The notes below the pieces were generated by a model. The model did not search any database and was not told the DNA's origin. It saw only the letters and a program-made list of their open reading frames with translations. Positions 1 through 45,513 of a stretch of 45,513 nucleotides of DNA are shown here, one piece after another. A program made the translations under genes and the position numbers. The DNA is from Paracoccaceae bacterium (lineage in GTDB: Bacteria; Pseudomonadota; Alphaproteobacteria; Rhodobacterales; Rhodobacteraceae), in the NCBI GenBank assembly GCA_020425085.1, contig JAGQRW010000008.1, positions 1 through 45,513 of the forward strand, written 5' to 3'. Each line of letters begins with the position of its first letter. The stretch's first letter is position 1.

Positions 1-229
1 GATCAGCCGCCCACGTTGCGATGGCTGCCTTTACTGCATTCGGCGTTGTGCAATTTACCGTCGTATCGAACACCTCGGTGGTGAACCCGGTCCAGCCGCC
101 CTCGTCGTCAGGCACATCGTGCAACGCTTCCAGGGCCGTTGCAGCCGCCAGCAGGCCTTCAGGAGGCGTGGGCGGAGTGGTGTCACCGATGGATACGGTG
201 CTGCCGACACCAATGCCGACGCCAAGCAT
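1..229 (-). CDS. Partial CDS (N-terminal 76 codons), coupled to spike-base-like gene
   Basis: An open frame on the minus strand starts with ATG at 229-227 and leaves the window at base 1. Its start shares one base with the stop of the upstream gene (TGATG), which points to translational coupling and a joint function. The visible product begins MLGVGIGVGSTVSIGDTTPP and continues with acidic, alanine-rich sequence; I see no signal peptide, membrane span or known domain. In the Rhodobacter capsulatus gene transfer agent the spike-base gene is also followed by a second head-spike gene, so a spike or fibre partner is a reasonable guess from position only. If the molecule is circular, the C-terminal half could be the fragment entering from the right edge at 45270-45513. 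That join needs one extra base (modulo three) to be in frame. Confidence 0.55.
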   Translation of the reverse strand, partial: MLGVGIGVGSTVSIGDTTPPTPPEGLLAAATALEALHDVPDDEGGWTGFTTEVFDTTVNCTTPNAVKAAIATWAAD

Positions 230-495
230 CAATAGGCTCCGACAATGGTGATGCCGGGGGTCGTGCCGGTCTGATAAACACGACGGACTCGCAGCGGATG
301 CAGCATCCCCGGCGTCAGATTATGCAGGGTCACGGTGCCGCTGTCGTTCATGTCAACCACCACATCGGCATTTGCCGACACATACAGACCACGGGTGACA
401 AAGCTCAGATCCGAGGCATCGTCCGGAGTGATGACAAAGGCGTTTGAAACCGGTGAGGTGACTGAATCGGTATGCGAAGAAAACGTATCGACCAT
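229..495 (-). CDS. Spike-base-like protein (RCAP_rcc01079/GhsA-like)
   Basis: Small 88-residue protein without a signal peptide. The pattern of a D-F-x-S start, then 'VITPDDASDL', 'TRGLYV' and 'PLRVRRVYQTGTT' near the end matches my memory of the spike base family of the R. capsulatus gene transfer agent (rcc01079, ghsA), where head spikes bind the polysaccharide capsule. A good Shine-Dalgarno (AGGA, 6 bases before the ATG) supports this start. The gene overlaps the next one by one base. It stands alone here, with no capsid or tail genes visible, next to a polysaccharide locus. That may be meaningful for polysaccharide binding, but this is inference. The family call rests on pattern memory and needs a profile search. 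Confidence 0.6.
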   Translation of the reverse strand: MVDTFSSHTDSVTSPVSNAFVITPDDASDLSFVTRGLYVSANADVVVDMNDSGTVTLHNLTPGMLHPLRVRRVYQTGTTPGITIVGAY

Positions 496-1085
496 GATAA
501 TTCCTGTCCTGTAAAATATGTTGGCTAAGCGAAATTGTCTTAAATTTTCCAGATCGGGTTATAGGCCGGGTGTGTTTAGGAAGTGTAACAGCACCGTGCG
601 CTGCCTGCGCCGGGTGCGGCGCTGCCAAAGCAATGCATAGAACCGGGTTTGCACACCGGTATAGCCCAAGCCTTGATATCCCCGGCGGTAGAGATGCTGG
701 TGATCGAAGGCTTGCTGTCGGCCCCTTGTCGGCTGATTTCTGCGCAGCGGGTAGAAAAGAGGCGAGACCTTGCCGAGATCACCCCATGGAAACCCTAACG
801 GGTTGCACATCTCGATGCCTCGCGTACTAGACGTTGTGTTGCCCCCATGGATGTAGTTCCCGAGGGTTCGTACACAGTAACGGTATGCCCATCGTTCCGT
901 AATTTACCCAATCTTTGACACAAACCGGCCCTTTGGAAGGCGCAAAGCTGGCTCTTCCTGCGGGGTGGGGATTCTGAATCTTGTCTGCCGGTTTCCGTCA
1001 GGAAGCAGCGCATGACGAGTTTTGGGATGAGTTTCGGTAAACGGCAGACGGCCCGTTTGCCTCTGCAAAAAGGACGAAAAGTCGA
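496..1085. other. Intergenic region between divergent genes, no gene recognised
   Basis: About 590 bases separate the spike-base-like gene from the RTX gene. Several short open frames occur on both strands (for example 576-782 and 795-1142, minus strand), but none has a convincing start signal or recognisable product. The region presumably carries promoters for both diverging units. An AAAAAGGA stretch at 1067-1073 is the likely ribosome binding site for the gene at 1086. I see no clear repeats. Confidence 0.5.
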
Positions 1086-3854
1086 ATGCCTGCCAATCTG
1101 GAAACCACAATTATCGTCAGCAATTCGGCTGAACTGAAACAAGCCATGGCAACCCTTGCCGCCGGGAATGGTGGTACCATCCTGATGAAAAATGCCGGTG
1201 AGGCATATAATGCGGGGTTTCCGAATGCCGGCGACAATGAGCCGCCGATCACGCTTACCTCATTTGACAGCGAAAATCCGGCAGTGATCGAACGGCTAAA
1301 TATCTTGAACCGGGAAAACATCACCATCGACGGCGTGGTTTTTGACAGCAGCAATGCCAGCGTAGAAAGATCAGTTTATACACCGGACCTGGAAATTACC
1401 AGTTCCTCTGCGATCATTGTCAAGAACTCGGTCTTCCGGGGCAGTGCGACGGAAATATTTACCGGCGGTGATGGCGAAAAGCAGGCGTTCAGTATGTCCC
1501 TTGTCAGGGGCACCAATGGTTTTACTTTCGAAAACAATGACGTATCTGGCTACAATCACGGGCTTCAGTTTCTGGAAGTCAAGGATATCAGCATCAAAAA
1601 CAACGAAATCCGCGCGATGCAGGGCGACGGGATGCGGTTTGGCGGGGTTCAGGATGTTCTGATTGAAGGTAACAACCTGCACGATTTTCTGGGTTCGACC
1701 TCTAATATGAACCACAATGACATGATCCAATTCTGGGGTACCAACACGGTGATGAACACGGAAAATGTCATCATCCGGGGTAATATACTGGATGCAGGTG
1801 AAGGCAGTGCCTCGCAGGCAATTTTTGGGTACAACGAGCAATTTTCCGAAACCGGCGTCTATTTCAAGAATTTCCTTGTTGAAAACAATGTTATCCACAA
1901 TGGCGCGTATCAAGGTATCTGGCTGAGTAACATCGATGGCCTGATGATACGAAACAATACCGTCCTGTGGAACCAAGATGCCAAGAATTATCTCAACACG
2001 GACGATCCCGGCACCAGCCACATGCCATCTATCCATACGCAGAATTCGCTAAATGTGGATATTCACGGCAATATCGCACCACTAATTCAGGTTCCTGAAG
2101 GGGTCGATATTTCCAACAACGCGATCATTTCCTACGACCAGAAATCGGCTGACGGCTATATCGAGAAACATTTCATCAATGCACTGATCGGCGGCGAAGG
2201 CGATCTGCGCGATCTGAAATTGTTGCCGGGCAGCGACTGGGTTGGGCAGTTCGGCGCAACATTCAATCAACCGACGGCGACGGCCGACCATTTGACGGCA
2301 GTGATGGCGACACAGGCGGTTTTTGGCGATAGTCACAGCTTTATCTTCTCGGCGGCGTTCTCGCAGGACGAAACCGGTTATCTCAATGACGGGAACGCCG
2401 AATTTATCTGGTCGTTTTCCGATGGCACCACCCTCAGCGGCATGACCGTGACCAAGACCTTTGCCGATGCCGGGCCTGTAGATGTCCAGCTTACCGTGAC
2501 CAAGATCTTAGCCGAGGTCAGGGCCGCAGGTACCCCGCTTACCGCCATCAGCAATGGAACAGCTACCGACAGCATCACCCGTGGCATCAATGTCATGGAC
2601 ACACATCTTGTCGAGATCAGCTTTGATTCCCAGGTGCTGGACGAAACCTCCTGGGGAACGCTGGTGCATGTGGATCAGCCGTTTGATACTACCCCGGTCG
2701 ATGGCGTGACCGGCGACGGATTCCGGCTGGACGGGACAAGCCGCATCAGTATCAGCCGGGATAATGCGCAGATCCACAATCTTGAAACCTTCTCGATGGG
2801 GATGGCGGTCAAGCTGGATGCAGGCAGCGGTGCGGGAAATTTTATCCGGCTCCACCAGGCAATGCTCGGCACCGTCAATGCCGACGGATCGGTCAGCTTC
2901 AGCCTGACCACCGGCGATGGTGTATTCACGGTCAAAAGTGCTGCGGGCCTGATGACCGAGGCGGAATGGCACAAGGTCGATATCACCTATAGCGCCGTCA
3001 ACGAGCGGCTGAAGCTCTATGTCGATGGCGAACTTGCCGGCATGGTATCGGCTTCGGGTGTAACCCCTTCAAAGGCCTATTGGAATCTTGACCTTGGGGA
3101 TAGCTGGAACGGCAGCATCAAGGGTGTGATCGACGATTTCAGCCTGTCTGCCGGGGCAGATTCTGCCCAGGATATCCTGCTTGACTACAAGTATATGGAG
3201 CGCGATATCAACGTCATACGCTCATCCGGGGAAAAGCTTTATCTCGAAGGCAATGACAATAACGACTTGATCGCTGTTGCCGGGCAGGACGAAAATACCG
3301 CGTTCAATGTGAAGATTCTCAGTTATGCCGGGGATGACGATATTTTCGTTACCGAAGGCAGGGCACGGGTTGGTTCCGGCGACGGCAATGACACGATATC
3401 GCTTGGCAATGCCGATGATATTGCCCGCGGCGGGAAAGGCAAGGATATCATTCACGGTGGGTCTGGTGCTGATTTTCTGGTAGGAAACCGGGGCAATGAT
3501 ACACTGAACGGTGAGGCCGGCGACGATCATCTGCGAGGTGGATTGCACAATGATACGCTGAACGGCGGTACCGGCAATGACGTTCTGGATGGCGGTTACG
3601 GCAATGACCTTCTGATCGGCGGCGAGGGGGAGGATGTGTTCTTTTTCCGCGGTGCGTTTGATCAGGGTACCGATGTTGTTGTCGATTTCACCGACGGGGT
3701 CGACATGATCGGCATTTCCGGGCTGACCTATGCCGATATCGACATCACCGCCTCGGGGGCCGGTACGATAATTTCCCTGTCCGGTGGCGGCAACATTATC
3801 CTGGAGGGGGTTGATCACAACCTGATCGACGCCACGGATTTCCTCTTTACCTGA
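1086..3854 (+). CDS. Secreted RTX protein with beta-helix, PKD-like and LamG-like domains
   Basis: A 922-residue protein without an N-terminal signal peptide. Residues about 70-340 show right-handed beta-helix repeats (many I-x-I/V-x-x-N-x-I units such as 'NVIIRGNILDAG' and 'MIRNNTVLWN'). Residues about 417-475 look like a PKD fold ('FIWSFSDGTTLSG', 'VTKTFADAG'), and about 510-700 resemble a LamG/concanavalin-like module ('LKLYVDGELAGMV'). Residues about 763-853 carry calcium-binding RTX nonapeptides (G-G-x-G-x-D-x-L). The tail ends in an aromatic/hydrophobic stretch, as in type I secretion substrates. The family precedent is polysaccharide-modifying lyases and epimerases, so action on the exopolysaccharide outside the cell is likely, but no catalytic residues can be assigned. 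No ABC exporter or membrane-fusion gene is in the window. The gene converges on xrtD with a 19-base gap. Confidence 0.85.
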   Translation: MPANLETTIIVSNSAELKQAMATLAAGNGGTILMKNAGEAYNAGFPNAGDNEPPITLTSFDSENPAVIERLNILNRENITIDGVVFDSSNASVERSVYTPDLEITSSSAIIVKNSVFRGSATEIFTGGDGEKQAFSMSLVRGTNGFTFENNDVSGYNHGLQFLEVKDISIKNNEIRAMQGDGMRFGGVQDVLIEGNNLHDFLGSTSNMNHNDMIQFWGTNTVMNTENVIIRGNILDAGEGSASQAIFGYNEQFSETGVYFKNFLVENNVIHNGAYQGIWLSNIDGLMIRNNTVLWNQDAKNYLNTDDPGTSHMPSIHTQNSLNVDIHGNIAPLIQVPEGVDISNNAIISYDQKSADGYIEKHFINALIGGEGDLRDLKLLPGSDWVGQFGATFNQPTATADHLTAVMATQAVFGDSHSFIFSAAFSQDETGYLNDGNAEFIWSFSDGTTLSGMTVTKTFADAGPVDVQLTVTKILAEVRAAGTPLTAISNGTATDSITRGINVMDTHLVEISFDSQVLDETSWGTLVHVDQPFDTTPVDGVTGDGFRLDGTSRISISRDNAQIHNLETFSMGMAVKLDAGSGAGNFIRLHQAMLGTVNADGSVSFSLTTGDGVFTVKSAAGLMTEAEWHKVDITYSAVNERLKLYVDGELAGMVSASGVTPSKAYWNLDLGDSWNGSIKGVIDDFSLSAGADSAQDILLDYKYMERDINVIRSSGEKLYLEGNDNNDLIAVAGQDENTAFNVKILSYAGDDDIFVTEGRARVGSGDGNDTISLGNADDIARGGKGKDIIHGGSGADFLVGNRGNDTLNGEAGDDHLRGGLHNDTLNGGTGNDVLDGGYGNDLLIGGEGEDVFFFRGAFDQGTDVVVDFTDGVDMIGISGLTYADIDITASGAGTIISLSGGGNIILEGVDHNLIDATDFLFT

Positions 3855-3873
3855 TGACGTCGGCGATTGCGCT

Positions 3874-5463
3874 TCAGAACGGAATGAATCGCGGCATCCG
3901 CATCAGGCTTTCGCGCATGAACCGCATCAGGCGGGCATCGGCATCGGCCTCGGTTTCGTCCCGCCCGATGGCGGTGACATATCTGACCAGCGCGCCGTCG
4001 GTTCGCCCGATCATGATGCTGTCATAGACCACCACCGCCTTGGCCATATAGTCGTTGGTCATGCGCCGGCCGCGCTGTTCGAACCAGTAATAGACCAGTT
4101 GTTTGGACAGGCCTTTCTGGATCACCGCCCGGTTGGCCTGAAACACCCCGTAGGGGGTGGAACTCATGTCAACCGTATGCGGGCCGAGGTTGAACACCTC
4201 CCAGCCGCCGACCGGCAGACAGACCTCGGGTGAGTGAATGCCCGAGCCCTCGGTCTGCTTGTTGTAAAAGGCCACGAACAGGTTCACATAGCCCTGCTCG
4301 TCGGGCGATTGGTAGACGGCGTTGATATAGTCATCCGCCCCCAGAACCGCCTCGACCTCGGGATCAAGCGGCCGGGCGATGCCCGACCAGGCGTCGATAC
4401 GGCGCGGAAACAGAGTAAAGGGATCGCGGTTCAAGGGTGCCGGTTCCGGCCCCTGAAGCCCGAGCCAGGCGCCGGAAACCGCAGCCGTCAGCAGCATTGC
4501 CGCCAGGATGGCCCGGGAATGGCGGATGTTCAGAATCCGCATGAATACCCGCCCCAGCCCGGCGGTATCCAGATCGATCGCCTCGGACAGGGGTTTCGGG
4601 TTGGGGGTCAGCCGTTGCAACGCTATCGCCATCAGGAACAGGATGCCGATACAGGTCAGGAAGATCACCCAGCCCTCAAAGAAATGCAGAAACCCGTCGG
4701 CCTGCTCGATGCCATAGCGATCAACCAGCACCCCGATCATGCCGATCCGGAACGAGTTCATCAGCACCGTCAGCGGTGCCGCCGACAACAACAGCACCGC
4801 CTTGTGCCAGAGCGGGCCGCGATAAAGGATCGAGAACAGATAGGAAAACGACAGGATCGGGAACAGATAGCGCAGCCCGGAACAGGCCTCGGCCACCTGC
4901 AGCTTGTAAACCCCGAGGTCGATCACGTTGCCTTCAAGGAACACCGGCACCCCTGCCATCGAAACAAACCAGACGCCAAGATGTGACGAGACCAGTTGCA
5001 GAAAGATTGTCAGTTTCCAGTAAATGAATTGCGGCAGTGGCAGCATGAAGATCAGGTGCAGCACCGGCGCCCAATGGGTGCGCCCGCGCCGCCAGCCAAA
5101 CACCGTCAGAACCACGCCACCAACCCAGATGATGAAAGCATAGGTGGTGATGTCCGGGATATGGGTCATCCCGCCCAGAACCGCGATCAAGAGTGCGAAT
5201 GCAACCACCAGAATACCCGGCCCGCGATCATGGACCTCGACCGCAGGCAGCGGCGCCTTGCGCAGCTCGCGCAGGAAAAGATAAAGCGAGACGACCGGAA
5301 TGATCGGCCCGTGGCTGTATTCGGGCGTCGACCACGCCTGCCCCAGCGATACGAAACCGGGCCAGAAGATCGGCAAACTGGCAAGGATCAGCAACAAGAA
5401 GCCGATCAGTCCCAGGGGGTTGATTGTGACCGGCATCGCCAGTCGTTGTGACACATTTGACAT
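3874..5463 (-). CDS. xrtD: Exosortase XrtD fused to EpsI domain (VPLPA-CTERM-specific)
   Basis: A 529-residue polytopic inner-membrane protein. Residues 1-290 form the exosortase domain of about eight hydrophobic segments with the three family residues: Cys194 in EACSGLR, Arg239 in NSFRI and His260 in FLHFFEGW. By analogy with sortases it cleaves C-terminal PEP/VPLPA signals and transfers the protein to an acceptor. After a short linker, residues about 318-529 are an EpsI-like periplasmic domain ('[14 protein letters not shown]', '[10 protein letters not shown]'). In alphaproteobacteria this fusion is typical of exosortase D, whose substrates end in VPLPA-type tails. Such tails occur at 15106 and 39597, and broken off at 40824. 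The upstream gene, 166 bases away on the same strand, encodes the outer-membrane barrel normally found beside exosortases. The start site lacks a strong ribosome binding site. Confidence 0.9.
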
Positions 5464-5629
5464 TACTCTACAGCCTTGCTTTTACGGCGCACCGGGACTT
5501 TCAAAATCATATCACCTGACCGGGCAATCCTGAACCGGAATACCCCGGGCGGCGACAGTTACATGGTCGATCACACCGTTTTGTTACCTGCTTTCCATCA
5601 CGGTCGGGGATTCGGGGATATACACCGCC

Positions 5630-7012
5630 TCAGGGAAAGAACCTGAAGCTCCGGTCCAGCGACAGGAAGATCGCGTTCGAGCGGGCCGCCGCAGCTCCGG
5701 TGGTTGCCGATTGCTGCATCTCATAGCCCCCTGACAGCATCCAGTCGGCGGTCAGATCGCGATTATAGGCGATGCGGAAATAGGCGCGCCCCCGGTCGGT
5801 CACCGGTGCCACCCCGACGCCGTTCGAATTGACATAGCTAAACGAGACGTCAAGCGAGGAATCCTCACTGATCATATGCTGATAGCTCAATCGCGCCAGT
5901 GTTACCTCGATGGCGCTGTCGGTGCTTGAGGTCTGGACACTGCGGCTGAGGCTGGAGCTGAGAACGCCGCGCGCCAGTTCATGACTGAGCTTCAGCGCGC
6001 CGATAAGATAGGTCTTGCCACCCGTAACCTTTGTCGCCCCCAGCGAGGCCGACAGCCCGCCGCGTGGCAACTCCATGTTCCGCCCCAGCGACAGCGAATA
6101 GCGCGCACCGCTGGTGTCGAAATTCCGGGAAAGCGTTGCTGTCGCGTTGCCGTTGGTACGCTCTTGGGTCAGCGACAGCGACCCTGATACGCCGCTGATC
6201 TTGGTGGTTCCCGGGCCGATCTGGGTGGTGCGGATCCGGTTCTGGAACAATGAGGCATCAAAGGTGGTGGTCGGGTTGACATATCCCGACAGGCCAAAGC
6301 CGAATTGTAGCGTCTGACGGTCGGTGGCAAAGACATCCCTTGCCTGATAGTCGTAATGACGCGCCTCCAGGCGGCCTTCAAGGCCGGGTGAGAATTGTAG
6401 CCGGGCCTTGGTATAGGCCGAGGCGGAATTGCTTGCATAAAGATCAGGATTGGTGGTGCCGGTATAGTCACGCCGTTCGATCTTGCCGCCGATCAGCATC
6501 CCGAACGGCGTATCGTTGCCAAGCGCCAGTTCAAAGCCGCCGCCATAGGCGGTACGGGTGCCGCTGTCGCTGATCAGATCCTGGTTGTTGTTGATGAAAT
6601 CCTCGGGATTAAGCGATCGCACCGGCGATTCCCGGTAATAGCTGTTGAGGCTCAGCGCACTGTGGGCGCCGGTACGCTGGTAATTCACGAAGGCATTGGG
6701 ATCGCCAAGACCGGTTGGCGTGCCGACGCCGGTAATCCGGCCATAGCGCAAAACCCCGCTCAGCCCGGCGCTGAAACTTTGCGTACTGGTTTGTGAGGTG
6801 ACGCCGATCCCCAGTGTATGGGTCATATAGGTCGAGGAACCCAGCGAAGGCGTGGTGATGTTGAGGTTGTCGTCAAACCTGAGACGCGAGCCGAAATCGA
6901 CGGTTACCTGCAGCCCGCCGGTATCGGCAGTCTGCGGAATCGCAACCGACCCCATACCGAGTGAGACCGCCATCAGCCCGACTGCGGTTGATATGTGCAG
7001 GGTTTTCGGCAT
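5630..7012 (-). CDS. Exosortase-associated outer-membrane beta-barrel protein (TIGR03016-like)
   Basis: A 460-residue protein with a signal peptide (residues 1-28, 'ISTAVGLMAVSLGMGSVA') and then alternating amphipathic strands typical of an outer-membrane barrel, ending in the aromatic 'FRFFP'. Repeated strand motifs such as 'SASLGATKVTGGKTYLIGAL' and 'ASLFQNRIRTTQIG' fit the PEP-CTERM-system-associated barrel family, thought to form or support the outer-membrane pore for exopolysaccharide. The gene lies 5 bases after the polysaccharide export gene, in the same operon and upstream of xrtD. The position matches the usual order in exosortase exopolysaccharide loci. Assignment is by context and architecture, not by a catalytic motif. 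Confidence 0.75.
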   Translation of the reverse strand: MPKTLHISTAVGLMAVSLGMGSVAIPQTADTGGLQVTVDFGSRLRFDDNLNITTPSLGSSTYMTHTLGIGVTSQTSTQSFSAGLSGVLRYGRITGVGTPTGLGDPNAFVNYQRTGAHSALSLNSYYRESPVRSLNPEDFINNNQDLISDSGTRTAYGGGFELALGNDTPFGMLIGGKIERRDYTGTTNPDLYASNSASAYTKARLQFSPGLEGRLEARHYDYQARDVFATDRQTLQFGFGLSGYVNPTTTFDASLFQNRIRTTQIGPGTTKISGVSGSLSLTQERTNGNATATLSRNFDTSGARYSLSLGRNMELPRGGLSASLGATKVTGGKTYLIGALKLSHELARGVLSSSLSRSVQTSSTDSAIEVTLARLSYQHMISEDSSLDVSFSYVNSNGVGVAPVTDRGRAYFRIAYNRDLTADWMLSGGYEMQQSATTGAAAARSNAIFLSLDRSFRFFP

Positions 7013-7017
7013 CCGAC

Positions 7018-7620
7018 CTACTCAAACAGCCGTCTCTCCGGCACGATGATCACATCGCCGTCCCTGAGGCCGATCTGCCCTTCCAGGCGGGCACCGTTTT
7101 CAACTGCGCGGTAGTCGAACGGATAGATGTATTCCTGCCCGGATTGCGGATCGCGGCGGCGCAGCTGGACCCGCTTGGTGGCGGCGAATTTGGAAAATCC
7201 GCCCGCTTCGGCCAATAACTGCAAAAGCGAGGTGCCGCGGCGGATCTTCACCTTGCCCTGATTGTTCAGCGCCCCGACCAGATAGACTGAGATCGAGCCT
7301 GGTCCGCTGCTGCTTGATCCGCCCTTGCCAAGGCTGGCAACGGAAACGAAAACCGTCGGCGGTGCCGCGAAATTTGATGCCAGCGCCGAAGCGATTTCCG
7401 CCTTCACATCGGCAATGGAACGACCGGCGGTATTGATCGCCCCGGCCAGCGGAAAGGATATATTGCCATCCGGAAGAACCAGAACCTGACGGTTCAGGTT
7501 GGGATCCTCCAGAACCTCGATCGCCAGAACGTCGCCCTTGCGGACCTTGTATTCGCTTTGCGCCGCAACCGAGGTTGCAAAGACCAGCGCCGCAAATATC
7601 CCCAGAATAGTTTTCAACAT
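7018..7620 (-). CDS. Polysaccharide export protein (Wza/GfcE-like, short form)
   Basis: A 200-residue periplasmic or outer-membrane-associated protein. I chose the ATG at 7620 because it begins a clean signal peptide ('MLKTILGIFAALVFATSVAA'); upstream in-frame starts only add non-signal sequence. Residues about 24-96 form the poly-export domain ('YKVRKGDVLAIEVLEDPNLN', 'VLPDGNISFPLAG'), and about 112-170 an SLBB-type ligand domain ('VYLVGALNNQGKVKI', 'LLAEAGGF'). No lipobox cysteine and no C-terminal amphipathic helix of the full Wza kind is present, so the pore is probably completed by the barrel protein encoded 5 bases downstream. It lies between the prsT-like gene and the barrel gene on the same strand. 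Confidence 0.88.
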   Translation of the reverse strand: MLKTILGIFAALVFATSVAAQSEYKVRKGDVLAIEVLEDPNLNRQVLVLPDGNISFPLAGAINTAGRSIADVKAEIASALASNFAAPPTVFVSVASLGKGGSSSSGPGSISVYLVGALNNQGKVKIRRGTSLLQLLAEAGGFSKFAATKRVQLRRRDPQSGQEYIYPFDYRAVENGARLEGQIGLRDGDVIIVPERRLFE

Positions 7621-7751
7621 GATCACGCCCTTGTTTTTTGCGCAGGATAGCCTGCAACCGCAGCAATTCACAAATTCAAATGAATCACCGACCCTTATGC
7701 CCCCACATTCTTTTTGACCGTATCGCCACGGCAACAGACCCCGGCCCGGTG

Positions 7752-10187
7752 CTAGTCACTGCTTGGCGGTGCTTTCAGCTTGTCCATGGCCGCGTGGATC
7801 TGCTTGTTCAGCGGCAGATCCGGATTGTCACCGGTCAAATCCAGCGCTATCTGGAACTGCTTATTGGCCTCATCCGGCCGCGTCAGCGCCGCATAGACCA
7901 TACCCAGATGGTAATGGACCGACGCATCCTTCAGCCCGGCATTGGCCGCCGGTTCCAGATGCGACAAGGCCTCGTCATAATCGCCGCGGCGATAGGCGAT
8001 CCAGCCATAGGTATCCTGAAAGGCCGGCTGTTTGGTCGCCCGCAGCCGCCGCGCGATGACATAGGCGCGCTCCAGGCTTTCGGCATCGGTGCGGTTGTTG
8101 GCCAAGAGGCTGGCCAGGTTGTTGGCGATAATCAGCGAATTGCTGTCCTGGGCATAAAGTTCTTCATAGATGGCGATGGCGCCGTCGATATCATTGGCCT
8201 GTTCCAGTAATGAAGCCTTGATCCATTTCAGCGTTGCGGCATTTGGTATGGCGGCCAGACCATCCGCCAGCGCCTGATCTGCCTCGGCGGGTTTGCCGGC
8301 CCGGCGCAGCACCGCATAAAGTTCACGCCACAGCGCCTCGCGCTGGTCGTTTTCGGCCAGCAACTGCCGGTAGATCGCTATCGCCTGGTCCGGCTGGCCG
8401 GTGGATTCCAGCAACCGGCCCCTGATGGCGCGCAATCCGGGATTGTCCGGAAATTCGGCCAGCGCCTCATCCGTGGCCTTCATCGCCTCGTCAAGGCGGT
8501 TGTTGGCGATATGGGTGCGGATGATTGCCACCTGCACCTGCAACTTGTTGTCGCCATCCTTTTCCAGGTCTTCCAGGAACCGCATCACCTCGTCGCCGTG
8601 TTCCTGCGCCTGCAGCAGGGCAAGTTTCAGGTTCTTGGCCATGGATTCGGCCTGCGGCCCTTCAAGTCCGTCAAGGGTATCGACGATCTGGGTGGCGCGC
8701 GGCCAGTCCTTCAGCCGCAGATAGACATCCCCCAGCATCCCGAGGATTTGCAGATTGTTCGGGGCCAGCCTGAGCGCGTTGACCAGAATCCCCTCGGCCG
8801 GCAGATCCTTTTGATCCGACATCAGAAAGCGCGCATAAAGCATGGATTCCGCCGGTGCGGAATTTGACGCCTCGACCGCCAGCGACAGCATCTCGCCCAT
8901 CAGATCACGGCTGCCGTCACGCTCATAAGCGCGTGCCATCAGGGTCATGATCTGGGCGTCCTGCGGGCTCTGATCCAGCGCCTGACGCAAAAGGATGATC
9001 GCCTCGTCGGTCTGATCGGCATCAATCAGCCAGCCGGCCTTCAGTTTCAGCGCCTCAAGCTGGGTGGCGTCTTCGGTCAGCACCTGTTCGATCAGTTCTC
9101 GTGCCCCGACCAGGTTGCCGGTTGCCCAGCGAATGCGCGCCAGCGCCACCTTGATGTTGCGGGTCTGATCCGACGGCTCGGCACTGGCCAGCACGTTTTC
9201 CAGTTCGGCGATCGCCTCGTCGGGCTTGCCCTCGTCAAAATTGAGGCCGGCCCGGAGCGAGCGATAGAAATCGGGATTATCGCCACTGGCGATGATCCGG
9301 TCGAGTTCTTCCTTTGCCGCCGGAATGCCTTTGGTGCTCATCAGAAACCGGATCAGGTCGGCCTTGCCCGCATCGCCGCCGGTCGCGGCCAACTGGCGCA
9401 GAAACCTTTCCGCCTTGTCCAGTTCCTTGCGCGACAAATACCAGCGCACCAGGGTTTGCCGCGCTTCCAGGTTGTCCGGGAAAATTTTAATCATTTCAAT
9501 AAGTTGCGCTTCGACCGCATCGCTTTCGCCAAGCTGGTTCAGCAAGGTCAGCCGGATGCGGTAAAGGTTCAGATCGGTCTTGTTTGTGGCCAGCGCCTCG
9601 TCCAGTTCCTTGAGGGCGCCGCGTTCGTCACCCGCCTGCAACAGCCCGTCAATGATGATCCGCCGCGGAAATATGCTGTCGGGAAGTTCTTCCTTCAGGA
9701 CCATGGCATCGGCCACCGCCTTGCGCTGCGCCTCCTTGTCGTTGCTTTGCAGGGCGTTCTTGTAGGCCAGGGTATTCAGCACCACCCTGACCCTGGGATC
9801 GTCGGGGGCAATTTCAGCCGCAACCTTGATATGGCGTTCAGCCTCGTCCCAGTTCTGCGCCTGCAGCGCCATCTCGGCCAGTTCGCGCCGCCCGTCGAGT
9901 TCTTCGGGATAGAATTCCACGAACCGCAGGAACTGGCTGTAGGCCTCCTGATACTTGCCCTGCGCCTGAACCGCGCGGGCATAGGCCAGCCGCGCATCAT
10001 GGTGCTTGCCGTTCAGCTCGAACACGTTGCGGAACTCGACCAGGGCGCGGTCGACATCACCCTCCTGAAGCAGTTCAAGCCCCTGCTGGTAGTGTTTTTC
10101 GGCCCGTTCCTCGGCTGAATCACAGGCGGAAACCAGCGAAATGAACGCCAGCGAGGTAAGAAGGATCAGGGTTTTTCGTAAATACAT
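7752..10187 (-). CDS. prsT: TPR-repeat lipoprotein of the exosortase system (PrsT-like)
   Basis: An 811-residue protein. The start at 10187 gives a lipoprotein signal (MYLRKTLILLTSLAFISLVSAC, lipobox L-V-S-A-C); an in-frame upstream start would add 19 residues that spoil it. An AGAGG sequence lies upstream of this ATG. The rest is tetratricopeptide repeats from end to end ('HYQQGLELLQEGDVDRALVE', 'ANNLASLLANNRTDAESLER' and similar). This matches PrsT, the large TPR protein accompanying PEP-CTERM exopolysaccharide loci, thought to be a periplasmic assembly scaffold. It precedes the export and barrel genes on the same strand, so one operon is likely. The symbol is by analogy. Confidence 0.82.
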   Translation of the reverse strand: MYLRKTLILLTSLAFISLVSACDSAEERAEKHYQQGLELLQEGDVDRALVEFRNVFELNGKHHDARLAYARAVQAQGKYQEAYSQFLRFVEFYPEELDGRRELAEMALQAQNWDEAERHIKVAAEIAPDDPRVRVVLNTLAYKNALQSNDKEAQRKAVADAMVLKEELPDSIFPRRIIIDGLLQAGDERGALKELDEALATNKTDLNLYRIRLTLLNQLGESDAVEAQLIEMIKIFPDNLEARQTLVRWYLSRKELDKAERFLRQLAATGGDAGKADLIRFLMSTKGIPAAKEELDRIIASGDNPDFYRSLRAGLNFDEGKPDEAIAELENVLASAEPSDQTRNIKVALARIRWATGNLVGARELIEQVLTEDATQLEALKLKAGWLIDADQTDEAIILLRQALDQSPQDAQIMTLMARAYERDGSRDLMGEMLSLAVEASNSAPAESMLYARFLMSDQKDLPAEGILVNALRLAPNNLQILGMLGDVYLRLKDWPRATQIVDTLDGLEGPQAESMAKNLKLALLQAQEHGDEVMRFLEDLEKDGDNKLQVQVAIIRTHIANNRLDEAMKATDEALAEFPDNPGLRAIRGRLLESTGQPDQAIAIYRQLLAENDQREALWRELYAVLRRAGKPAEADQALADGLAAIPNAATLKWIKASLLEQANDIDGAIAIYEELYAQDSNSLIIANNLASLLANNRTDAESLERAYVIARRLRATKQPAFQDTYGWIAYRRGDYDEALSHLEPAANAGLKDASVHYHLGMVYAALTRPDEANKQFQIALDLTGDNPDLPLNKQIHAAMDKLKAPPSSD

Positions 10188-10307
10188 GAGCGCCGGGCCT
10201 CTGCCTAATTTTATATTGCCAAGCGTGATTTTCACGCTCAGCAATGTTTCAGGTTAGGGTATAGCGATTTTCAGGCCCGAGACCAACGGGTTATAAAGGC
10301 AACTGTA

Positions 10308-10997
10308 TCAATAACCCGTGCAGCGCATCACGACAGCAAAAGTGCGGGCGATCACGCTCAGATCGGTTTTCAGCGATACCGCCTGTTCATATTTCAGATC
10401 GTATATGGCGCGGCTCTTGAATTCAGCCTCGTTACGGTCGGAAATCTGCCAGAACCCGGAAATGCCGGGACGCAGACGGTAATAGGCGGTGCCGGGATAA
10501 AGTACCCGCTGATCGCACATCATCGGGCGCGGCCCCACCAGCGACATTTCCCCCCTGAGCACGTTCAGAAGTTGCGGCAGCTCGTCCATCGAGGTCTTGC
10601 GGATGAAGCGGCCGATACGGGTGATCCTCGGGTCGCGCTTCAGCTTCTGGCTTGCATCCCATTCGCGTTTCGCATCCGGGTCATGGGCCAGATGCGCCGC
10701 CAGCCGGGCTTCGGCATCCGGCACCATCGAGCGCAGTTTCCACATATGGAAAACGGTGTTGTCCCTGCCAACGCGGCGCTGGCGGAAAAACGGCGAGCCG
10801 CCATCCAGGGAAACCAGAAAGGCCAGAACCATAATGACCGGCAGGGTAATGATGGCCGTGGCCAGAACGATGGCCAGATCAAGCACACGCTTGCCAAAAT
10901 CACGGTAAATACCGAACTGGCTGGCGGGTACAATCGGGAATTCGCCGGATTTGGCGGCGTTTTCCATTTCTAATGCGTCTCTAAATTTTAAATCCAT
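10308..10997 (-). CDS. Priming sugar-1-phosphate transferase (ExoY/WbaP C-terminal type)
   Basis: A 229-residue polyisoprenyl-phosphate hexose-1-phosphate transferase that would load the first sugar onto undecaprenyl phosphate at the inner membrane. It has one N-terminal membrane helix (residues about 38-63), the KLRSM block (87-91), the catalytic Asp138-Glu139 pair in 'TSMDELPQLLNVL', GPRP (155-158) and 'RPGISGFWQ' (176-184). The length and single helix match the minimal ExoY-like form rather than the five-helix WbaP. AGGAG lies only 3 bases before the ATG at 10997, and a small hairpin sits just upstream of it. This gene probably opens the minus-strand operon that runs down to xrtD. A later in-frame ATG (residue 11) is an alternative start. 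Confidence 0.92.
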   Translation of the reverse strand: MDLKFRDALEMENAAKSGEFPIVPASQFGIYRDFGKRVLDLAIVLATAIITLPVIMVLAFLVSLDGGSPFFRQRRVGRDNTVFHMWKLRSMVPDAEARLAAHLAHDPDAKREWDASQKLKRDPRITRIGRFIRKTSMDELPQLLNVLRGEMSLVGPRPMMCDQRVLYPGTAYYRLRPGISGFWQISDRNEAEFKSRAIYDLKYEQAVSLKTDLSVIARTFAVVMRCTGY

Positions 10998-11681
10998 TAA
11001 CTCCTATCAGGACACAATCCTGACACTCCCTAAACGTTACAAATACCCGGAAAATAAAATGGGCCCCACACCATTCCGTTTCACGTTTCCAGCAGCAGGC
11101 ACCTTGTGAGTACCTTTGGATTCATACCATTAATCACAATTTCGATCAATTCTTATCGAATTTTCGCCACATTATTTGCTTGAAAATAATCAGGAATATG
11201 TCCGAGCCTGCAAACAGGCATGTTATTGAGGCCCCAAAGCACAAGTATACTGCTAATTTCGGGGGTATTGTTGCTGAATCATGCAAACCAGGCAGATGCC
11301 CGAACCAGGTGTTTCATCAAATGATTGCCACAATCCTGTCGTTTGCTGCGGGGAACGCGAATCACCGGAGCAAGATCAGGCACAGAATCACCGGAAAGGT
11401 AGAAGTTGTGCCCAGGGAGATTGTGGCCCCGGTTTCATTCCTGCCCGGACAGGCAAGCGACGGTATGGCGGTGGGCTATTATTTCCACTTTGGAAACAAT
11501 GGAGGGTTTATTACTCCGATCATGTGATCTGGTATATGCTATTTCGGGTACCCGTTTGACCCGGGTTCAGGAATGACTATTTAAGGGATGAATGCGCCCG
11601 GTAGATTTTGTAACAATACTGCGCTCAAGGACATATCCGTCGGCAGGATTATGGCGCAGCAGTAAAGGTAACCTGGACGAC
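10998..11681. promoter_or_regulatory. Divergent promoter region of the exopolysaccharide core
   Basis: About 680 bases separate the minus-strand unit (priming transferase onward) from the plus-strand unit (ATPase, chain length, kinase), so promoters for both must lie here. The left part is AT-rich (about 11100-11220). A perfect 10-base palindrome CGGGTACCCG lies at 11545-11554. The element AATCACCGGA occurs twice between about 11358 and 11400. Open frames such as 11180-11527 show no recognisable product. I cannot assign specific -35/-10 or sigma-54 boxes with confidence. Confidence 0.5.
11007..11023 (-). promoter_or_regulatory. Small hairpin next to the ribosome binding site of the priming transferase
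   Basis: TCAGGA, a 5-base loop and TCCTGA form a perfect 6-base stem. In the minus-strand transcript it ends one base before the AGGAG ribosome binding site at 11005-11001. Such a position could affect translation initiation, but the stem is short and may be chance. Confidence 0.3.
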
Positions 11682-12590
11682 ATGCCAGAACACGAATTTT
11701 ATACCGATGTCTTCAATCTACGGGAGCGGCCATTCACCCTGCTGCCGGATCCGGAGTTCATTTTCTGGACCCGTGAACACACCCGTGCCTATGCCGTCCT
11801 GCAATACGGCATCATGTCCCGTTCGCCCCTGACCATCATCACCGGCGAGGTCGGGGCGGGCAAGACCACGCTGGTTCAGAAACTTCTGTCCGAACCCAAG
11901 GATGATCTGACCGTCGGCCTGATCTCCAACGCCCAGGGCGGGCGCGGCGAGTTGTTGCAATGGGTCTTGAACGCGCTCCGCCACCCGGCACCGCAAGGCG
12001 CCAGCTATGTGGAAATGTTCCAGCGGCTTCAGGATTTCCTGATCAGCGAATACAGCGAGGGACGGCGCGTCGCGCTGATCATCGACGAGGCGCAGAACCT
12101 GTCGGTCGAGGGGCTGGAGGAATTGCGCATGCTGACCAATGTCAATTCCAACAAGGACGAACTGGTGCAGTTCATCCTGGTCGGACAGCCGGAACTCAGG
12201 CAGATGATCATGCGCCCGGAACTTCGCCAGTTCGCGCAGCGGGTATCGGCGAATTATCATCTGCCCAGTATGGCGTCCGATACGGTTTCCGACTATATCA
12301 CGCATCGGCTTGTCACAGCCGGAGGTACGGGTAATGAGTTCACTAAACAGGCCTGCGAAAAGATCTTCAAGGCCACCGGCGGGGTGCCGCGCCTGGTCAA
12401 CCAGCTTTGCGATTTCTGCATGATCTACACATCCATAAACAACAGCCGGCTGGTGCTGGCCAGTACCGTTGAACAGGTTCTGGCCGACGGCGTATTCTTT
12501 GCCGGCTTTATCGCCGAAGATGCGCCGGACAACGCCCCAACGGCGGCAAAGCCACCCAAAAGCAGCATCAATGGCGGGGGAGCAGCCTGA
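11682..12590 (+). CDS. ExeA-like AAA ATPase of the exosortase exopolysaccharide system
   Basis: A 302-residue ATPase. The start at 11682 (MPEHEFYTDVFNLRERPF) is preferred over an in-frame upstream ATG at 11592 because family members begin with this 'Y-x-x-x-F-x-L-x-x-x-P-F' block and an AAAGG lies about 14 bases before it. Walker A is GEVGAGKTT (55-63) and Walker B 'VALIIDEAQNL' (130-140). It is related to the general secretion ATPase ExeA and matches the XrtA-associated ATPase found in these loci, probably energising or regulating assembly of the polymer machinery. Its stop overlaps the start of the chain-length gene by one base (TGATG), so the two are coupled. Confidence 0.88.
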   Translation: MPEHEFYTDVFNLRERPFTLLPDPEFIFWTREHTRAYAVLQYGIMSRSPLTIITGEVGAGKTTLVQKLLSEPKDDLTVGLISNAQGGRGELLQWVLNALRHPAPQGASYVEMFQRLQDFLISEYSEGRRVALIIDEAQNLSVEGLEELRMLTNVNSNKDELVQFILVGQPELRQMIMRPELRQFAQRVSANYHLPSMASDTVSDYITHRLVTAGGTGNEFTKQACEKIFKATGGVPRLVNQLCDFCMIYTSINNSRLVLASTVEQVLADGVFFAGFIAEDAPDNAPTAAKPPKSSINGGGAA

Positions 12591-14125
12591 TGAATCTGGA
12601 CATCAAATATTATATATCGGTTTTCTTCAGGCGGTTTCCGATATTCTTTATCGTCACCGCTCTGTTTTCCGCCATCGCCATTTCTGCGGCGTTTCTTTTA
12701 CCCACCACCTATGAAGCGCAGGCGCGGCTTTTGGTGGAATCGCCGCAGATCCCCGACGATATGGCGGCCTCGACGGTTCAGACCAACGCGCCCGAGCAGC
12801 TGGAGATTTTCGAACAGCGCCTGATGACCCGCGCCAATCTTCTGGACATCGCCAACAAGCGCAAGGTTTTCGACCATCAGGACACCATGTCACCCGATGA
12901 GATCGTGCAGGCGATGCACGACAAGACTGACATCAAGCGCGCCAGCGGTCGCGAGCGGGCCACCCTGATGACCCTGACCTTCCGGGCAACCAAGCCCCGG
13001 ACCGCGGCCCAGGTGACCAATGATTTCGTGTCGATCGTGCAGCAGGACAGTTTTCAGTTCCGCACCGGACAGGCCGAAACCACACTGGCCTTCTTTGAGC
13101 AGGAGGTCGACCGCCTGGGCTCGGAACTGGCCGAGCGGAGCAAGAAAATCCTGGAATTCAAGAACGCCCACAGCGACGCCCTGCCCGAGGCGCTGGAATA
13201 CCGGATGAGCCGTCAGAGCCTGCTACAGGAACGCCTGTCGCAGTTGCAACGGGAACAAACCCTGCTGTCAGACCAGCGTAACCGGCTGATTCAGGTGTTC
13301 AAGGCAACCGGTGGCATGCAGCTTGACGACAAGACCCTGACACCGGAACAGCGCCAGTTGCGGGATTTGCGCGAGAAACTGGCGCAGGCGCTGGCGGTCT
13401 ATTCGCCCGAGAACCCCAAGGTGAAACTGCTGAAGGCACAACTGGCCCAGCTTGAGGCGACGGTCACCGGCCCGGTTCCCGGCGATGATCCGGCATCCGG
13501 CGACAACCCCAACACCACCATGCTGGATCTGCAACTGGCGGAAATCGATTCACGCATCTCCTTTATCGCCGAACAGACCACCATCACCACTACCGAGCTT
13601 GACGAATTGCTGAGCGCCATCAACGCCACCCCCGCCAATGCCATCGCGCTTGAGGGGCTGGAGCGGGATTATTCCAACATCCAGCTACAATACAACAATG
13701 CCGTAGAGCGTCTGTCGCAGGCCGCCACCGGCGAACGCATCGAACTTCTGTCCAAGGGCCAGCGGATCAGCGTGATCGAACAGGCTGCGGTGCCCAATGA
13801 ACCGGTCGCCCCGAACCGACCGCTGATCGCCGGCGGCGGCATCCTGTTTGCAGTCCTTGCCGGTATCGGCAGCGTCATCCTTCTGGAAATGCTGAACCGC
13901 TCGGTTCGCCGCTCGGTGGATCTGACCAAAAGCCTTGGCATCACCCCGCTGGCCAGCATCCCCTATATCCGTACCGTGCGCGAGGCGGCTTTCCGCCGGC
14001 TGGTGATCGCCACCGTCACCGTGGTGGTGGTGGTCAGCGTTCCGGGAATCCTGTTTTACATCCACACCGCCTATCTGCCGCTTGACCTGATCATTGCGCG
14101 CATCGGCAACAGTATCGGATTGTAG
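12590..14125 (+). CDS. Polysaccharide chain-length determinant / co-polymerase (Wzz/PCP family)
   Basis: A 511-residue inner-membrane protein with an N-terminal membrane helix (about 17-37), a long periplasmic part predicted as coiled coil ('EVDRLGSELAERSKKILEF', 'LLQERLSQLQREQTLLSDQ'), and a second helix near 409-431 ('AGGGILFAVLAGIGSVILL') after the typical proline-rich 'PNEPVAPNRPL'. A third hydrophobic segment lies near the C-terminus (about 471-495), beyond a short cytoplasmic stretch. The kinase domain is not fused but is encoded 65 bases downstream, as in split PCP-2a systems. It would set polymer length together with the kinase and the export channel. It is coupled to the ATPase gene by a one-base overlap. 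Confidence 0.92.
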   Translation: MNLDIKYYISVFFRRFPIFFIVTALFSAIAISAAFLLPTTYEAQARLLVESPQIPDDMAASTVQTNAPEQLEIFEQRLMTRANLLDIANKRKVFDHQDTMSPDEIVQAMHDKTDIKRASGRERATLMTLTFRATKPRTAAQVTNDFVSIVQQDSFQFRTGQAETTLAFFEQEVDRLGSELAERSKKILEFKNAHSDALPEALEYRMSRQSLLQERLSQLQREQTLLSDQRNRLIQVFKATGGMQLDDKTLTPEQRQLRDLREKLAQALAVYSPENPKVKLLKAQLAQLEATVTGPVPGDDPASGDNPNTTMLDLQLAEIDSRISFIAEQTTITTTELDELLSAINATPANAIALEGLERDYSNIQLQYNNAVERLSQAATGERIELLSKGQRISVIEQAAVPNEPVAPNRPLIAGGGILFAVLAGIGSVILLEMLNRSVRRSVDLTKSLGITPLASIPYIRTVREAAFRRLVIATVTVVVVVSVPGILFYIHTAYLPLDLIIARIGNSIGL

Positions 14126-14190
14126 GGCAAAGGTACCGATCCCGGCCAAAATGACAAATGCCATAGCGATAATGAAAGACACCAACTGAC

Positions 14191-15027
14191 ATGGAACCAT
14201 TACAAGCCGCCATCCAGAAGGCCCGGGAAAACCGCCTGAAAGCCGAAAAGGCGGCGGAACCAGCGCCGGATCCGGTTCATGAGAACCCGGAACCCGCCGA
14301 AGAAGCATCAGGCCCCGAGCTGCAATCGCCCTGGGCCGCGCTGAAAGCGTTCGACCCCAATGCCCGCATCCTGAAACGCCACCGCATCGTTGCCGCCGAG
14401 ACCGGCAACGATGCCGCACCCTATGACATGCTGCGCACCCGCATCCTGCAACTGATCCGCAAGAACGGCTGGAAGCGCATCCTGATCACCTCGCCCGATG
14501 TTGGCTGTGGCAAGACCACGATCAGCGTCAACCTGGCCGCCAGCCTGGCGCGCAACCCGGAAATTCGCACCATGCTGTTCGATCTGGATCTGCGCCAGCC
14601 GATGATCGGCAAGGTTCTGGGGCTGCGCCGATCAAACAGCCTGCATCAGGTGCTGGACGGCAGCATCGCCTTTACCGATCACGCCGTGACGATGGGCGAG
14701 AACCTGATCGTCAGTTCCAATCTGGGTCCGGCCCGGAACCCTTCGGAACTTTTGCAGAGCGATCACACCGCCGAGATCCTCGATCAGGTAGAACAGACCT
14801 ATCAGCCGGATATCATGCTGTTTGACATGCCGCCGCTTTCCGGCAGCGACGACACCTATGGTTTTCTGCGTCGGGTCGATTGCTGCATTCTGGTGGCGGC
14901 AGCGGAAAGCACCACGATCGAACAGATCGACACCTCGGAACAGGAAGTGGCCGCCGAAAAGCCGGTGCTGGGGGTGGTCCTGAACAAATGCCGCTATTCC
15001 GAAAATCAGTATGGCTATGGTTACTGA
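14191..15027 (+). CDS. BY-type tyrosine autokinase (CpsD/CapB/Wzc-like cytoplasmic domain)
   Basis: A 278-residue cytoplasmic P-loop protein. Walker A lies at 101-110 (SPDVGCGKTT, Lys108), Walker A' at 129-137 (LFDLDLRQP) and Walker B at 208-213 ('IMLFDM'). The C-terminus is a tyrosine cluster (Tyr269, 274, 276, 278), the usual autophosphorylation site of bacterial tyrosine kinases. It would cycle phosphorylation to control oligomer state and polymerisation with the chain-length protein encoded just upstream. The N-terminal 60 residues are charged and proline/glutamate-rich, probably a flexible linker. No phosphatase gene of the Wzb type is visible. The gene ends 36 bases before a strong terminator. 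Confidence 0.92.
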   Translation: MEPLQAAIQKARENRLKAEKAAEPAPDPVHENPEPAEEASGPELQSPWAALKAFDPNARILKRHRIVAAETGNDAAPYDMLRTRILQLIRKNGWKRILITSPDVGCGKTTISVNLAASLARNPEIRTMLFDLDLRQPMIGKVLGLRRSNSLHQVLDGSIAFTDHAVTMGENLIVSSNLGPARNPSELLQSDHTAEILDQVEQTYQPDIMLFDMPPLSGSDDTYGFLRRVDCCILVAAAESTTIEQIDTSEQEVAAEKPVLGVVLNKCRYSENQYGYGY

Positions 15028-15063
15028 ACCATCCCGGCCATAAACCGACAAGCCAAACAAAAA

Positions 15064-15082
15064 GGCCGGTGAAACACCGGCC
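15064..15082. terminator. Bidirectional intrinsic terminator
   Basis: GGCCGGTG, loop AAA and CACCGGCC make a perfect 8-base GC-rich stem, flanked by an A run on the left (15059-15063) and CTTT on the right. It lies between two convergent genes (kinase ending at 15027, VPLPA protein ending at 15106) and can serve both. Confidence 0.88.
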
Positions 15083-15105
15083 CTTTCAGAATATCGTAAA
15101 TGCTG

Positions 15106-15609
15106 TCAGGCGGTCGTCTTGCGACGCCGGGAAACGACCAGCCCGCCAAGCGCCGTCAGCAACAGCAGGCCACCGGCTGGCAGCGGCACCGTCGATACGT
15201 CGAAATCGAACGAAACCCCGGCGGTGGAACCCGACCATGAAATCACCAGATCCTGGCTCAGCGATGGCAGGGTGAAGGTGGTGCGCAAATCGGTTATACC
15301 TACGGTTACCGCCTTGGAAACGATCAGCGCGTGGGTAATGTTGTCATACCAGCTGACCGTCAGATCGGTAAAGGTGCCAAGAACACCCAGCGTGACCGAA
15401 GCGTTCACCTGTCCGTCCACCGGATCGACCAGCGAATAGAAGTTCACCAGATGCGAACCGGCGCCGCCGTCCGGATCGACCGCACTGCCGGTAAACAACG
15501 TATCAGAATTAATGTCGTATGAGCCGCCTGCGCTGGTGACCGTCACCGCGCCAGCAGAAACTGCCGAAAGCGCCAAGGCTGCTGCACAAATCAATGTTCT
15601 GATGTTCAT
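15106..15609 (-). CDS. Small VPLPA-CTERM sorted secreted protein
   Basis: A 167-residue exported protein of unknown function. The start at 15609 gives a clean signal peptide ('MNIRTLICAAALALSAVSAG'). The mature part (about 21-138) is rich in Thr, Ser, Val and Asp, with no cysteine and a beta-strand-like pattern. The C-terminus is a textbook exosortase signal: VPLPA at 141-145, a hydrophobic helix (146-160), then RRRK. It is therefore a likely XrtD substrate, with xrtD about 10 kb away in the same locus. It shares a terminator with the convergent kinase gene. I do not recognise the mature domain. It may be a surface or matrix protein accompanying the polymer. Confidence 0.88.
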   Translation of the reverse strand: MNIRTLICAAALALSAVSAGAVTVTSAGGSYDINSDTLFTGSAVDPDGGAGSHLVNFYSLVDPVDGQVNASVTLGVLGTFTDLTVSWYDNITHALIVSKAVTVGITDLRTTFTLPSLSQDLVISWSGSTAGVSFDFDVSTVPLPAGGLLLLTALGGLVVSRRRKTTA

Positions 15610-16033
15610 GATAAACCACTTTTCGTTAAGTACATTTCGAATCGCTGCCACAGGGCAGCCTCAATCCAAAGATTAACATACGGTAACCGGTATTGGCAAC
15701 TTGCTCGCCTGCCAATCGGCCGAAATATGGCAATTTTCCGGCAACCCCCTTGTTTTGCGGCCTGCTTGTCCCGGCTTTGCTGGCAACGGGCGGTCTTTGC
15801 CAGATTTGGTGCAATACAATCCCCCCATTTTACCCTGTTTTGTTTCCAACAAGGAAACATTTGGCTTCGGTGATGCCTGTTGGTGATTCTCGGGCCCCGG
15901 AAGCCTTACCAATGCAAACTTTGCCCTTGTATCACCGGCACCCGGCCCACAGGTTTCCGCCTGACACGAGCGATCGGAAATGTTATCCGGCACTGCCAGA
16001 TGGCACCCCAGATCGCATCATTGTGGAGTATCC
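15610..16033. other. Intergenic region with inverted repeats
   Basis: About 420 bases between divergent genes, so it should contain promoters for both. It holds a 7-base inverted repeat ATTGGCA/TGCCAAT (15692-15716, 11-base spacer) and a perfect 7-base hairpin TGTTTCC-AACAA-GGAAACA (15841-15859). A regulator site is possible. No open frame in it has a recognisable product. Confidence 0.45.
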
Positions 16034-16897
16034 GTGACCTATAAGTATGCCGTAATCATCCCTCATTATAATGATGTGGCGCGGCTTGACCGATGTCTGG
16101 ACGTGCTGGTCAACAGCCCGCATTCCGACTGTGAAATCGTTGTCGCCGACAATATGTCCAGCGATCCCATGGATGAAATCCGCGCCAGATACCCGATGGT
16201 GCGGTTCATCGAGGAACCCGAAAAAGGTGCCGCGATGGCGCGCAACCGCGGGGTGGCGGAAACCTCGGCACCGGTGCTGTTCTTTATCGACGCCGATTGC
16301 GTCCCGGCGCCGGACTGGTTTCTGACCGCAACCAGGGTCTGCGGCAATGCCGACCTGATCGGCGGGCGGGTCGATGTGTTCGACGAAACCCCGCCGCCAC
16401 GCAGCGGTGCCGAGGCGCTGGAAGCGGTATTCGCCTTCAACTTCCGCACCTATGTCGAGAAACAGGGATTTGCAGGCTCCGGCAATCTGCTGACCCGGCG
16501 CGAGGTGTTTGCCGATGTCGGCGGCTTCGTCCATGGCCTGTCCGAGGATCTGGACTGGTGCCACCGCGCCCGCGCCAAGGGCTATCGGCTGATCTATGAG
16601 GACCGGCTCTGCGTAAGTCATCCATCGCGCCAGGACTGGGCGGCGCTGCGCCGCAAATGGCATCGCCTGACCGAGGAGCTTTACGGCGTCAACGGCTCCA
16701 CCCTGCGCGCCCGGTTGCGATGGGCGATCCGCGCCCTTGCCATGCCCCTTAGTGCGGTGGTGCATACGCCGAAGATCCTGTTCAGCCGGAAACTATCGTC
16801 GGCCGGGGAACGGTGGCGCGGGGTGGTCACGCTGTTTCGCCTGCGCCTTCTGCGCGCCGGCTGGATGTTGCGCCAGGCACTGGGGCTGGCGATCTGA
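16034..16897 (+). CDS. Family 2 glycosyltransferase
   Basis: A 287-residue GT-A fold glycosyltransferase. I place the start at the GTG at 16034: GGAG lies 5 bases before it, and the protein then begins directly with the nucleotide-binding strand ('YAVIIPHYNDVARLDRCLDV'). The DxD metal/nucleotide motif is at residues 86-88 (FFIDADCVPAPDW), and a 'GLSEDLDWCHRA' segment carries the probable catalytic ED. It would add a sugar to the lipid-linked repeat unit on the cytoplasmic side. The C-terminus is basic and amphipathic, so it is probably membrane-associated. It converges on the recombinase gene with a 9-base gap. Confidence 0.88.
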   Translation: MTYKYAVIIPHYNDVARLDRCLDVLVNSPHSDCEIVVADNMSSDPMDEIRARYPMVRFIEEPEKGAAMARNRGVAETSAPVLFFIDADCVPAPDWFLTATRVCGNADLIGGRVDVFDETPPPRSGAEALEAVFAFNFRTYVEKQGFAGSGNLLTRREVFADVGGFVHGLSEDLDWCHRARAKGYRLIYEDRLCVSHPSRQDWAALRRKWHRLTEELYGVNGSTLRARLRWAIRALAMPLSAVVHTPKILFSRKLSSAGERWRGVVTLFRLRLLRAGWMLRQALGLAI

Positions 16898-16906
16898 TTG
16901 CCGCCG

Positions 16907-17446
16907 TCAGACCCTCAGCACGGTCGAGCGGCTGACGCCGAAGATCCGGGCAATCTCGGCCACGGTCTTGCTGCCCTCGCCGCGCATCCGCTGCACTTCG
17001 GCGCGGGCCTCGGGCGACAGCGCCTTCGGGCGGCCGCCCACCCTGCCCTTCTTGCGCGCCGCCGCCAGACCTTCGCGGGTGCGCTCGGCGATCCTTGCGC
17101 GTTCAAATTCCGCGATCGAGCCGAAGACATGAAACACCAGCCGCCCCGCCGGTGTGGTGGTGTCGATATCCTCGGCCAGCGAACGGAACCCGGCATCCGC
17201 GTTGCCGATCACCTCGACGATGTCGATCAGATCGCGCAGGGATCGCGCCAGCCGGTCGTATTTGCAGACCACCACCACATCGCCCGGTCTGAGCTGGTCC
17301 AGCATCCGGTCAAGCTCGGGCCGGTCACGCCGACTGCCGCTGATCCGATCCTGAAAGATCCGCGTGGCCCCGGCAGCGGTCAGGGCATCAATCTGTGGCG
17401 ACAGGGTCTGGTCTGCGGTCGAGACGCGGGCATATCCGATGATCAT
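16907..17446 (-). CDS. Small serine recombinase (resolvase/invertase family)
   Basis: A 179-residue site-specific recombinase. The start at 17446 gives the canonical N-terminus MIIGYARVST with catalytic Ser9. Other family blocks are 'CKYDRLARSLRDL' and 'SIAEFERARIAERTREG' (long E helix). A C-terminal helix-turn-helix region follows ('KTVAEIARIFGVSRSTVLRV'). Length and order match Tn3-type resolvases and DNA invertases. No transposase is beside it, so it may be a plasmid multimer-resolution enzyme or a remnant of a mobile element. A palindrome that could be its site lies 100 bases upstream. The gene marks the left side of the lower-GC accessory stretch. Confidence 0.93.
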   Translation of the reverse strand: MIIGYARVSTADQTLSPQIDALTAAGATRIFQDRISGSRRDRPELDRMLDQLRPGDVVVVCKYDRLARSLRDLIDIVEVIGNADAGFRSLAEDIDTTTPAGRLVFHVFGSIAEFERARIAERTREGLAAARKKGRVGGRPKALSPEARAEVQRMRGEGSKTVAEIARIFGVSRSTVLRV

Positions 17447-17525
17447 CCGGGATGTATAGCAAAAACGTTGCAAAACTCAATCGGTTTTGAACGGGGTTTA
17501 TGATACCCGAAACCCTTCGGAAAAT

Positions 17526-17563
17526 GTCGTTTTTAGTATTGGTGTCAAAAACGACCGTTTTTG
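17526..17563. repeat. Inverted repeats upstream of the recombinase, candidate recombination/operator site
   Basis: GTCGTTTTT (17526-17534) and AAAAACGAC (17547-17555) form a 9-base inverted repeat. The second arm also belongs to a near-perfect palindrome CAAAAACG-AC-CGTTTTTG (17546-17563). Two overlapping symmetric elements about 80-120 bases upstream of a serine recombinase fit a res-type site or an autoregulatory operator. The consensus of a known res site was not recognised. Confidence 0.5.
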
Positions 17564-17729
17564 TCTAACTGATTTTGGTGAGAGGGGGAGTATCCGAAAG
17601 TCTGTGTATTGGATTTAGTCCGCGCGGTTAAAACGGATCATTTATTGAACTGCCCTCAACACAAGATAGCGAACTGATTACTCCCAACTTGCAGAATAGG
17701 CGCTCTTTTGGTTGAGTTAGCGCCCCATA

Positions 17730-18386
17730 CTAAACCTTTCGAACCCTGATCAGGTACTGAAGGTCGAAAAAACCTCGGAATATTCCGAAAGTAAGTGCAT
17801 TCAGTACCTTGCGGCGACGTCCGGCAATCTTGCCCTCGATCTTTTCCAGCTCAAGGCCGCTCGATGTCGCCAACGCAATCGCGTCAGCCCTGGCGAACCA
17901 CCGCAAATGGGTCCGGTCCATGATGCCCCGGTCGTCCAGTTTGAATGTTCCCTGAAAAACCAGACGTTTGACAAGAAGGGCATTTCTCGCATTCGGCAGG
18001 CTGATAATAATCGCTCCTCCTGGCGCCAGAAGCTGTGTCAGTCGGCCCAGTACTCCCCAAGGGTCTACCAGGTGCTCCAAAACGTCCAGGCAAAGGATTG
18101 TGTCAACCAAACCTTCCGTATCGTGAATCTGGTCTATCAAAGCCTGATCATTCAGATCGCCCGAAAATCGGGCATCCACACCAGGAAGGCTATCTTGATC
18201 AACCAGATCGACCACGATGGCACGGCCGCATTTGCCATCCGCCTTCAGGGCGGCTGACGTCGCCCCGATACCGCCGCCAACGTCCAGAAGAACGCCCCTG
18301 GAAACCGGAACGAGATGAAACACATCCCGTCGAACAAGATCATGATAACCTTCTGCAAAGGCTATGGCTTTTTCCGTTTTGCTCAT
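17730..18386 (-). CDS. Class I SAM-dependent methyltransferase
   Basis: A 218-residue methyltransferase. The start at 18386 (MSKTEKAIAFAEGYHDLV) removes an implausible basic extension of 53 residues. Motif I is 'VLLDVGGGIGAT', the acidic end of strand 2 is in 'AIVVDLVDQD', and the 'ILCLDVLEHLVDPWGVL' segment is the typical post-II block of methyltransferases acting on sugars or small molecules. The C-terminal part ('NALTFGIFRGFFDLQYLIRVRKV') resembles those of methyltransferases in glycan clusters. It could O-methylate a sugar of the polymer, but the substrate is unknown. It is less GC-rich than the exopolysaccharide core and stands alone on the minus strand. Confidence 0.82.
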   Translation of the reverse strand: MSKTEKAIAFAEGYHDLVRRDVFHLVPVSRGVLLDVGGGIGATSAALKADGKCGRAIVVDLVDQDSLPGVDARFSGDLNDQALIDQIHDTEGLVDTILCLDVLEHLVDPWGVLGRLTQLLAPGGAIIISLPNARNALLVKRLVFQGTFKLDDRGIMDRTHLRWFARADAIALATSSGLELEKIEGKIAGRRRKVLNALTFGIFRGFFDLQYLIRVRKV

Positions 18387-18650
18387 GATTGTCAAATCCC
18401 TTGTTCCACACAGGAACCTAAAGGGGTCACCAATCATGCACAATATCAATCTAAAGAGACCTGAGATCGGCCTGAAGCTCAAACCATGGCGGCATCTAGA
18501 GAGCCGCAAGGCCGCGGGTGGCCGTTGCACGCTGCGCTCGAACATCTTAGCTTAGACGACAAAGATGATTGCTTTGGGAGCGCTGCTTGACGGGTTTGGA
18601 ATTTCTTATTGTACGGTCAACTTGATGAAGCAACGAAAAACTACTGCCCA

Positions 18651-19721
18651 ATGAACACACAACAGTTGCTTTCATATAGATCGAATGGTCGCGACAACCA
18701 TTTCAATCTTTTGCGGATGCTCGCTGCCGCTGGTGTTCTGATTTCGCACGCTTACCCGATAAGCTTGGGGCCAAGCGCCATTCAGCCGCTTCAGAGCAGC
18801 CTGAAGGGAACCACCCTTGGCACGGTTTGCGTGATGATTTTCTTTGCAATTTCAGGTTTTTTCATCACCCGCAGTTTCGACCGCAAGACTTCATTGAGAG
18901 TGTTTTTCGTCGCGCGCGGTCTTCGTCTGTTCCCGGCCTTGATTGTTGTCCTGATTGTAACGCTGGTTTTCTCCAGTTTGTTCCTGACGCATGCGCCGCA
19001 GGCAGTATTTTGGGCTGCTGCTGATAGTTACTTTTTGCAAAATGTGACCCTGTTTCAGCCGAAATACGCATTGCCCGGCGTTTTTGAATCCAACCCATAC
19101 GGACCCGCCATCAATGGATCACTATGGACGTTATCCTATGAGGTGCTGTGCTATACTGGTGTCGTTCTATCCGGCCTTTTCGGCTTATTGCGCTGGAAAC
19201 GGGCCTTTGGCTGGGCGCTTTTTATCCTTGTGATCTTCTATGGTGCATCAATGGCATTCGAACTTCACCCTCGCATAGAGGCGCTAATGATGCTGGCGCT
19301 GCCCTTTGCGATCGGAATGGCGTTTTATGTCTGGCGCAACGCAATCCCCTTGTCGGGATTGCTGGCCATCGGACTTTGCGCTGTAGCGGTCTTAGCCTGG
19401 TGGACTCCTGTTTTCTTACCAGTCTTTTCTCTGGCTCTGGCATATGCAATCTTCGTTATTGGATACTCGAATAACCTGCGGGCTCTGCGCTATAACAAGC
19501 TTGGCGACTATTCCTACGGCACCTATATTTATGCATTTCCGATACAGCAACTAGTGGCCTCTATTGGAGTGGCGTCGCCCGCGGCAAATATCGCAATCGC
19601 ACTTCCTTTAACACTGATTTGCGCAGTTTTATCGTGGCATTTTGTCGAATACCCGGCGATGAATCTGCGACATCGTGCGGCGAGACCACGGCAGGTGCGG
19701 CGGGGAAAAACCACGAGATGA
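18651..19721 (+). CDS. AT3-family membrane O-acyltransferase (OafA-like)
   Basis: A 356-residue polytopic inner-membrane protein of about ten hydrophobic segments. The family R-x10-H motif is present (Arg22...His33 in 'LLRMLAAAGVLISHAYPISL'), as is 'FAISGFFITRSFDR', typical of acyltransferase-3 proteins that move acyl groups (often acetyl) from the cytoplasm onto surface polysaccharides. The start at 18651 is a plain ATG; a TTG 42 bases upstream in frame is less likely. No strong ribosome binding site is visible. No SGNH domain is fused. Codon use is more AT-rich (TTA, CTA) than in the exopolysaccharide core. It is flanked by the methyltransferase and the TTCTAA-repeat cassette. Confidence 0.88.
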   Translation: MNTQQLLSYRSNGRDNHFNLLRMLAAAGVLISHAYPISLGPSAIQPLQSSLKGTTLGTVCVMIFFAISGFFITRSFDRKTSLRVFFVARGLRLFPALIVVLIVTLVFSSLFLTHAPQAVFWAAADSYFLQNVTLFQPKYALPGVFESNPYGPAINGSLWTLSYEVLCYTGVVLSGLFGLLRWKRAFGWALFILVIFYGASMAFELHPRIEALMMLALPFAIGMAFYVWRNAIPLSGLLAIGLCAVAVLAWWTPVFLPVFSLALAYAIFVIGYSNNLRALRYNKLGDYSYGTYIYAFPIQQLVASIGVASPAANIAIALPLTLICAVLSWHFVEYPAMNLRHRAARPRQVRRGKTTR

Positions 19722-19751
19722 CAGGGTAGGCCTGCTCAATAAATTATTTAC

Positions 19752-20012
19752 CACCCGTTCTAATTTTTCTAACGGGATTTTGACGGAATTTCTAATATTC
19801 CCAATTTTTCTAACGCCGAAGAGTCGCCGATGAAGGCCGTCCTCAAGGAGCAAAAACGTCTCTAACTCGATTTCTAACCGTTAGACATTCAAGTTCTAAC
19901 CGTTAGAAGCCGTTTCTAAATTTGTCCTTTAGGTTTCTAATTATTTCCCGGATCGCTTTTGACCCGATAATCGCCGCAAAGTCGCTCTAACGGCCTTTAG
20001 AAATCTAAAGGC
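19752..20012. repeat. Left TTCTAA repeat array
   Basis: A roughly 260-base AT-rich stretch holding many copies of TTCTAA or its complement. Plus-strand copies start at 19758, 19767, 19790, 19808, 19872, 19894, 19914 and 19935; a reverse copy is at 19903. The last four plus-strand copies are 20-22 bases apart, about two helical turns. Two sit in near-palindromes TTCTAAC-C-GTTAGA (19872 and 19894; the second is a perfect 15-base palindrome). The array opens with a 25-base element at 19752-19776 that recurs at 21035-21059 with two mismatches. It ends with a perfect 8-base hairpin GCCTTTAG-AAAT-CTAAAGGC (19993-20012). Phased repeats of this kind usually bind a protein (iterons or operators). Confidence 0.8.
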
Positions 20013-20096
20013 TAAAAAGCGTTTTCATCCCCCTTTTCATCTGTAGAGGCCCGAAAGCCTATCTTCTGCCGTTTTAACCGCATGAAGGAACCAAAC

Positions 20097-20558
20097 ATGC
20101 AAATCACACTGAACCAAGATGAGATCCTCACGGCTATCGAGAACTATGTTCGCAGCCAGATCAACATCGCTGACAATCAACGGAGCGAAATCGACCTCAA
20201 GGCCGGTCGTGGCGAGTATGGCTTTACCGCCACTCTCGATATCGTTCCTGCTGACATGATCCGGGAAACTGCTCCTGAAGCAGCAACCCCCAGCAAGGGT
20301 TCGCCCGAGCTCGTCCCAACAGGGGCCGCCAAACCGGAACCGATCAAGGCCGGTCAGGTCAAAGAAGAACTGGCCAAGGCCAGCAAATCTTCCTCGCAGA
20401 TCTTCGGCAAGAAAGCCGATACTGTCATCATGGATGAAGCCTCTGAAGCCTCTGAATCCGATGAGACTGAGACCCCTGAAGCCCCTGAACCCTCTGAAGC
20501 CTCTGAAGAAGAGCTGGCCAAGGCACCTCGCTCGATCTTCTCCAAACAGGCAAGCTGA
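20097..20558 (+). CDS. Acidic-tailed small protein of unknown function
   Basis: A 153-residue protein. I chose the ATG at 20097 because AAGGA lies 7 bases before it; an ATG at 20082 has no such signal. Residues 1-50 form a compact region ('MQITLNQDEILTAIENYVRS', then 'DLKAGRGEYGFTATLDI') that reminds me of small phage-encoded proteins, though I cannot name a family. The rest is low-complexity: Ala/Pro/Lys-rich, then a Ser-Glu-Ala acidic tract (about 114-140) encoded by imperfect 9-base tandem repeats (20439-20513). The peptide EELAKA followed by Ser and I-F-x-K occurs twice (about 90-105 and 138-150), on either side of the acidic tract. It overlaps the next gene by one base (TGATG) and is bracketed by TTCTAA arrays. 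No function is assigned. Confidence 0.65.
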   Translation: MQITLNQDEILTAIENYVRSQINIADNQRSEIDLKAGRGEYGFTATLDIVPADMIRETAPEAATPSKGSPELVPTGAAKPEPIKAGQVKEELAKASKSSSQIFGKKADTVIMDEASEASESDETETPEAPEPSEASEEELAKAPRSIFSKQAS

Positions 20559-20779
20559 TGAGGTTCCTCGGCTTAGGTGTCTTCCTATACGCGGCCGTCT
20601 TCCTTTACGTCTGTAGTGTGGTCCTGGGGCTTACCTTGGCCTTGGCCTTGGCCTGGGTCTGGGTCTGGAAATTGGCTCTCGCCCTGTTGACCTTGACCAT
20701 GTTGATCCTGATCGGCTTCCTGGCATTCAGCTACTGGCGTACCAGGCCAAGCCCCAACGAGGATGACGAGATCTTCTGA
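20558..20779 (+). CDS. Small membrane protein of unknown function
   Basis: A 73-residue protein starting at the ATG that overlaps the preceding stop by one base, so it is translationally coupled. It has two or three hydrophobic segments (about residues 4-28, 30-45 and 45-60) and an acidic C-terminus ('RPSPNEDDEIF'). Residues about 27-38 (LALALAWVWVWK) are encoded by six hexanucleotide units (20635-20670: CTTGGC three times, CTGGGT twice, then CTGGAA), which could vary in number by slippage. The function is unknown. Together with the acidic-tailed protein it forms a two-gene unit between repeat arrays. Confidence 0.6.
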   Translation: MRFLGLGVFLYAAVFLYVCSVVLGLTLALALAWVWVWKLALALLTLTMLILIGFLAFSYWRTRPSPNEDDEIF

Positions 20780-20923
20780 CAACCAGAAAAACAAGCTCTC
20801 CTGTGTTTTCACGGTTGGGTTTAGTTTTTGAGGAACCAGCATGCTACCACTGTTTCAAACTATTCTAAAGCCTCCCTAAACTCTATGGCCGATCCGACCC
20901 CCTTTTTTAAAAATTAGACCTAT

Positions 20924-21076
20924 TTCTAAATCATAGCCTATAGATTTAGAACTCCGGGGCGAGGCCGAACAGGGCGAAATCATCGCCAATGTACAGGTGT
21001 CATCTGGTTCTAATGCCCCTGGGAAGCGTCTAAACACCCGTTCTAAACTTTCTAACGGGGTTTCTAATTTTTCTAA
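20924..21076. repeat. Right TTCTAA repeat array
   Basis: Copies of TTCTAA start at 20924, 21008, 21041, 21050, 21062 and 21071. The last four form two pairs with a 9-base step, and the pairs recur with an exact 21-base period. TTCTAAATC and GATTTAGAA (20924-20951) make a perfect 9-base inverted repeat with a 10-base loop. The 25-base element at 21035-21059 matches the one at 19752-19776 at 23 of 25 positions, so the two arrays bound a unit of about 1.3 kb. The whole stretch 20780-21201 (about 420 bases) contains no other recognisable gene. Confidence 0.78.
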
Positions 21077-21201
21077 TACTGATCTGACCCCTTAGGATGC
21101 ACAAACTAACACGTCAGATCCCTAGCCTGACGCCGAGACTGAAGTGGTCCTGCTTTTCTGAACGGGTTCCAAGTTTTTCATAAGGCCTCTTGCCTCAACC
21201 G

Positions 21202-22170
21202 CTACACAATCAAACCCCTGAGAATTTGGGCCCGTATCCTTTCAAGGGTACGATCGATCAATGCATAGAAGGTCACAGAAACAACCATAACCAAACTCAG
21301 AATGAACAATCGTTCTGCGATTGACAGGGGGTTCATTGTTTCTCGCATCAGCGCGATGACGGGCCAGTGGGTGATATAAAGTGCATAAGAATAATTCCCG
21401 AAATGCATATCCCAATGGCCACTCATTTGACGCACATTATGGGCAATGAATGGTATCAGGCACGCAACCCAGACCATGCCGAACCAATCTTCGTGAATAG
21501 GGCTTTCGATATCGCGACGCAAAAGCGGGTGCGTTTCCGGGATTGTCCAAACTACGATTCCGACAACCAGAAACAGCACCACACCGCCTAGAGCCATTTT
21601 ATGGGAAGGAATGTAATCGCGACTCCATATGAGCGCCCCGACGACAAAGGCCGGCAGGTAAGATAAAAACGTCCAAAGGCCGTATCGCAGTTGTAAAAAC
21701 CAGCCCAACACACACAGCAAGGCCACACCAATCGCTAATGTCCCTGTACGCAACTGCATCCCAAGCACGAGCAGAAGCAGCGGTACGGCCAGATAGAACT
21801 GCATCTCGATATCGAGCGACCAAGAGGTGCCAAGGACATCGCGGCCGGTCGATGCTATCCCAAACAACGGCAGCCCCCACAGCAAAAAAGCGGGCCGTAT
21901 CTCAGAAAACATGGAATTGGCTAGCAGAGCAAGCATATAAGCCGCACAGAAAGGCAGCCAGATACGCAGGAACCGCGACAGGTAAAAGACCCCGACCCCG
22001 CCATGGGGCTGGTATTTTTCCGCGTACATACGCGTAACCCAATAGCCGCTAAGAACAAAAAAAGCAAACACTGCTGGCCGTCCGATTTCGAACGGGGTCA
22101 TATGACTCAGCACCACCAATGTTGCAAGAATCAGACGAAACAGGCCCGGGCGCAATGATAAGATTGACAT
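21202..22170 (-). CDS. AT3-family membrane O-acyltransferase
   Basis: A 322-residue polytopic protein with about ten hydrophobic segments. The R-x10-H signature is present (Arg12...His23 in 'FRLILATLVVLSHMTPFEIG') and is followed by 'FFVLSGYWVTRMY', the usual second block of acyltransferase-3 enzymes. The start at 22170 places this motif at the standard distance from the N-terminus; an in-frame upstream start adds a hydrophobic extension without support. It would transfer an acyl group across the inner membrane to a glycan. It is divergent from the adenylation-carrier-acyltransferase gene, 57 bases between start codons, so the two may share a control region. It is shorter than usual because no SGNH domain is attached. 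Confidence 0.87.
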   Translation of the reverse strand: MSILSLRPGLFRLILATLVVLSHMTPFEIGRPAVFAFFVLSGYWVTRMYAEKYQPHGGVGVFYLSRFLRIWLPFCAAYMLALLANSMFSEIRPAFLLWGLPLFGIASTGRDVLGTSWSLDIEMQFYLAVPLLLLVLGMQLRTGTLAIGVALLCVLGWFLQLRYGLWTFLSYLPAFVVGALIWSRDYIPSHKMALGGVVLFLVVGIVVWTIPETHPLLRRDIESPIHEDWFGMVWVACLIPFIAHNVRQMSGHWDMHFGNYSYALYITHWPVIALMRETMNPLSIAERLFILSLVMVVSVTFYALIDRTLERIRAQILRGLIV

Positions 22171-22227
22171 AGTCACTACAAATTGGTGTGAGATTATAAC
22201 AATAATGTACAGGAAAAAAATCAAAAA

Positions 22228-24780
22228 ATGCTTTTATGGCAGAACCTTGAGCGTTGGTCCGAGCGACAGGCTATTTTTTCAGGTCGAGATACTATCACAT
22301 ACACCGACCTCATGCGGCAAGCCGATAAATATGCTTGTATTCTTCGTAGCCGGCTACCAAAGGGAATCTCTCGACCGCTGATCCTACTTGAGGCTACCAA
22401 TGCAGTGCCTGCTATCGTTGCCTATATTGCCGCGCGCCGGGCTAAATGGCCAATAATCCTCGTGGCAGACGGGGCAGCCGGCCTCGAAACCCCTATTGCC
22501 ACGACCTATGCTCCCAACGTTGTGATCACCCGTTCCGCCGATTGGGAGGCTGTCGTGACAGATGCGTCTCAGCCTGATTTGGCCCCGGAGCTGGCCGTAT
22601 TGTTGTCAACCTCGGGCACGACGGGAGCTGCCAAACTGGTACGCCTGTCTGAAGCCAACCTGGCAGCAAATGCCGCGGCCATCACGGCTTATCTAGGCGT
22701 CACCGATACCGACCGCGCCATCACTGCGCTACCTTTTCATTATTCTTACGGGATGTCGGTGCTGCACATTCATCTTTTGGCAGGGGCGGCTCTGGTGTTG
22801 ACAGAGGACTCGGTTGTCGAGAATGCATTCTGGGACCTGGCGCGCCGCCATGCCGTAACCTCCATTTCAATGGTGCCCACTCAATATGAACTTTTAAAGG
22901 CTGCGGGATTCTCGAAGGTACAGCTTCCTTCGCTGCGCTACCTAACTCAAGCGGGGGGTAGGCTAGACCCTGATCTGGCGCAGTCTTTTGCCCAGCAGGC
23001 ATACAGGGAAGGCTGGCAATTCTTCATAATGTATGGCCAAACCGAGGCCGGCCCAAGGATCTCCTATGTCCCCCCAGAGGACGCCGCCGCATGGGGGCAT
23101 ACCATCGGCCGCCCCGTTGATGGGGTTCGACTGAACCTGATAGATCAGAATGGAGTACCTATCACGACACACAATACTGCCGGTGAACTGGTAGCCGAGG
23201 GCCCCGGCATCATGATGGGATACGCCACCTCGCGCAAAGCCTTGGCCTTGCCGCAGGGTCCTGATCGGCTACTTACCGGCGACATCGCAGAACAGCTCGA
23301 GAATGGGTATTTCCGCATTGTTGGTCGCAGTAACCGGTTCTTGAAGATCTTTGGCCTTCGCATTGGTCTGGATGAAGTGGAAACGACACTGCGCGGAATG
23401 GGGCATCCGCTCTATGCTTCAGGTACGGATCAGGGGCTTGTGCTCTTTATCCTGCCGCCCGCCAGTACCGATGCCGATCTGGACGTGATAAGGGCAAAGG
23501 CCGCCAAGCTCTTCAAACTGCCACTCACGGTCATCAAGGTTGTCCGCCTTGAGAGCCCCCCACTTTTACCCTCCGGCAAAGTGAACTATCGCAACCTCGC
23601 CCTCCAAGCCGAAGAACTGCTCGGGGCGCAGCAGGCAGCACCACAAAAACTGTTGGAGCTGTTGCAGGTGACTTTGCGGTGCGGGGATCTGGACTTGGAG
23701 CAGAGCTTTGCTGATGCCGGGGGGGACAGCCTATCTTATCTTGAGGTACAACTCTATTTATCAGACCAGATTGGAGAGGCCCCCGGCGGTTGGGAGCGAT
23801 TGCCCTTGCGAACGCTCTTGGCGCTTGAAGCGTCGGGACGCGAAACACCGCCACCCAGATGGAGCAGGACGGATGCAGACCAGATTGGGCGGGTCGCCGC
23901 TTTGCTGATGGTGATTTCTCTGCATTCAACAACATGGCCAACTGGCGGGGGTGCCTATCTGCTATTGATCCTCTCAGGCTATTCCATCGCGCGCTTTCAA
24001 AGCCAGACCTTATTTTCGGGCGATATCATGCGAGCTTGGCGCGTGATGCTGTTGCCTTTGGTAATCGGCTACTATGTCCTCATCACAGGAACGCATCTGC
24101 TCTGGGCGCCGATCAATCCGCAGTGGTTTTATCTGGCAGGTAACTTTTTAGAAACCATACACCCTAGGGGTTTAACCCCCTATTGGTTCGTCTGCACCTA
24201 TTTACAGGTTATTGTCCTTTTGTCGTTACCATTCCTGTTTACGCCTGCCCGCACTCTGATTGCCAGATCACCATTCGCGTTCGGCTTGGTTGCCCTTGCG
24301 CTTGTAGTGGTAATCACGGATGTTCTGTCGCTTGACGAAGTACTCTTCTCCGTGCGTCTCCGCCATCCGATCATGGCCCTCGAAATGTTTCTCCTGGGCT
24401 GGAGCGCTTGTTTTGCCCGGGATCTGCTGCGTAAGACCATTACGGGCGCTGCCGCTGTTTCGATCTATCTTCTGCACTGGAGCGACGTAGGCCCGCTGAT
24501 CACTTTGATGATGCTTGTGGGTATCGGTGGCATTCTGCTGGAGTTGAAGATTCCCTTGCCTACCTTTCTCGCTAAGTGGTTCTGGCGCATTGGAACAATG
24601 ACAATGTTTCTCTATCTCATTCACACCCCCGTAATTTCCATATCTTCACGCTTGCTGCCCCCTGACAACTGGTTGCAGTTCACAACTGTGGTCATCATCT
24701 CTCTGATTATTGCGTCAAGCCTTAGGGCCGGCATGAATATGATTGGAAGGCGCATATGGCGAGGCCAACATGTGATCTGA
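22228..24780 (+). CDS. Adenylation-carrier-AT3 acyltransferase fusion protein
   Basis: An 850-residue protein with three parts. (1) Residues 1-460: an ANL-superfamily adenylation domain, with core A3 at 125-141 (LSTSGTTGAAKLV), A5 'MYGQTEAG' (269-275), A7 'TGDIAE' (350-355) and the catalytic lysine Lys451 in PSGKVN. (2) Residues about 470-535: an acyl/peptidyl carrier domain with the phosphopantetheine serine Ser501 in GGDSLSYLE. (3) Residues about 550-835: an integral-membrane acyltransferase-3 domain with R-x10-H (Arg555...His566 in 'RVAALLMVISLHS') and about ten hydrophobic segments. Activation, thiolation and transfer of a carboxylic or amino acid to a membrane-side acceptor would thus sit in one chain. 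The A3 loop departs from the usual P-K-G. Acceptor (exopolysaccharide) and substrate are inferred or unknown. Confidence 0.88.
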   Translation: MLLWQNLERWSERQAIFSGRDTITYTDLMRQADKYACILRSRLPKGISRPLILLEATNAVPAIVAYIAARRAKWPIILVADGAAGLETPIATTYAPNVVITRSADWEAVVTDASQPDLAPELAVLLSTSGTTGAAKLVRLSEANLAANAAAITAYLGVTDTDRAITALPFHYSYGMSVLHIHLLAGAALVLTEDSVVENAFWDLARRHAVTSISMVPTQYELLKAAGFSKVQLPSLRYLTQAGGRLDPDLAQSFAQQAYREGWQFFIMYGQTEAGPRISYVPPEDAAAWGHTIGRPVDGVRLNLIDQNGVPITTHNTAGELVAEGPGIMMGYATSRKALALPQGPDRLLTGDIAEQLENGYFRIVGRSNRFLKIFGLRIGLDEVETTLRGMGHPLYASGTDQGLVLFILPPASTDADLDVIRAKAAKLFKLPLTVIKVVRLESPPLLPSGKVNYRNLALQAEELLGAQQAAPQKLLELLQVTLRCGDLDLEQSFADAGGDSLSYLEVQLYLSDQIGEAPGGWERLPLRTLLALEASGRETPPPRWSRTDADQIGRVAALLMVISLHSTTWPTGGGAYLLLILSGYSIARFQSQTLFSGDIMRAWRVMLLPLVIGYYVLITGTHLLWAPINPQWFYLAGNFLETIHPRGLTPYWFVCTYLQVIVLLSLPFLFTPARTLIARSPFAFGLVALALVVVITDVLSLDEVLFSVRLRHPIMALEMFLLGWSACFARDLLRKTITGAAAVSIYLLHWSDVGPLITLMMLVGIGGILLELKIPLPTFLAKWFWRIGTMTMFLYLIHTPVISISSRLLPPDNWLQFTTVVIISLIIASSLRAGMNMIGRRIWRGQHVI

Positions 24781-24986
24781 ATGAACGTGTCTGTCGTCAT
24801 ATGAAATGGGACGTCAGCACAGTTTGAACATCGGAGGTGGTCTGCTGTGGAGTTTCCTGCTCATTTGCGGTTTCCGTTATAAGAGATGCGGCACATGCTG
24901 TAAATTGGGCCCCATATCGGCCAGAACCTGTGCACTTCTGACACTGGCGCAAATGACCGTTCGCCCACCAGTTCCCCAGGCTGCAC

Positions 24987-25718
24987 TCAGGCCTGGCAAA
25001 GATAGGCCATCAGCGCCTCGTAAAAGGCCGGAACGGTAATGGTTCGCATGGCGGTGTCGCTTGGGTGCAGGCCATCCGGCACCAGCGTTTTACGCTCGCT
25101 CCCGGCCAGGGCGCGCCAGTCTTCGATGGTGTCGATCAGCCCCAGGCCCTGATCGCGCGCCAGATCGCGGTAAAGCGCGTGATAGCGCGCCTGCCCCGGT
25201 CTTTCCCAGGCGTTCTGCCCCCAGGCCGGACTCATGGTTGCCAGGAACACCGCCGCGCCATGGCTTTGGGCCAGGTCGATGATGCGCTGGTGATGGCGCT
25301 TGCTGACAAACAGCGGAAAGCCGTTATAGGGCGAGGCATCGTTGCCGGAAAATTCCACCACCACGACATCCGGCTTCGGCTGCGACGGATCGGCATAATA
25401 GGCCGCCAGCGCCGCCGCCCCCCAACTGCTCGCGCCGCCGGGCCGGGCGAGGCGTCCGACCGTGATCTTGCGGCTGGGACAGGCACCGAGTTCGCCCTCC
25501 AGCGCCTCGATCCAGGTGCCGCGACTGCTGAGGCTGGTTCCCAGCACCAGCACGCGAACCGGCGCATTGGCAGGGGCGGCGAGCGGCCGGGCAGGCTGGA
25601 CGATCCGCGCCCCGGGCGGCGTTGGCGCGGCGCCGATAACCCCATAGGCCCAGGCCAGCGCCAGCGCGATCAGCCCCGCAATCACCAGCGCGCTTGTCAT
25701 CCCCCTGCCCCGGCGCAT
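24987..25718 (-). CDS. SGNH/GDSL-family hydrolase or acyltransferase, membrane-anchored
   Basis: A 243-residue protein with one N-terminal hydrophobic helix (about 8-29) and a periplasmic SGNH domain. Likely catalytic residues are Ser62 (block I, VLGTSLSS), Asn126 (FSGND) and the Asp215/His218 pair (PDGLHPSD). The start at 25718 has a strong GGAGGG 8 bases upstream. It follows the adenylation gene by 4 bases and is the last gene of an operon with a carrier protein, a GNAT and a hexapeptide acyltransferase. SGNH domains often transfer or remove acyl groups on surface glycans, so a periplasmic (de)acylase acting on the same polymer is plausible. DltD-type enzymes offer a loose analogy. Confidence 0.82.
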   Translation of the reverse strand: MRRGRGMTSALVIAGLIALALAWAYGVIGAAPTPPGARIVQPARPLAAPANAPVRVLVLGTSLSSRGTWIEALEGELGACPSRKITVGRLARPGGASSWGAAALAAYYADPSQPKPDVVVVEFSGNDASPYNGFPLFVSKRHHQRIIDLAQSHGAAVFLATMSPAWGQNAWERPGQARYHALYRDLARDQGLGLIDTIEDWRALAGSERKTLVPDGLHPSDTAMRTITVPAFYEALMAYLCQA

Positions 25719-25722
25719 GTCA

Positions 25723-27246
25723 TCACCCTCCGGCCTTGCTGTCTTCCAGCCGCTGTTTCAGCGCCTTGCGGTCGATCTTGCCGCTGGCAGACAATGGCAT
25801 CCGGTCAATGGTCACGATTCGCCGCGGCACCATATAGACCGGCAACTGGCGGCGGCAGTATTTCTTGATCTCGGCCACCGTCGCCTTGGGGTTGGTGACA
25901 AAGGCCACCACCTGATCGGCATGTCCGGTTGTCGATACCGGCCAGGGAATGGCCGCAACCTCGGGCGTATCCGCTGCCACCCGCAACACCGCGTCGATCT
26001 CCATCAGTTCCACCCGATAGCCATTGATCTTGACCTGATCGTCGATGCGGCCACGAAACAAGGCGCCGAAGCTGGCCGATGGTTCCGCCAGATCGCCGGT
26101 ACGATAAAACCGCATATCGCTATCGGCATCATGAAAGAACCGCGAGGCATTCTGTTCGGGATTGTTGATATATCCCGGCGTCACCTGACTGCCGCCAAGC
26201 AGCAATTCACCGGCGGCGGTTCCGTCCCCCTCGATGCGGTATTGCTGATCGCCGATCGGAAAGCCAAGCGGCACTACCGCCAGATCATCCAGTTGATCGG
26301 GGCGCGAGATCTCATAGGCGGTCAGGGCGATGGTTGCCTCGGTCGGGCCGTAAAGGTTCCAGAGCCGCGCCTTCGGGGCCGCCTCGGCAAAGCGCCGCGC
26401 CAGCGCCACCGCCAGCGGCTCGCCACAGAACAGCGCCAGCCGCAGACCCGGCAGCGCATCCGGGCGCAGATGCCCCAGCCGGTCACTGAATGCCGCCAGT
26501 GACGGCACCGAGAACCAGCAGGTGATGCCGCGTTCGGCAACGAAATCGACAACCTCCATCGACCGCTGTTTCGGCAGCACCGACAGTTCAGCCCCGGCAC
26601 AAAAGGTGACAAAGATGTCATGCACCGACAGATCGAACGACAAATCGAAAAACTGCGTGCAGCGATCGGTTGGCCCAAGCCCGGTAATCGGCGCTATGCC
26701 GTCGAGATAGGCCAGCAGATTGCGCTCCAGCACCCGCACCCCCTTGGGTGTGCCGGTGGTGCCCGAGGTGAACATGAAATAGGCAGTGCGATCTTCGGTT
26801 GCCGCCGCAACGTTGGCTTTCTGATCTCTTCCCGTGCCGGTGCCGCAAACCTCGCCCTCTTCGCCAAACAGCACGACCTGCACGGGCAGTTCGGCAATCA
26901 GACCAAGGGCGGCCTCCCTGGTTTCCGCCGAACACAGGATGGCCCCCAGCCCGGCAAGCCCGGCAATCGCCTGCAACCGTTCCGCCGGGAACCCCGGATT
27001 GAGCGGCACATAGGGCCGTCCGGAAAGAACCGCCGCCAGAATTCCCAGATACGAAATGCGGTCCCGCTGACAGAGGATACCAAGCGGCAGCCCCGGCGCC
27101 ACCTCGCGGTCGATCTGTTCGGCAAGCCGCCCGGCATCGGCAAACAGCGTTGCATAATCCCACTGACGGCCATCAACCCAGAGCGCGCTTGCCGTAGCGT
27201 TCCGATGGGCCGAGGCAAGCAGGCGTTCACGCAGGGTTCCGCGCAT
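25723..27246 (-). CDS. Stand-alone adenylation enzyme (amino-acid/acyl-carrier ligase, DltA-like)
   Basis: A 507-residue ANL-superfamily ligase with a full set of cores: A3 FTSGTTGTPKG (159-169), A4 FDLSFDLSVHD (200-210), A5 NLYGPTEAT (298-306), A7 YRTGDLAE (381-388), A8 'RIDDQVKINGYRVE' (400-413) and A10 SGKIDRKAL with Lys490. The FDxS form of A4, whose aspartate contacts the alpha-amino group in NRPS and DltA enzymes, suggests an amino-acid substrate. It would load the separate carrier protein encoded at 27752. The ATG at 27246 shares one base with the stop of the GNAT gene (TGATG). Organisation and length fit DltA-like ligases more than acyl-CoA synthetases. The actual substrate is not readable by eye. 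Confidence 0.87.
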   Translation of the reverse strand: MRGTLRERLLASAHRNATASALWVDGRQWDYATLFADAGRLAEQIDREVAPGLPLGILCQRDRISYLGILAAVLSGRPYVPLNPGFPAERLQAIAGLAGLGAILCSAETREAALGLIAELPVQVVLFGEEGEVCGTGTGRDQKANVAAATEDRTAYFMFTSGTTGTPKGVRVLERNLLAYLDGIAPITGLGPTDRCTQFFDLSFDLSVHDIFVTFCAGAELSVLPKQRSMEVVDFVAERGITCWFSVPSLAAFSDRLGHLRPDALPGLRLALFCGEPLAVALARRFAEAAPKARLWNLYGPTEATIALTAYEISRPDQLDDLAVVPLGFPIGDQQYRIEGDGTAAGELLLGGSQVTPGYINNPEQNASRFFHDADSDMRFYRTGDLAEPSASFGALFRGRIDDQVKINGYRVELMEIDAVLRVAADTPEVAAIPWPVSTTGHADQVVAFVTNPKATVAEIKKYCRRQLPVYMVPRRIVTIDRMPLSASGKIDRKALKQRLEDSKAGG

Positions 27247-27743
27247 CACCTGCCCTGCCCGGTTTTGCCGTCATATTCCAAAATCGCGACATTCTCGGAA
27301 AATCCCATCCTGGCCCAGAATGCCCGCGCACCTGCATTGCCGCTGAGAACCCGCAACTGAATACGCTCAGCACCGCGCCCTTCAAGCACCCCGATCGCCT
27401 GACGGCACAACTCTGCGGCAAGCCCGCCGCCGCGATGATCATCGGCAACGAAGGTTTCCTCGATTGATCCGACCGCGGACTGGCTGGCGCCCGGCACGAT
27501 CCTGATGGTGGCGAAAATATAGCCGACAAGACCGCCTTGGGATGGCGCCACCAGACAGGTGTTGCGCTTGCCCCGGATCAGGTTGGGGGTGGTTCTGGCA
27601 AGCATCGCCACCATGTCTTCAGGAATATCAAGCAGCCCGGCGGCAATCTGGCTGTCAAAAAACGCCTGCCTCAGCGCGACAAGTGCCGCCACGTCGCTTT
27701 CGGTTGCCTCGCGCAGGAGGGGCTGTTCGGAATTCTCTTCCAT
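27246..27743 (-). CDS. GNAT-family N-acyltransferase
   Basis: A 165-residue protein with the GNAT fold. The acyl-CoA binding loop is 'VADDHRGGGLAAELCRQA' (R-G-G-G-L-A variant of Q/R-x-x-G-x-G/A), and 'LRVLSGNAGARAFWARMGF' is the typical C-terminal motif. The start at 27743 is the first ATG of the frame and lies 8 bases from the carrier protein stop. It overlaps the adenylation gene by one base. In this operon it could acylate the amino group of the carrier-bound residue or an amino sugar before or after transfer. That role is inference; GNATs in glycan clusters most often acetylate amino sugars. Confidence 0.83.
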   Translation of the reverse strand: MEENSEQPLLREATESDVAALVALRQAFFDSQIAAGLLDIPEDMVAMLARTTPNLIRGKRNTCLVAPSQGGLVGYIFATIRIVPGASQSAVGSIEETFVADDHRGGGLAAELCRQAIGVLEGRGAERIQLRVLSGNAGARAFWARMGFSENVAILEYDGKTGQGR

Positions 27744-27751
27744 CCTGCCTG

Positions 27752-28021
27752 CTACCCGTTGCCCGCCGCCGCGACATGCCGCGCCACCGCCTGTTCGATC
27801 AGCGCGAGCGTTGTCAGCGTGGAAATCTCTTCATCCGCAAAGTTGAACTCAAAACTTTCCTCAAGGGCGGCAACCAGATGCATATGCCCGACCGAATCCC
27901 ATTCCGGAATCGAACCATAGCTCAGATCTTCGGTAACCTCGGACGGCTCCAGCCCAAGCTCCTCAAGCAGAATTTCGCGCAGGCGCGTGCCGATCGCCAA
28001 GGGGGTATCTTGCATATTCAT
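27752..28021 (-). CDS. Acyl/peptidyl carrier protein
   Basis: An 89-residue carrier protein with the phosphopantetheine attachment Ser43 in 'IPEWDSVGHMHLV'. The surrounding helix pattern ('LREILLEELGL', 'EESFEFNFADEEISTLTTL') is that of acyl carrier proteins. I chose the ATG at 28021 because AGGA, overlapping the stop of the upstream gene, lies 6 bases before it; the ATG at 28027 is too close to that signal. It is encoded between the hexapeptide acyltransferase and the GNAT and is the obvious partner of the stand-alone adenylation enzyme. The housekeeping ACP would not lie in this context, so it is a dedicated carrier. Confidence 0.9.
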   Translation of the reverse strand: MNMQDTPLAIGTRLREILLEELGLEPSEVTEDLSYGSIPEWDSVGHMHLVAALEESFEFNFADEEISTLTTLALIEQAVARHVAAAGNG

Positions 28022-28029
28022 ATCCATTC

Positions 28030-28470
28030 CTACCGTTTTCCGTCCCATTCCCGGATGCCCCAGGGGCCAAGTTCCAGCCCGCTTTCAATCACCCGCGCCG
28101 GATTGCCTGAAACCAGCGAACCTGACGGAACATCGCGCATCACCACACTGCCCGGTGCCACGATGCAACTGTCGCCGATGCGGACGCCCGGCAGGATGAT
28201 GGCCTGAATGCCGATATGGCAATTACTGCCGATCCAGGTGTCCACATGCCTGTTGCGGATGAAGTCATGGCAAAGGATGACGGCACGGGCACCAATCCCC
28301 GTATCCTTGCCGATATGAATGCCGGTCGGATGAGTCTTGTCGAGACTGGCTTTCAGCGAGATCCGGGTGCCGGCGCCGATATCCATTCTCCAGAGGCGCC
28401 GAAGCATTGCCACATGTGCCGCAACCAGCCACTTGCGAAGCCCGGTTCTCAACCTGGACAAAAGGGCCAT
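28030..28470 (-). CDS. Left-handed beta-helix (hexapeptide) acyltransferase
   Basis: A 146-residue soluble acyltransferase with hexapeptide repeats ('GIHIGKDTGIGARAVI', 'IGSNCHIGIQAIILPGVRIG', 'CIVAPGSVVMRDVPSGSLV') and the usual 'GNPARVI' end. The start at 28470 has GAGAGG 8 bases upstream; the longer in-frame extension lacks such a signal. Enzymes of this type (VatD/WcaF/NodL-like) O-acetylate sugars using acetyl-CoA and act as trimers. A His in 'ILCHDFI' may be the catalytic base. It lies directly upstream of the carrier protein gene in the minus-strand operon, so an alternative donor (carrier-bound acyl) is conceivable but unproven. Confidence 0.88.
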   Translation of the reverse strand: MALLSRLRTGLRKWLVAAHVAMLRRLWRMDIGAGTRISLKASLDKTHPTGIHIGKDTGIGARAVILCHDFIRNRHVDTWIGSNCHIGIQAIILPGVRIGDSCIVAPGSVVMRDVPSGSLVSGNPARVIESGLELGPWGIREWDGKR

Positions 28471-28643
28471 TATTGAAACCTCTCTGTACCACCATGCGAC
28501 ACGGTGCAAATAAACCAAATCCTGAAACAGGCCTGATATCGGGAAATGTTGACTGCCTGACCCCGGAAATATTTTTTTCACGGTCTACTCAAGACTGGTA
28601 AATGCCGCAAGCACAACCTCTCTTCCGGGTTTCCGCATCGGCT

Positions 28644-29666
28644 TCACGGCTTGAGGCTGATCAGCCCGATCCGGGCCAGCGTGTCCCTGTTCGGCCCAAC
28701 GCCAAGAATGCCGCGCAGGGTTGCGAATCCGGCGGCGCGATGCCCGCGCCACAGAAATCTGAGCGCCTTGAGAAACCCATAGCCCCAGGCATAGGGCAGG
28801 GCGTAAAAGCGATGGCGCGCCACGAACTTCATCCGGTTGCGCGCCAGAAAATAGGCCGAAAGCGGCGATGGTCCCTGATTGATCGTGGCCGAGCCGATGG
28901 AGTGGCCGCCATGATGGTGAACCGCCGCCTCGGGGCAGGGAATGAGCGGCAGATCTCCCCGGCGCAGGCACCAGTCCACCTCTTCGTAATAAAGGAAATA
29001 GCTTTCCGGCATCAGCCCGGCCCGGGCGATGAATTCACGCGATACCAACATATGCGCACCGGTCACATAATCCAGATCGGCGGGTGCTGGCGGCGGCACG
29101 TCGCGACCGATCCTGGTCATGTTGAACGGCGTGCAGATGCCACTCCAGAAATTGACGCGACCACCATCGGACTGGATCATGTGTTTTGGCGTCACGTAAT
29201 AGATGCGCCCGCCGATCACCGCAAAACGCCCGACTTCGCGGGCACGGTTGACCAGGATTTCCGCCGTCCGGTTTTCCACCATGCAGTCGGGGTTGAGGAT
29301 CCAGAAATATTCGACCTCCGGCATCGCCAACAGGCTGCGAAGGCCGGCATTCACTCCGGCGGCAAAGCCGGCATTCCTGGCCAGGCTGATCAGCCCGACC
29401 TTGCCCTCAGGCAGGTGTTCTATGGTCTGGCTGTCCTCGACAAGCCCGACCGGGCCGTGCGGAACCGGCTGAAACGGTTTGCCGCTGCCGTCAAAGGTGC
29501 TACCGCCCCTGGCCCAGCCCCGAATGGTGGCAAGCGTGTCATCCTGCGAAGCATTGTCAACGACGACGATGCGTAGGTCGGCTCCTTGGCTGGCCAGCAG
29601 GCTTTCCAGGCAATCAACCACGATATCCGCGGCGTTATATGTGACGATCACCACCCCGACAGCCAT
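28644..29666 (-). CDS. Family 2 glycosyltransferase (rhamnosyltransferase-like)
   Basis: A 340-residue GT2 enzyme starting MAVGVVIVTYNAADIVVDCL. The nucleotide-binding segment 'LRIVVVDNASQDDTLATI', the 'YFWILNPDCMVENRTAEIL' block typical of dTDP-rhamnosyltransferases, and 'YYEEVDWCLRRGDL' with the probable catalytic base are all present. A C-terminal hydrophobic/basic region (from about 285) likely associates with the membrane. It would add one sugar of the repeat unit in the cytoplasm. It lies 173 bases upstream of the hexapeptide acyltransferase on the same strand and 166 bases downstream of a methyltransferase gene. No dTDP-rhamnose synthesis genes are visible here. Confidence 0.88.
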   Translation of the reverse strand: MAVGVVIVTYNAADIVVDCLESLLASQGADLRIVVVDNASQDDTLATIRGWARGGSTFDGSGKPFQPVPHGPVGLVEDSQTIEHLPEGKVGLISLARNAGFAAGVNAGLRSLLAMPEVEYFWILNPDCMVENRTAEILVNRAREVGRFAVIGGRIYYVTPKHMIQSDGGRVNFWSGICTPFNMTRIGRDVPPPAPADLDYVTGAHMLVSREFIARAGLMPESYFLYYEEVDWCLRRGDLPLIPCPEAAVHHHGGHSIGSATINQGPSPLSAYFLARNRMKFVARHRFYALPYAWGYGFLKALRFLWRGHRAAGFATLRGILGVGPNRDTLARIGLISLKP

Positions 29667-29832
29667 AGGATATGCCTACCTCGTTACCATGCCCGGCGCG
29701 AATAAGATCAACCGGTCGCGGGCGTCGCCTGCTGATAACTTGGCCGGGCCATGCTGACAAGCAGGGTTTCCGCCAGGGTTCCTGTCCGCCACGGCCCTGT
29801 GGCAGGCGGCTCATTCCGGTTTCAGTGCATTG

Positions 29833-30504
29833 TCAGGCTGCCGGTTTCCTGACCACGAAGACGACAAATGGCCATAGCGGAATTCCCACGCGCCTTTTGA
29901 ACATGACATCACAACCAGCCTGTTCCAGTGAGGGCAAAACGGACACGGACCGGCATCCGAGGGATATCGACGGAATCTGCCATATGACGCTCTCGATCCT
30001 GCCTGCCAGCCACTTCACCACCGGATTTTCCGGATTGGTCGAATGCGCAACACCGATAAGACCACCGGGGCGGGTCACCCGGTAAAGTTCTCTTGCGCCC
30101 TTGGCGGGATCATATAGCGGACACATGCTGTAGGTGGATAGAACGACATCAAAGCTGTTATCCTCGAACGGCAGCGCCAGGATATCGCCGGTCCTGAATT
30201 CGACCTGATCGCCGAAACCGGCCTTGGCAAGGCGCTGCCTTGCAACCGCCAGCATTGCATCGCTCATGTCAAACAGCACCGCTCTGCCGGATGGCCCGGC
30301 CCTTTCCAGAGCGAGCAAGGCTGTCGAACCGGTGCCGGCACCACAATCGAGTATCCTGTCGCCGGGGCTGACCGCTTGTTCCGCCAGGATTCGCCGGCCA
30401 CGCTGGTCCGATCCACCCGTAAGGAAGGCATGCTGAAAATCGTACCGCCCGGCAACGCGGTCATACACCGCTCTCAATGCCTGCTGGTCCATTGCGTGTC
30501 GCAT
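29833..30504 (-). CDS. Class I SAM-dependent methyltransferase (UbiE/COQ5-like)
   Basis: A 223-residue methyltransferase. Motif I is 'ILDCGAGTGSTALLAL' and the acidic residue after strand 2 is in 'AVLFDMSDAMLAVARQRL'. 'DILALPFEDNSFDVVLSTYS' (post I/II) and 'ELYRVTRPGGLIGVAHST' (motif III region) complete the fold. The N-terminal 'VYDRVAGRYDFQHAFLTGG' is like that of UbiE and related small-molecule methyltransferases. Two ATGs (30504 and 30492) are possible. It is the first gene of the minus-strand modification operon. The substrate is unknown; quinone methylation is unlikely in this plasmid context, so a sugar or lipid precursor is the better guess. Confidence 0.82.
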   Translation of the reverse strand: MRHAMDQQALRAVYDRVAGRYDFQHAFLTGGSDQRGRRILAEQAVSPGDRILDCGAGTGSTALLALERAGPSGRAVLFDMSDAMLAVARQRLAKAGFGDQVEFRTGDILALPFEDNSFDVVLSTYSMCPLYDPAKGARELYRVTRPGGLIGVAHSTNPENPVVKWLAGRIESVIWQIPSISLGCRSVSVLPSLEQAGCDVMFKRRVGIPLWPFVVFVVRKPAA

Positions 30505-30740
30505 GCGTGATCCCGCTCCGCCTGTGCTGATCTATATATCCCGATATCCCGCATTTTCCAGATGAACCAAGATTTCTGATCCCAGCTCAAAGCAAAAACG
30601 GGCAGCCGAAGCCGTTCGTTGCGTTCATGCCGCCCCGATGGCGGCGCAAGACCTTTCTTCCCCTGCCTTTGGCGAATTTCCCCGACCACCCCCGCTTTGC
30701 CACGTTGCAACCGACTGATTTCTGGCGCAAAGCTGAAGCG

Positions 30741-31424
30741 ATGACAAAACCGCCAGACGCCCGCCCGGATCCGCAAACCAGCCCGTCCGCCCTGCCCGCG
30801 CCGCGCCGCCGCGTAACCGCCGTGCTGGGTCTGATCCTGATCTGCTGTCTGATCGAGTTCACCCTGACCCTGTCGGATCACGGCCTGATCGGGCCGTCGC
30901 ATCTGCGCGGCCTGGCCTATCAGAACGGCGGGTTCTGGACCGGGCTTTTGCACAACTGGCAACCGAACTTTGCCCTGCAACCGGTGACCATGTTCTTCAC
31001 CTATGCCTTTCTGCATGCGGGATTACTGCACCTGTCGATGAACATGATCACTCTCTGGTCGATCGGTCTGGCCATTACCGACCGGGTCGGGCAGTGGCGG
31101 TTTCTTCTGATCTATCTGGTGTCGCTTCTGGGCGGTGCCATCGCCTTTGGCCTGTTGTCCAGCGCCTTGCGTCCGATGGTCGGCGCCTCGGGGGCGCTGT
31201 TCGGGCTGGTCGGGGCGTGGCTGGCCTGGGAAACCATCGAACGTCTGGCCGAGAGGGCGCGGCTCAGGCCGGTCCTGTGGTCGGTGTTCTGGCTGACCAT
31301 GCTGAATGTGGTCCTCTGGTGGATCACCGGCGGACAACTCGCCTGGGAGACCCATCTGGGTGGCGCGCTGGCCGGTGCGCTGGTGGCACTGGTGATCCGC
31401 CCGGCCGATCTGGCCACCGGCTGA
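30741..31424 (+). CDS. Rhomboid-family intramembrane serine protease
   Basis: A 227-residue polytopic protein with six hydrophobic segments. The rhomboid signature is complete: the catalytic Ser150 in 'GASGALFG', His205 in 'HLGGALAG', and His97/Asn101 in 'LLHLSMNM' forming the oxyanion region. The start at 30741 puts a short charged cytoplasmic tail before the first helix; upstream in-frame sequence is implausible. It stands alone on the plus strand, with the methyltransferase gene diverging and the dehydrogenase gene converging 6 bases away. Its substrate is unknown. It is not a rhombosortase partner, as no GlyGly-CTERM protein is present. Cleavage of tail-anchored surface proteins in this locus is possible. 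Confidence 0.9.
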   Translation: MTKPPDARPDPQTSPSALPAPRRRVTAVLGLILICCLIEFTLTLSDHGLIGPSHLRGLAYQNGGFWTGLLHNWQPNFALQPVTMFFTYAFLHAGLLHLSMNMITLWSIGLAITDRVGQWRFLLIYLVSLLGGAIAFGLLSSALRPMVGASGALFGLVGAWLAWETIERLAERARLRPVLWSVFWLTMLNVVLWWITGGQLAWETHLGGALAGALVALVIRPADLATG

Positions 31425-31430
31425 TCCCCG

Positions 31431-32756
31431 TCAGGCCTTGGTCACATTGTCCATTGGCAGGCCGCGCCGGGCAAAGGCGTTGCGGGTGTCAATCACCGGA
31501 ATGTTCAGCCGCGCCAGCGCCGCATAGTCGATATTGTCGTGATCGGTGGCGATCAGCACCGCATCGAAATCATCGGCCCCGACATTTTCCAGCGCCACCG
31601 AGTTCCGGCCGAAAAGTTCCGGGTAATCGCGCATCTTTGGCACTGTCGGCACATAAGGATCGTGAAACGCCACCGCCGCACCATGGCCAAGCAGGATCTG
31701 CATCAGCCGCGCCGAGGGGCTTTCGCGCATGTCCGGCACGTTCTTCTTGTAGGCCATGCCGATCAGCAGGATGCGCGCGCGGCTGAGCGCGATACCGGAT
31801 TTCCGGTCGAGAACCTGTCTGAGGCGCGCCACCACATGATCCGGCATATGGGTATTGATCTCACCCGCCAGTTCGATGAACCGCGTCGACAGATCGTATT
31901 CCCGCGCTTTCCAGGTCAGGTAGAACGGGTCAATCGGGATGCAATGCCCGCCAAGCCCCGGCCCCGGATAGAACGGCATGAAGCCGAACGGCTTGGTGGC
32001 GGCACCGTCGATCACCTCCCAGACATCTATGTCCATGGCCTCGAAGATCACCTTCAGCTCGTTGACCAGCGCGATGTTGACGGCGCGAAAGATGTTTTCG
32101 GTGATTTTCACCGCTTCCGCCGTCTGGGTGGTTGAAACCGGCACCACCTTGTCCACCACGATGCCGTAGAACGCCTGCACCAGTTCGCCGGCCTCGGCCC
32201 CGTCGCCGGCCACGATCTTGGCAATGGTGGCGGTGCGGAAATCGGCATTGCCGGGGTCTTCGCGTTCCGGCGAAAAGCCGACAAAGAAATCCTTGCCCGC
32301 CTTCAGCCTTGAGCGTTCCAGGATCGGCGTCAGCACATCCGCCGTGGTGCCGGGAAAGGTGGTGGATTCCAGCACCACCAGGGTTTCCGGCGTCAGATGC
32401 CGGGCAATCATCGCCGCGGTTTCGGTGATATAGGAGAGATCCGGTTCGCGGTGGCTGGTCAGAGGGGTCGGCACGCAGATCACGATGACATCAAGCGCCG
32501 CCAGGCGGGCGAAATCCGTGCTCCACGTCACGCTGCCCGCCGCGTTCAGTTCCGCCAGATCGCTGTCGCTGACCGCCTCGATATAGCTTTTGCCGGTCTT
32601 CAGGCGGTCGGTTTTCTCCGCGTCGATATCCAGGCCAACGGTTGCAAGCCCGCGTTTGGCGGCAGTGACCGCCAGCGGCAGGCCGACATAGCCAAGGCCG
32701 ATAATGCCGATATGGGCCTGCCGCGACCTGATCCTGTTCAATAATGTACTGGTCAA
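31431..32756 (-). CDS. Nucleotide-sugar 6-dehydrogenase (WbpA/WecC/Ugd family)
   Basis: A 441-residue NAD-dependent dehydrogenase that oxidises a UDP-hexose or UDP-N-acetylhexosamine to the uronate in two steps. It shows the Rossmann motif 'IGIIGLGYVGLPLAVTAAKR' (16-35), 'STTFPGTTADVL' and 'FSPEREDPGN' (161-170), and the catalytic Cys272 in 'GLGGHCIPIDPFYL'. The GGHCIPIDPFYL form is characteristic of UDP-GlcNAc/ManNAc dehydrogenases rather than of UDP-glucose dehydrogenases. It should supply an acidic sugar for the polymer. It precedes no epimerase gene here. Spacing to the rhomboid gene is 6 bases tail to tail, and the PssE-like gene lies 113 bases upstream on the same strand. Confidence 0.92.
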   Translation of the reverse strand: MTSTLLNRIRSRQAHIGIIGLGYVGLPLAVTAAKRGLATVGLDIDAEKTDRLKTGKSYIEAVSDSDLAELNAAGSVTWSTDFARLAALDVIVICVPTPLTSHREPDLSYITETAAMIARHLTPETLVVLESTTFPGTTADVLTPILERSRLKAGKDFFVGFSPEREDPGNADFRTATIAKIVAGDGAEAGELVQAFYGIVVDKVVPVSTTQTAEAVKITENIFRAVNIALVNELKVIFEAMDIDVWEVIDGAATKPFGFMPFYPGPGLGGHCIPIDPFYLTWKAREYDLSTRFIELAGEINTHMPDHVVARLRQVLDRKSGIALSRARILLIGMAYKKNVPDMRESPSARLMQILLGHGAAVAFHDPYVPTVPKMRDYPELFGRNSVALENVGADDFDAVLIATDHDNIDYAALARLNIPVIDTRNAFARRGLPMDNVTKA

Positions 32757-32869
32757 CTGAATTTCCTAATCTGCATGAACCTGATCGGGGGATCTGCAAG
32801 CAGCCCCACCGTCACCATGGCCGGTTCTCTTTGGTTTCTGTGGCGCATTTGTGGCCCCCGGCATGATTT

Positions 32870-33388
32870 TCAACTTTTTTCCGGCAGCGGTTTACCGGCA
32901 AGAAACCGGCCGATTGCCATGGTCAGGCGCGGTTCCGCCACCCGGGATATGCCGATACCACCCGCCCCCGCCAGCCCGCTCACCGCCTGATCCAGAACCA
33001 CCGGCAACCGGGTTTCATCCTCGGCCACGAAAATCCCCGGCCGGTTTCCCAGCCGTTGCACCGTGGCATATTGATGGTCGTTGCGGGTTTCGCGCAGATG
33101 CCCGCGACGCGGCAGCACCACGATCGGCTTGCCCAACTGCAAGGCGGTGATGATCGAGCCCATGCCGGCATGGGAAATGATCAGATCGGCTCGGCTGATC
33201 CGATCGCCGTATTCCTGTGGCGTGAGCCGCCCGACCCATTTGAAATTGCCGGGCGTATAGGCCGCCGCCCCCTGATCGGTGATCTGCCCGAACAGATCGC
33301 CGCCGTGCCCGCTGGCAGCGCACCAGGCATCCACCGCCCGGACCAGGCGCGGAAACGGTTCATGGGTGCCGATGGTCAGAAAGATCAT
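32870..33388 (-). CDS. pssE: Catalytic subunit of split glycosyltransferase (PssE/Alg13-like)
   Basis: A 172-residue protein equivalent to the C-terminal, nucleotide-sugar-binding half of a GT28-type enzyme: 'MIFLTIGTHEPFPRLVRAVD' at the start and 'RADLIISHAGMGSIITALQL' with 'GKPIVVLPRRGHLRETRNDH' as donor site. It pairs with the membrane-anchoring half encoded just upstream; the two overlap by 4 bases (ATGA). The Alg13/Alg14 and rhizobial PssE/PssD pairs work this way; PssDE adds glucuronic acid to the second sugar of the repeat unit. That fits the acidic-sugar dehydrogenase next door, but donor specificity cannot be read from the sequence. Confidence 0.86.
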   Translation of the reverse strand: MIFLTIGTHEPFPRLVRAVDAWCAASGHGGDLFGQITDQGAAAYTPGNFKWVGRLTPQEYGDRISRADLIISHAGMGSIITALQLGKPIVVLPRRGHLRETRNDHQYATVQRLGNRPGIFVAEDETRLPVVLDQAVSGLAGAGGIGISRVAEPRLTMAIGRFLAGKPLPEKS

Positions 33389-33843
33389 ATCACCGACCCC
33401 AGGAATGCCGGGCCACCCTCACCGCTCAGATGTTCCCACTGGGTCAGCCACAGATCGGCATATTTGCGCACCTGCTGGCCGGACAGCGACATCTGCTCGG
33501 CATTGGCGATGCTGTCCACCCAGACGGTGCGCGCGCCAAACAGCTTGCCCAGCCTCAGCGCGAAATACCCGGGCGCTGCCCCGGTGGTGATCACCGCATC
33601 CGGGCGCACCGTGATGAAGATCAGCAAAAGCTGCACCAGTTGTTTCAGAAGGCGCAGCTTCTGCCAGCGGTTGGCCTCGACGATCACCCGGAAATCCTCC
33701 GCTGCCAGGTCCTGCCGCAACCCCGGATCGGTGCTGACATAGCTGACCACCAGATTGTTCCAGGCAGGTGCCAGACGCATCAGCTGCACCCAGTGACCGC
33801 CCGCCGATGCCACCGCCAGCACCCGGGTTGGCCGCATGCTCAT
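33385..33843 (-). CDS. pssD: Membrane-anchor subunit of split glycosyltransferase (PssD/Alg14-like)
   Basis: A 152-residue protein with an Alg14-like fold: 'RVLAVASAGGHWVQLMRL' (glycine-rich first loop), a hydrophobic segment 'LLKQLVQLLLIFITVRPDAV' (about 63-82) for membrane association, and 'TTGAAPGYFALRLGKLFGAR'. It would recruit the catalytic PssE-like partner, with which its gene shares an ATGA overlap, to the membrane-bound lipid-linked acceptor. Its own start at 33843 overlaps the stop of the deacetylase gene by 4 bases in the same way. The three genes are therefore translationally coupled. Confidence 0.86.
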   Translation of the reverse strand: MSMRPTRVLAVASAGGHWVQLMRLAPAWNNLVVSYVSTDPGLRQDLAAEDFRVIVEANRWQKLRLLKQLVQLLLIFITVRPDAVITTGAAPGYFALRLGKLFGARTVWVDSIANAEQMSLSGQQVRKYADLWLTQWEHLSGEGGPAFLGSVI

Positions 33844-34556
33844 CGCCCTGCCCCGCTGCCGGTCAGATCACCGAACCGCATCAGCCGAAAGCCGTTGGCG
33901 GCGGCGAAATCAATCAGCCGCTGCGTCAGATCAAGCACATATTGCGCGTGTTTCTCTGGCTCCGGCCCCCGCCCGGCACGGTCGGTATCATGCATCAGGA
34001 CCACCCCGCCGCCCATCGCCTCGACATGCGCGATCACCTCGTCGATCGGGCGGCGGTTCCAGCTGTCGCGGCTGTCCACCGTCCAGAACGCGTGGCGCAT
34101 GCGCTGAACCGCCGCCTGAAGCAACCCCGCCAGCGTGACCTTGCCATAGGGCGGGCGGAACAGCGCCGCATCGGCGCCGAACCCCGCCAGCGTCCGGCGG
34201 CCCGCCGCGATGTCGCGCCACACCGCCCAGGGGGCGGATTTCCAGGCGTTCAGATGGTTCTGGCTGTGACTGGCGATTTCATGCCCGCCCTGACGGTAGC
34301 GTTCCACCATCTCGGGATGTCTTTCGGCATTCCGGCCCAGCATGAAAACCGTCGCCCGTGCCTGGTGCCGGTCGAGAAGATCAATCAGATCAGGGCTGAG
34401 TTGCCCGCTTGGGCCATCGTCATAGCTCAGGACAATGGCCCGCATCTGGCGGCACATCCGGGCAAGCCGCCTTTCCTCAAGGCGGCGACAGGCAAACGGC
34501 ACGGCAAACCAGAGGAAACCGAACGCAGCACAGGAAATCACAATCGTCATGAACAT
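33840..34556 (-). CDS. NodB-type polysaccharide deacetylase
   Basis: A 238-residue enzyme with an N-terminal membrane anchor or signal (residues about 3-20) and a carbohydrate esterase 4 domain. Motif 1 is 'LSYDDGPS' (Asp pair), motif 2 'HSQNH' (zinc histidines), motif 3 'FRPPYGK' and motif 4 'WTVDSRDSW'; 'VVLMHDT' gives the late histidine. All metal and catalytic residues seem present, so it is probably active on N-acetyl groups of the polymer. The start at 34556 follows GAGG by 8 bases; an ATG two codons later is an alternative. It is the first gene of the coupled deacetylase-PssD-PssE unit. Confidence 0.88.
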   Translation of the reverse strand: MFMTIVISCAAFGFLWFAVPFACRRLEERRLARMCRQMRAIVLSYDDGPSGQLSPDLIDLLDRHQARATVFMLGRNAERHPEMVERYRQGGHEIASHSQNHLNAWKSAPWAVWRDIAAGRRTLAGFGADAALFRPPYGKVTLAGLLQAAVQRMRHAFWTVDSRDSWNRRPIDEVIAHVEAMGGGVVLMHDTDRAGRGPEPEKHAQYVLDLTQRLIDFAAANGFRLMRFGDLTGSGAGR

Positions 34557-34638
34557 CCGTCCGGCCTCATTACTGGGGGTGGAGTATCCAGAATGGTGAT
34601 TCCGGTCAAGCCGCCGCCAGTGATCCTGGTGCGCAAAC

Positions 34639-35928
34639 TCACTCCGGCAGATCGGCAAAAGCCCCCGGCTGCACCTCCTGCCAGAAGGCGAAGATCGCCC
34701 GCGCGTTCAGGGCCGAGGCCCAGCCGAGGCGGGCAAATTCCTCGCGCTCCAGATCGCCCTTGAGGCTGGACAGGAAGAACCGCCGGTCGGCATCACGCTG
34801 GGTCGGATTGCGCGCCTCGACGATCTCGCGCACCCGCGCCATGCGGGCGGCGCGGCGGCGGCGCTCGGCATTCAGCGCCTCGGCGCGGGCGTCTTCGGCG
34901 GCGCGCAGCGCCTGTTCCCCGGCCTGACGTCTTTCCATTTCCGCCCGGACCGCCGGGTCGGCATCCGGCGCCGCACCTGCCCCGGTCCCTGCCCCGGCAT
35001 AATCATCGCGGATCGCCGCTGCCAGATAGCGCGCCGGGCTGCTGACATCGGGTTTGGCGGCGACATAATCAATCTTGTCACCGACATAGGCCTCGCCATG
35101 TTCGCCGATCCATTGCCGCGCCAGTCGGTCGCTGACGCCAAGATCGCGCAGACGCCGGTAAACCTCGCCCGAGCGCACCGCCTCACCGTCATCAATATCG
35201 AACATCGCCAGTTGCGGGTTCTCCTTGATCCTGAAACGGATGGCGCTGACCGTGCGCCCGGATTTGCGCAGCTCCGGGGTGACGAAGATGTTCGAGGTCT
35301 TGTTGACCTCGGTCACCGCCGGTTTGATCACCTTGGCATTGAGATGCTTGAAGGTCTCGTAGTAGGCGCTGCCATCCACCCCCATCAGGCGGCGAAAAAT
35401 CTCCAGCGGCCACCAGCCGGTGGAGCCGGTGCGGGCGAACCGATAGCAGTTTTCATATAGCGCCAGCGCGTGACCGCTGTTGAACCGGCGCTGGATGTTC
35501 AGATTGATCAGCGCAAACACCTTGGGGTCATGCAACTTTTCCGCCAGCGCCGGCGAATAGGCATATTCGCAGACCCCGCCTTTCAGCTTGGCGAAGGACA
35601 GAAGTGAGCTGACCCCCCATTCCTGCCTGCCCGCTTCATCCAGCATGTCCCATTCGGCCACGGTTTCCGCCAGGCTGCGCAGCGCCTGCTTCAGTGTTTC
35701 CATGTCGTTGGAATTGTAGCCGACCATCAGGCAGAGGGTACGGGCATTGATCCGGTGCTGCGATTTGCTGATCAGGTCGTCATAGGCATTCAGCAACAGC
35801 ACATTGGACAGCTTGCGCTGCAACAGGCTGAGCTTGCCCGAGACATGTATGGCCGCCACGTTCTTTTTTACCGCTTCACGGCGAAGCGGTCCGTCCAGCC
35901 GGTCCTTGGGAATATCCAGTTGTTCCAT
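34639..35928 (-). CDS. repA: Plasmid replication initiator (RepA-type)
   Basis: A 429-residue initiator. I chose the ATG at 35928 (MEQLDIPKDRLDG); the longer frame upstream runs into the origin region and is not protein-like. Residues about 30-290 look like the two winged-helix domains of Rep initiators ('LLQRKLSNVLLLNAYDDLI', 'ALINLNIQRRFNSGHALALY', 'FRRLMGVDGSAYYETFKHLN'). The C-terminal third is Ala/Arg-rich, with a coiled-coil-like stretch ('ERRQAGEQALRAAEDARAEA'). Divergent parAB and a 22-base iteron array directly upstream support the role: it should bind the iterons and open the AT-rich stretch beyond them. The family resembles RepA-type replicons of Rhodobacterales; the subtype is not assigned. 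Confidence 0.88.
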   Translation of the reverse strand: MEQLDIPKDRLDGPLRREAVKKNVAAIHVSGKLSLLQRKLSNVLLLNAYDDLISKSQHRINARTLCLMVGYNSNDMETLKQALRSLAETVAEWDMLDEAGRQEWGVSSLLSFAKLKGGVCEYAYSPALAEKLHDPKVFALINLNIQRRFNSGHALALYENCYRFARTGSTGWWPLEIFRRLMGVDGSAYYETFKHLNAKVIKPAVTEVNKTSNIFVTPELRKSGRTVSAIRFRIKENPQLAMFDIDDGEAVRSGEVYRRLRDLGVSDRLARQWIGEHGEAYVGDKIDYVAAKPDVSSPARYLAAAIRDDYAGAGTGAGAAPDADPAVRAEMERRQAGEQALRAAEDARAEALNAERRRRAARMARVREIVEARNPTQRDADRRFFLSSLKGDLEREEFARLGWASALNARAIFAFWQEVQPGAFADLPE

Positions 35929-36501
35929 CTCTGGCCTGCCGCCCTGCCCTACGGGAAACGCCCTTTTCGGACTTGGGGGATCATGGCAGAAAAGGCACCC
36001 TGAAACAAGAACCGCGAAGGTACTTGAGGTGGATTCGCCGGCAGCGCTTGCAGCATCCCGTAAACAGGTACCTGTAAAGGCCGGGATTCCACACACCCAA
36101 AACAGGATTTTTCAGCGCCCTTTTGTCGCCGGAACCGAAGAAGATGCCTTACCGTAAACGGGTACCTGTTGACCCGCAGACGGGTTCGCCTGATCCTGCA
36201 AACGGGTACTTATGGTCCTGTAAACGGGTTCCTATGGTCCCGTAAACGGGTTCCTTATAAGCTATAACATATTGATTTAATACAATATACCAAATCCAAA
36301 GAATCCAAAGACTCTTAAAGAATCTGAAACTTGTGACCGGGTTTCCTGATTTAGGATTTATCCGTTCCTGTCGCCGTCGCGGACGTTGCGATCGTCGTGG
36401 CGGTATCCGGGCCGGGGAATTCCCGTTTCCCTTATTTCCGGCGATGTGCAATATTTCGGCCAATAGCCGCGAAAATGGCGCATATCATCAGAGCAGTCGC
36501 A
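35929..36501. other. Origin of replication region
   Basis: This roughly 570-base gap between rep (minus) and parA (plus) holds the iteron array at about 36150-36258, one outlying iteron-like unit (AAACAGGT at 36062-36069, inside TAAACAGGTACCTGTAAA), and an AT-rich stretch at about 36254-36330 that would suit as the unwinding element. Promoters for rep and parA must also lie here. I found no clear DnaA box. No protein-coding gene is supported within it. Confidence 0.82.
36150..36258. repeat. Five 22-base iterons
   Basis: The core A(A/G)ACGGGT starts at 36156, 36178, 36200, 36222 and 36244, an exact 22-base period (two helical turns). The two rightmost full units read close to TAAACGGGTTCCTATGGTCC. 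The second unit (AGACGGGT) is the most diverged. Regular phasing, position upstream of rep and adjoining AT-rich DNA identify them as Rep-binding iterons. Confidence 0.92.
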
Positions 36502-37911
36502 ATGAAGAAACGATCGGAAACGCCGCTACCGCCCTATTTCAACCTTGATCCGGCGCGTGCCGCCGCCCGTATCGGCCAGCCTATCGACACCGTGCGATTC
36601 GCAAAAGCCGCGGCTTTTTCCAAACGCGGCCGCGACGATCTGTTGAAACGCGGATTGTCGCCCGAGGGCAAGAAACACCTGCGCAAGTTTTCCACCTGGG
36701 AGATCTGCCGCTATCTGATACCGGTTGCGCCGGCCCATCTGGGGCGGGTGCTGAAAAGCCACCCGGATCTGCCACAAGGCACCGGCACCGGCGGCACCAA
36801 ATGGTTCACGCTGGAAGAAACCCTGAGGCTGCGCGACCATTTCGCCTCGGAAGGTGCCGCCAACAAGGAATACCGCCCCTACCGGCCCGAAGGCCTGCCC
36901 GCCAAGGTGGTTGCGGTGGCCAACTTCAAGGGCGGTGTCGGCAAGACCTCGACCGCGGCGCATCTGGCGATGTCGTCAGCGCTTGATGGTTACCGGGTGC
37001 TGGTGATCGACCTGGATTCACAAGGCTCGATGACCTCGATCATGGGCGGGAAGGTCGAGGATGAATGGAACACCGTGTTTCCGATCCTGGCCAAGGATTA
37101 CGCGCTGCATCTGGCCGAGGAAAACCAGGTGCGCGCGGCCCGTGGCGAACCGCCCCTGCCGATAGACGAGACCATCTCCGAGGCCGCCAAAACCTCGGTC
37201 CGGGATGTGATCCAGAAAACCCACTGGCCGAATATCGACCTGATCGGCGCCCAGCTCAATCTTTACTGGGCCGAGTTCCAGATCCCGGTCTGGCGCATGG
37301 GTCTCAGGCGCTGGCCGCTCTGGGACGCGCTGACCAGCCGGCTGGAGGCCGAAGGCGTGCTGTCGGACTATGACATCGTGCTGCTGGATACCCCGCCCGC
37401 GCTTGGCTATCTGACGATCAATGCGCTGGCCGCCGCCGACATCCTCTTGGTGCCGCTTGGCGCGTCGTTTCTGGAATTTGATTCAACCGGGCGGTTCTTT
37501 GACATGCTCTATTCCACCTTCGCCTCGATCGAAGAGGGGGAAAACGCCAGCCGCCGCGCCGCCGGTCTGCCGGAAATCCGGTTTGAATGGGACGTGGTGC
37601 GCGCCATCATCACCCGGTTCGACGCCAACCAGCAAACCGACATGGCCAACCTCATTCAGGCCTATCTTGGCGATTTCATGAACGCGCACCGGCAGGAATA
37701 TACCGCGCTGGTCGGGCAGGCGGGCGAACAGGTGGCCGGGATTTACGAGGCCGATTACCGCGATTTCAACCGCGAAACCTATGTGCGCGGCCGCGAAGCC
37801 TTTGACCGCACCTATGCCGAGTTCAAGGAAATCCTGATCGGCTGCTGGTGGCGCGATCAGGCGGAGCAGGAGCGGGCAGGGCAGGCAGACAAGGACGGCA
37901 AGGATGGCTAG
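36502..37911 (+). CDS. parA: ParA-type partition ATPase
   Basis: A 469-residue Walker-type ATPase. The start at 36502 (MKKRSETPLPPYFNLDP) is the first plausible ATG; earlier in-frame codons read through the origin region. An N-terminal region of about 130 residues precedes the ATPase, as in type Ia ParA proteins that also act as repressors. The deviant Walker A is 'FKGGVGKTSTA' (142-152, signature Lys in KGGVGKT), A' is 'VLVIDLDSQGS', and Walker B 'YDIVLLDTPPAL'. It should segregate the plasmid with ParB and parS and probably autoregulate the operon. It overlaps parB by 8 bases, and rep diverges from it across the origin. Confidence 0.93.
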   Translation: MKKRSETPLPPYFNLDPARAAARIGQPIDTVRFAKAAAFSKRGRDDLLKRGLSPEGKKHLRKFSTWEICRYLIPVAPAHLGRVLKSHPDLPQGTGTGGTKWFTLEETLRLRDHFASEGAANKEYRPYRPEGLPAKVVAVANFKGGVGKTSTAAHLAMSSALDGYRVLVIDLDSQGSMTSIMGGKVEDEWNTVFPILAKDYALHLAEENQVRAARGEPPLPIDETISEAAKTSVRDVIQKTHWPNIDLIGAQLNLYWAEFQIPVWRMGLRRWPLWDALTSRLEAEGVLSDYDIVLLDTPPALGYLTINALAAADILLVPLGASFLEFDSTGRFFDMLYSTFASIEEGENASRRAAGLPEIRFEWDVVRAIITRFDANQQTDMANLIQAYLGDFMNAHRQEYTALVGQAGEQVAGIYEADYRDFNRETYVRGREAFDRTYAEFKEILIGCWWRDQAEQERAGQADKDGKDG

Positions 37912-39001
37912 ACGCAGACGCATCGACACCCCCTCGGAGGGGGAATTGCAGGCGCTGGAGGATGGTTTCGCACGCGAAACCCCAAAGGACAAGGCAACGG
38001 GGCTGGCCCCGATCGCCCAGGTGGTGGCCGAGGCGGCGCGCCTGAATGATGCGGTTCCGGGTGCCGATCGGGCCAGGCAGGCACGCGATCAGGCCGATGC
38101 CGAACGGTTTCGCAGCGCGACGGAAAAGGGGCTGGTGGTCAACGAGATCTCGATCTCGTCCATCCTGTCGGATGAGGTGCCGCGCGACCGGCTGGATCTG
38201 CAAGGCGATGAGATGGCGGAGCTGAAAGCCTCGATCCTGGCGCATGGCGTCCGCCTGCCGATCGAGGTTTACGCGCTGCCTGAATCTTCTGGCGGCAGCT
38301 TCTACGGCCTGATTTCGGGCTATCGGCGGCTTTTGGCGGTGCGCATGCTTTATGTCGGCTCGAACGAGGCGCGGTTTGCCACCATCCCGGCGCTGATACG
38401 CCAGCCGGATACCATTTCCGACGCCTTCGTGGCGATGGTCGAGGAAAACGAGATCCGCTCCGACCTCAGTCAGTATGAGCGCGGCCGCATCGCCGTGATC
38501 GCAGCCGGGCAGGGGGTTTACGGCGATCTGGCCGAGGCGGTGGATACCCTGTTTCCGGCCGCCTCCAAGGCCAAGCGGTCGAAAATTCGATCCTTTGCCG
38601 AGATTCACCTGCAACTGGGCGAGGCGCTGGAATTTCCCACCTGTCTGAACGAACGTGCCGGCCTCAGGCTGGCGGCGGCGTTGCGGGCAGGGGCGGCTGA
38701 CGATCTGAAGGCGGCGCTGATGCATGGCCAGCCAGCGGATCCGCACCAGGAATGGGCGCTGTTGGAACCTGTGATCAGTGGTACGGAAAATATGGCCCGC
38801 GATCCGTCACGCGGCGGCCGGCCACAGAAGGCCGGGAACCCCAAGACCGGTCAGACACGCATCCGCCTGGCCAAGGGGCTGGAAATCAGTCACGAGACCG
38901 GCAAGGCAGGCCACGCGATCCGGTTTCATGGCGGCAAGGTGGATGCCCGCCTGATCGAACGGGCGGTGGCGGCATTGCGGCGGGAACTGGCGGAGGATTG
39001 A
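37904..39001 (+). CDS. parB: ParB-type centromere-binding partition protein
   Basis: A 365-residue protein. Residues about 80-185 form the ParB N-terminal CTPase domain ('DELKASILAHGVRLPIEV'-like segment at about 104-122 and box 'ISGYRRLLAVRML', 137-149). A helix-turn-helix region follows ('ENEIRSDLSQYERGRIAVIA'), then a C-terminal dimerisation part. The start at 37904 overlaps parA by 8 bases, so the two are co-translated. Codons 21-26 (Gly-Phe-Ala-Arg-Glu-Thr) are at the same time the palindrome at 37964-37981, and a mirror copy follows the stop codon at once. The gene thus appears to carry its own binding sites at both ends. Confidence 0.92.
   Translation: MARRRRIDTPSEGELQALEDGFARETPKDKATGLAPIAQVVAEAARLNDAVPGADRARQARDQADAERFRSATEKGLVVNEISISSILSDEVPRDRLDLQGDEMAELKASILAHGVRLPIEVYALPESSGGSFYGLISGYRRLLAVRMLYVGSNEARFATIPALIRQPDTISDAFVAMVEENEIRSDLSQYERGRIAVIAAGQGVYGDLAEAVDTLFPAASKAKRSKIRSFAEIHLQLGEALEFPTCLNERAGLRLAAALRAGAADDLKAALMHGQPADPHQEWALLEPVISGTENMARDPSRGGRPQKAGNPKTGQTRIRLAKGLEISHETGKAGHAIRFHGGKVDARLIERAVAALRRELAED
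37964..37981. promoter_or_regulatory. Candidate parS site 1 (inside parB)
   Basis: GGTTTCGCACGCGAAACC is an 18-base palindrome with 8-base arms around a central AC. It lies inside parB codons 21-26. Its exact reverse complement occurs at 39002-39019. The sequence differs from the chromosomal parS consensus but has the same TTTC...GAAA layout. Confidence 0.8.
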
Positions 39002-39019
39002 GGTTTCGCGTGCGAAACC
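39002..39019. promoter_or_regulatory. Candidate parS site 2 (immediately after parB)
   Basis: GGTTTCGCGTGCGAAACC begins at the base after the parB stop codon and is the exact reverse complement of the site at 37964-37981. An 18-base match at both ends of a partition gene is very unlikely by chance, so this is probably the plasmid centromere. Confidence 0.85.
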
Positions 39020-39109
39020 GTTTCTGGAAACCCCATTATAATTCGGGGTATAGGTTAGGATACTGATAAACTAAGTCAGGTTGATTTACCGCCGGGGCGG
39101 GGTATATTG

Positions 39110-39589
39110 TTACCCCTTGGATAGCAGTCGGGCCGAACGCAGCATGGTTCGCACCGCGTCCCGCGCATCCTTGTCGCCGCTTTTGCAACTGATGGTAAAA
39201 AGACGCGGTCCCAGCAGGGTTTTCTCGATATCCGCGATGTGAAGGCCGTCGAAATCCGGCGGCGCCTCGACCAGTCGGGCCGGGCGGCCGGATATGGTCA
39301 GCACCTGTTCGCTGCTGCCTTCGATGCCGGTCAGGTGGTTGGAATAGACCCCGAGATCATATTCGCAGGTGAACCCTTTGCCCTTGATGCTGCCGATAAT
39401 GCTGTCGATCCCCTGGCCGGGCTTGCCCCTGGCGTCGGGCGGCAGCTCCAGTGTCACAAGGTTGTCTATGGTGAACTTAGTCAAGGTTGAAGACGCCCCC
39501 GCCAGTGCGGCTGATGCCAGGATCACAAAAGCCAGCGCCGCAAGCCCGACCCGAGCCTGCGGCGCTGAAAATGCCGGTATTCGGTTCAT
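39110..39589 (-). CDS. Secreted protein of unknown function
   Basis: A 159-residue protein with a signal peptide (about 1-30, 'VGLAALAFVILASAALA' with a likely cut after Ala30). The mature part contains 'FTIDNLVTLELPPDARGKP' and 'QVLTISGRPARLVEAPPDFD', two cysteines that could pair ('FTCEYDLGV' and 'FTISCKSGD'), and ends 'SARLLSKG'. I do not recognise a family. The start at 39589 lies 7 bases after the stop of the metalloprotease gene on the same strand, so the two are probably co-transcribed. A role with the protease (inhibitor, chaperone or substrate) is conceivable but is only a guess from position. Confidence 0.72.
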   Translation of the reverse strand: MNRIPAFSAPQARVGLAALAFVILASAALAGASSTLTKFTIDNLVTLELPPDARGKPGQGIDSIIGSIKGKGFTCEYDLGVYSNHLTGIEGSSEQVLTISGRPARLVEAPPDFDGLHIADIEKTLLGPRLFTISCKSGDKDARDAVRTMLRSARLLSKG

Positions 39590-39596
39590 CACGCCG

Positions 39597-40274
39597 TCAG
39601 GCGGCCTTGCGGCGCCGACGTGCTGCTGCCAGCGCACCGATGCCCCCGATCAGCAACCAGCCTGCTGCCGGCAGCGGCACTTGTGCCGCCGTCACCAGCC
39701 AGGGGTTGATTTCGATGTAAAGACCGTTTCTATCCTGCTGTACCAGGCTGCTGAGCAAGATGGTCGAGACTTCGGACGCGTTGAGGCAGGTGTTGTGGTT
39801 AAGAGCCGGACCCATCAGACCACAGCCGCCATGGGAAAGACCCAGGTTGTGGCCAAGTTCATGCGCCAGCAATTCAGCCCCGTAGGAGCCGGCGGCCCAG
39901 ATCGATTCAACCATCAGGCCGGCAGCGCCGACAAAGCCGCAGCCGACGATATTCACGTTATAGCCACCGCAATAGTCGATGGTATCGACAAAGAACATGT
40001 CGATCACCGGCCCGGCGGAATTGGCCAGACCAAACAGCGTGCTGCTTTTGGCGGCGGTGTCGATGTTCAGAAGATTGGCATTGACCAGGGTCTGGGTGGC
40101 GTTGAAGCGCACATCAATCGGGCTGTTGCCGAAGGTGGCCTGGGAATAGATTGCATCGAGGGCGGCTTCATTGGTGGTGACGGTGGCAGCCTGAACCGAC
40201 GGTGCGGTCAGGGCAAGGCCAATGGCAGCCGCGTAGCTTAGACTGCGAAGGGTGGAGCTAAGGCTTGAGATCAT
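39597..40274 (-). CDS. VPLPA-CTERM zinc metallopeptidase
   Basis: A 225-residue exported protein. A signal peptide (about 1-29) is followed by a domain with the metzincin zinc motif HELGHNLGLSH at 138-148 (three His and the Glu base) and a possible Met-turn at Met154 ('CGLMGPAL'). The C-terminus is an exosortase sorting signal: VPLPA at 199-203, a hydrophobic helix, then RRRRK. So it is likely to be an XrtD substrate retained or processed in the envelope. The catalytic domain is short for a metzincin but has several cysteines that may pair. It could mature surface proteins or other VPLPA substrates. The secreted-protein gene downstream is probably in the same operon. Confidence 0.87.
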   Translation of the reverse strand: MISSLSSTLRSLSYAAAIGLALTAPSVQAATVTTNEAALDAIYSQATFGNSPIDVRFNATQTLVNANLLNIDTAAKSSTLFGLANSAGPVIDMFFVDTIDYCGGYNVNIVGCGFVGAAGLMVESIWAAGSYGAELLAHELGHNLGLSHGGCGLMGPALNHNTCLNASEVSTILLSSLVQQDRNGLYIEINPWLVTAAQVPLPAAGWLLIGGIGALAAARRRRKAA

Positions 40275-40736
40275 GATACCAACTTTCGATTATTACAGGG
40301 ATGGTAGAATACGTCAGGACAGGCAGAACTGTCCTTTGCTTTTTATCAGATCACAATACAGTGAAAGCTGAATCGAGTCTAGAATTTATCCAAAACCCGT
40401 TGCGAAAGCATCCAGTATTCAACGCTGACCACGAGTGAGGCCCGTAATTTCCAAGAACAGTCGCCATCTTGAGGGGCGCATTGTTTCTCGATTTGCTACA
40501 GTCTGGAAGATAGCTCCATGGTTCATGGCAGTTTCCTGACGGATGCGGGCAGGTGGCGAGGCGGCGAATCGAGGCAGATCCGGCCGGGGCGCAGGCAGAT
40601 ACCGGAATTGCCCGGCCGCTCTGTATCAGACTGGACTTAGTTTGGAATTCCTGCCCCTAATACAAGGGTATGTGCCCCTGTTACGGATAAATGGCGCAAC
40701 CCAAAAGATCGCGCTGTTCGAAAATACAGGATCGGC
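40275..40736. other. Intergenic region upstream of the metallopeptidase
   Basis: About 460 bases without a supported gene. It carries the promoter of the metallopeptidase operon and a hairpin at 40316-40335. The open frames seen here on the plus strand are opposite to, or composed of, low-information sequence. Its right end meets the sorting-tail remnant of the beta-helix gene. Confidence 0.5.
40316..40335. terminator. Hairpin with T run, possible plus-strand terminator
   Basis: AGGACAG, a 6-base loop and CTGTCCT form a perfect 7-base stem followed by TTGCTTTTT on the plus strand. Read on the plus strand it looks like an intrinsic terminator that could block transcription running right from parAB. 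Read on the minus strand it lies about 40 bases upstream of the metallopeptidase start and could be a leader element. Confidence 0.5.
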
Positions 40737-40823
40737 CTATCCCTTGCGGCGGCGCGCGATGGCACCGGCGCCGGCCAGGAAAGTCAGATACAGCAGCCCC
40801 GAGGCGGGCAGGGGGCGGTTGGT
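40737..40823 (-). pseudogene. In-frame sorting-tail remnant (RPLPA-CTERM) after an amber codon
   Basis: Directly after the TAG stop of the beta-helix gene (40826-40824) the same reading frame continues for 28 codons to a second TAG (40739-40737). It encodes T-N-R-P-L-P-A-S-G, a hydrophobic helix (LLYLTFLAGAGAIA) and RRRKG. This is a complete exosortase sorting signal of the VPLPA type. It is either the lost end of the upstream gene or is reached by readthrough of the TAG. Confidence 0.85.
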
Positions 40824-42146
40824 CTATTCGCCCGAGATTGCCTTGGTATCGACTTCGAAAGCACCCAGTGTCGGGCCGGAGCCAAGCGGGCGGGCAATCC
40901 CCAGAAGATCGGTCGGCGGCGCATATCTGGGATCCGCCGCCCCGGAAAGCGGCCCGCCGGCGATCGGGCGATAATCTCCGGCAGCGGGATTTGCAAACAG
41001 ACGAGCCGGATAGCTAATCACCTGATTGCGGCGGTTGATGAACAGCCCCTCGATGTCGCTCAGAATATAATGCATCGCCAGATTGTTGGCGACCGTGACA
41101 TCGCGCGACAGCGTGCCGTTTCCACGTTTGTTGACCATGATCCAGGGACGGTTGCCGCTGGGTAAAAGGGGGTGAATGACCGTATTGTTTGAAATGGTCG
41201 CACGGTTTGCACCGTAAACGGAAATGCCGTGATAAGCGCTGACAACCACCAGGTTGTTGCGGATCAGGAGGTTGGAAAAGGTGCCGTCAAACAGCCCAAT
41301 CCCCTGCAAAACACAGCGTAGTGGATGATCCTTCGGCCCGGTCCATTCAAGGATGATGTTGGCCTCGATGGTCAGGCGGTCAAGATTGCCGGTTCCCGGT
41401 TTGGGGCCGCCGGACCAGGATTGAATGCCGTCGTCGTGGTTCTGGTCCATGGCAATGCAGTCGCGTATCAGATTGTTCCGGATAACACTCCGGTCACCCA
41501 GGCTGCGAATACCGTCGCCGCTGAACCCGGTGATGATATTGCCCGTCACCACGGCATCATCCGCCAGAGTGGAAATGGCGAAATCAAGCCCGGTGAACTG
41601 GCTGTCAAGAATCTTGCCGCGCGGTCCGCGCAGCATGATGCCATTGACCTTGCGGTTTTCCCATTCCGGCTTGCCCCAGCCCGGATAGGTACCGGCATCA
41701 ACCCCGCCACGCAGATCAAGGTCGGAAAACACGATATCGCTGGTATCATATCCGGTTTCCACCAATAACTGACGCTTGACCGGAAAGCTTGACGGCCAGA
41801 CCCCGAGGCCTTGGATATGCAGGTTACGGCTCTTCTGATAAACTACCAGAAATTCAAAATGTGCCTTTTTGCCTTCCATTGGCCGGATCGTGACCGGCGC
41901 GCTGAAATGGACATTTCGGATCAGTCCCTTGCCATATTCGCCGCCGGTCAGATAGACGGTATCGCCCGGTTTGATGGTTCCACTTTGCAGCGCCGCCTCA
42001 AGTGCGGTAAAAGGATGGTCGCGGCTGCCATCACCAGAGAGTGATTTCGCCCCGTTTGGTGGTGTAACATAAAAATCTGCGGCAAACCCGGAAGGTGCCA
42101 TTGCCAGAGTCAACAGGATAACAAGTATTAGTTTTTTCATAATCAT
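40824..42146 (-). CDS. Secreted right-handed beta-helix protein, sorting tail cut off
   Basis: A 440-residue exported protein. Signal peptide about 1-24 ('KKLILVILLTLAMAPSGFA'), then an N-terminal 'FYVTPPNGAKSLSGDGSRDHPFTALEAAL' start and beta-helix repeats across about 95-370 ('SVIRNNLIRDCIAMDQNHDD', 'NLLIRNNLVVVSAYHGISVY', 'ATISNNTVIHP'). The end 'GPTLGAFEVD' is typical of beta-helix proteins just before a C-terminal anchor. The family includes polysaccharide lyases and epimerases, so polymer editing is likely. The frame stops at TAG, and the expected VPLPA-type anchor follows in frame (40737-40823). As annotated, the enzyme would be released rather than sorted. ATGs at 42146 and 42140 are both possible; the gene diverges from the polymerase gene. 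Confidence 0.85.
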   Translation of the reverse strand: MIMKKLILVILLTLAMAPSGFAADFYVTPPNGAKSLSGDGSRDHPFTALEAALQSGTIKPGDTVYLTGGEYGKGLIRNVHFSAPVTIRPMEGKKAHFEFLVVYQKSRNLHIQGLGVWPSSFPVKRQLLVETGYDTSDIVFSDLDLRGGVDAGTYPGWGKPEWENRKVNGIMLRGPRGKILDSQFTGLDFAISTLADDAVVTGNIITGFSGDGIRSLGDRSVIRNNLIRDCIAMDQNHDDGIQSWSGGPKPGTGNLDRLTIEANIILEWTGPKDHPLRCVLQGIGLFDGTFSNLLIRNNLVVVSAYHGISVYGANRATISNNTVIHPLLPSGNRPWIMVNKRGNGTLSRDVTVANNLAMHYILSDIEGLFINRRNQVISYPARLFANPAAGDYRPIAGGPLSGAADPRYAPPTDLLGIARPLGSGPTLGAFEVDTKAISGE

Positions 42147-42253
42147 CGATCTGGTAATATGAAACGGAACAGGCTTTGGCCATCATGCGGCCACTTTCGC
42201 CGTGTTTCAACAGTAGACCCTGCGGATATCTCAACAGAAAGCCCTGGCCAAAA

Positions 42254-43711
42254 ATGAAGTTTTCCAGGTTTCCCCATGGCCGCCAGGATGGCATCCCGGT
42301 CGATATAGTCCTTGAGAACACTGCGCCTGATGATACCGGGATACAGGCGCAGCCTCTATCGGCCACCGGGCACCCTGACCGTAAAATTGCTCCGGTTGTC
42401 AAGGGCGCAGGGATCGGTACAACGATATTTCTGATCATGCTGGTCACCCCGCTCAAGTTTCATGTCGGCAGTTTGCTTCTGACCCCGGAGCGGCTGTTTC
42501 TGCTGATCATGTTTCTTCCGCTGACTTGGCTCTGGCTCAGTGGTCGTGCCGGATCCGCCCCGATCCTGACATCGCTGTTTTTGGCGTTCAGCATCTGGAA
42601 TGGACTTAGTCTTATTGCGGTGCATGGTTTGGGCCATATACAATTCGCGGGGATTACCTTTCTGGAAACCTTCGGAGCCTATCTAGGCGGGCGCGCCCTG
42701 ATACGCACACCCGAGGATTATGACCGCATGGTGCGCATTCTGACCTTGATCATGCTGGTATTTGTGCCGGCAGCCCTGCTGGAATCGCTGACCGGCATCC
42801 GCATCTTCTCGATCATTGCCGGGAAGATCGCTGAAACCCATGCCTGGGTATATGCCTCGGGCTATGAAAAACGGCTGGGAATGTTCCGGTCGCAGTCGGT
42901 GTTCGAGCACCCAATCCTGTTTGGAGTCTTTTCTTCCTGCACCTTCGGATTGTTGTATTTTTCCAACCGGCGATCCGGGGCCGGAATTTCTGGCTACCGA
43001 AAGGCCTGGTTGTCGGTGGCGGCAACATTCCTGTCGCTGTCGTCTGGCACCTGGCTATCGATCATGGCGCAGGTGATGATGGTGACCTGGAATACCATCT
43101 TCAGAGGTGTCAGGAATCACTGGAAGGTACTGCTGGGGCTGGTCATTCTGGCATATGTAGTGGTTGACATGATTTCCAACCGCACACCGTTTGAAGTGTT
43201 CATCAGCTATGCAACGTTCAGCGCGCATAATGGATACTATCGGATCACCACTTTCATTTATGGTATGCAGAATGTTTGGATGCATCCGCTGTTTGGTATT
43301 GGCTTGAATGATTGGGTGCGACCACACTGGATGGGTACCAGCAGTGTCGACAATTTCTGGCTGGTGGTAACGATGCGCAATGGCATTCCGGCGTTTTCGT
43401 TTCTGGCGCTATTCTATCTGGGCAATATCCTGCGCATGACCCGGCTTGGTTTTGTCGATCCGAAGATGGCGAACCGGCGCACCGGGATGGTGGTTGCGCT
43501 GATCGGCAGCGCGGTGACATTGGCAACGGTGCATATCTGGGGATCGGTCTATATTTTCTTCATGTTCCTGTTGGGAACATGTGTCTGGATGAAGCCCTAT
43601 GCAAAAGACGGCTCAAATAAGACTAAGTCTGTCGGTATTATAGGGGTAGGACGCCGGGGAAATTCCCAGTATACTAGCTCAGCGCGCGCGAAACAGGCGC
43701 AGCGTCGATAA
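42254..43711 (+). CDS. O-antigen polymerase/ligase-like membrane protein (Wzy/WaaL family)
   Basis: A 485-residue polytopic inner-membrane protein with about ten hydrophobic segments. A large periplasmic loop lies between about residues 300 and 400 ('TFSAHNGYYRITTFIYGMQN', 'LFGIGLNDWVRPHWMGTSSV'), as in Wzy_C/O-antigen ligase proteins, with Arg and His residues that could act in transfer. The first 60 residues are a charged, poorly conserved cytoplasmic stretch; I use the ATG at 42254, but in-frame starts at 42185 (ATG) and 42176 (TTG) exist and no start has a strong ribosome binding site. It would join repeat units at the periplasmic face. Its last 33 bases overlap, tail to tail, the flippase gene. 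Confidence 0.82.
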   Translation: MKFSRFPHGRQDGIPVDIVLENTAPDDTGIQAQPLSATGHPDRKIAPVVKGAGIGTTIFLIMLVTPLKFHVGSLLLTPERLFLLIMFLPLTWLWLSGRAGSAPILTSLFLAFSIWNGLSLIAVHGLGHIQFAGITFLETFGAYLGGRALIRTPEDYDRMVRILTLIMLVFVPAALLESLTGIRIFSIIAGKIAETHAWVYASGYEKRLGMFRSQSVFEHPILFGVFSSCTFGLLYFSNRRSGAGISGYRKAWLSVAATFLSLSSGTWLSIMAQVMMVTWNTIFRGVRNHWKVLLGLVILAYVVVDMISNRTPFEVFISYATFSAHNGYYRITTFIYGMQNVWMHPLFGIGLNDWVRPHWMGTSSVDNFWLVVTMRNGIPAFSFLALFYLGNILRMTRLGFVDPKMANRRTGMVVALIGSAVTLATVHIWGSVYIFFMFLLGTCVWMKPYAKDGSNKTKSVGIIGVGRRGNSQYTSSARAKQAQRR

Positions 43712-45001
43712 TATCGTCGGATCCAGCGGTGTTTTCCGGCGGATGAAGATCAGCAGGCCGCCATTCACCGCCAACAGCGTCAGCCCGGTGGAAATTGCCG
43801 CGCCTTCGATGCCGATCCACTGGATCAGCAGGAAATTGAGGGCGAAATTGAAGGCAAGCCCCGCCATATTAGCCAGAAACACCGCACGTTCATGACCTTT
43901 GAAGGTAGCCAGAAGGGCGACAGCCCCAAGCGGTAGGATCAAGGTCTGTGCGATCACCAGAATGTTCAATGCGGCAACGCCTGCAGTAAACTCGGCACCG
44001 AATAGTCCAAGATAGGGCCGGGCGATGGTCACCAGCAGCAGGCAGAACACCCCACCGGCAGCAGAGGCAAAACCTGCGCTGTAAGCCAGCAACCGTTGTG
44101 CGCCTTTGTAATCGTCTTGGGCGATCGCCCTGGACAGCATCGGCCCCAGCACCCTGAGTGCGACCATCTGGAAAATCGCCGCCAGCGCTGCTGCCCGTGA
44201 GGCTGCCCGGTAGATGCCAGTATCCACATCGCCCAGCATGGTTCCGACCATCAGGATATCTAGATTGGTATTCACAAATGTCGCCGCCCCGGTAAGGGCC
44301 ATCGGCAGGCTGGCTGCATACCAAAAACGCATCTGCAACCGAGGTGGCCAGTAGATTCCAGTCGAGCGCCGGGTTTCGCGCAGAGCGATCCAGGCGGAAA
44401 TAGCCAGAATGGGGGCAATGCTTAGCAGGTAAAGGGTAAAGGTATTCTGGGCATCCAGACTAAGTCCCGCCACAGCAGCTGAAACGATCAGGATAAGGAA
44501 AAGCACTTGCTTGGGCAGGTTTTCCATCACCTGAGCAGTTAAAATTTTCTGAAACCCGCCGTGGATATTGGCAAAACTCAACGCCAGGGCATGGGTCAGG
44601 GCAACACCCGCTATTAGCAGCCATCCCGGGCCGAGGGCGAAAAATTCTCGGCTTTGCAAATACCAGAGAATCCCGCCAATCAGGATAGCAGATACGGCGA
44701 TTGTGCCAAAAATTGCCAATAGGAAACCCACCAGAGAAGCGGCGTCAGGCTGGGCGATGAAGCGTGGCAGTTCGCGCAGCCCAAGCTGGTCCAGACCGGC
44801 GGACAGGAACAGTCCCAGTATGGTTGCCCAGACAAAGGCATAGGAATAGACACCAAATTCTGTAACCCCCAGCAGCCGCGCCAAGATGATCGAGGAGATC
44901 AGTTGCAAGAATAGTCCGCTAATGCGTACTGGAAATGAAATCAGCGCATTGCGGGCAAAATCGGGAAGGCGACCGAACCGTGCCATTGCGGGCCGGAACA
45001 T
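43679..45001 (-). CDS. Lipid-linked oligosaccharide flippase (Wzx/MATE-like)
   Basis: A 440-residue polytopic protein with about twelve to fourteen hydrophobic segments. The N-terminal 'RNALISFPVRISGLFLQLIS' and 'LARLLGVTEFGVYSYAFVWA' are the usual opening of polysaccharide-flippase (PST/MOP) proteins, and 'AATFVNTNLDILMVGTMLGD' lies mid-protein. The start at 45001 follows GAGG by 8 bases; a TTG further up and an ATG at 44986 are alternatives. It would move the lipid-linked repeat unit to the periplasm for the Wzy-like enzyme encoded on the opposite strand. The two genes overlap by 33 bases at their 3' ends. Confidence 0.9.
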   Translation of the reverse strand: MFRPAMARFGRLPDFARNALISFPVRISGLFLQLISSIILARLLGVTEFGVYSYAFVWATILGLFLSAGLDQLGLRELPRFIAQPDAASLVGFLLAIFGTIAVSAILIGGILWYLQSREFFALGPGWLLIAGVALTHALALSFANIHGGFQKILTAQVMENLPKQVLFLILIVSAAVAGLSLDAQNTFTLYLLSIAPILAISAWIALRETRRSTGIYWPPRLQMRFWYAASLPMALTGAATFVNTNLDILMVGTMLGDVDTGIYRAASRAAALAAIFQMVALRVLGPMLSRAIAQDDYKGAQRLLAYSAGFASAAGGVFCLLLVTIARPYLGLFGAEFTAGVAALNILVIAQTLILPLGAVALLATFKGHERAVFLANMAGLAFNFALNFLLIQWIGIEGAAISTGLTLLAVNGGLLIFIRRKTPLDPTILSTLRLFRAR

Positions 45002-45269
45002 CACCCAGCCCTCGGTTTGCAAGGGCAGAGGTGCATGTTAGTGATCGGCGACATTGGAAATCATAAGCGTCTCAACGCCAGGGTCGCTGGACTTGGCGGA
45101 ATACATAACGAAGACGATGTTCAGCATGAAGATGAGCTAACCAACCAGATTTGAGGGTTAAACGACCTCGAAAGACTATGTTGGGTGGCGATAGCATATG
45201 CGCCGGGGGCTGTTAACCGAAAATATCATCGAATCCTGTTTCAGGTACCGATAAACTACGCGTCCGAGG
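45002..45269. other. Intergenic region, no gene recognised
   Basis: About 270 bases upstream of the flippase gene. I see no open frame with a product, and only weak promoter-like AT-rich stretches. It should contain the flippase promoter and the end of the gene entering from the right edge. Confidence 0.45.
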
Positions 45270-45513
45270 TCAGGGCCGCACCGGTGCCATCGCCCAGGTT
45301 TCCGGGTTCGAACAGCCCGCCGAACCCCATCCGCCAATCGGCTCGAACTGATCTGCGATTGCGTAGAACGAAGCTGTTTTGCTGTCACCTTCACCGGTCA
45401 GATCAAAGGTCATAAGGTCGGCACTGTCGCGCAGGAACAAACCCTTGAACACTTCCTCTGGCCGCTTGGCCGTACCTGTGGTTGTGCCGTCGCCAGACAC
45501 TATCGTTTTTCGC
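45270..45513 (-). CDS. Partial CDS (C-terminal 80 residues) entering from the right edge
   Basis: An open minus-strand frame runs from the window edge to a TGA at 45272-45270. The product (RKTIVSGDGTTTG..., '...FKGLFLRDSADLMTFDLTGE', '...FYAIADQFEPIGGWGSAGC', ending WAMAPVRP) has a protein-like composition without obvious domain or membrane span. It has no start inside the window that I would trust. I do not recognise it. If the replicon is circular it is well placed to be the C-terminus of the gene at the left edge (1-229). A directly abutted join shifts the frame by one base. Confidence 0.5.
   Translation of the reverse strand, partial: RKTIVSGDGTTTGTAKRPEEVFKGLFLRDSADLMTFDLTGEGDSKTASFYAIADQFEPIGGWGSAGCSNPETWAMAPVRP

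Follow-up and report, generated by a model that had tools for sequence, protein, structure and literature searches.

The window analyzed here, a 45,513-nucleotide stretch of DNA from a Paracoccaceae bacterium, contains a plasmid-like exopolysaccharide (EPS) locus with genes for a sugar transferase, Wzx, a Wzy-like protein, Wzz, a UDP-sugar dehydrogenase, Alg13/14-like proteins, a deacetylase and XrtD. Among them lies a gene for a protein in which an adenylation (A) domain, a carrier (CP) and an acyltransferase-3 (AT3) membrane domain follow one another (A-CP-AT3; Table 1). Apart from this fusion, the locus has its own amino-acid-type adenylating enzyme and free-standing carrier; the enzyme scored below the cut-offs of both TIGR01733 (300.8 vs 317.4 bits) and the DltA model TIGR01734 (267.7 vs 559.9 bits). 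The G+C content is 55.0% in the fusion gene, 62.3% in the stretch 24987-34658 and 57.9% on average in the window. The only match in the genome to PF01648, the transferase for the phosphopantetheine arm, is one 148-residue frame, AcpS-like by size.

Table 1. Features of the fusion gene and its neighbors (positions in the window)
Feature	Position	Strand	Remarks
A-CP-AT3 fusion protein, 850 aa	22228-24780	+	single uninterrupted ATG frame
ANL adenylation domain, ~residues 1-470	22228-23637	+	Pfam AMP-binding, 3e-44
Adenylation motifs			A3 LSTSGTTGAAKLVRL; A5 MYGQTEA
Lys451 codon	23578-23580
Carrier domain, ~residues 473-535	23644-23832	+	phosphopantetheine site Ser501 at 23728-23730
AT3 membrane domain, ~residues 550-847	23875-24768	+	Pfam, 1.6e-9
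AT3 motif codon, Arg555	23890-23892		R-X10-H
AT3 motif codon, His566	23923-23925		R-X10-H
RXXR of the fusion AT3			R602-A-W-R605, cytoplasmic face of TM3
Second separate AT3 acyltransferase	18609-19721	+	Pfam, 8.5e-24
Separate AT3 acyltransferase, divergent neighbor	21202-22224	-	Pfam, 3.3e-21; R-X10-H and RXXR
SGNH/GDSL esterase-like protein	24987-25718	-	Pfam Lipase_GDSL_2, 2e-15
Discrete amino-acid-type adenylating enzyme, DltA/NRPS-like	25723-27249	-	FDLS in A4 by reading
GNAT N-acetyltransferase	27246-27743	-	Pfam Acetyltransf_1, 2.3e-14
Free-standing carrier protein, 98 aa	27752-28048	-	EWDSVGH; PP-binding 22.7 bits, cut-off 20.8
Hexapeptide-repeat acyltransferase-like protein	28030-28581	-	Pfam Hexapep, 2.8e-11

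An earlier note, made from the sequence alone, had proposed that the three domains share one chain, and profile searches of the regions bear this out; the separate adenylating enzyme and carrier of the locus do not figure in that note. The best AMP-binding stretch comprises residues 114-332 (151.8 bits, cut-off 29.9), and Acyl_transf_3 (PF01757) matched residues 556-831 with 37.7 bits, over its curated cut-off of 31. The carrier is the sole domain short of its own Pfam cut-off, with PP-binding (PF00550) matching residues 473-516 at 0.0015 and 19.2 bits, slightly below 20.8. This match spans Ser501, the modifiable serine of a GGDS motif, and the marginal call is accepted because relatives settle it: the serine is present in all 97 rows of the family alignment. 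Acyl-CoA ligase models scored about equal to the model for amino-acid adenylation in nonribosomal peptide synthetases (139.5 bits for TIGR03098, the exosortase A-associated acyl-CoA ligase, cut-off 592.4; 134.9 bits for TIGR01733, cut-off 317.4), and the DltA equivalog is absent from the best 25 of 87 families, the last of which scored 69 bits against a DltA cut-off of 559.9.

The alignment comprises the window protein and 96 relatives from Pseudomonadota, Actinomycetota and Cyanobacteriota. Of the 30 loci L005-L034, L005 is the window itself, 12 were aligned (L006-L010, L013-L015, L017-L019 and L028) and 17 were omitted because they were partial or split, contained stops or were generic A domains. 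At least 579 stretches matched in the search, a figure that includes A-domain-only matches and is not a family count. The tree was built with FastTree only and carries a long-branch warning for the window protein and L006; the nearest relative of the window protein, G091, is 39% identical. Lys451 is lysine in 97/97 rows, and Glu273, Asp352 and Arg367 are invariant as well. In the AT3 part, Arg555 is kept in 95 rows, His566 in 96 and the two together in 95 of the 97 (94/96 relatives), and the distance from the carrier serine to the AT3 arginine is 46-80 residues, with a median of 50 over 95 rows. A regular-expression check found the motif pair in 87/97; the misses were eight carriers outside the GGDS-like pattern and two proteins without AT3. 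When 39 members were scanned singly (E<=0.01), AMP-binding matched all 39, PP-binding 35 and Acyl_transf_3 31, leaving four short of a carrier and eight of an AT3 match; one relative, L116, reached 33.4 bits for PP-binding.

Each of the 96 relatives chosen for alignment is likewise a fusion in a single ORF, none shorter than 750 residues. Fusion of two genes by an assembly error or a frameshift, for which a split version in G013 (A-CP, then AT3) might speak, is rejected because all of these relatives have one long frame, and its probability is close to nil. With the PP-binding and AT3 matches both present and no such artefact found, the sequence of the window protein and those of its relatives show adenylation, carrier and AT3 domains that are all intact, lie in one frame and are conserved across phyla, and the family is widespread.

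The pocket of the adenylation domain provides information on the acid. Positions in PheA numbering were mapped by hand from an alignment with LgrA. Asp235, the residue that anchors the alpha-amino group in amino-acid adenylation domains, corresponds to Ser in 49 and Cys in 48 of the 97 rows (Ser173 in the window protein). Extraction of the pocket residues thus makes an alpha-amino acid an unlikely substrate. The family pocket reads S/C-Y-S-x-T-A-M-A/P-R-K, and its positions are nearly invariant between the actinobacterial and the other branch. A conservation test of eight positions gave 0.00025 against random positions rather than against other A-domain families, and is only indicative; it took residue 215 for PheA position 278, where 214 is correct by reading. 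The pocket resembles the aryl-acid code at a few positions. 2,3-Dihydroxybenzoate was considered as the acid in this organism but is not claimed, because no isochorismate synthase passes the cut-off in its genome (162.6 vs 224.8 bits). The earlier note had also suggested that the A3 loop, which lacks P-K-G, might reflect a changed range of substrates. This suggestion is dropped, since the loop is a family-wide trait: the Gly slot is Leu in 59/97 rows, and Pro is present in 57/97.

The membrane part was modeled confidently, as the earlier note had called for: AlphaFold2 of residues 536-850 gave a pLDDT of 92.1, a pTM of 0.91 and 11 helices of at least 12 residues. A fold search with this model returned no PDB match at E<=0.001, and one match in a viral library (1.9e-4, TMq 0.59) to a protein without a name. 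AT3 proteins occur commonly at the bacterial surface, and a review (PMC9558356) takes their donor to be acyl-CoA and not ACP. In the OafB model of PMC9833829, acyl-CoA sits in the pore with its thioester accessible to His25, and both the second Arg of RXXR and the Arg of R-X10-H contact the CoA 3'-phosphate. OafB/OatA-type AT3s (PF01757) share with the fusion the AT3 domain and its R-X10-H motif. They are modeled with about ten helices and acylate glycans, and their donors in these sources are acyl-CoA. An alignment-free scan found RXXR within the scanned stretch of 14/14 ordinary AT3s vs 53/95 fusion proteins, including that of the window; the 14 remained from 30 controls after a motif filter dropped 16 in which TM1 was not found.

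In two relatives, from Photobacterium (L069) and Massilia (L116), AT3 is replaced by one hydrophobic segment and an SGNH/GDSL domain, followed directly by a gene for an MBOAT protein; among the 96 loci searched, the MBOAT marker matched only these two. Their A-CP module is homologous and the pocket nearly the same (Ala replaces Thr240 in both, and L069 has Phe for Tyr174), although a separate MBOAT and SGNH perform the membrane transfer. The exchange of AT3 for a membrane segment and SGNH beside an MBOAT gene points to a membrane transferase as the role of the C-terminal part of the fusion. As these relatives show, evolution swaps one membrane acyl-transfer machine for the other behind a common loading module. 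MBOAT-SGNH pairing is known for envelope acylation (PMC12148441). In the split form of G013, A-CP forms one ORF and AT3 the next, adjoining a sugar transferase gene.

The reading we favor, with a probability of about 0.6, is that the window protein is an acyltransferase that activates, carries and transfers on one chain, with AT3 as the transferase, a tethered thioester as its feed and an extracytoplasmic acceptor. The adenylation domain would convert a carboxylic acid, which is probably no alpha-amino acid, to its acyl-AMP and charge with it the phosphopantetheine arm at Ser501 on the same chain. Only a short linker separates this carrier from TM1; the carrier would dock where the pore of the attached AT3 domain opens to the cytoplasm, and the acylated arm would thread into the pore, taking the place that the pantetheine part has when acyl-CoA is bound. 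Near His566, toward the outer face, the acyl group would pass to the acceptor. Such a donor, made and tethered on the same polypeptide as the earlier note had supposed, is the natural reading of the domain order, unlike the acyl-CoA feed ascribed to AT3 enzymes in PMC9558356.

The logic would be that of DltA-DltC-DltB or AlmE-AlmF-AlmG, with all steps on one polypeptide and AT3 at its end. Lipid A glycylation by AlmE-AlmF-AlmG follows the same adenylate, carrier and transferase logic for surface decoration, but uses three proteins, a transferase of another family and an amino acid. Aas-type acyl-[ACP]-phospholipid O-acyltransferases (PRK08633, PRK06814) also combine activation and transfer on one chain, in a different order, with another transferase domain and with the carrier not on the chain; on these models the window protein reached 102 bits, far from the cut-off of 1221. 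Dlt D-alanylation of teichoic acids shares ANL activation, docking of the carrier on the cytoplasmic face of the membrane transferase and an extracytoplasmic acceptor (PMC11035591). In Dlt, however, DltA, DltC, DltB and DltD are separate proteins, DltB is an MBOAT and the substrate is D-alanine, whereas the fusion lacks the amino-anchoring Asp, has neither MBOAT nor SGNH on its chain and ends in AT3. DltC docks on DltB with its serine about 20 Å from the active His, approximately the reach of the arm, and since the arm tunnel is blocked at rest in the DltB structures (PMC11035591), this precedent itself needs an unseen movement. Full-length AlphaFold2 of the window protein reached a pTM of only 0.62, so its domain packing was left unused and docking of the carrier on AT3 is not taken as established.

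Alternatively, the A domain might make acyl-CoA that diffuses to an ordinary AT3 pore, with the carrier vestigial or a scaffold. Acyl-CoA keeps its place among the candidate donors because the window protein retains RXXR and the Arg of R-X10-H is kept in 95/97 rows, and the near-equal scores of the A domain on acyl-CoA ligase and amino-acid adenylation models agree with such a donor. A vestigial domain would not be expected to keep its serine in 97/97 rows, the carrier has stayed with the A domain in the two relatives with SGNH and MBOAT, and RXXR is less regular in the fusion family; we regard this route as unlikely. A different arrangement, in which the fusion cooperates with the discrete adenylating enzyme, carrier, GNAT, SGNH and AT3 proteins in a single acyl or aminoacyl EPS decoration whose chemistry is shared between two carriers, is prompted by the location of that set, which flanks the fusion gene at 21202-22224 and at 24987-28048 on the minus strand. 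The fusion gene, however, is on the opposite strand and lower in G+C, and its pocket lacks the amino-anchoring Asp that the A4 of the neighbor has by reading. Moreover, a marker search found the set beside none of the 96 relatives; a similar adenylating enzyme turned up only for L073 and for L116, an AT3 only for L039, and sharing of this kind seems improbable.

With regard to the acceptor under the one-chain reading, the earlier note had suggested decoration of the EPS with an unusual acid or amino acid. The amino acid is disfavored by the pocket; the EPS (or a lipid-linked unit) stands as the likeliest acceptor in the window because the gene sits in an EPS locus. EPS as acceptor is plausible in the window but is not advanced as a rule for the family. 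Neighborhoods were labeled by BLAST searches in which genes of the window and a few additional ones served as markers; 7 of the 97 rows received EPS labels and 31 iron labels. EPS markers adjoin 6/96 relatives, and none was found within the 20-kb stretch around G091. A label of no marker weighs little for short-flank rows, because in 29/96 relatives one flank or both are shorter than 5 kb.

The iron labels raise another explanation, namely that the main product of the family is a molecule that binds iron, either a small siderophore or a chelator attached to the surface. An iron-ligating acid would be activated by the A domain and coupled by AT3 to an acceptor with an amine or a hydroxyl, and the window copy would be a version that a polysaccharide locus has put to a new use. 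In 30 of the 84 loci retrieved together with their flanks, FbpA- and FbpB-type transporter genes occur side by side in the neighborhood; FbpA is never more than 2.6 kb from the fusion gene, even though flanks extend to 10-12 kb on contigs that are long enough. An IdeR/DtxR-type box (<=5 mismatches) lies within 150 bp upstream in 25/48 actinobacterial loci, compared with 22/674 neighboring genes, 14 of these 22 being FbpA genes themselves. With an iron box and/or FbpA near 43/48, the actinobacterial relatives look iron-regulated by these sequence signals. A TonB receptor upstream in L043, from the clade of the window, and the near-invariance of the pocket across branches fit as well.

Outside Actinomycetota the signals fade. 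The box occurs in 0/36 members and Fbp-like genes in 2/36, both weak (L064, 27% identity; L047, a permease only, 4.4 kb off, 29%); the window has no FbpA/FbpB-like stretch (tblastn, 1e-3), no iron box at its fusion gene (10 mismatches) and, in its genome, no isochorismate synthase over the cut-off. An Irr-like pattern was found in 4/37 fusion genes, the window among the 37, vs 11/523 other genes, three of the four being close kin. Scans of the same genes with loose patterns gave no clear excess for Fur (0 vs 7), RirA (1, the window, vs 14) or Zur (3, the window, L039 and L091, vs 23), and iron regulation is not claimed for this part of the family. As iron regulation may attach to surface remodeling too, we consider a mainly iron-binding product possible but doubtful. 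A single class of acid may be used for decorating EPS in one group and for taking up iron in another. The fullest form of this idea would be an undescribed, self-feeding AT3 family that threads a tethered acyl-carrier arm, not acyl-CoA, through the pore and uses one conserved acid in two ways: as part of IdeR/DtxR-controlled ferric uptake in Actinomycetota, by a one-enzyme iron-chelator synthase acting with FbpABC, and as the same, possibly metal-binding, group on EPS in Alphaproteobacteria. We offer this as a speculation that is rather unlikely to hold in full.

The literature found by full-text search, mostly open papers judged on titles and the starts of abstracts, does not describe an A-CP-AT3 fusion, nor did the family's function appear in print there. 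The AT3 literature, as partially available (PMC9558356 and PMC9833829 among the sources), names SGNH, alanine/serine racemase and NRF as fusion partners, and "other domains" in Eukarya; a word search found "AMP-binding" in neither of two papers and no "adenylation" in a third. Adenylation, carrier and AT3 on one chain make the question of the AT3 donor testable in a single protein, and the actinobacterial iron box and ferric transporter point to an unsuspected function of the gene. The plasmid records listed mostly annotate it as just "AMP-binding protein".

The gene at 22228-24780 (plus strand) is an uninterrupted frame from ATG to stop that encodes 850 aa. The earlier note read its product as an adenylation domain (A), a phosphopantetheine carrier (CP) and an acyltransferase-3 membrane domain (AT3) on one chain, and this architecture was confirmed by the open frame, by Pfam searches and by conservation in an alignment of the protein with 96 relatives (97 rows, each with an open frame of 750 aa or more). 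AMP-binding (best stretch 114-332, 3e-44) and Acyl_transf_3 (556-831, 1.6e-9) scored above threshold, and PP-binding (473-516) reached 19.2 bits, 1.6 below the cut-off. Scans of 39 single members (E<=0.01) detected these domains in 39, 31 and 35 proteins, respectively. The four residues named in that note are correct: Lys451 and Ser501 are invariant, and Arg555 and His566 are kept in 95 and 96 of the 97 rows (both in 95; the exceptions are loci L069 and L116). AlphaFold2 predicted the membrane part with a pLDDT of 92.1 and a pTM of 0.91. In the full-length model (pLDDT 87.6, pTM 0.62), the individual domains are predicted well, but their mutual packing is not. Foldseek searches with the AT3 model returned no match in the PDB at E<=0.001 and one viral protein (1.9e-4, TMq 0.59).

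The same domain order was found across phyla, and A-CP-AT3 is a real, conserved, cross-phylum family, of which no description was found in the literature searched. Among 292 Rhodobacterales genomes, including the window's own, nine (G000, G091, G285, G181, G025, G026, G078, G188 and G248) had matches of at least 33% identity over more than 700 residues. Frames of fused length with shorter matches occurred in G154 and at a second place in G078, and full-length matches at 24-26% identity in G171, G155 and G225. In the two genomes of the same genus, the best matches were weak (1.8e-17 and 7.5e-20) and no stronger than those of generic adenylation domains, as would fit a mobile gene. At least 80% of the query was matched at a single place in 53 records of the plasmid collection; the 40 of these listed came from Rhizobium (37), Rhodococcus (1), Pseudarthrobacter (1) and Arthrobacter (1), and were mainly annotated as 'AMP-binding protein'. 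The best 80 loci from genome contigs all carried a full-length frame, with the AT3 Arg and His present in 78 and absent from 2. A further relative (L012, G287:C104:66-2361; 52% and 41% identity) is broken by in-frame stops and represents a decayed copy or sequence errors.

The two exceptions, Photobacterium sanctipauli L069 and Massilia niastensis L116, lack AT3; their A-CP continues into a single hydrophobic segment with an SGNH/GDSL domain behind it, and an MBOAT gene comes next. MBOAT-SGNH pairs are a known envelope acylation machine (PMC12148441). That the A-CP module comes with either AT3 or SGNH plus MBOAT argues for AT3 as the membrane transferase of the window protein. In genome G013, an A-CP frame overlaps an AT3 frame beside a sugar transferase, which may be a split version or a frameshift. 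Genome G164 has an A domain of this family by itself, followed by a LuxE-type acyl-protein synthetase (Pfam); a GNAT-like protein lies beside it in a capsule-export-like locus, both labels being assigned by reading.

The fusion family would be a form of the Dlt/Alm type of activate-carry-transfer system that is built on AT3. According to a review, the donor of AT3 proteins is acyl-CoA and not ACP (PMC9558356). The OafB model places acyl-CoA within the pore, with the thioester accessible to His25 and with Arg14 and Arg74 of the RXXR motif at the CoA 3'-phosphate (PMC9833829). For the Dlt system, it is reported that the DltC carrier, served by AcpS, docks on the cytoplasmic face of DltB with its Ser ~20 A from the active His, approximately the reach of the arm, and that the tunnel is blocked in resting DltB structures (PMC11035591). 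Given these two precedents and the short spacing between the carrier Ser and the Arg of TM1 (46-80 residues, median 50, in 95 rows), the carrier arm of the fusion protein could take the place of CoA in the AT3 domain, and relaxed CoA-phosphate contacts would therefore be predicted. RXXR was present in the expected stretch of 14/14 ordinary AT3s (30 controls, 16 lost to a filter) versus 53/95 fusion proteins. As a sign of relaxed contacts this difference is only suggestive, because the window protein retains RXXR and Arg555, the equivalent of OafB Arg14, is kept nearly everywhere in the family. One PF01648 match, a 148-aa frame AcpS-like by size, was found for the arm transferase.

Extraction of substrate-pocket residues revealed positions that are, for the most part, nearly fixed. 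Ser173, which we take to be equivalent to PheA Asp235 (mapped through an LgrA alignment), is Ser or Cys in 97/97 rows, so an alpha-amino acid, one of the two kinds of donor suggested in the earlier note, is unlikely; that note's interpretation is partly supported, in its three-domain chain and not in this substrate. Other positions were kept in 91 (Thr240), 93 (Tyr174) or 94 rows (Ser177, Ala242, Met268, Ala or Pro276, Arg277), the deviating rows being mainly L018, L019 and L028 (24-26% identical). This near-constancy suggests a single acid, or a narrow class of acids, shared across phyla, and a polar acid would suit the constant Arg.

The most surprising finding, not expected beforehand, was a link to iron. 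We took 84 flanked loci (80 from genomes and 4 from plasmids, some shortened by contig ends), and in 30 of them (e.g., L036, L049, L054, L056, L057, L059, L060 and L099) FbpA- and FbpB-type ferric transporter genes occurred together, FbpA lying no farther than 2.6 kb from the fusion gene in every case. In L099, the fusion, FbpA, FbpB and an ATPase (by reading) follow in one direction. The FbpA/FbpB names derive from BLAST among the loci, general solute-binding-protein Pfam hits and the label 'iron ABC transporter' that RefSeq gives in R. fascians. A box matching what we take to be the IdeR/DtxR-type consensus occurred within 150 bp upstream of 25/48 actinobacterial fusion genes versus 22/674 other genes there, 14 of these 22 being FbpA genes; box and/or FbpA marked 43/48 actinobacterial loci. 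None of the 36 non-actinobacterial fusion genes had the box, nor did that of the window (10 mismatches), and no FbpA/FbpB-like stretch was found in the window. On the tree, 29/31 iron-labelled rows fell within the actinobacterial branch; the others are weak (L064, 27% identity; L047, with only a permease at 4.4 kb). The function may not be the same in all branches of the family.

The window corresponds to positions 1-45513 of contig C19 in a genome of 3.34 Mb, and it is plasmid-like, since it carries RepM-like and ParA-like genes (see the table).

Features of the window and of selected loci with relatives
Feature	Location	Strand	Remark
XrtD, VPLPA-type exosortase	3874-5463	-	684 bits
SGNH protein, amino-acid-type adenylating enzyme, GNAT, free-standing carrier (27752-28048), hexapeptide transferase	24987-28581	-	right of fusion gene
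Glycosyltransferase	28644-29666		exopolysaccharide set
RepM-like replication gene	34639-36096		51.6 bits, below model cut-off of 250
ParA-like ATPase	36397-37911
A-CP-TM-SGNH + MBOAT	L069:10004-14074
A-CP-TM-SGNH + MBOAT	L116:9857-14006
A-CP and overlapping AT3 frames (G013)	L127:8795-11768
Lone A domain, LuxE-type synthetase (G164)	L126:9303-12297
TonB-dependent receptor (Marinibacterium)	L043:7482-9452		directly upstream of fusion gene

The fusion gene lies on the plus strand with minus-strand genes on either side, an AT3 gene being its left neighbor, and its G+C content is 55.0% versus 62.3% for 24987-34658 (window mean, 57.9%). With an adenylating enzyme and a free-standing carrier to its right, a discrete activate-and-carry set adjoins the fused one; this set resembles a pathway of its own for (N-acyl)aminoacyl decoration. 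The exopolysaccharide (EPS) set further includes a sugar transferase, Wzz, Wzx, a UDP-sugar dehydrogenase, an Alg14/Alg13-like pair, a polysaccharide deacetylase and a Wzy-like protein (29.7 bits, just below cut-off).

Decoration of EPS, as proposed in the earlier note, agrees with this context. The clade of the window has seven rows (the window, G091, Defluviimonas L041, Tabrizicola L039, Phenylobacterium L042, Marinibacterium L043 and Roseivivax L044). L039 lies in a polysaccharide region with five markers and L043 has two; none were detected at L041, L042, L044 or G091. Markers also occur at L045, L046 and L048, in another clade, and one at L117, and the label did not cluster on the tree beyond chance (7 changes versus a shuffled mean of 6.9). 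EPS as the acceptor is therefore inferred only from the genes around the fusion in the window itself. At the edge of the EPS locus, 1086-3854 (plus strand) encodes a 922-aa protein that by reading is beta-helix-like with C-terminal GGxGxD calcium-binding repeats, and a VPLPA-CTERM protein (39597-40274, minus strand) shares the plasmid-like contig with the VPLPA-specific exosortase XrtD.
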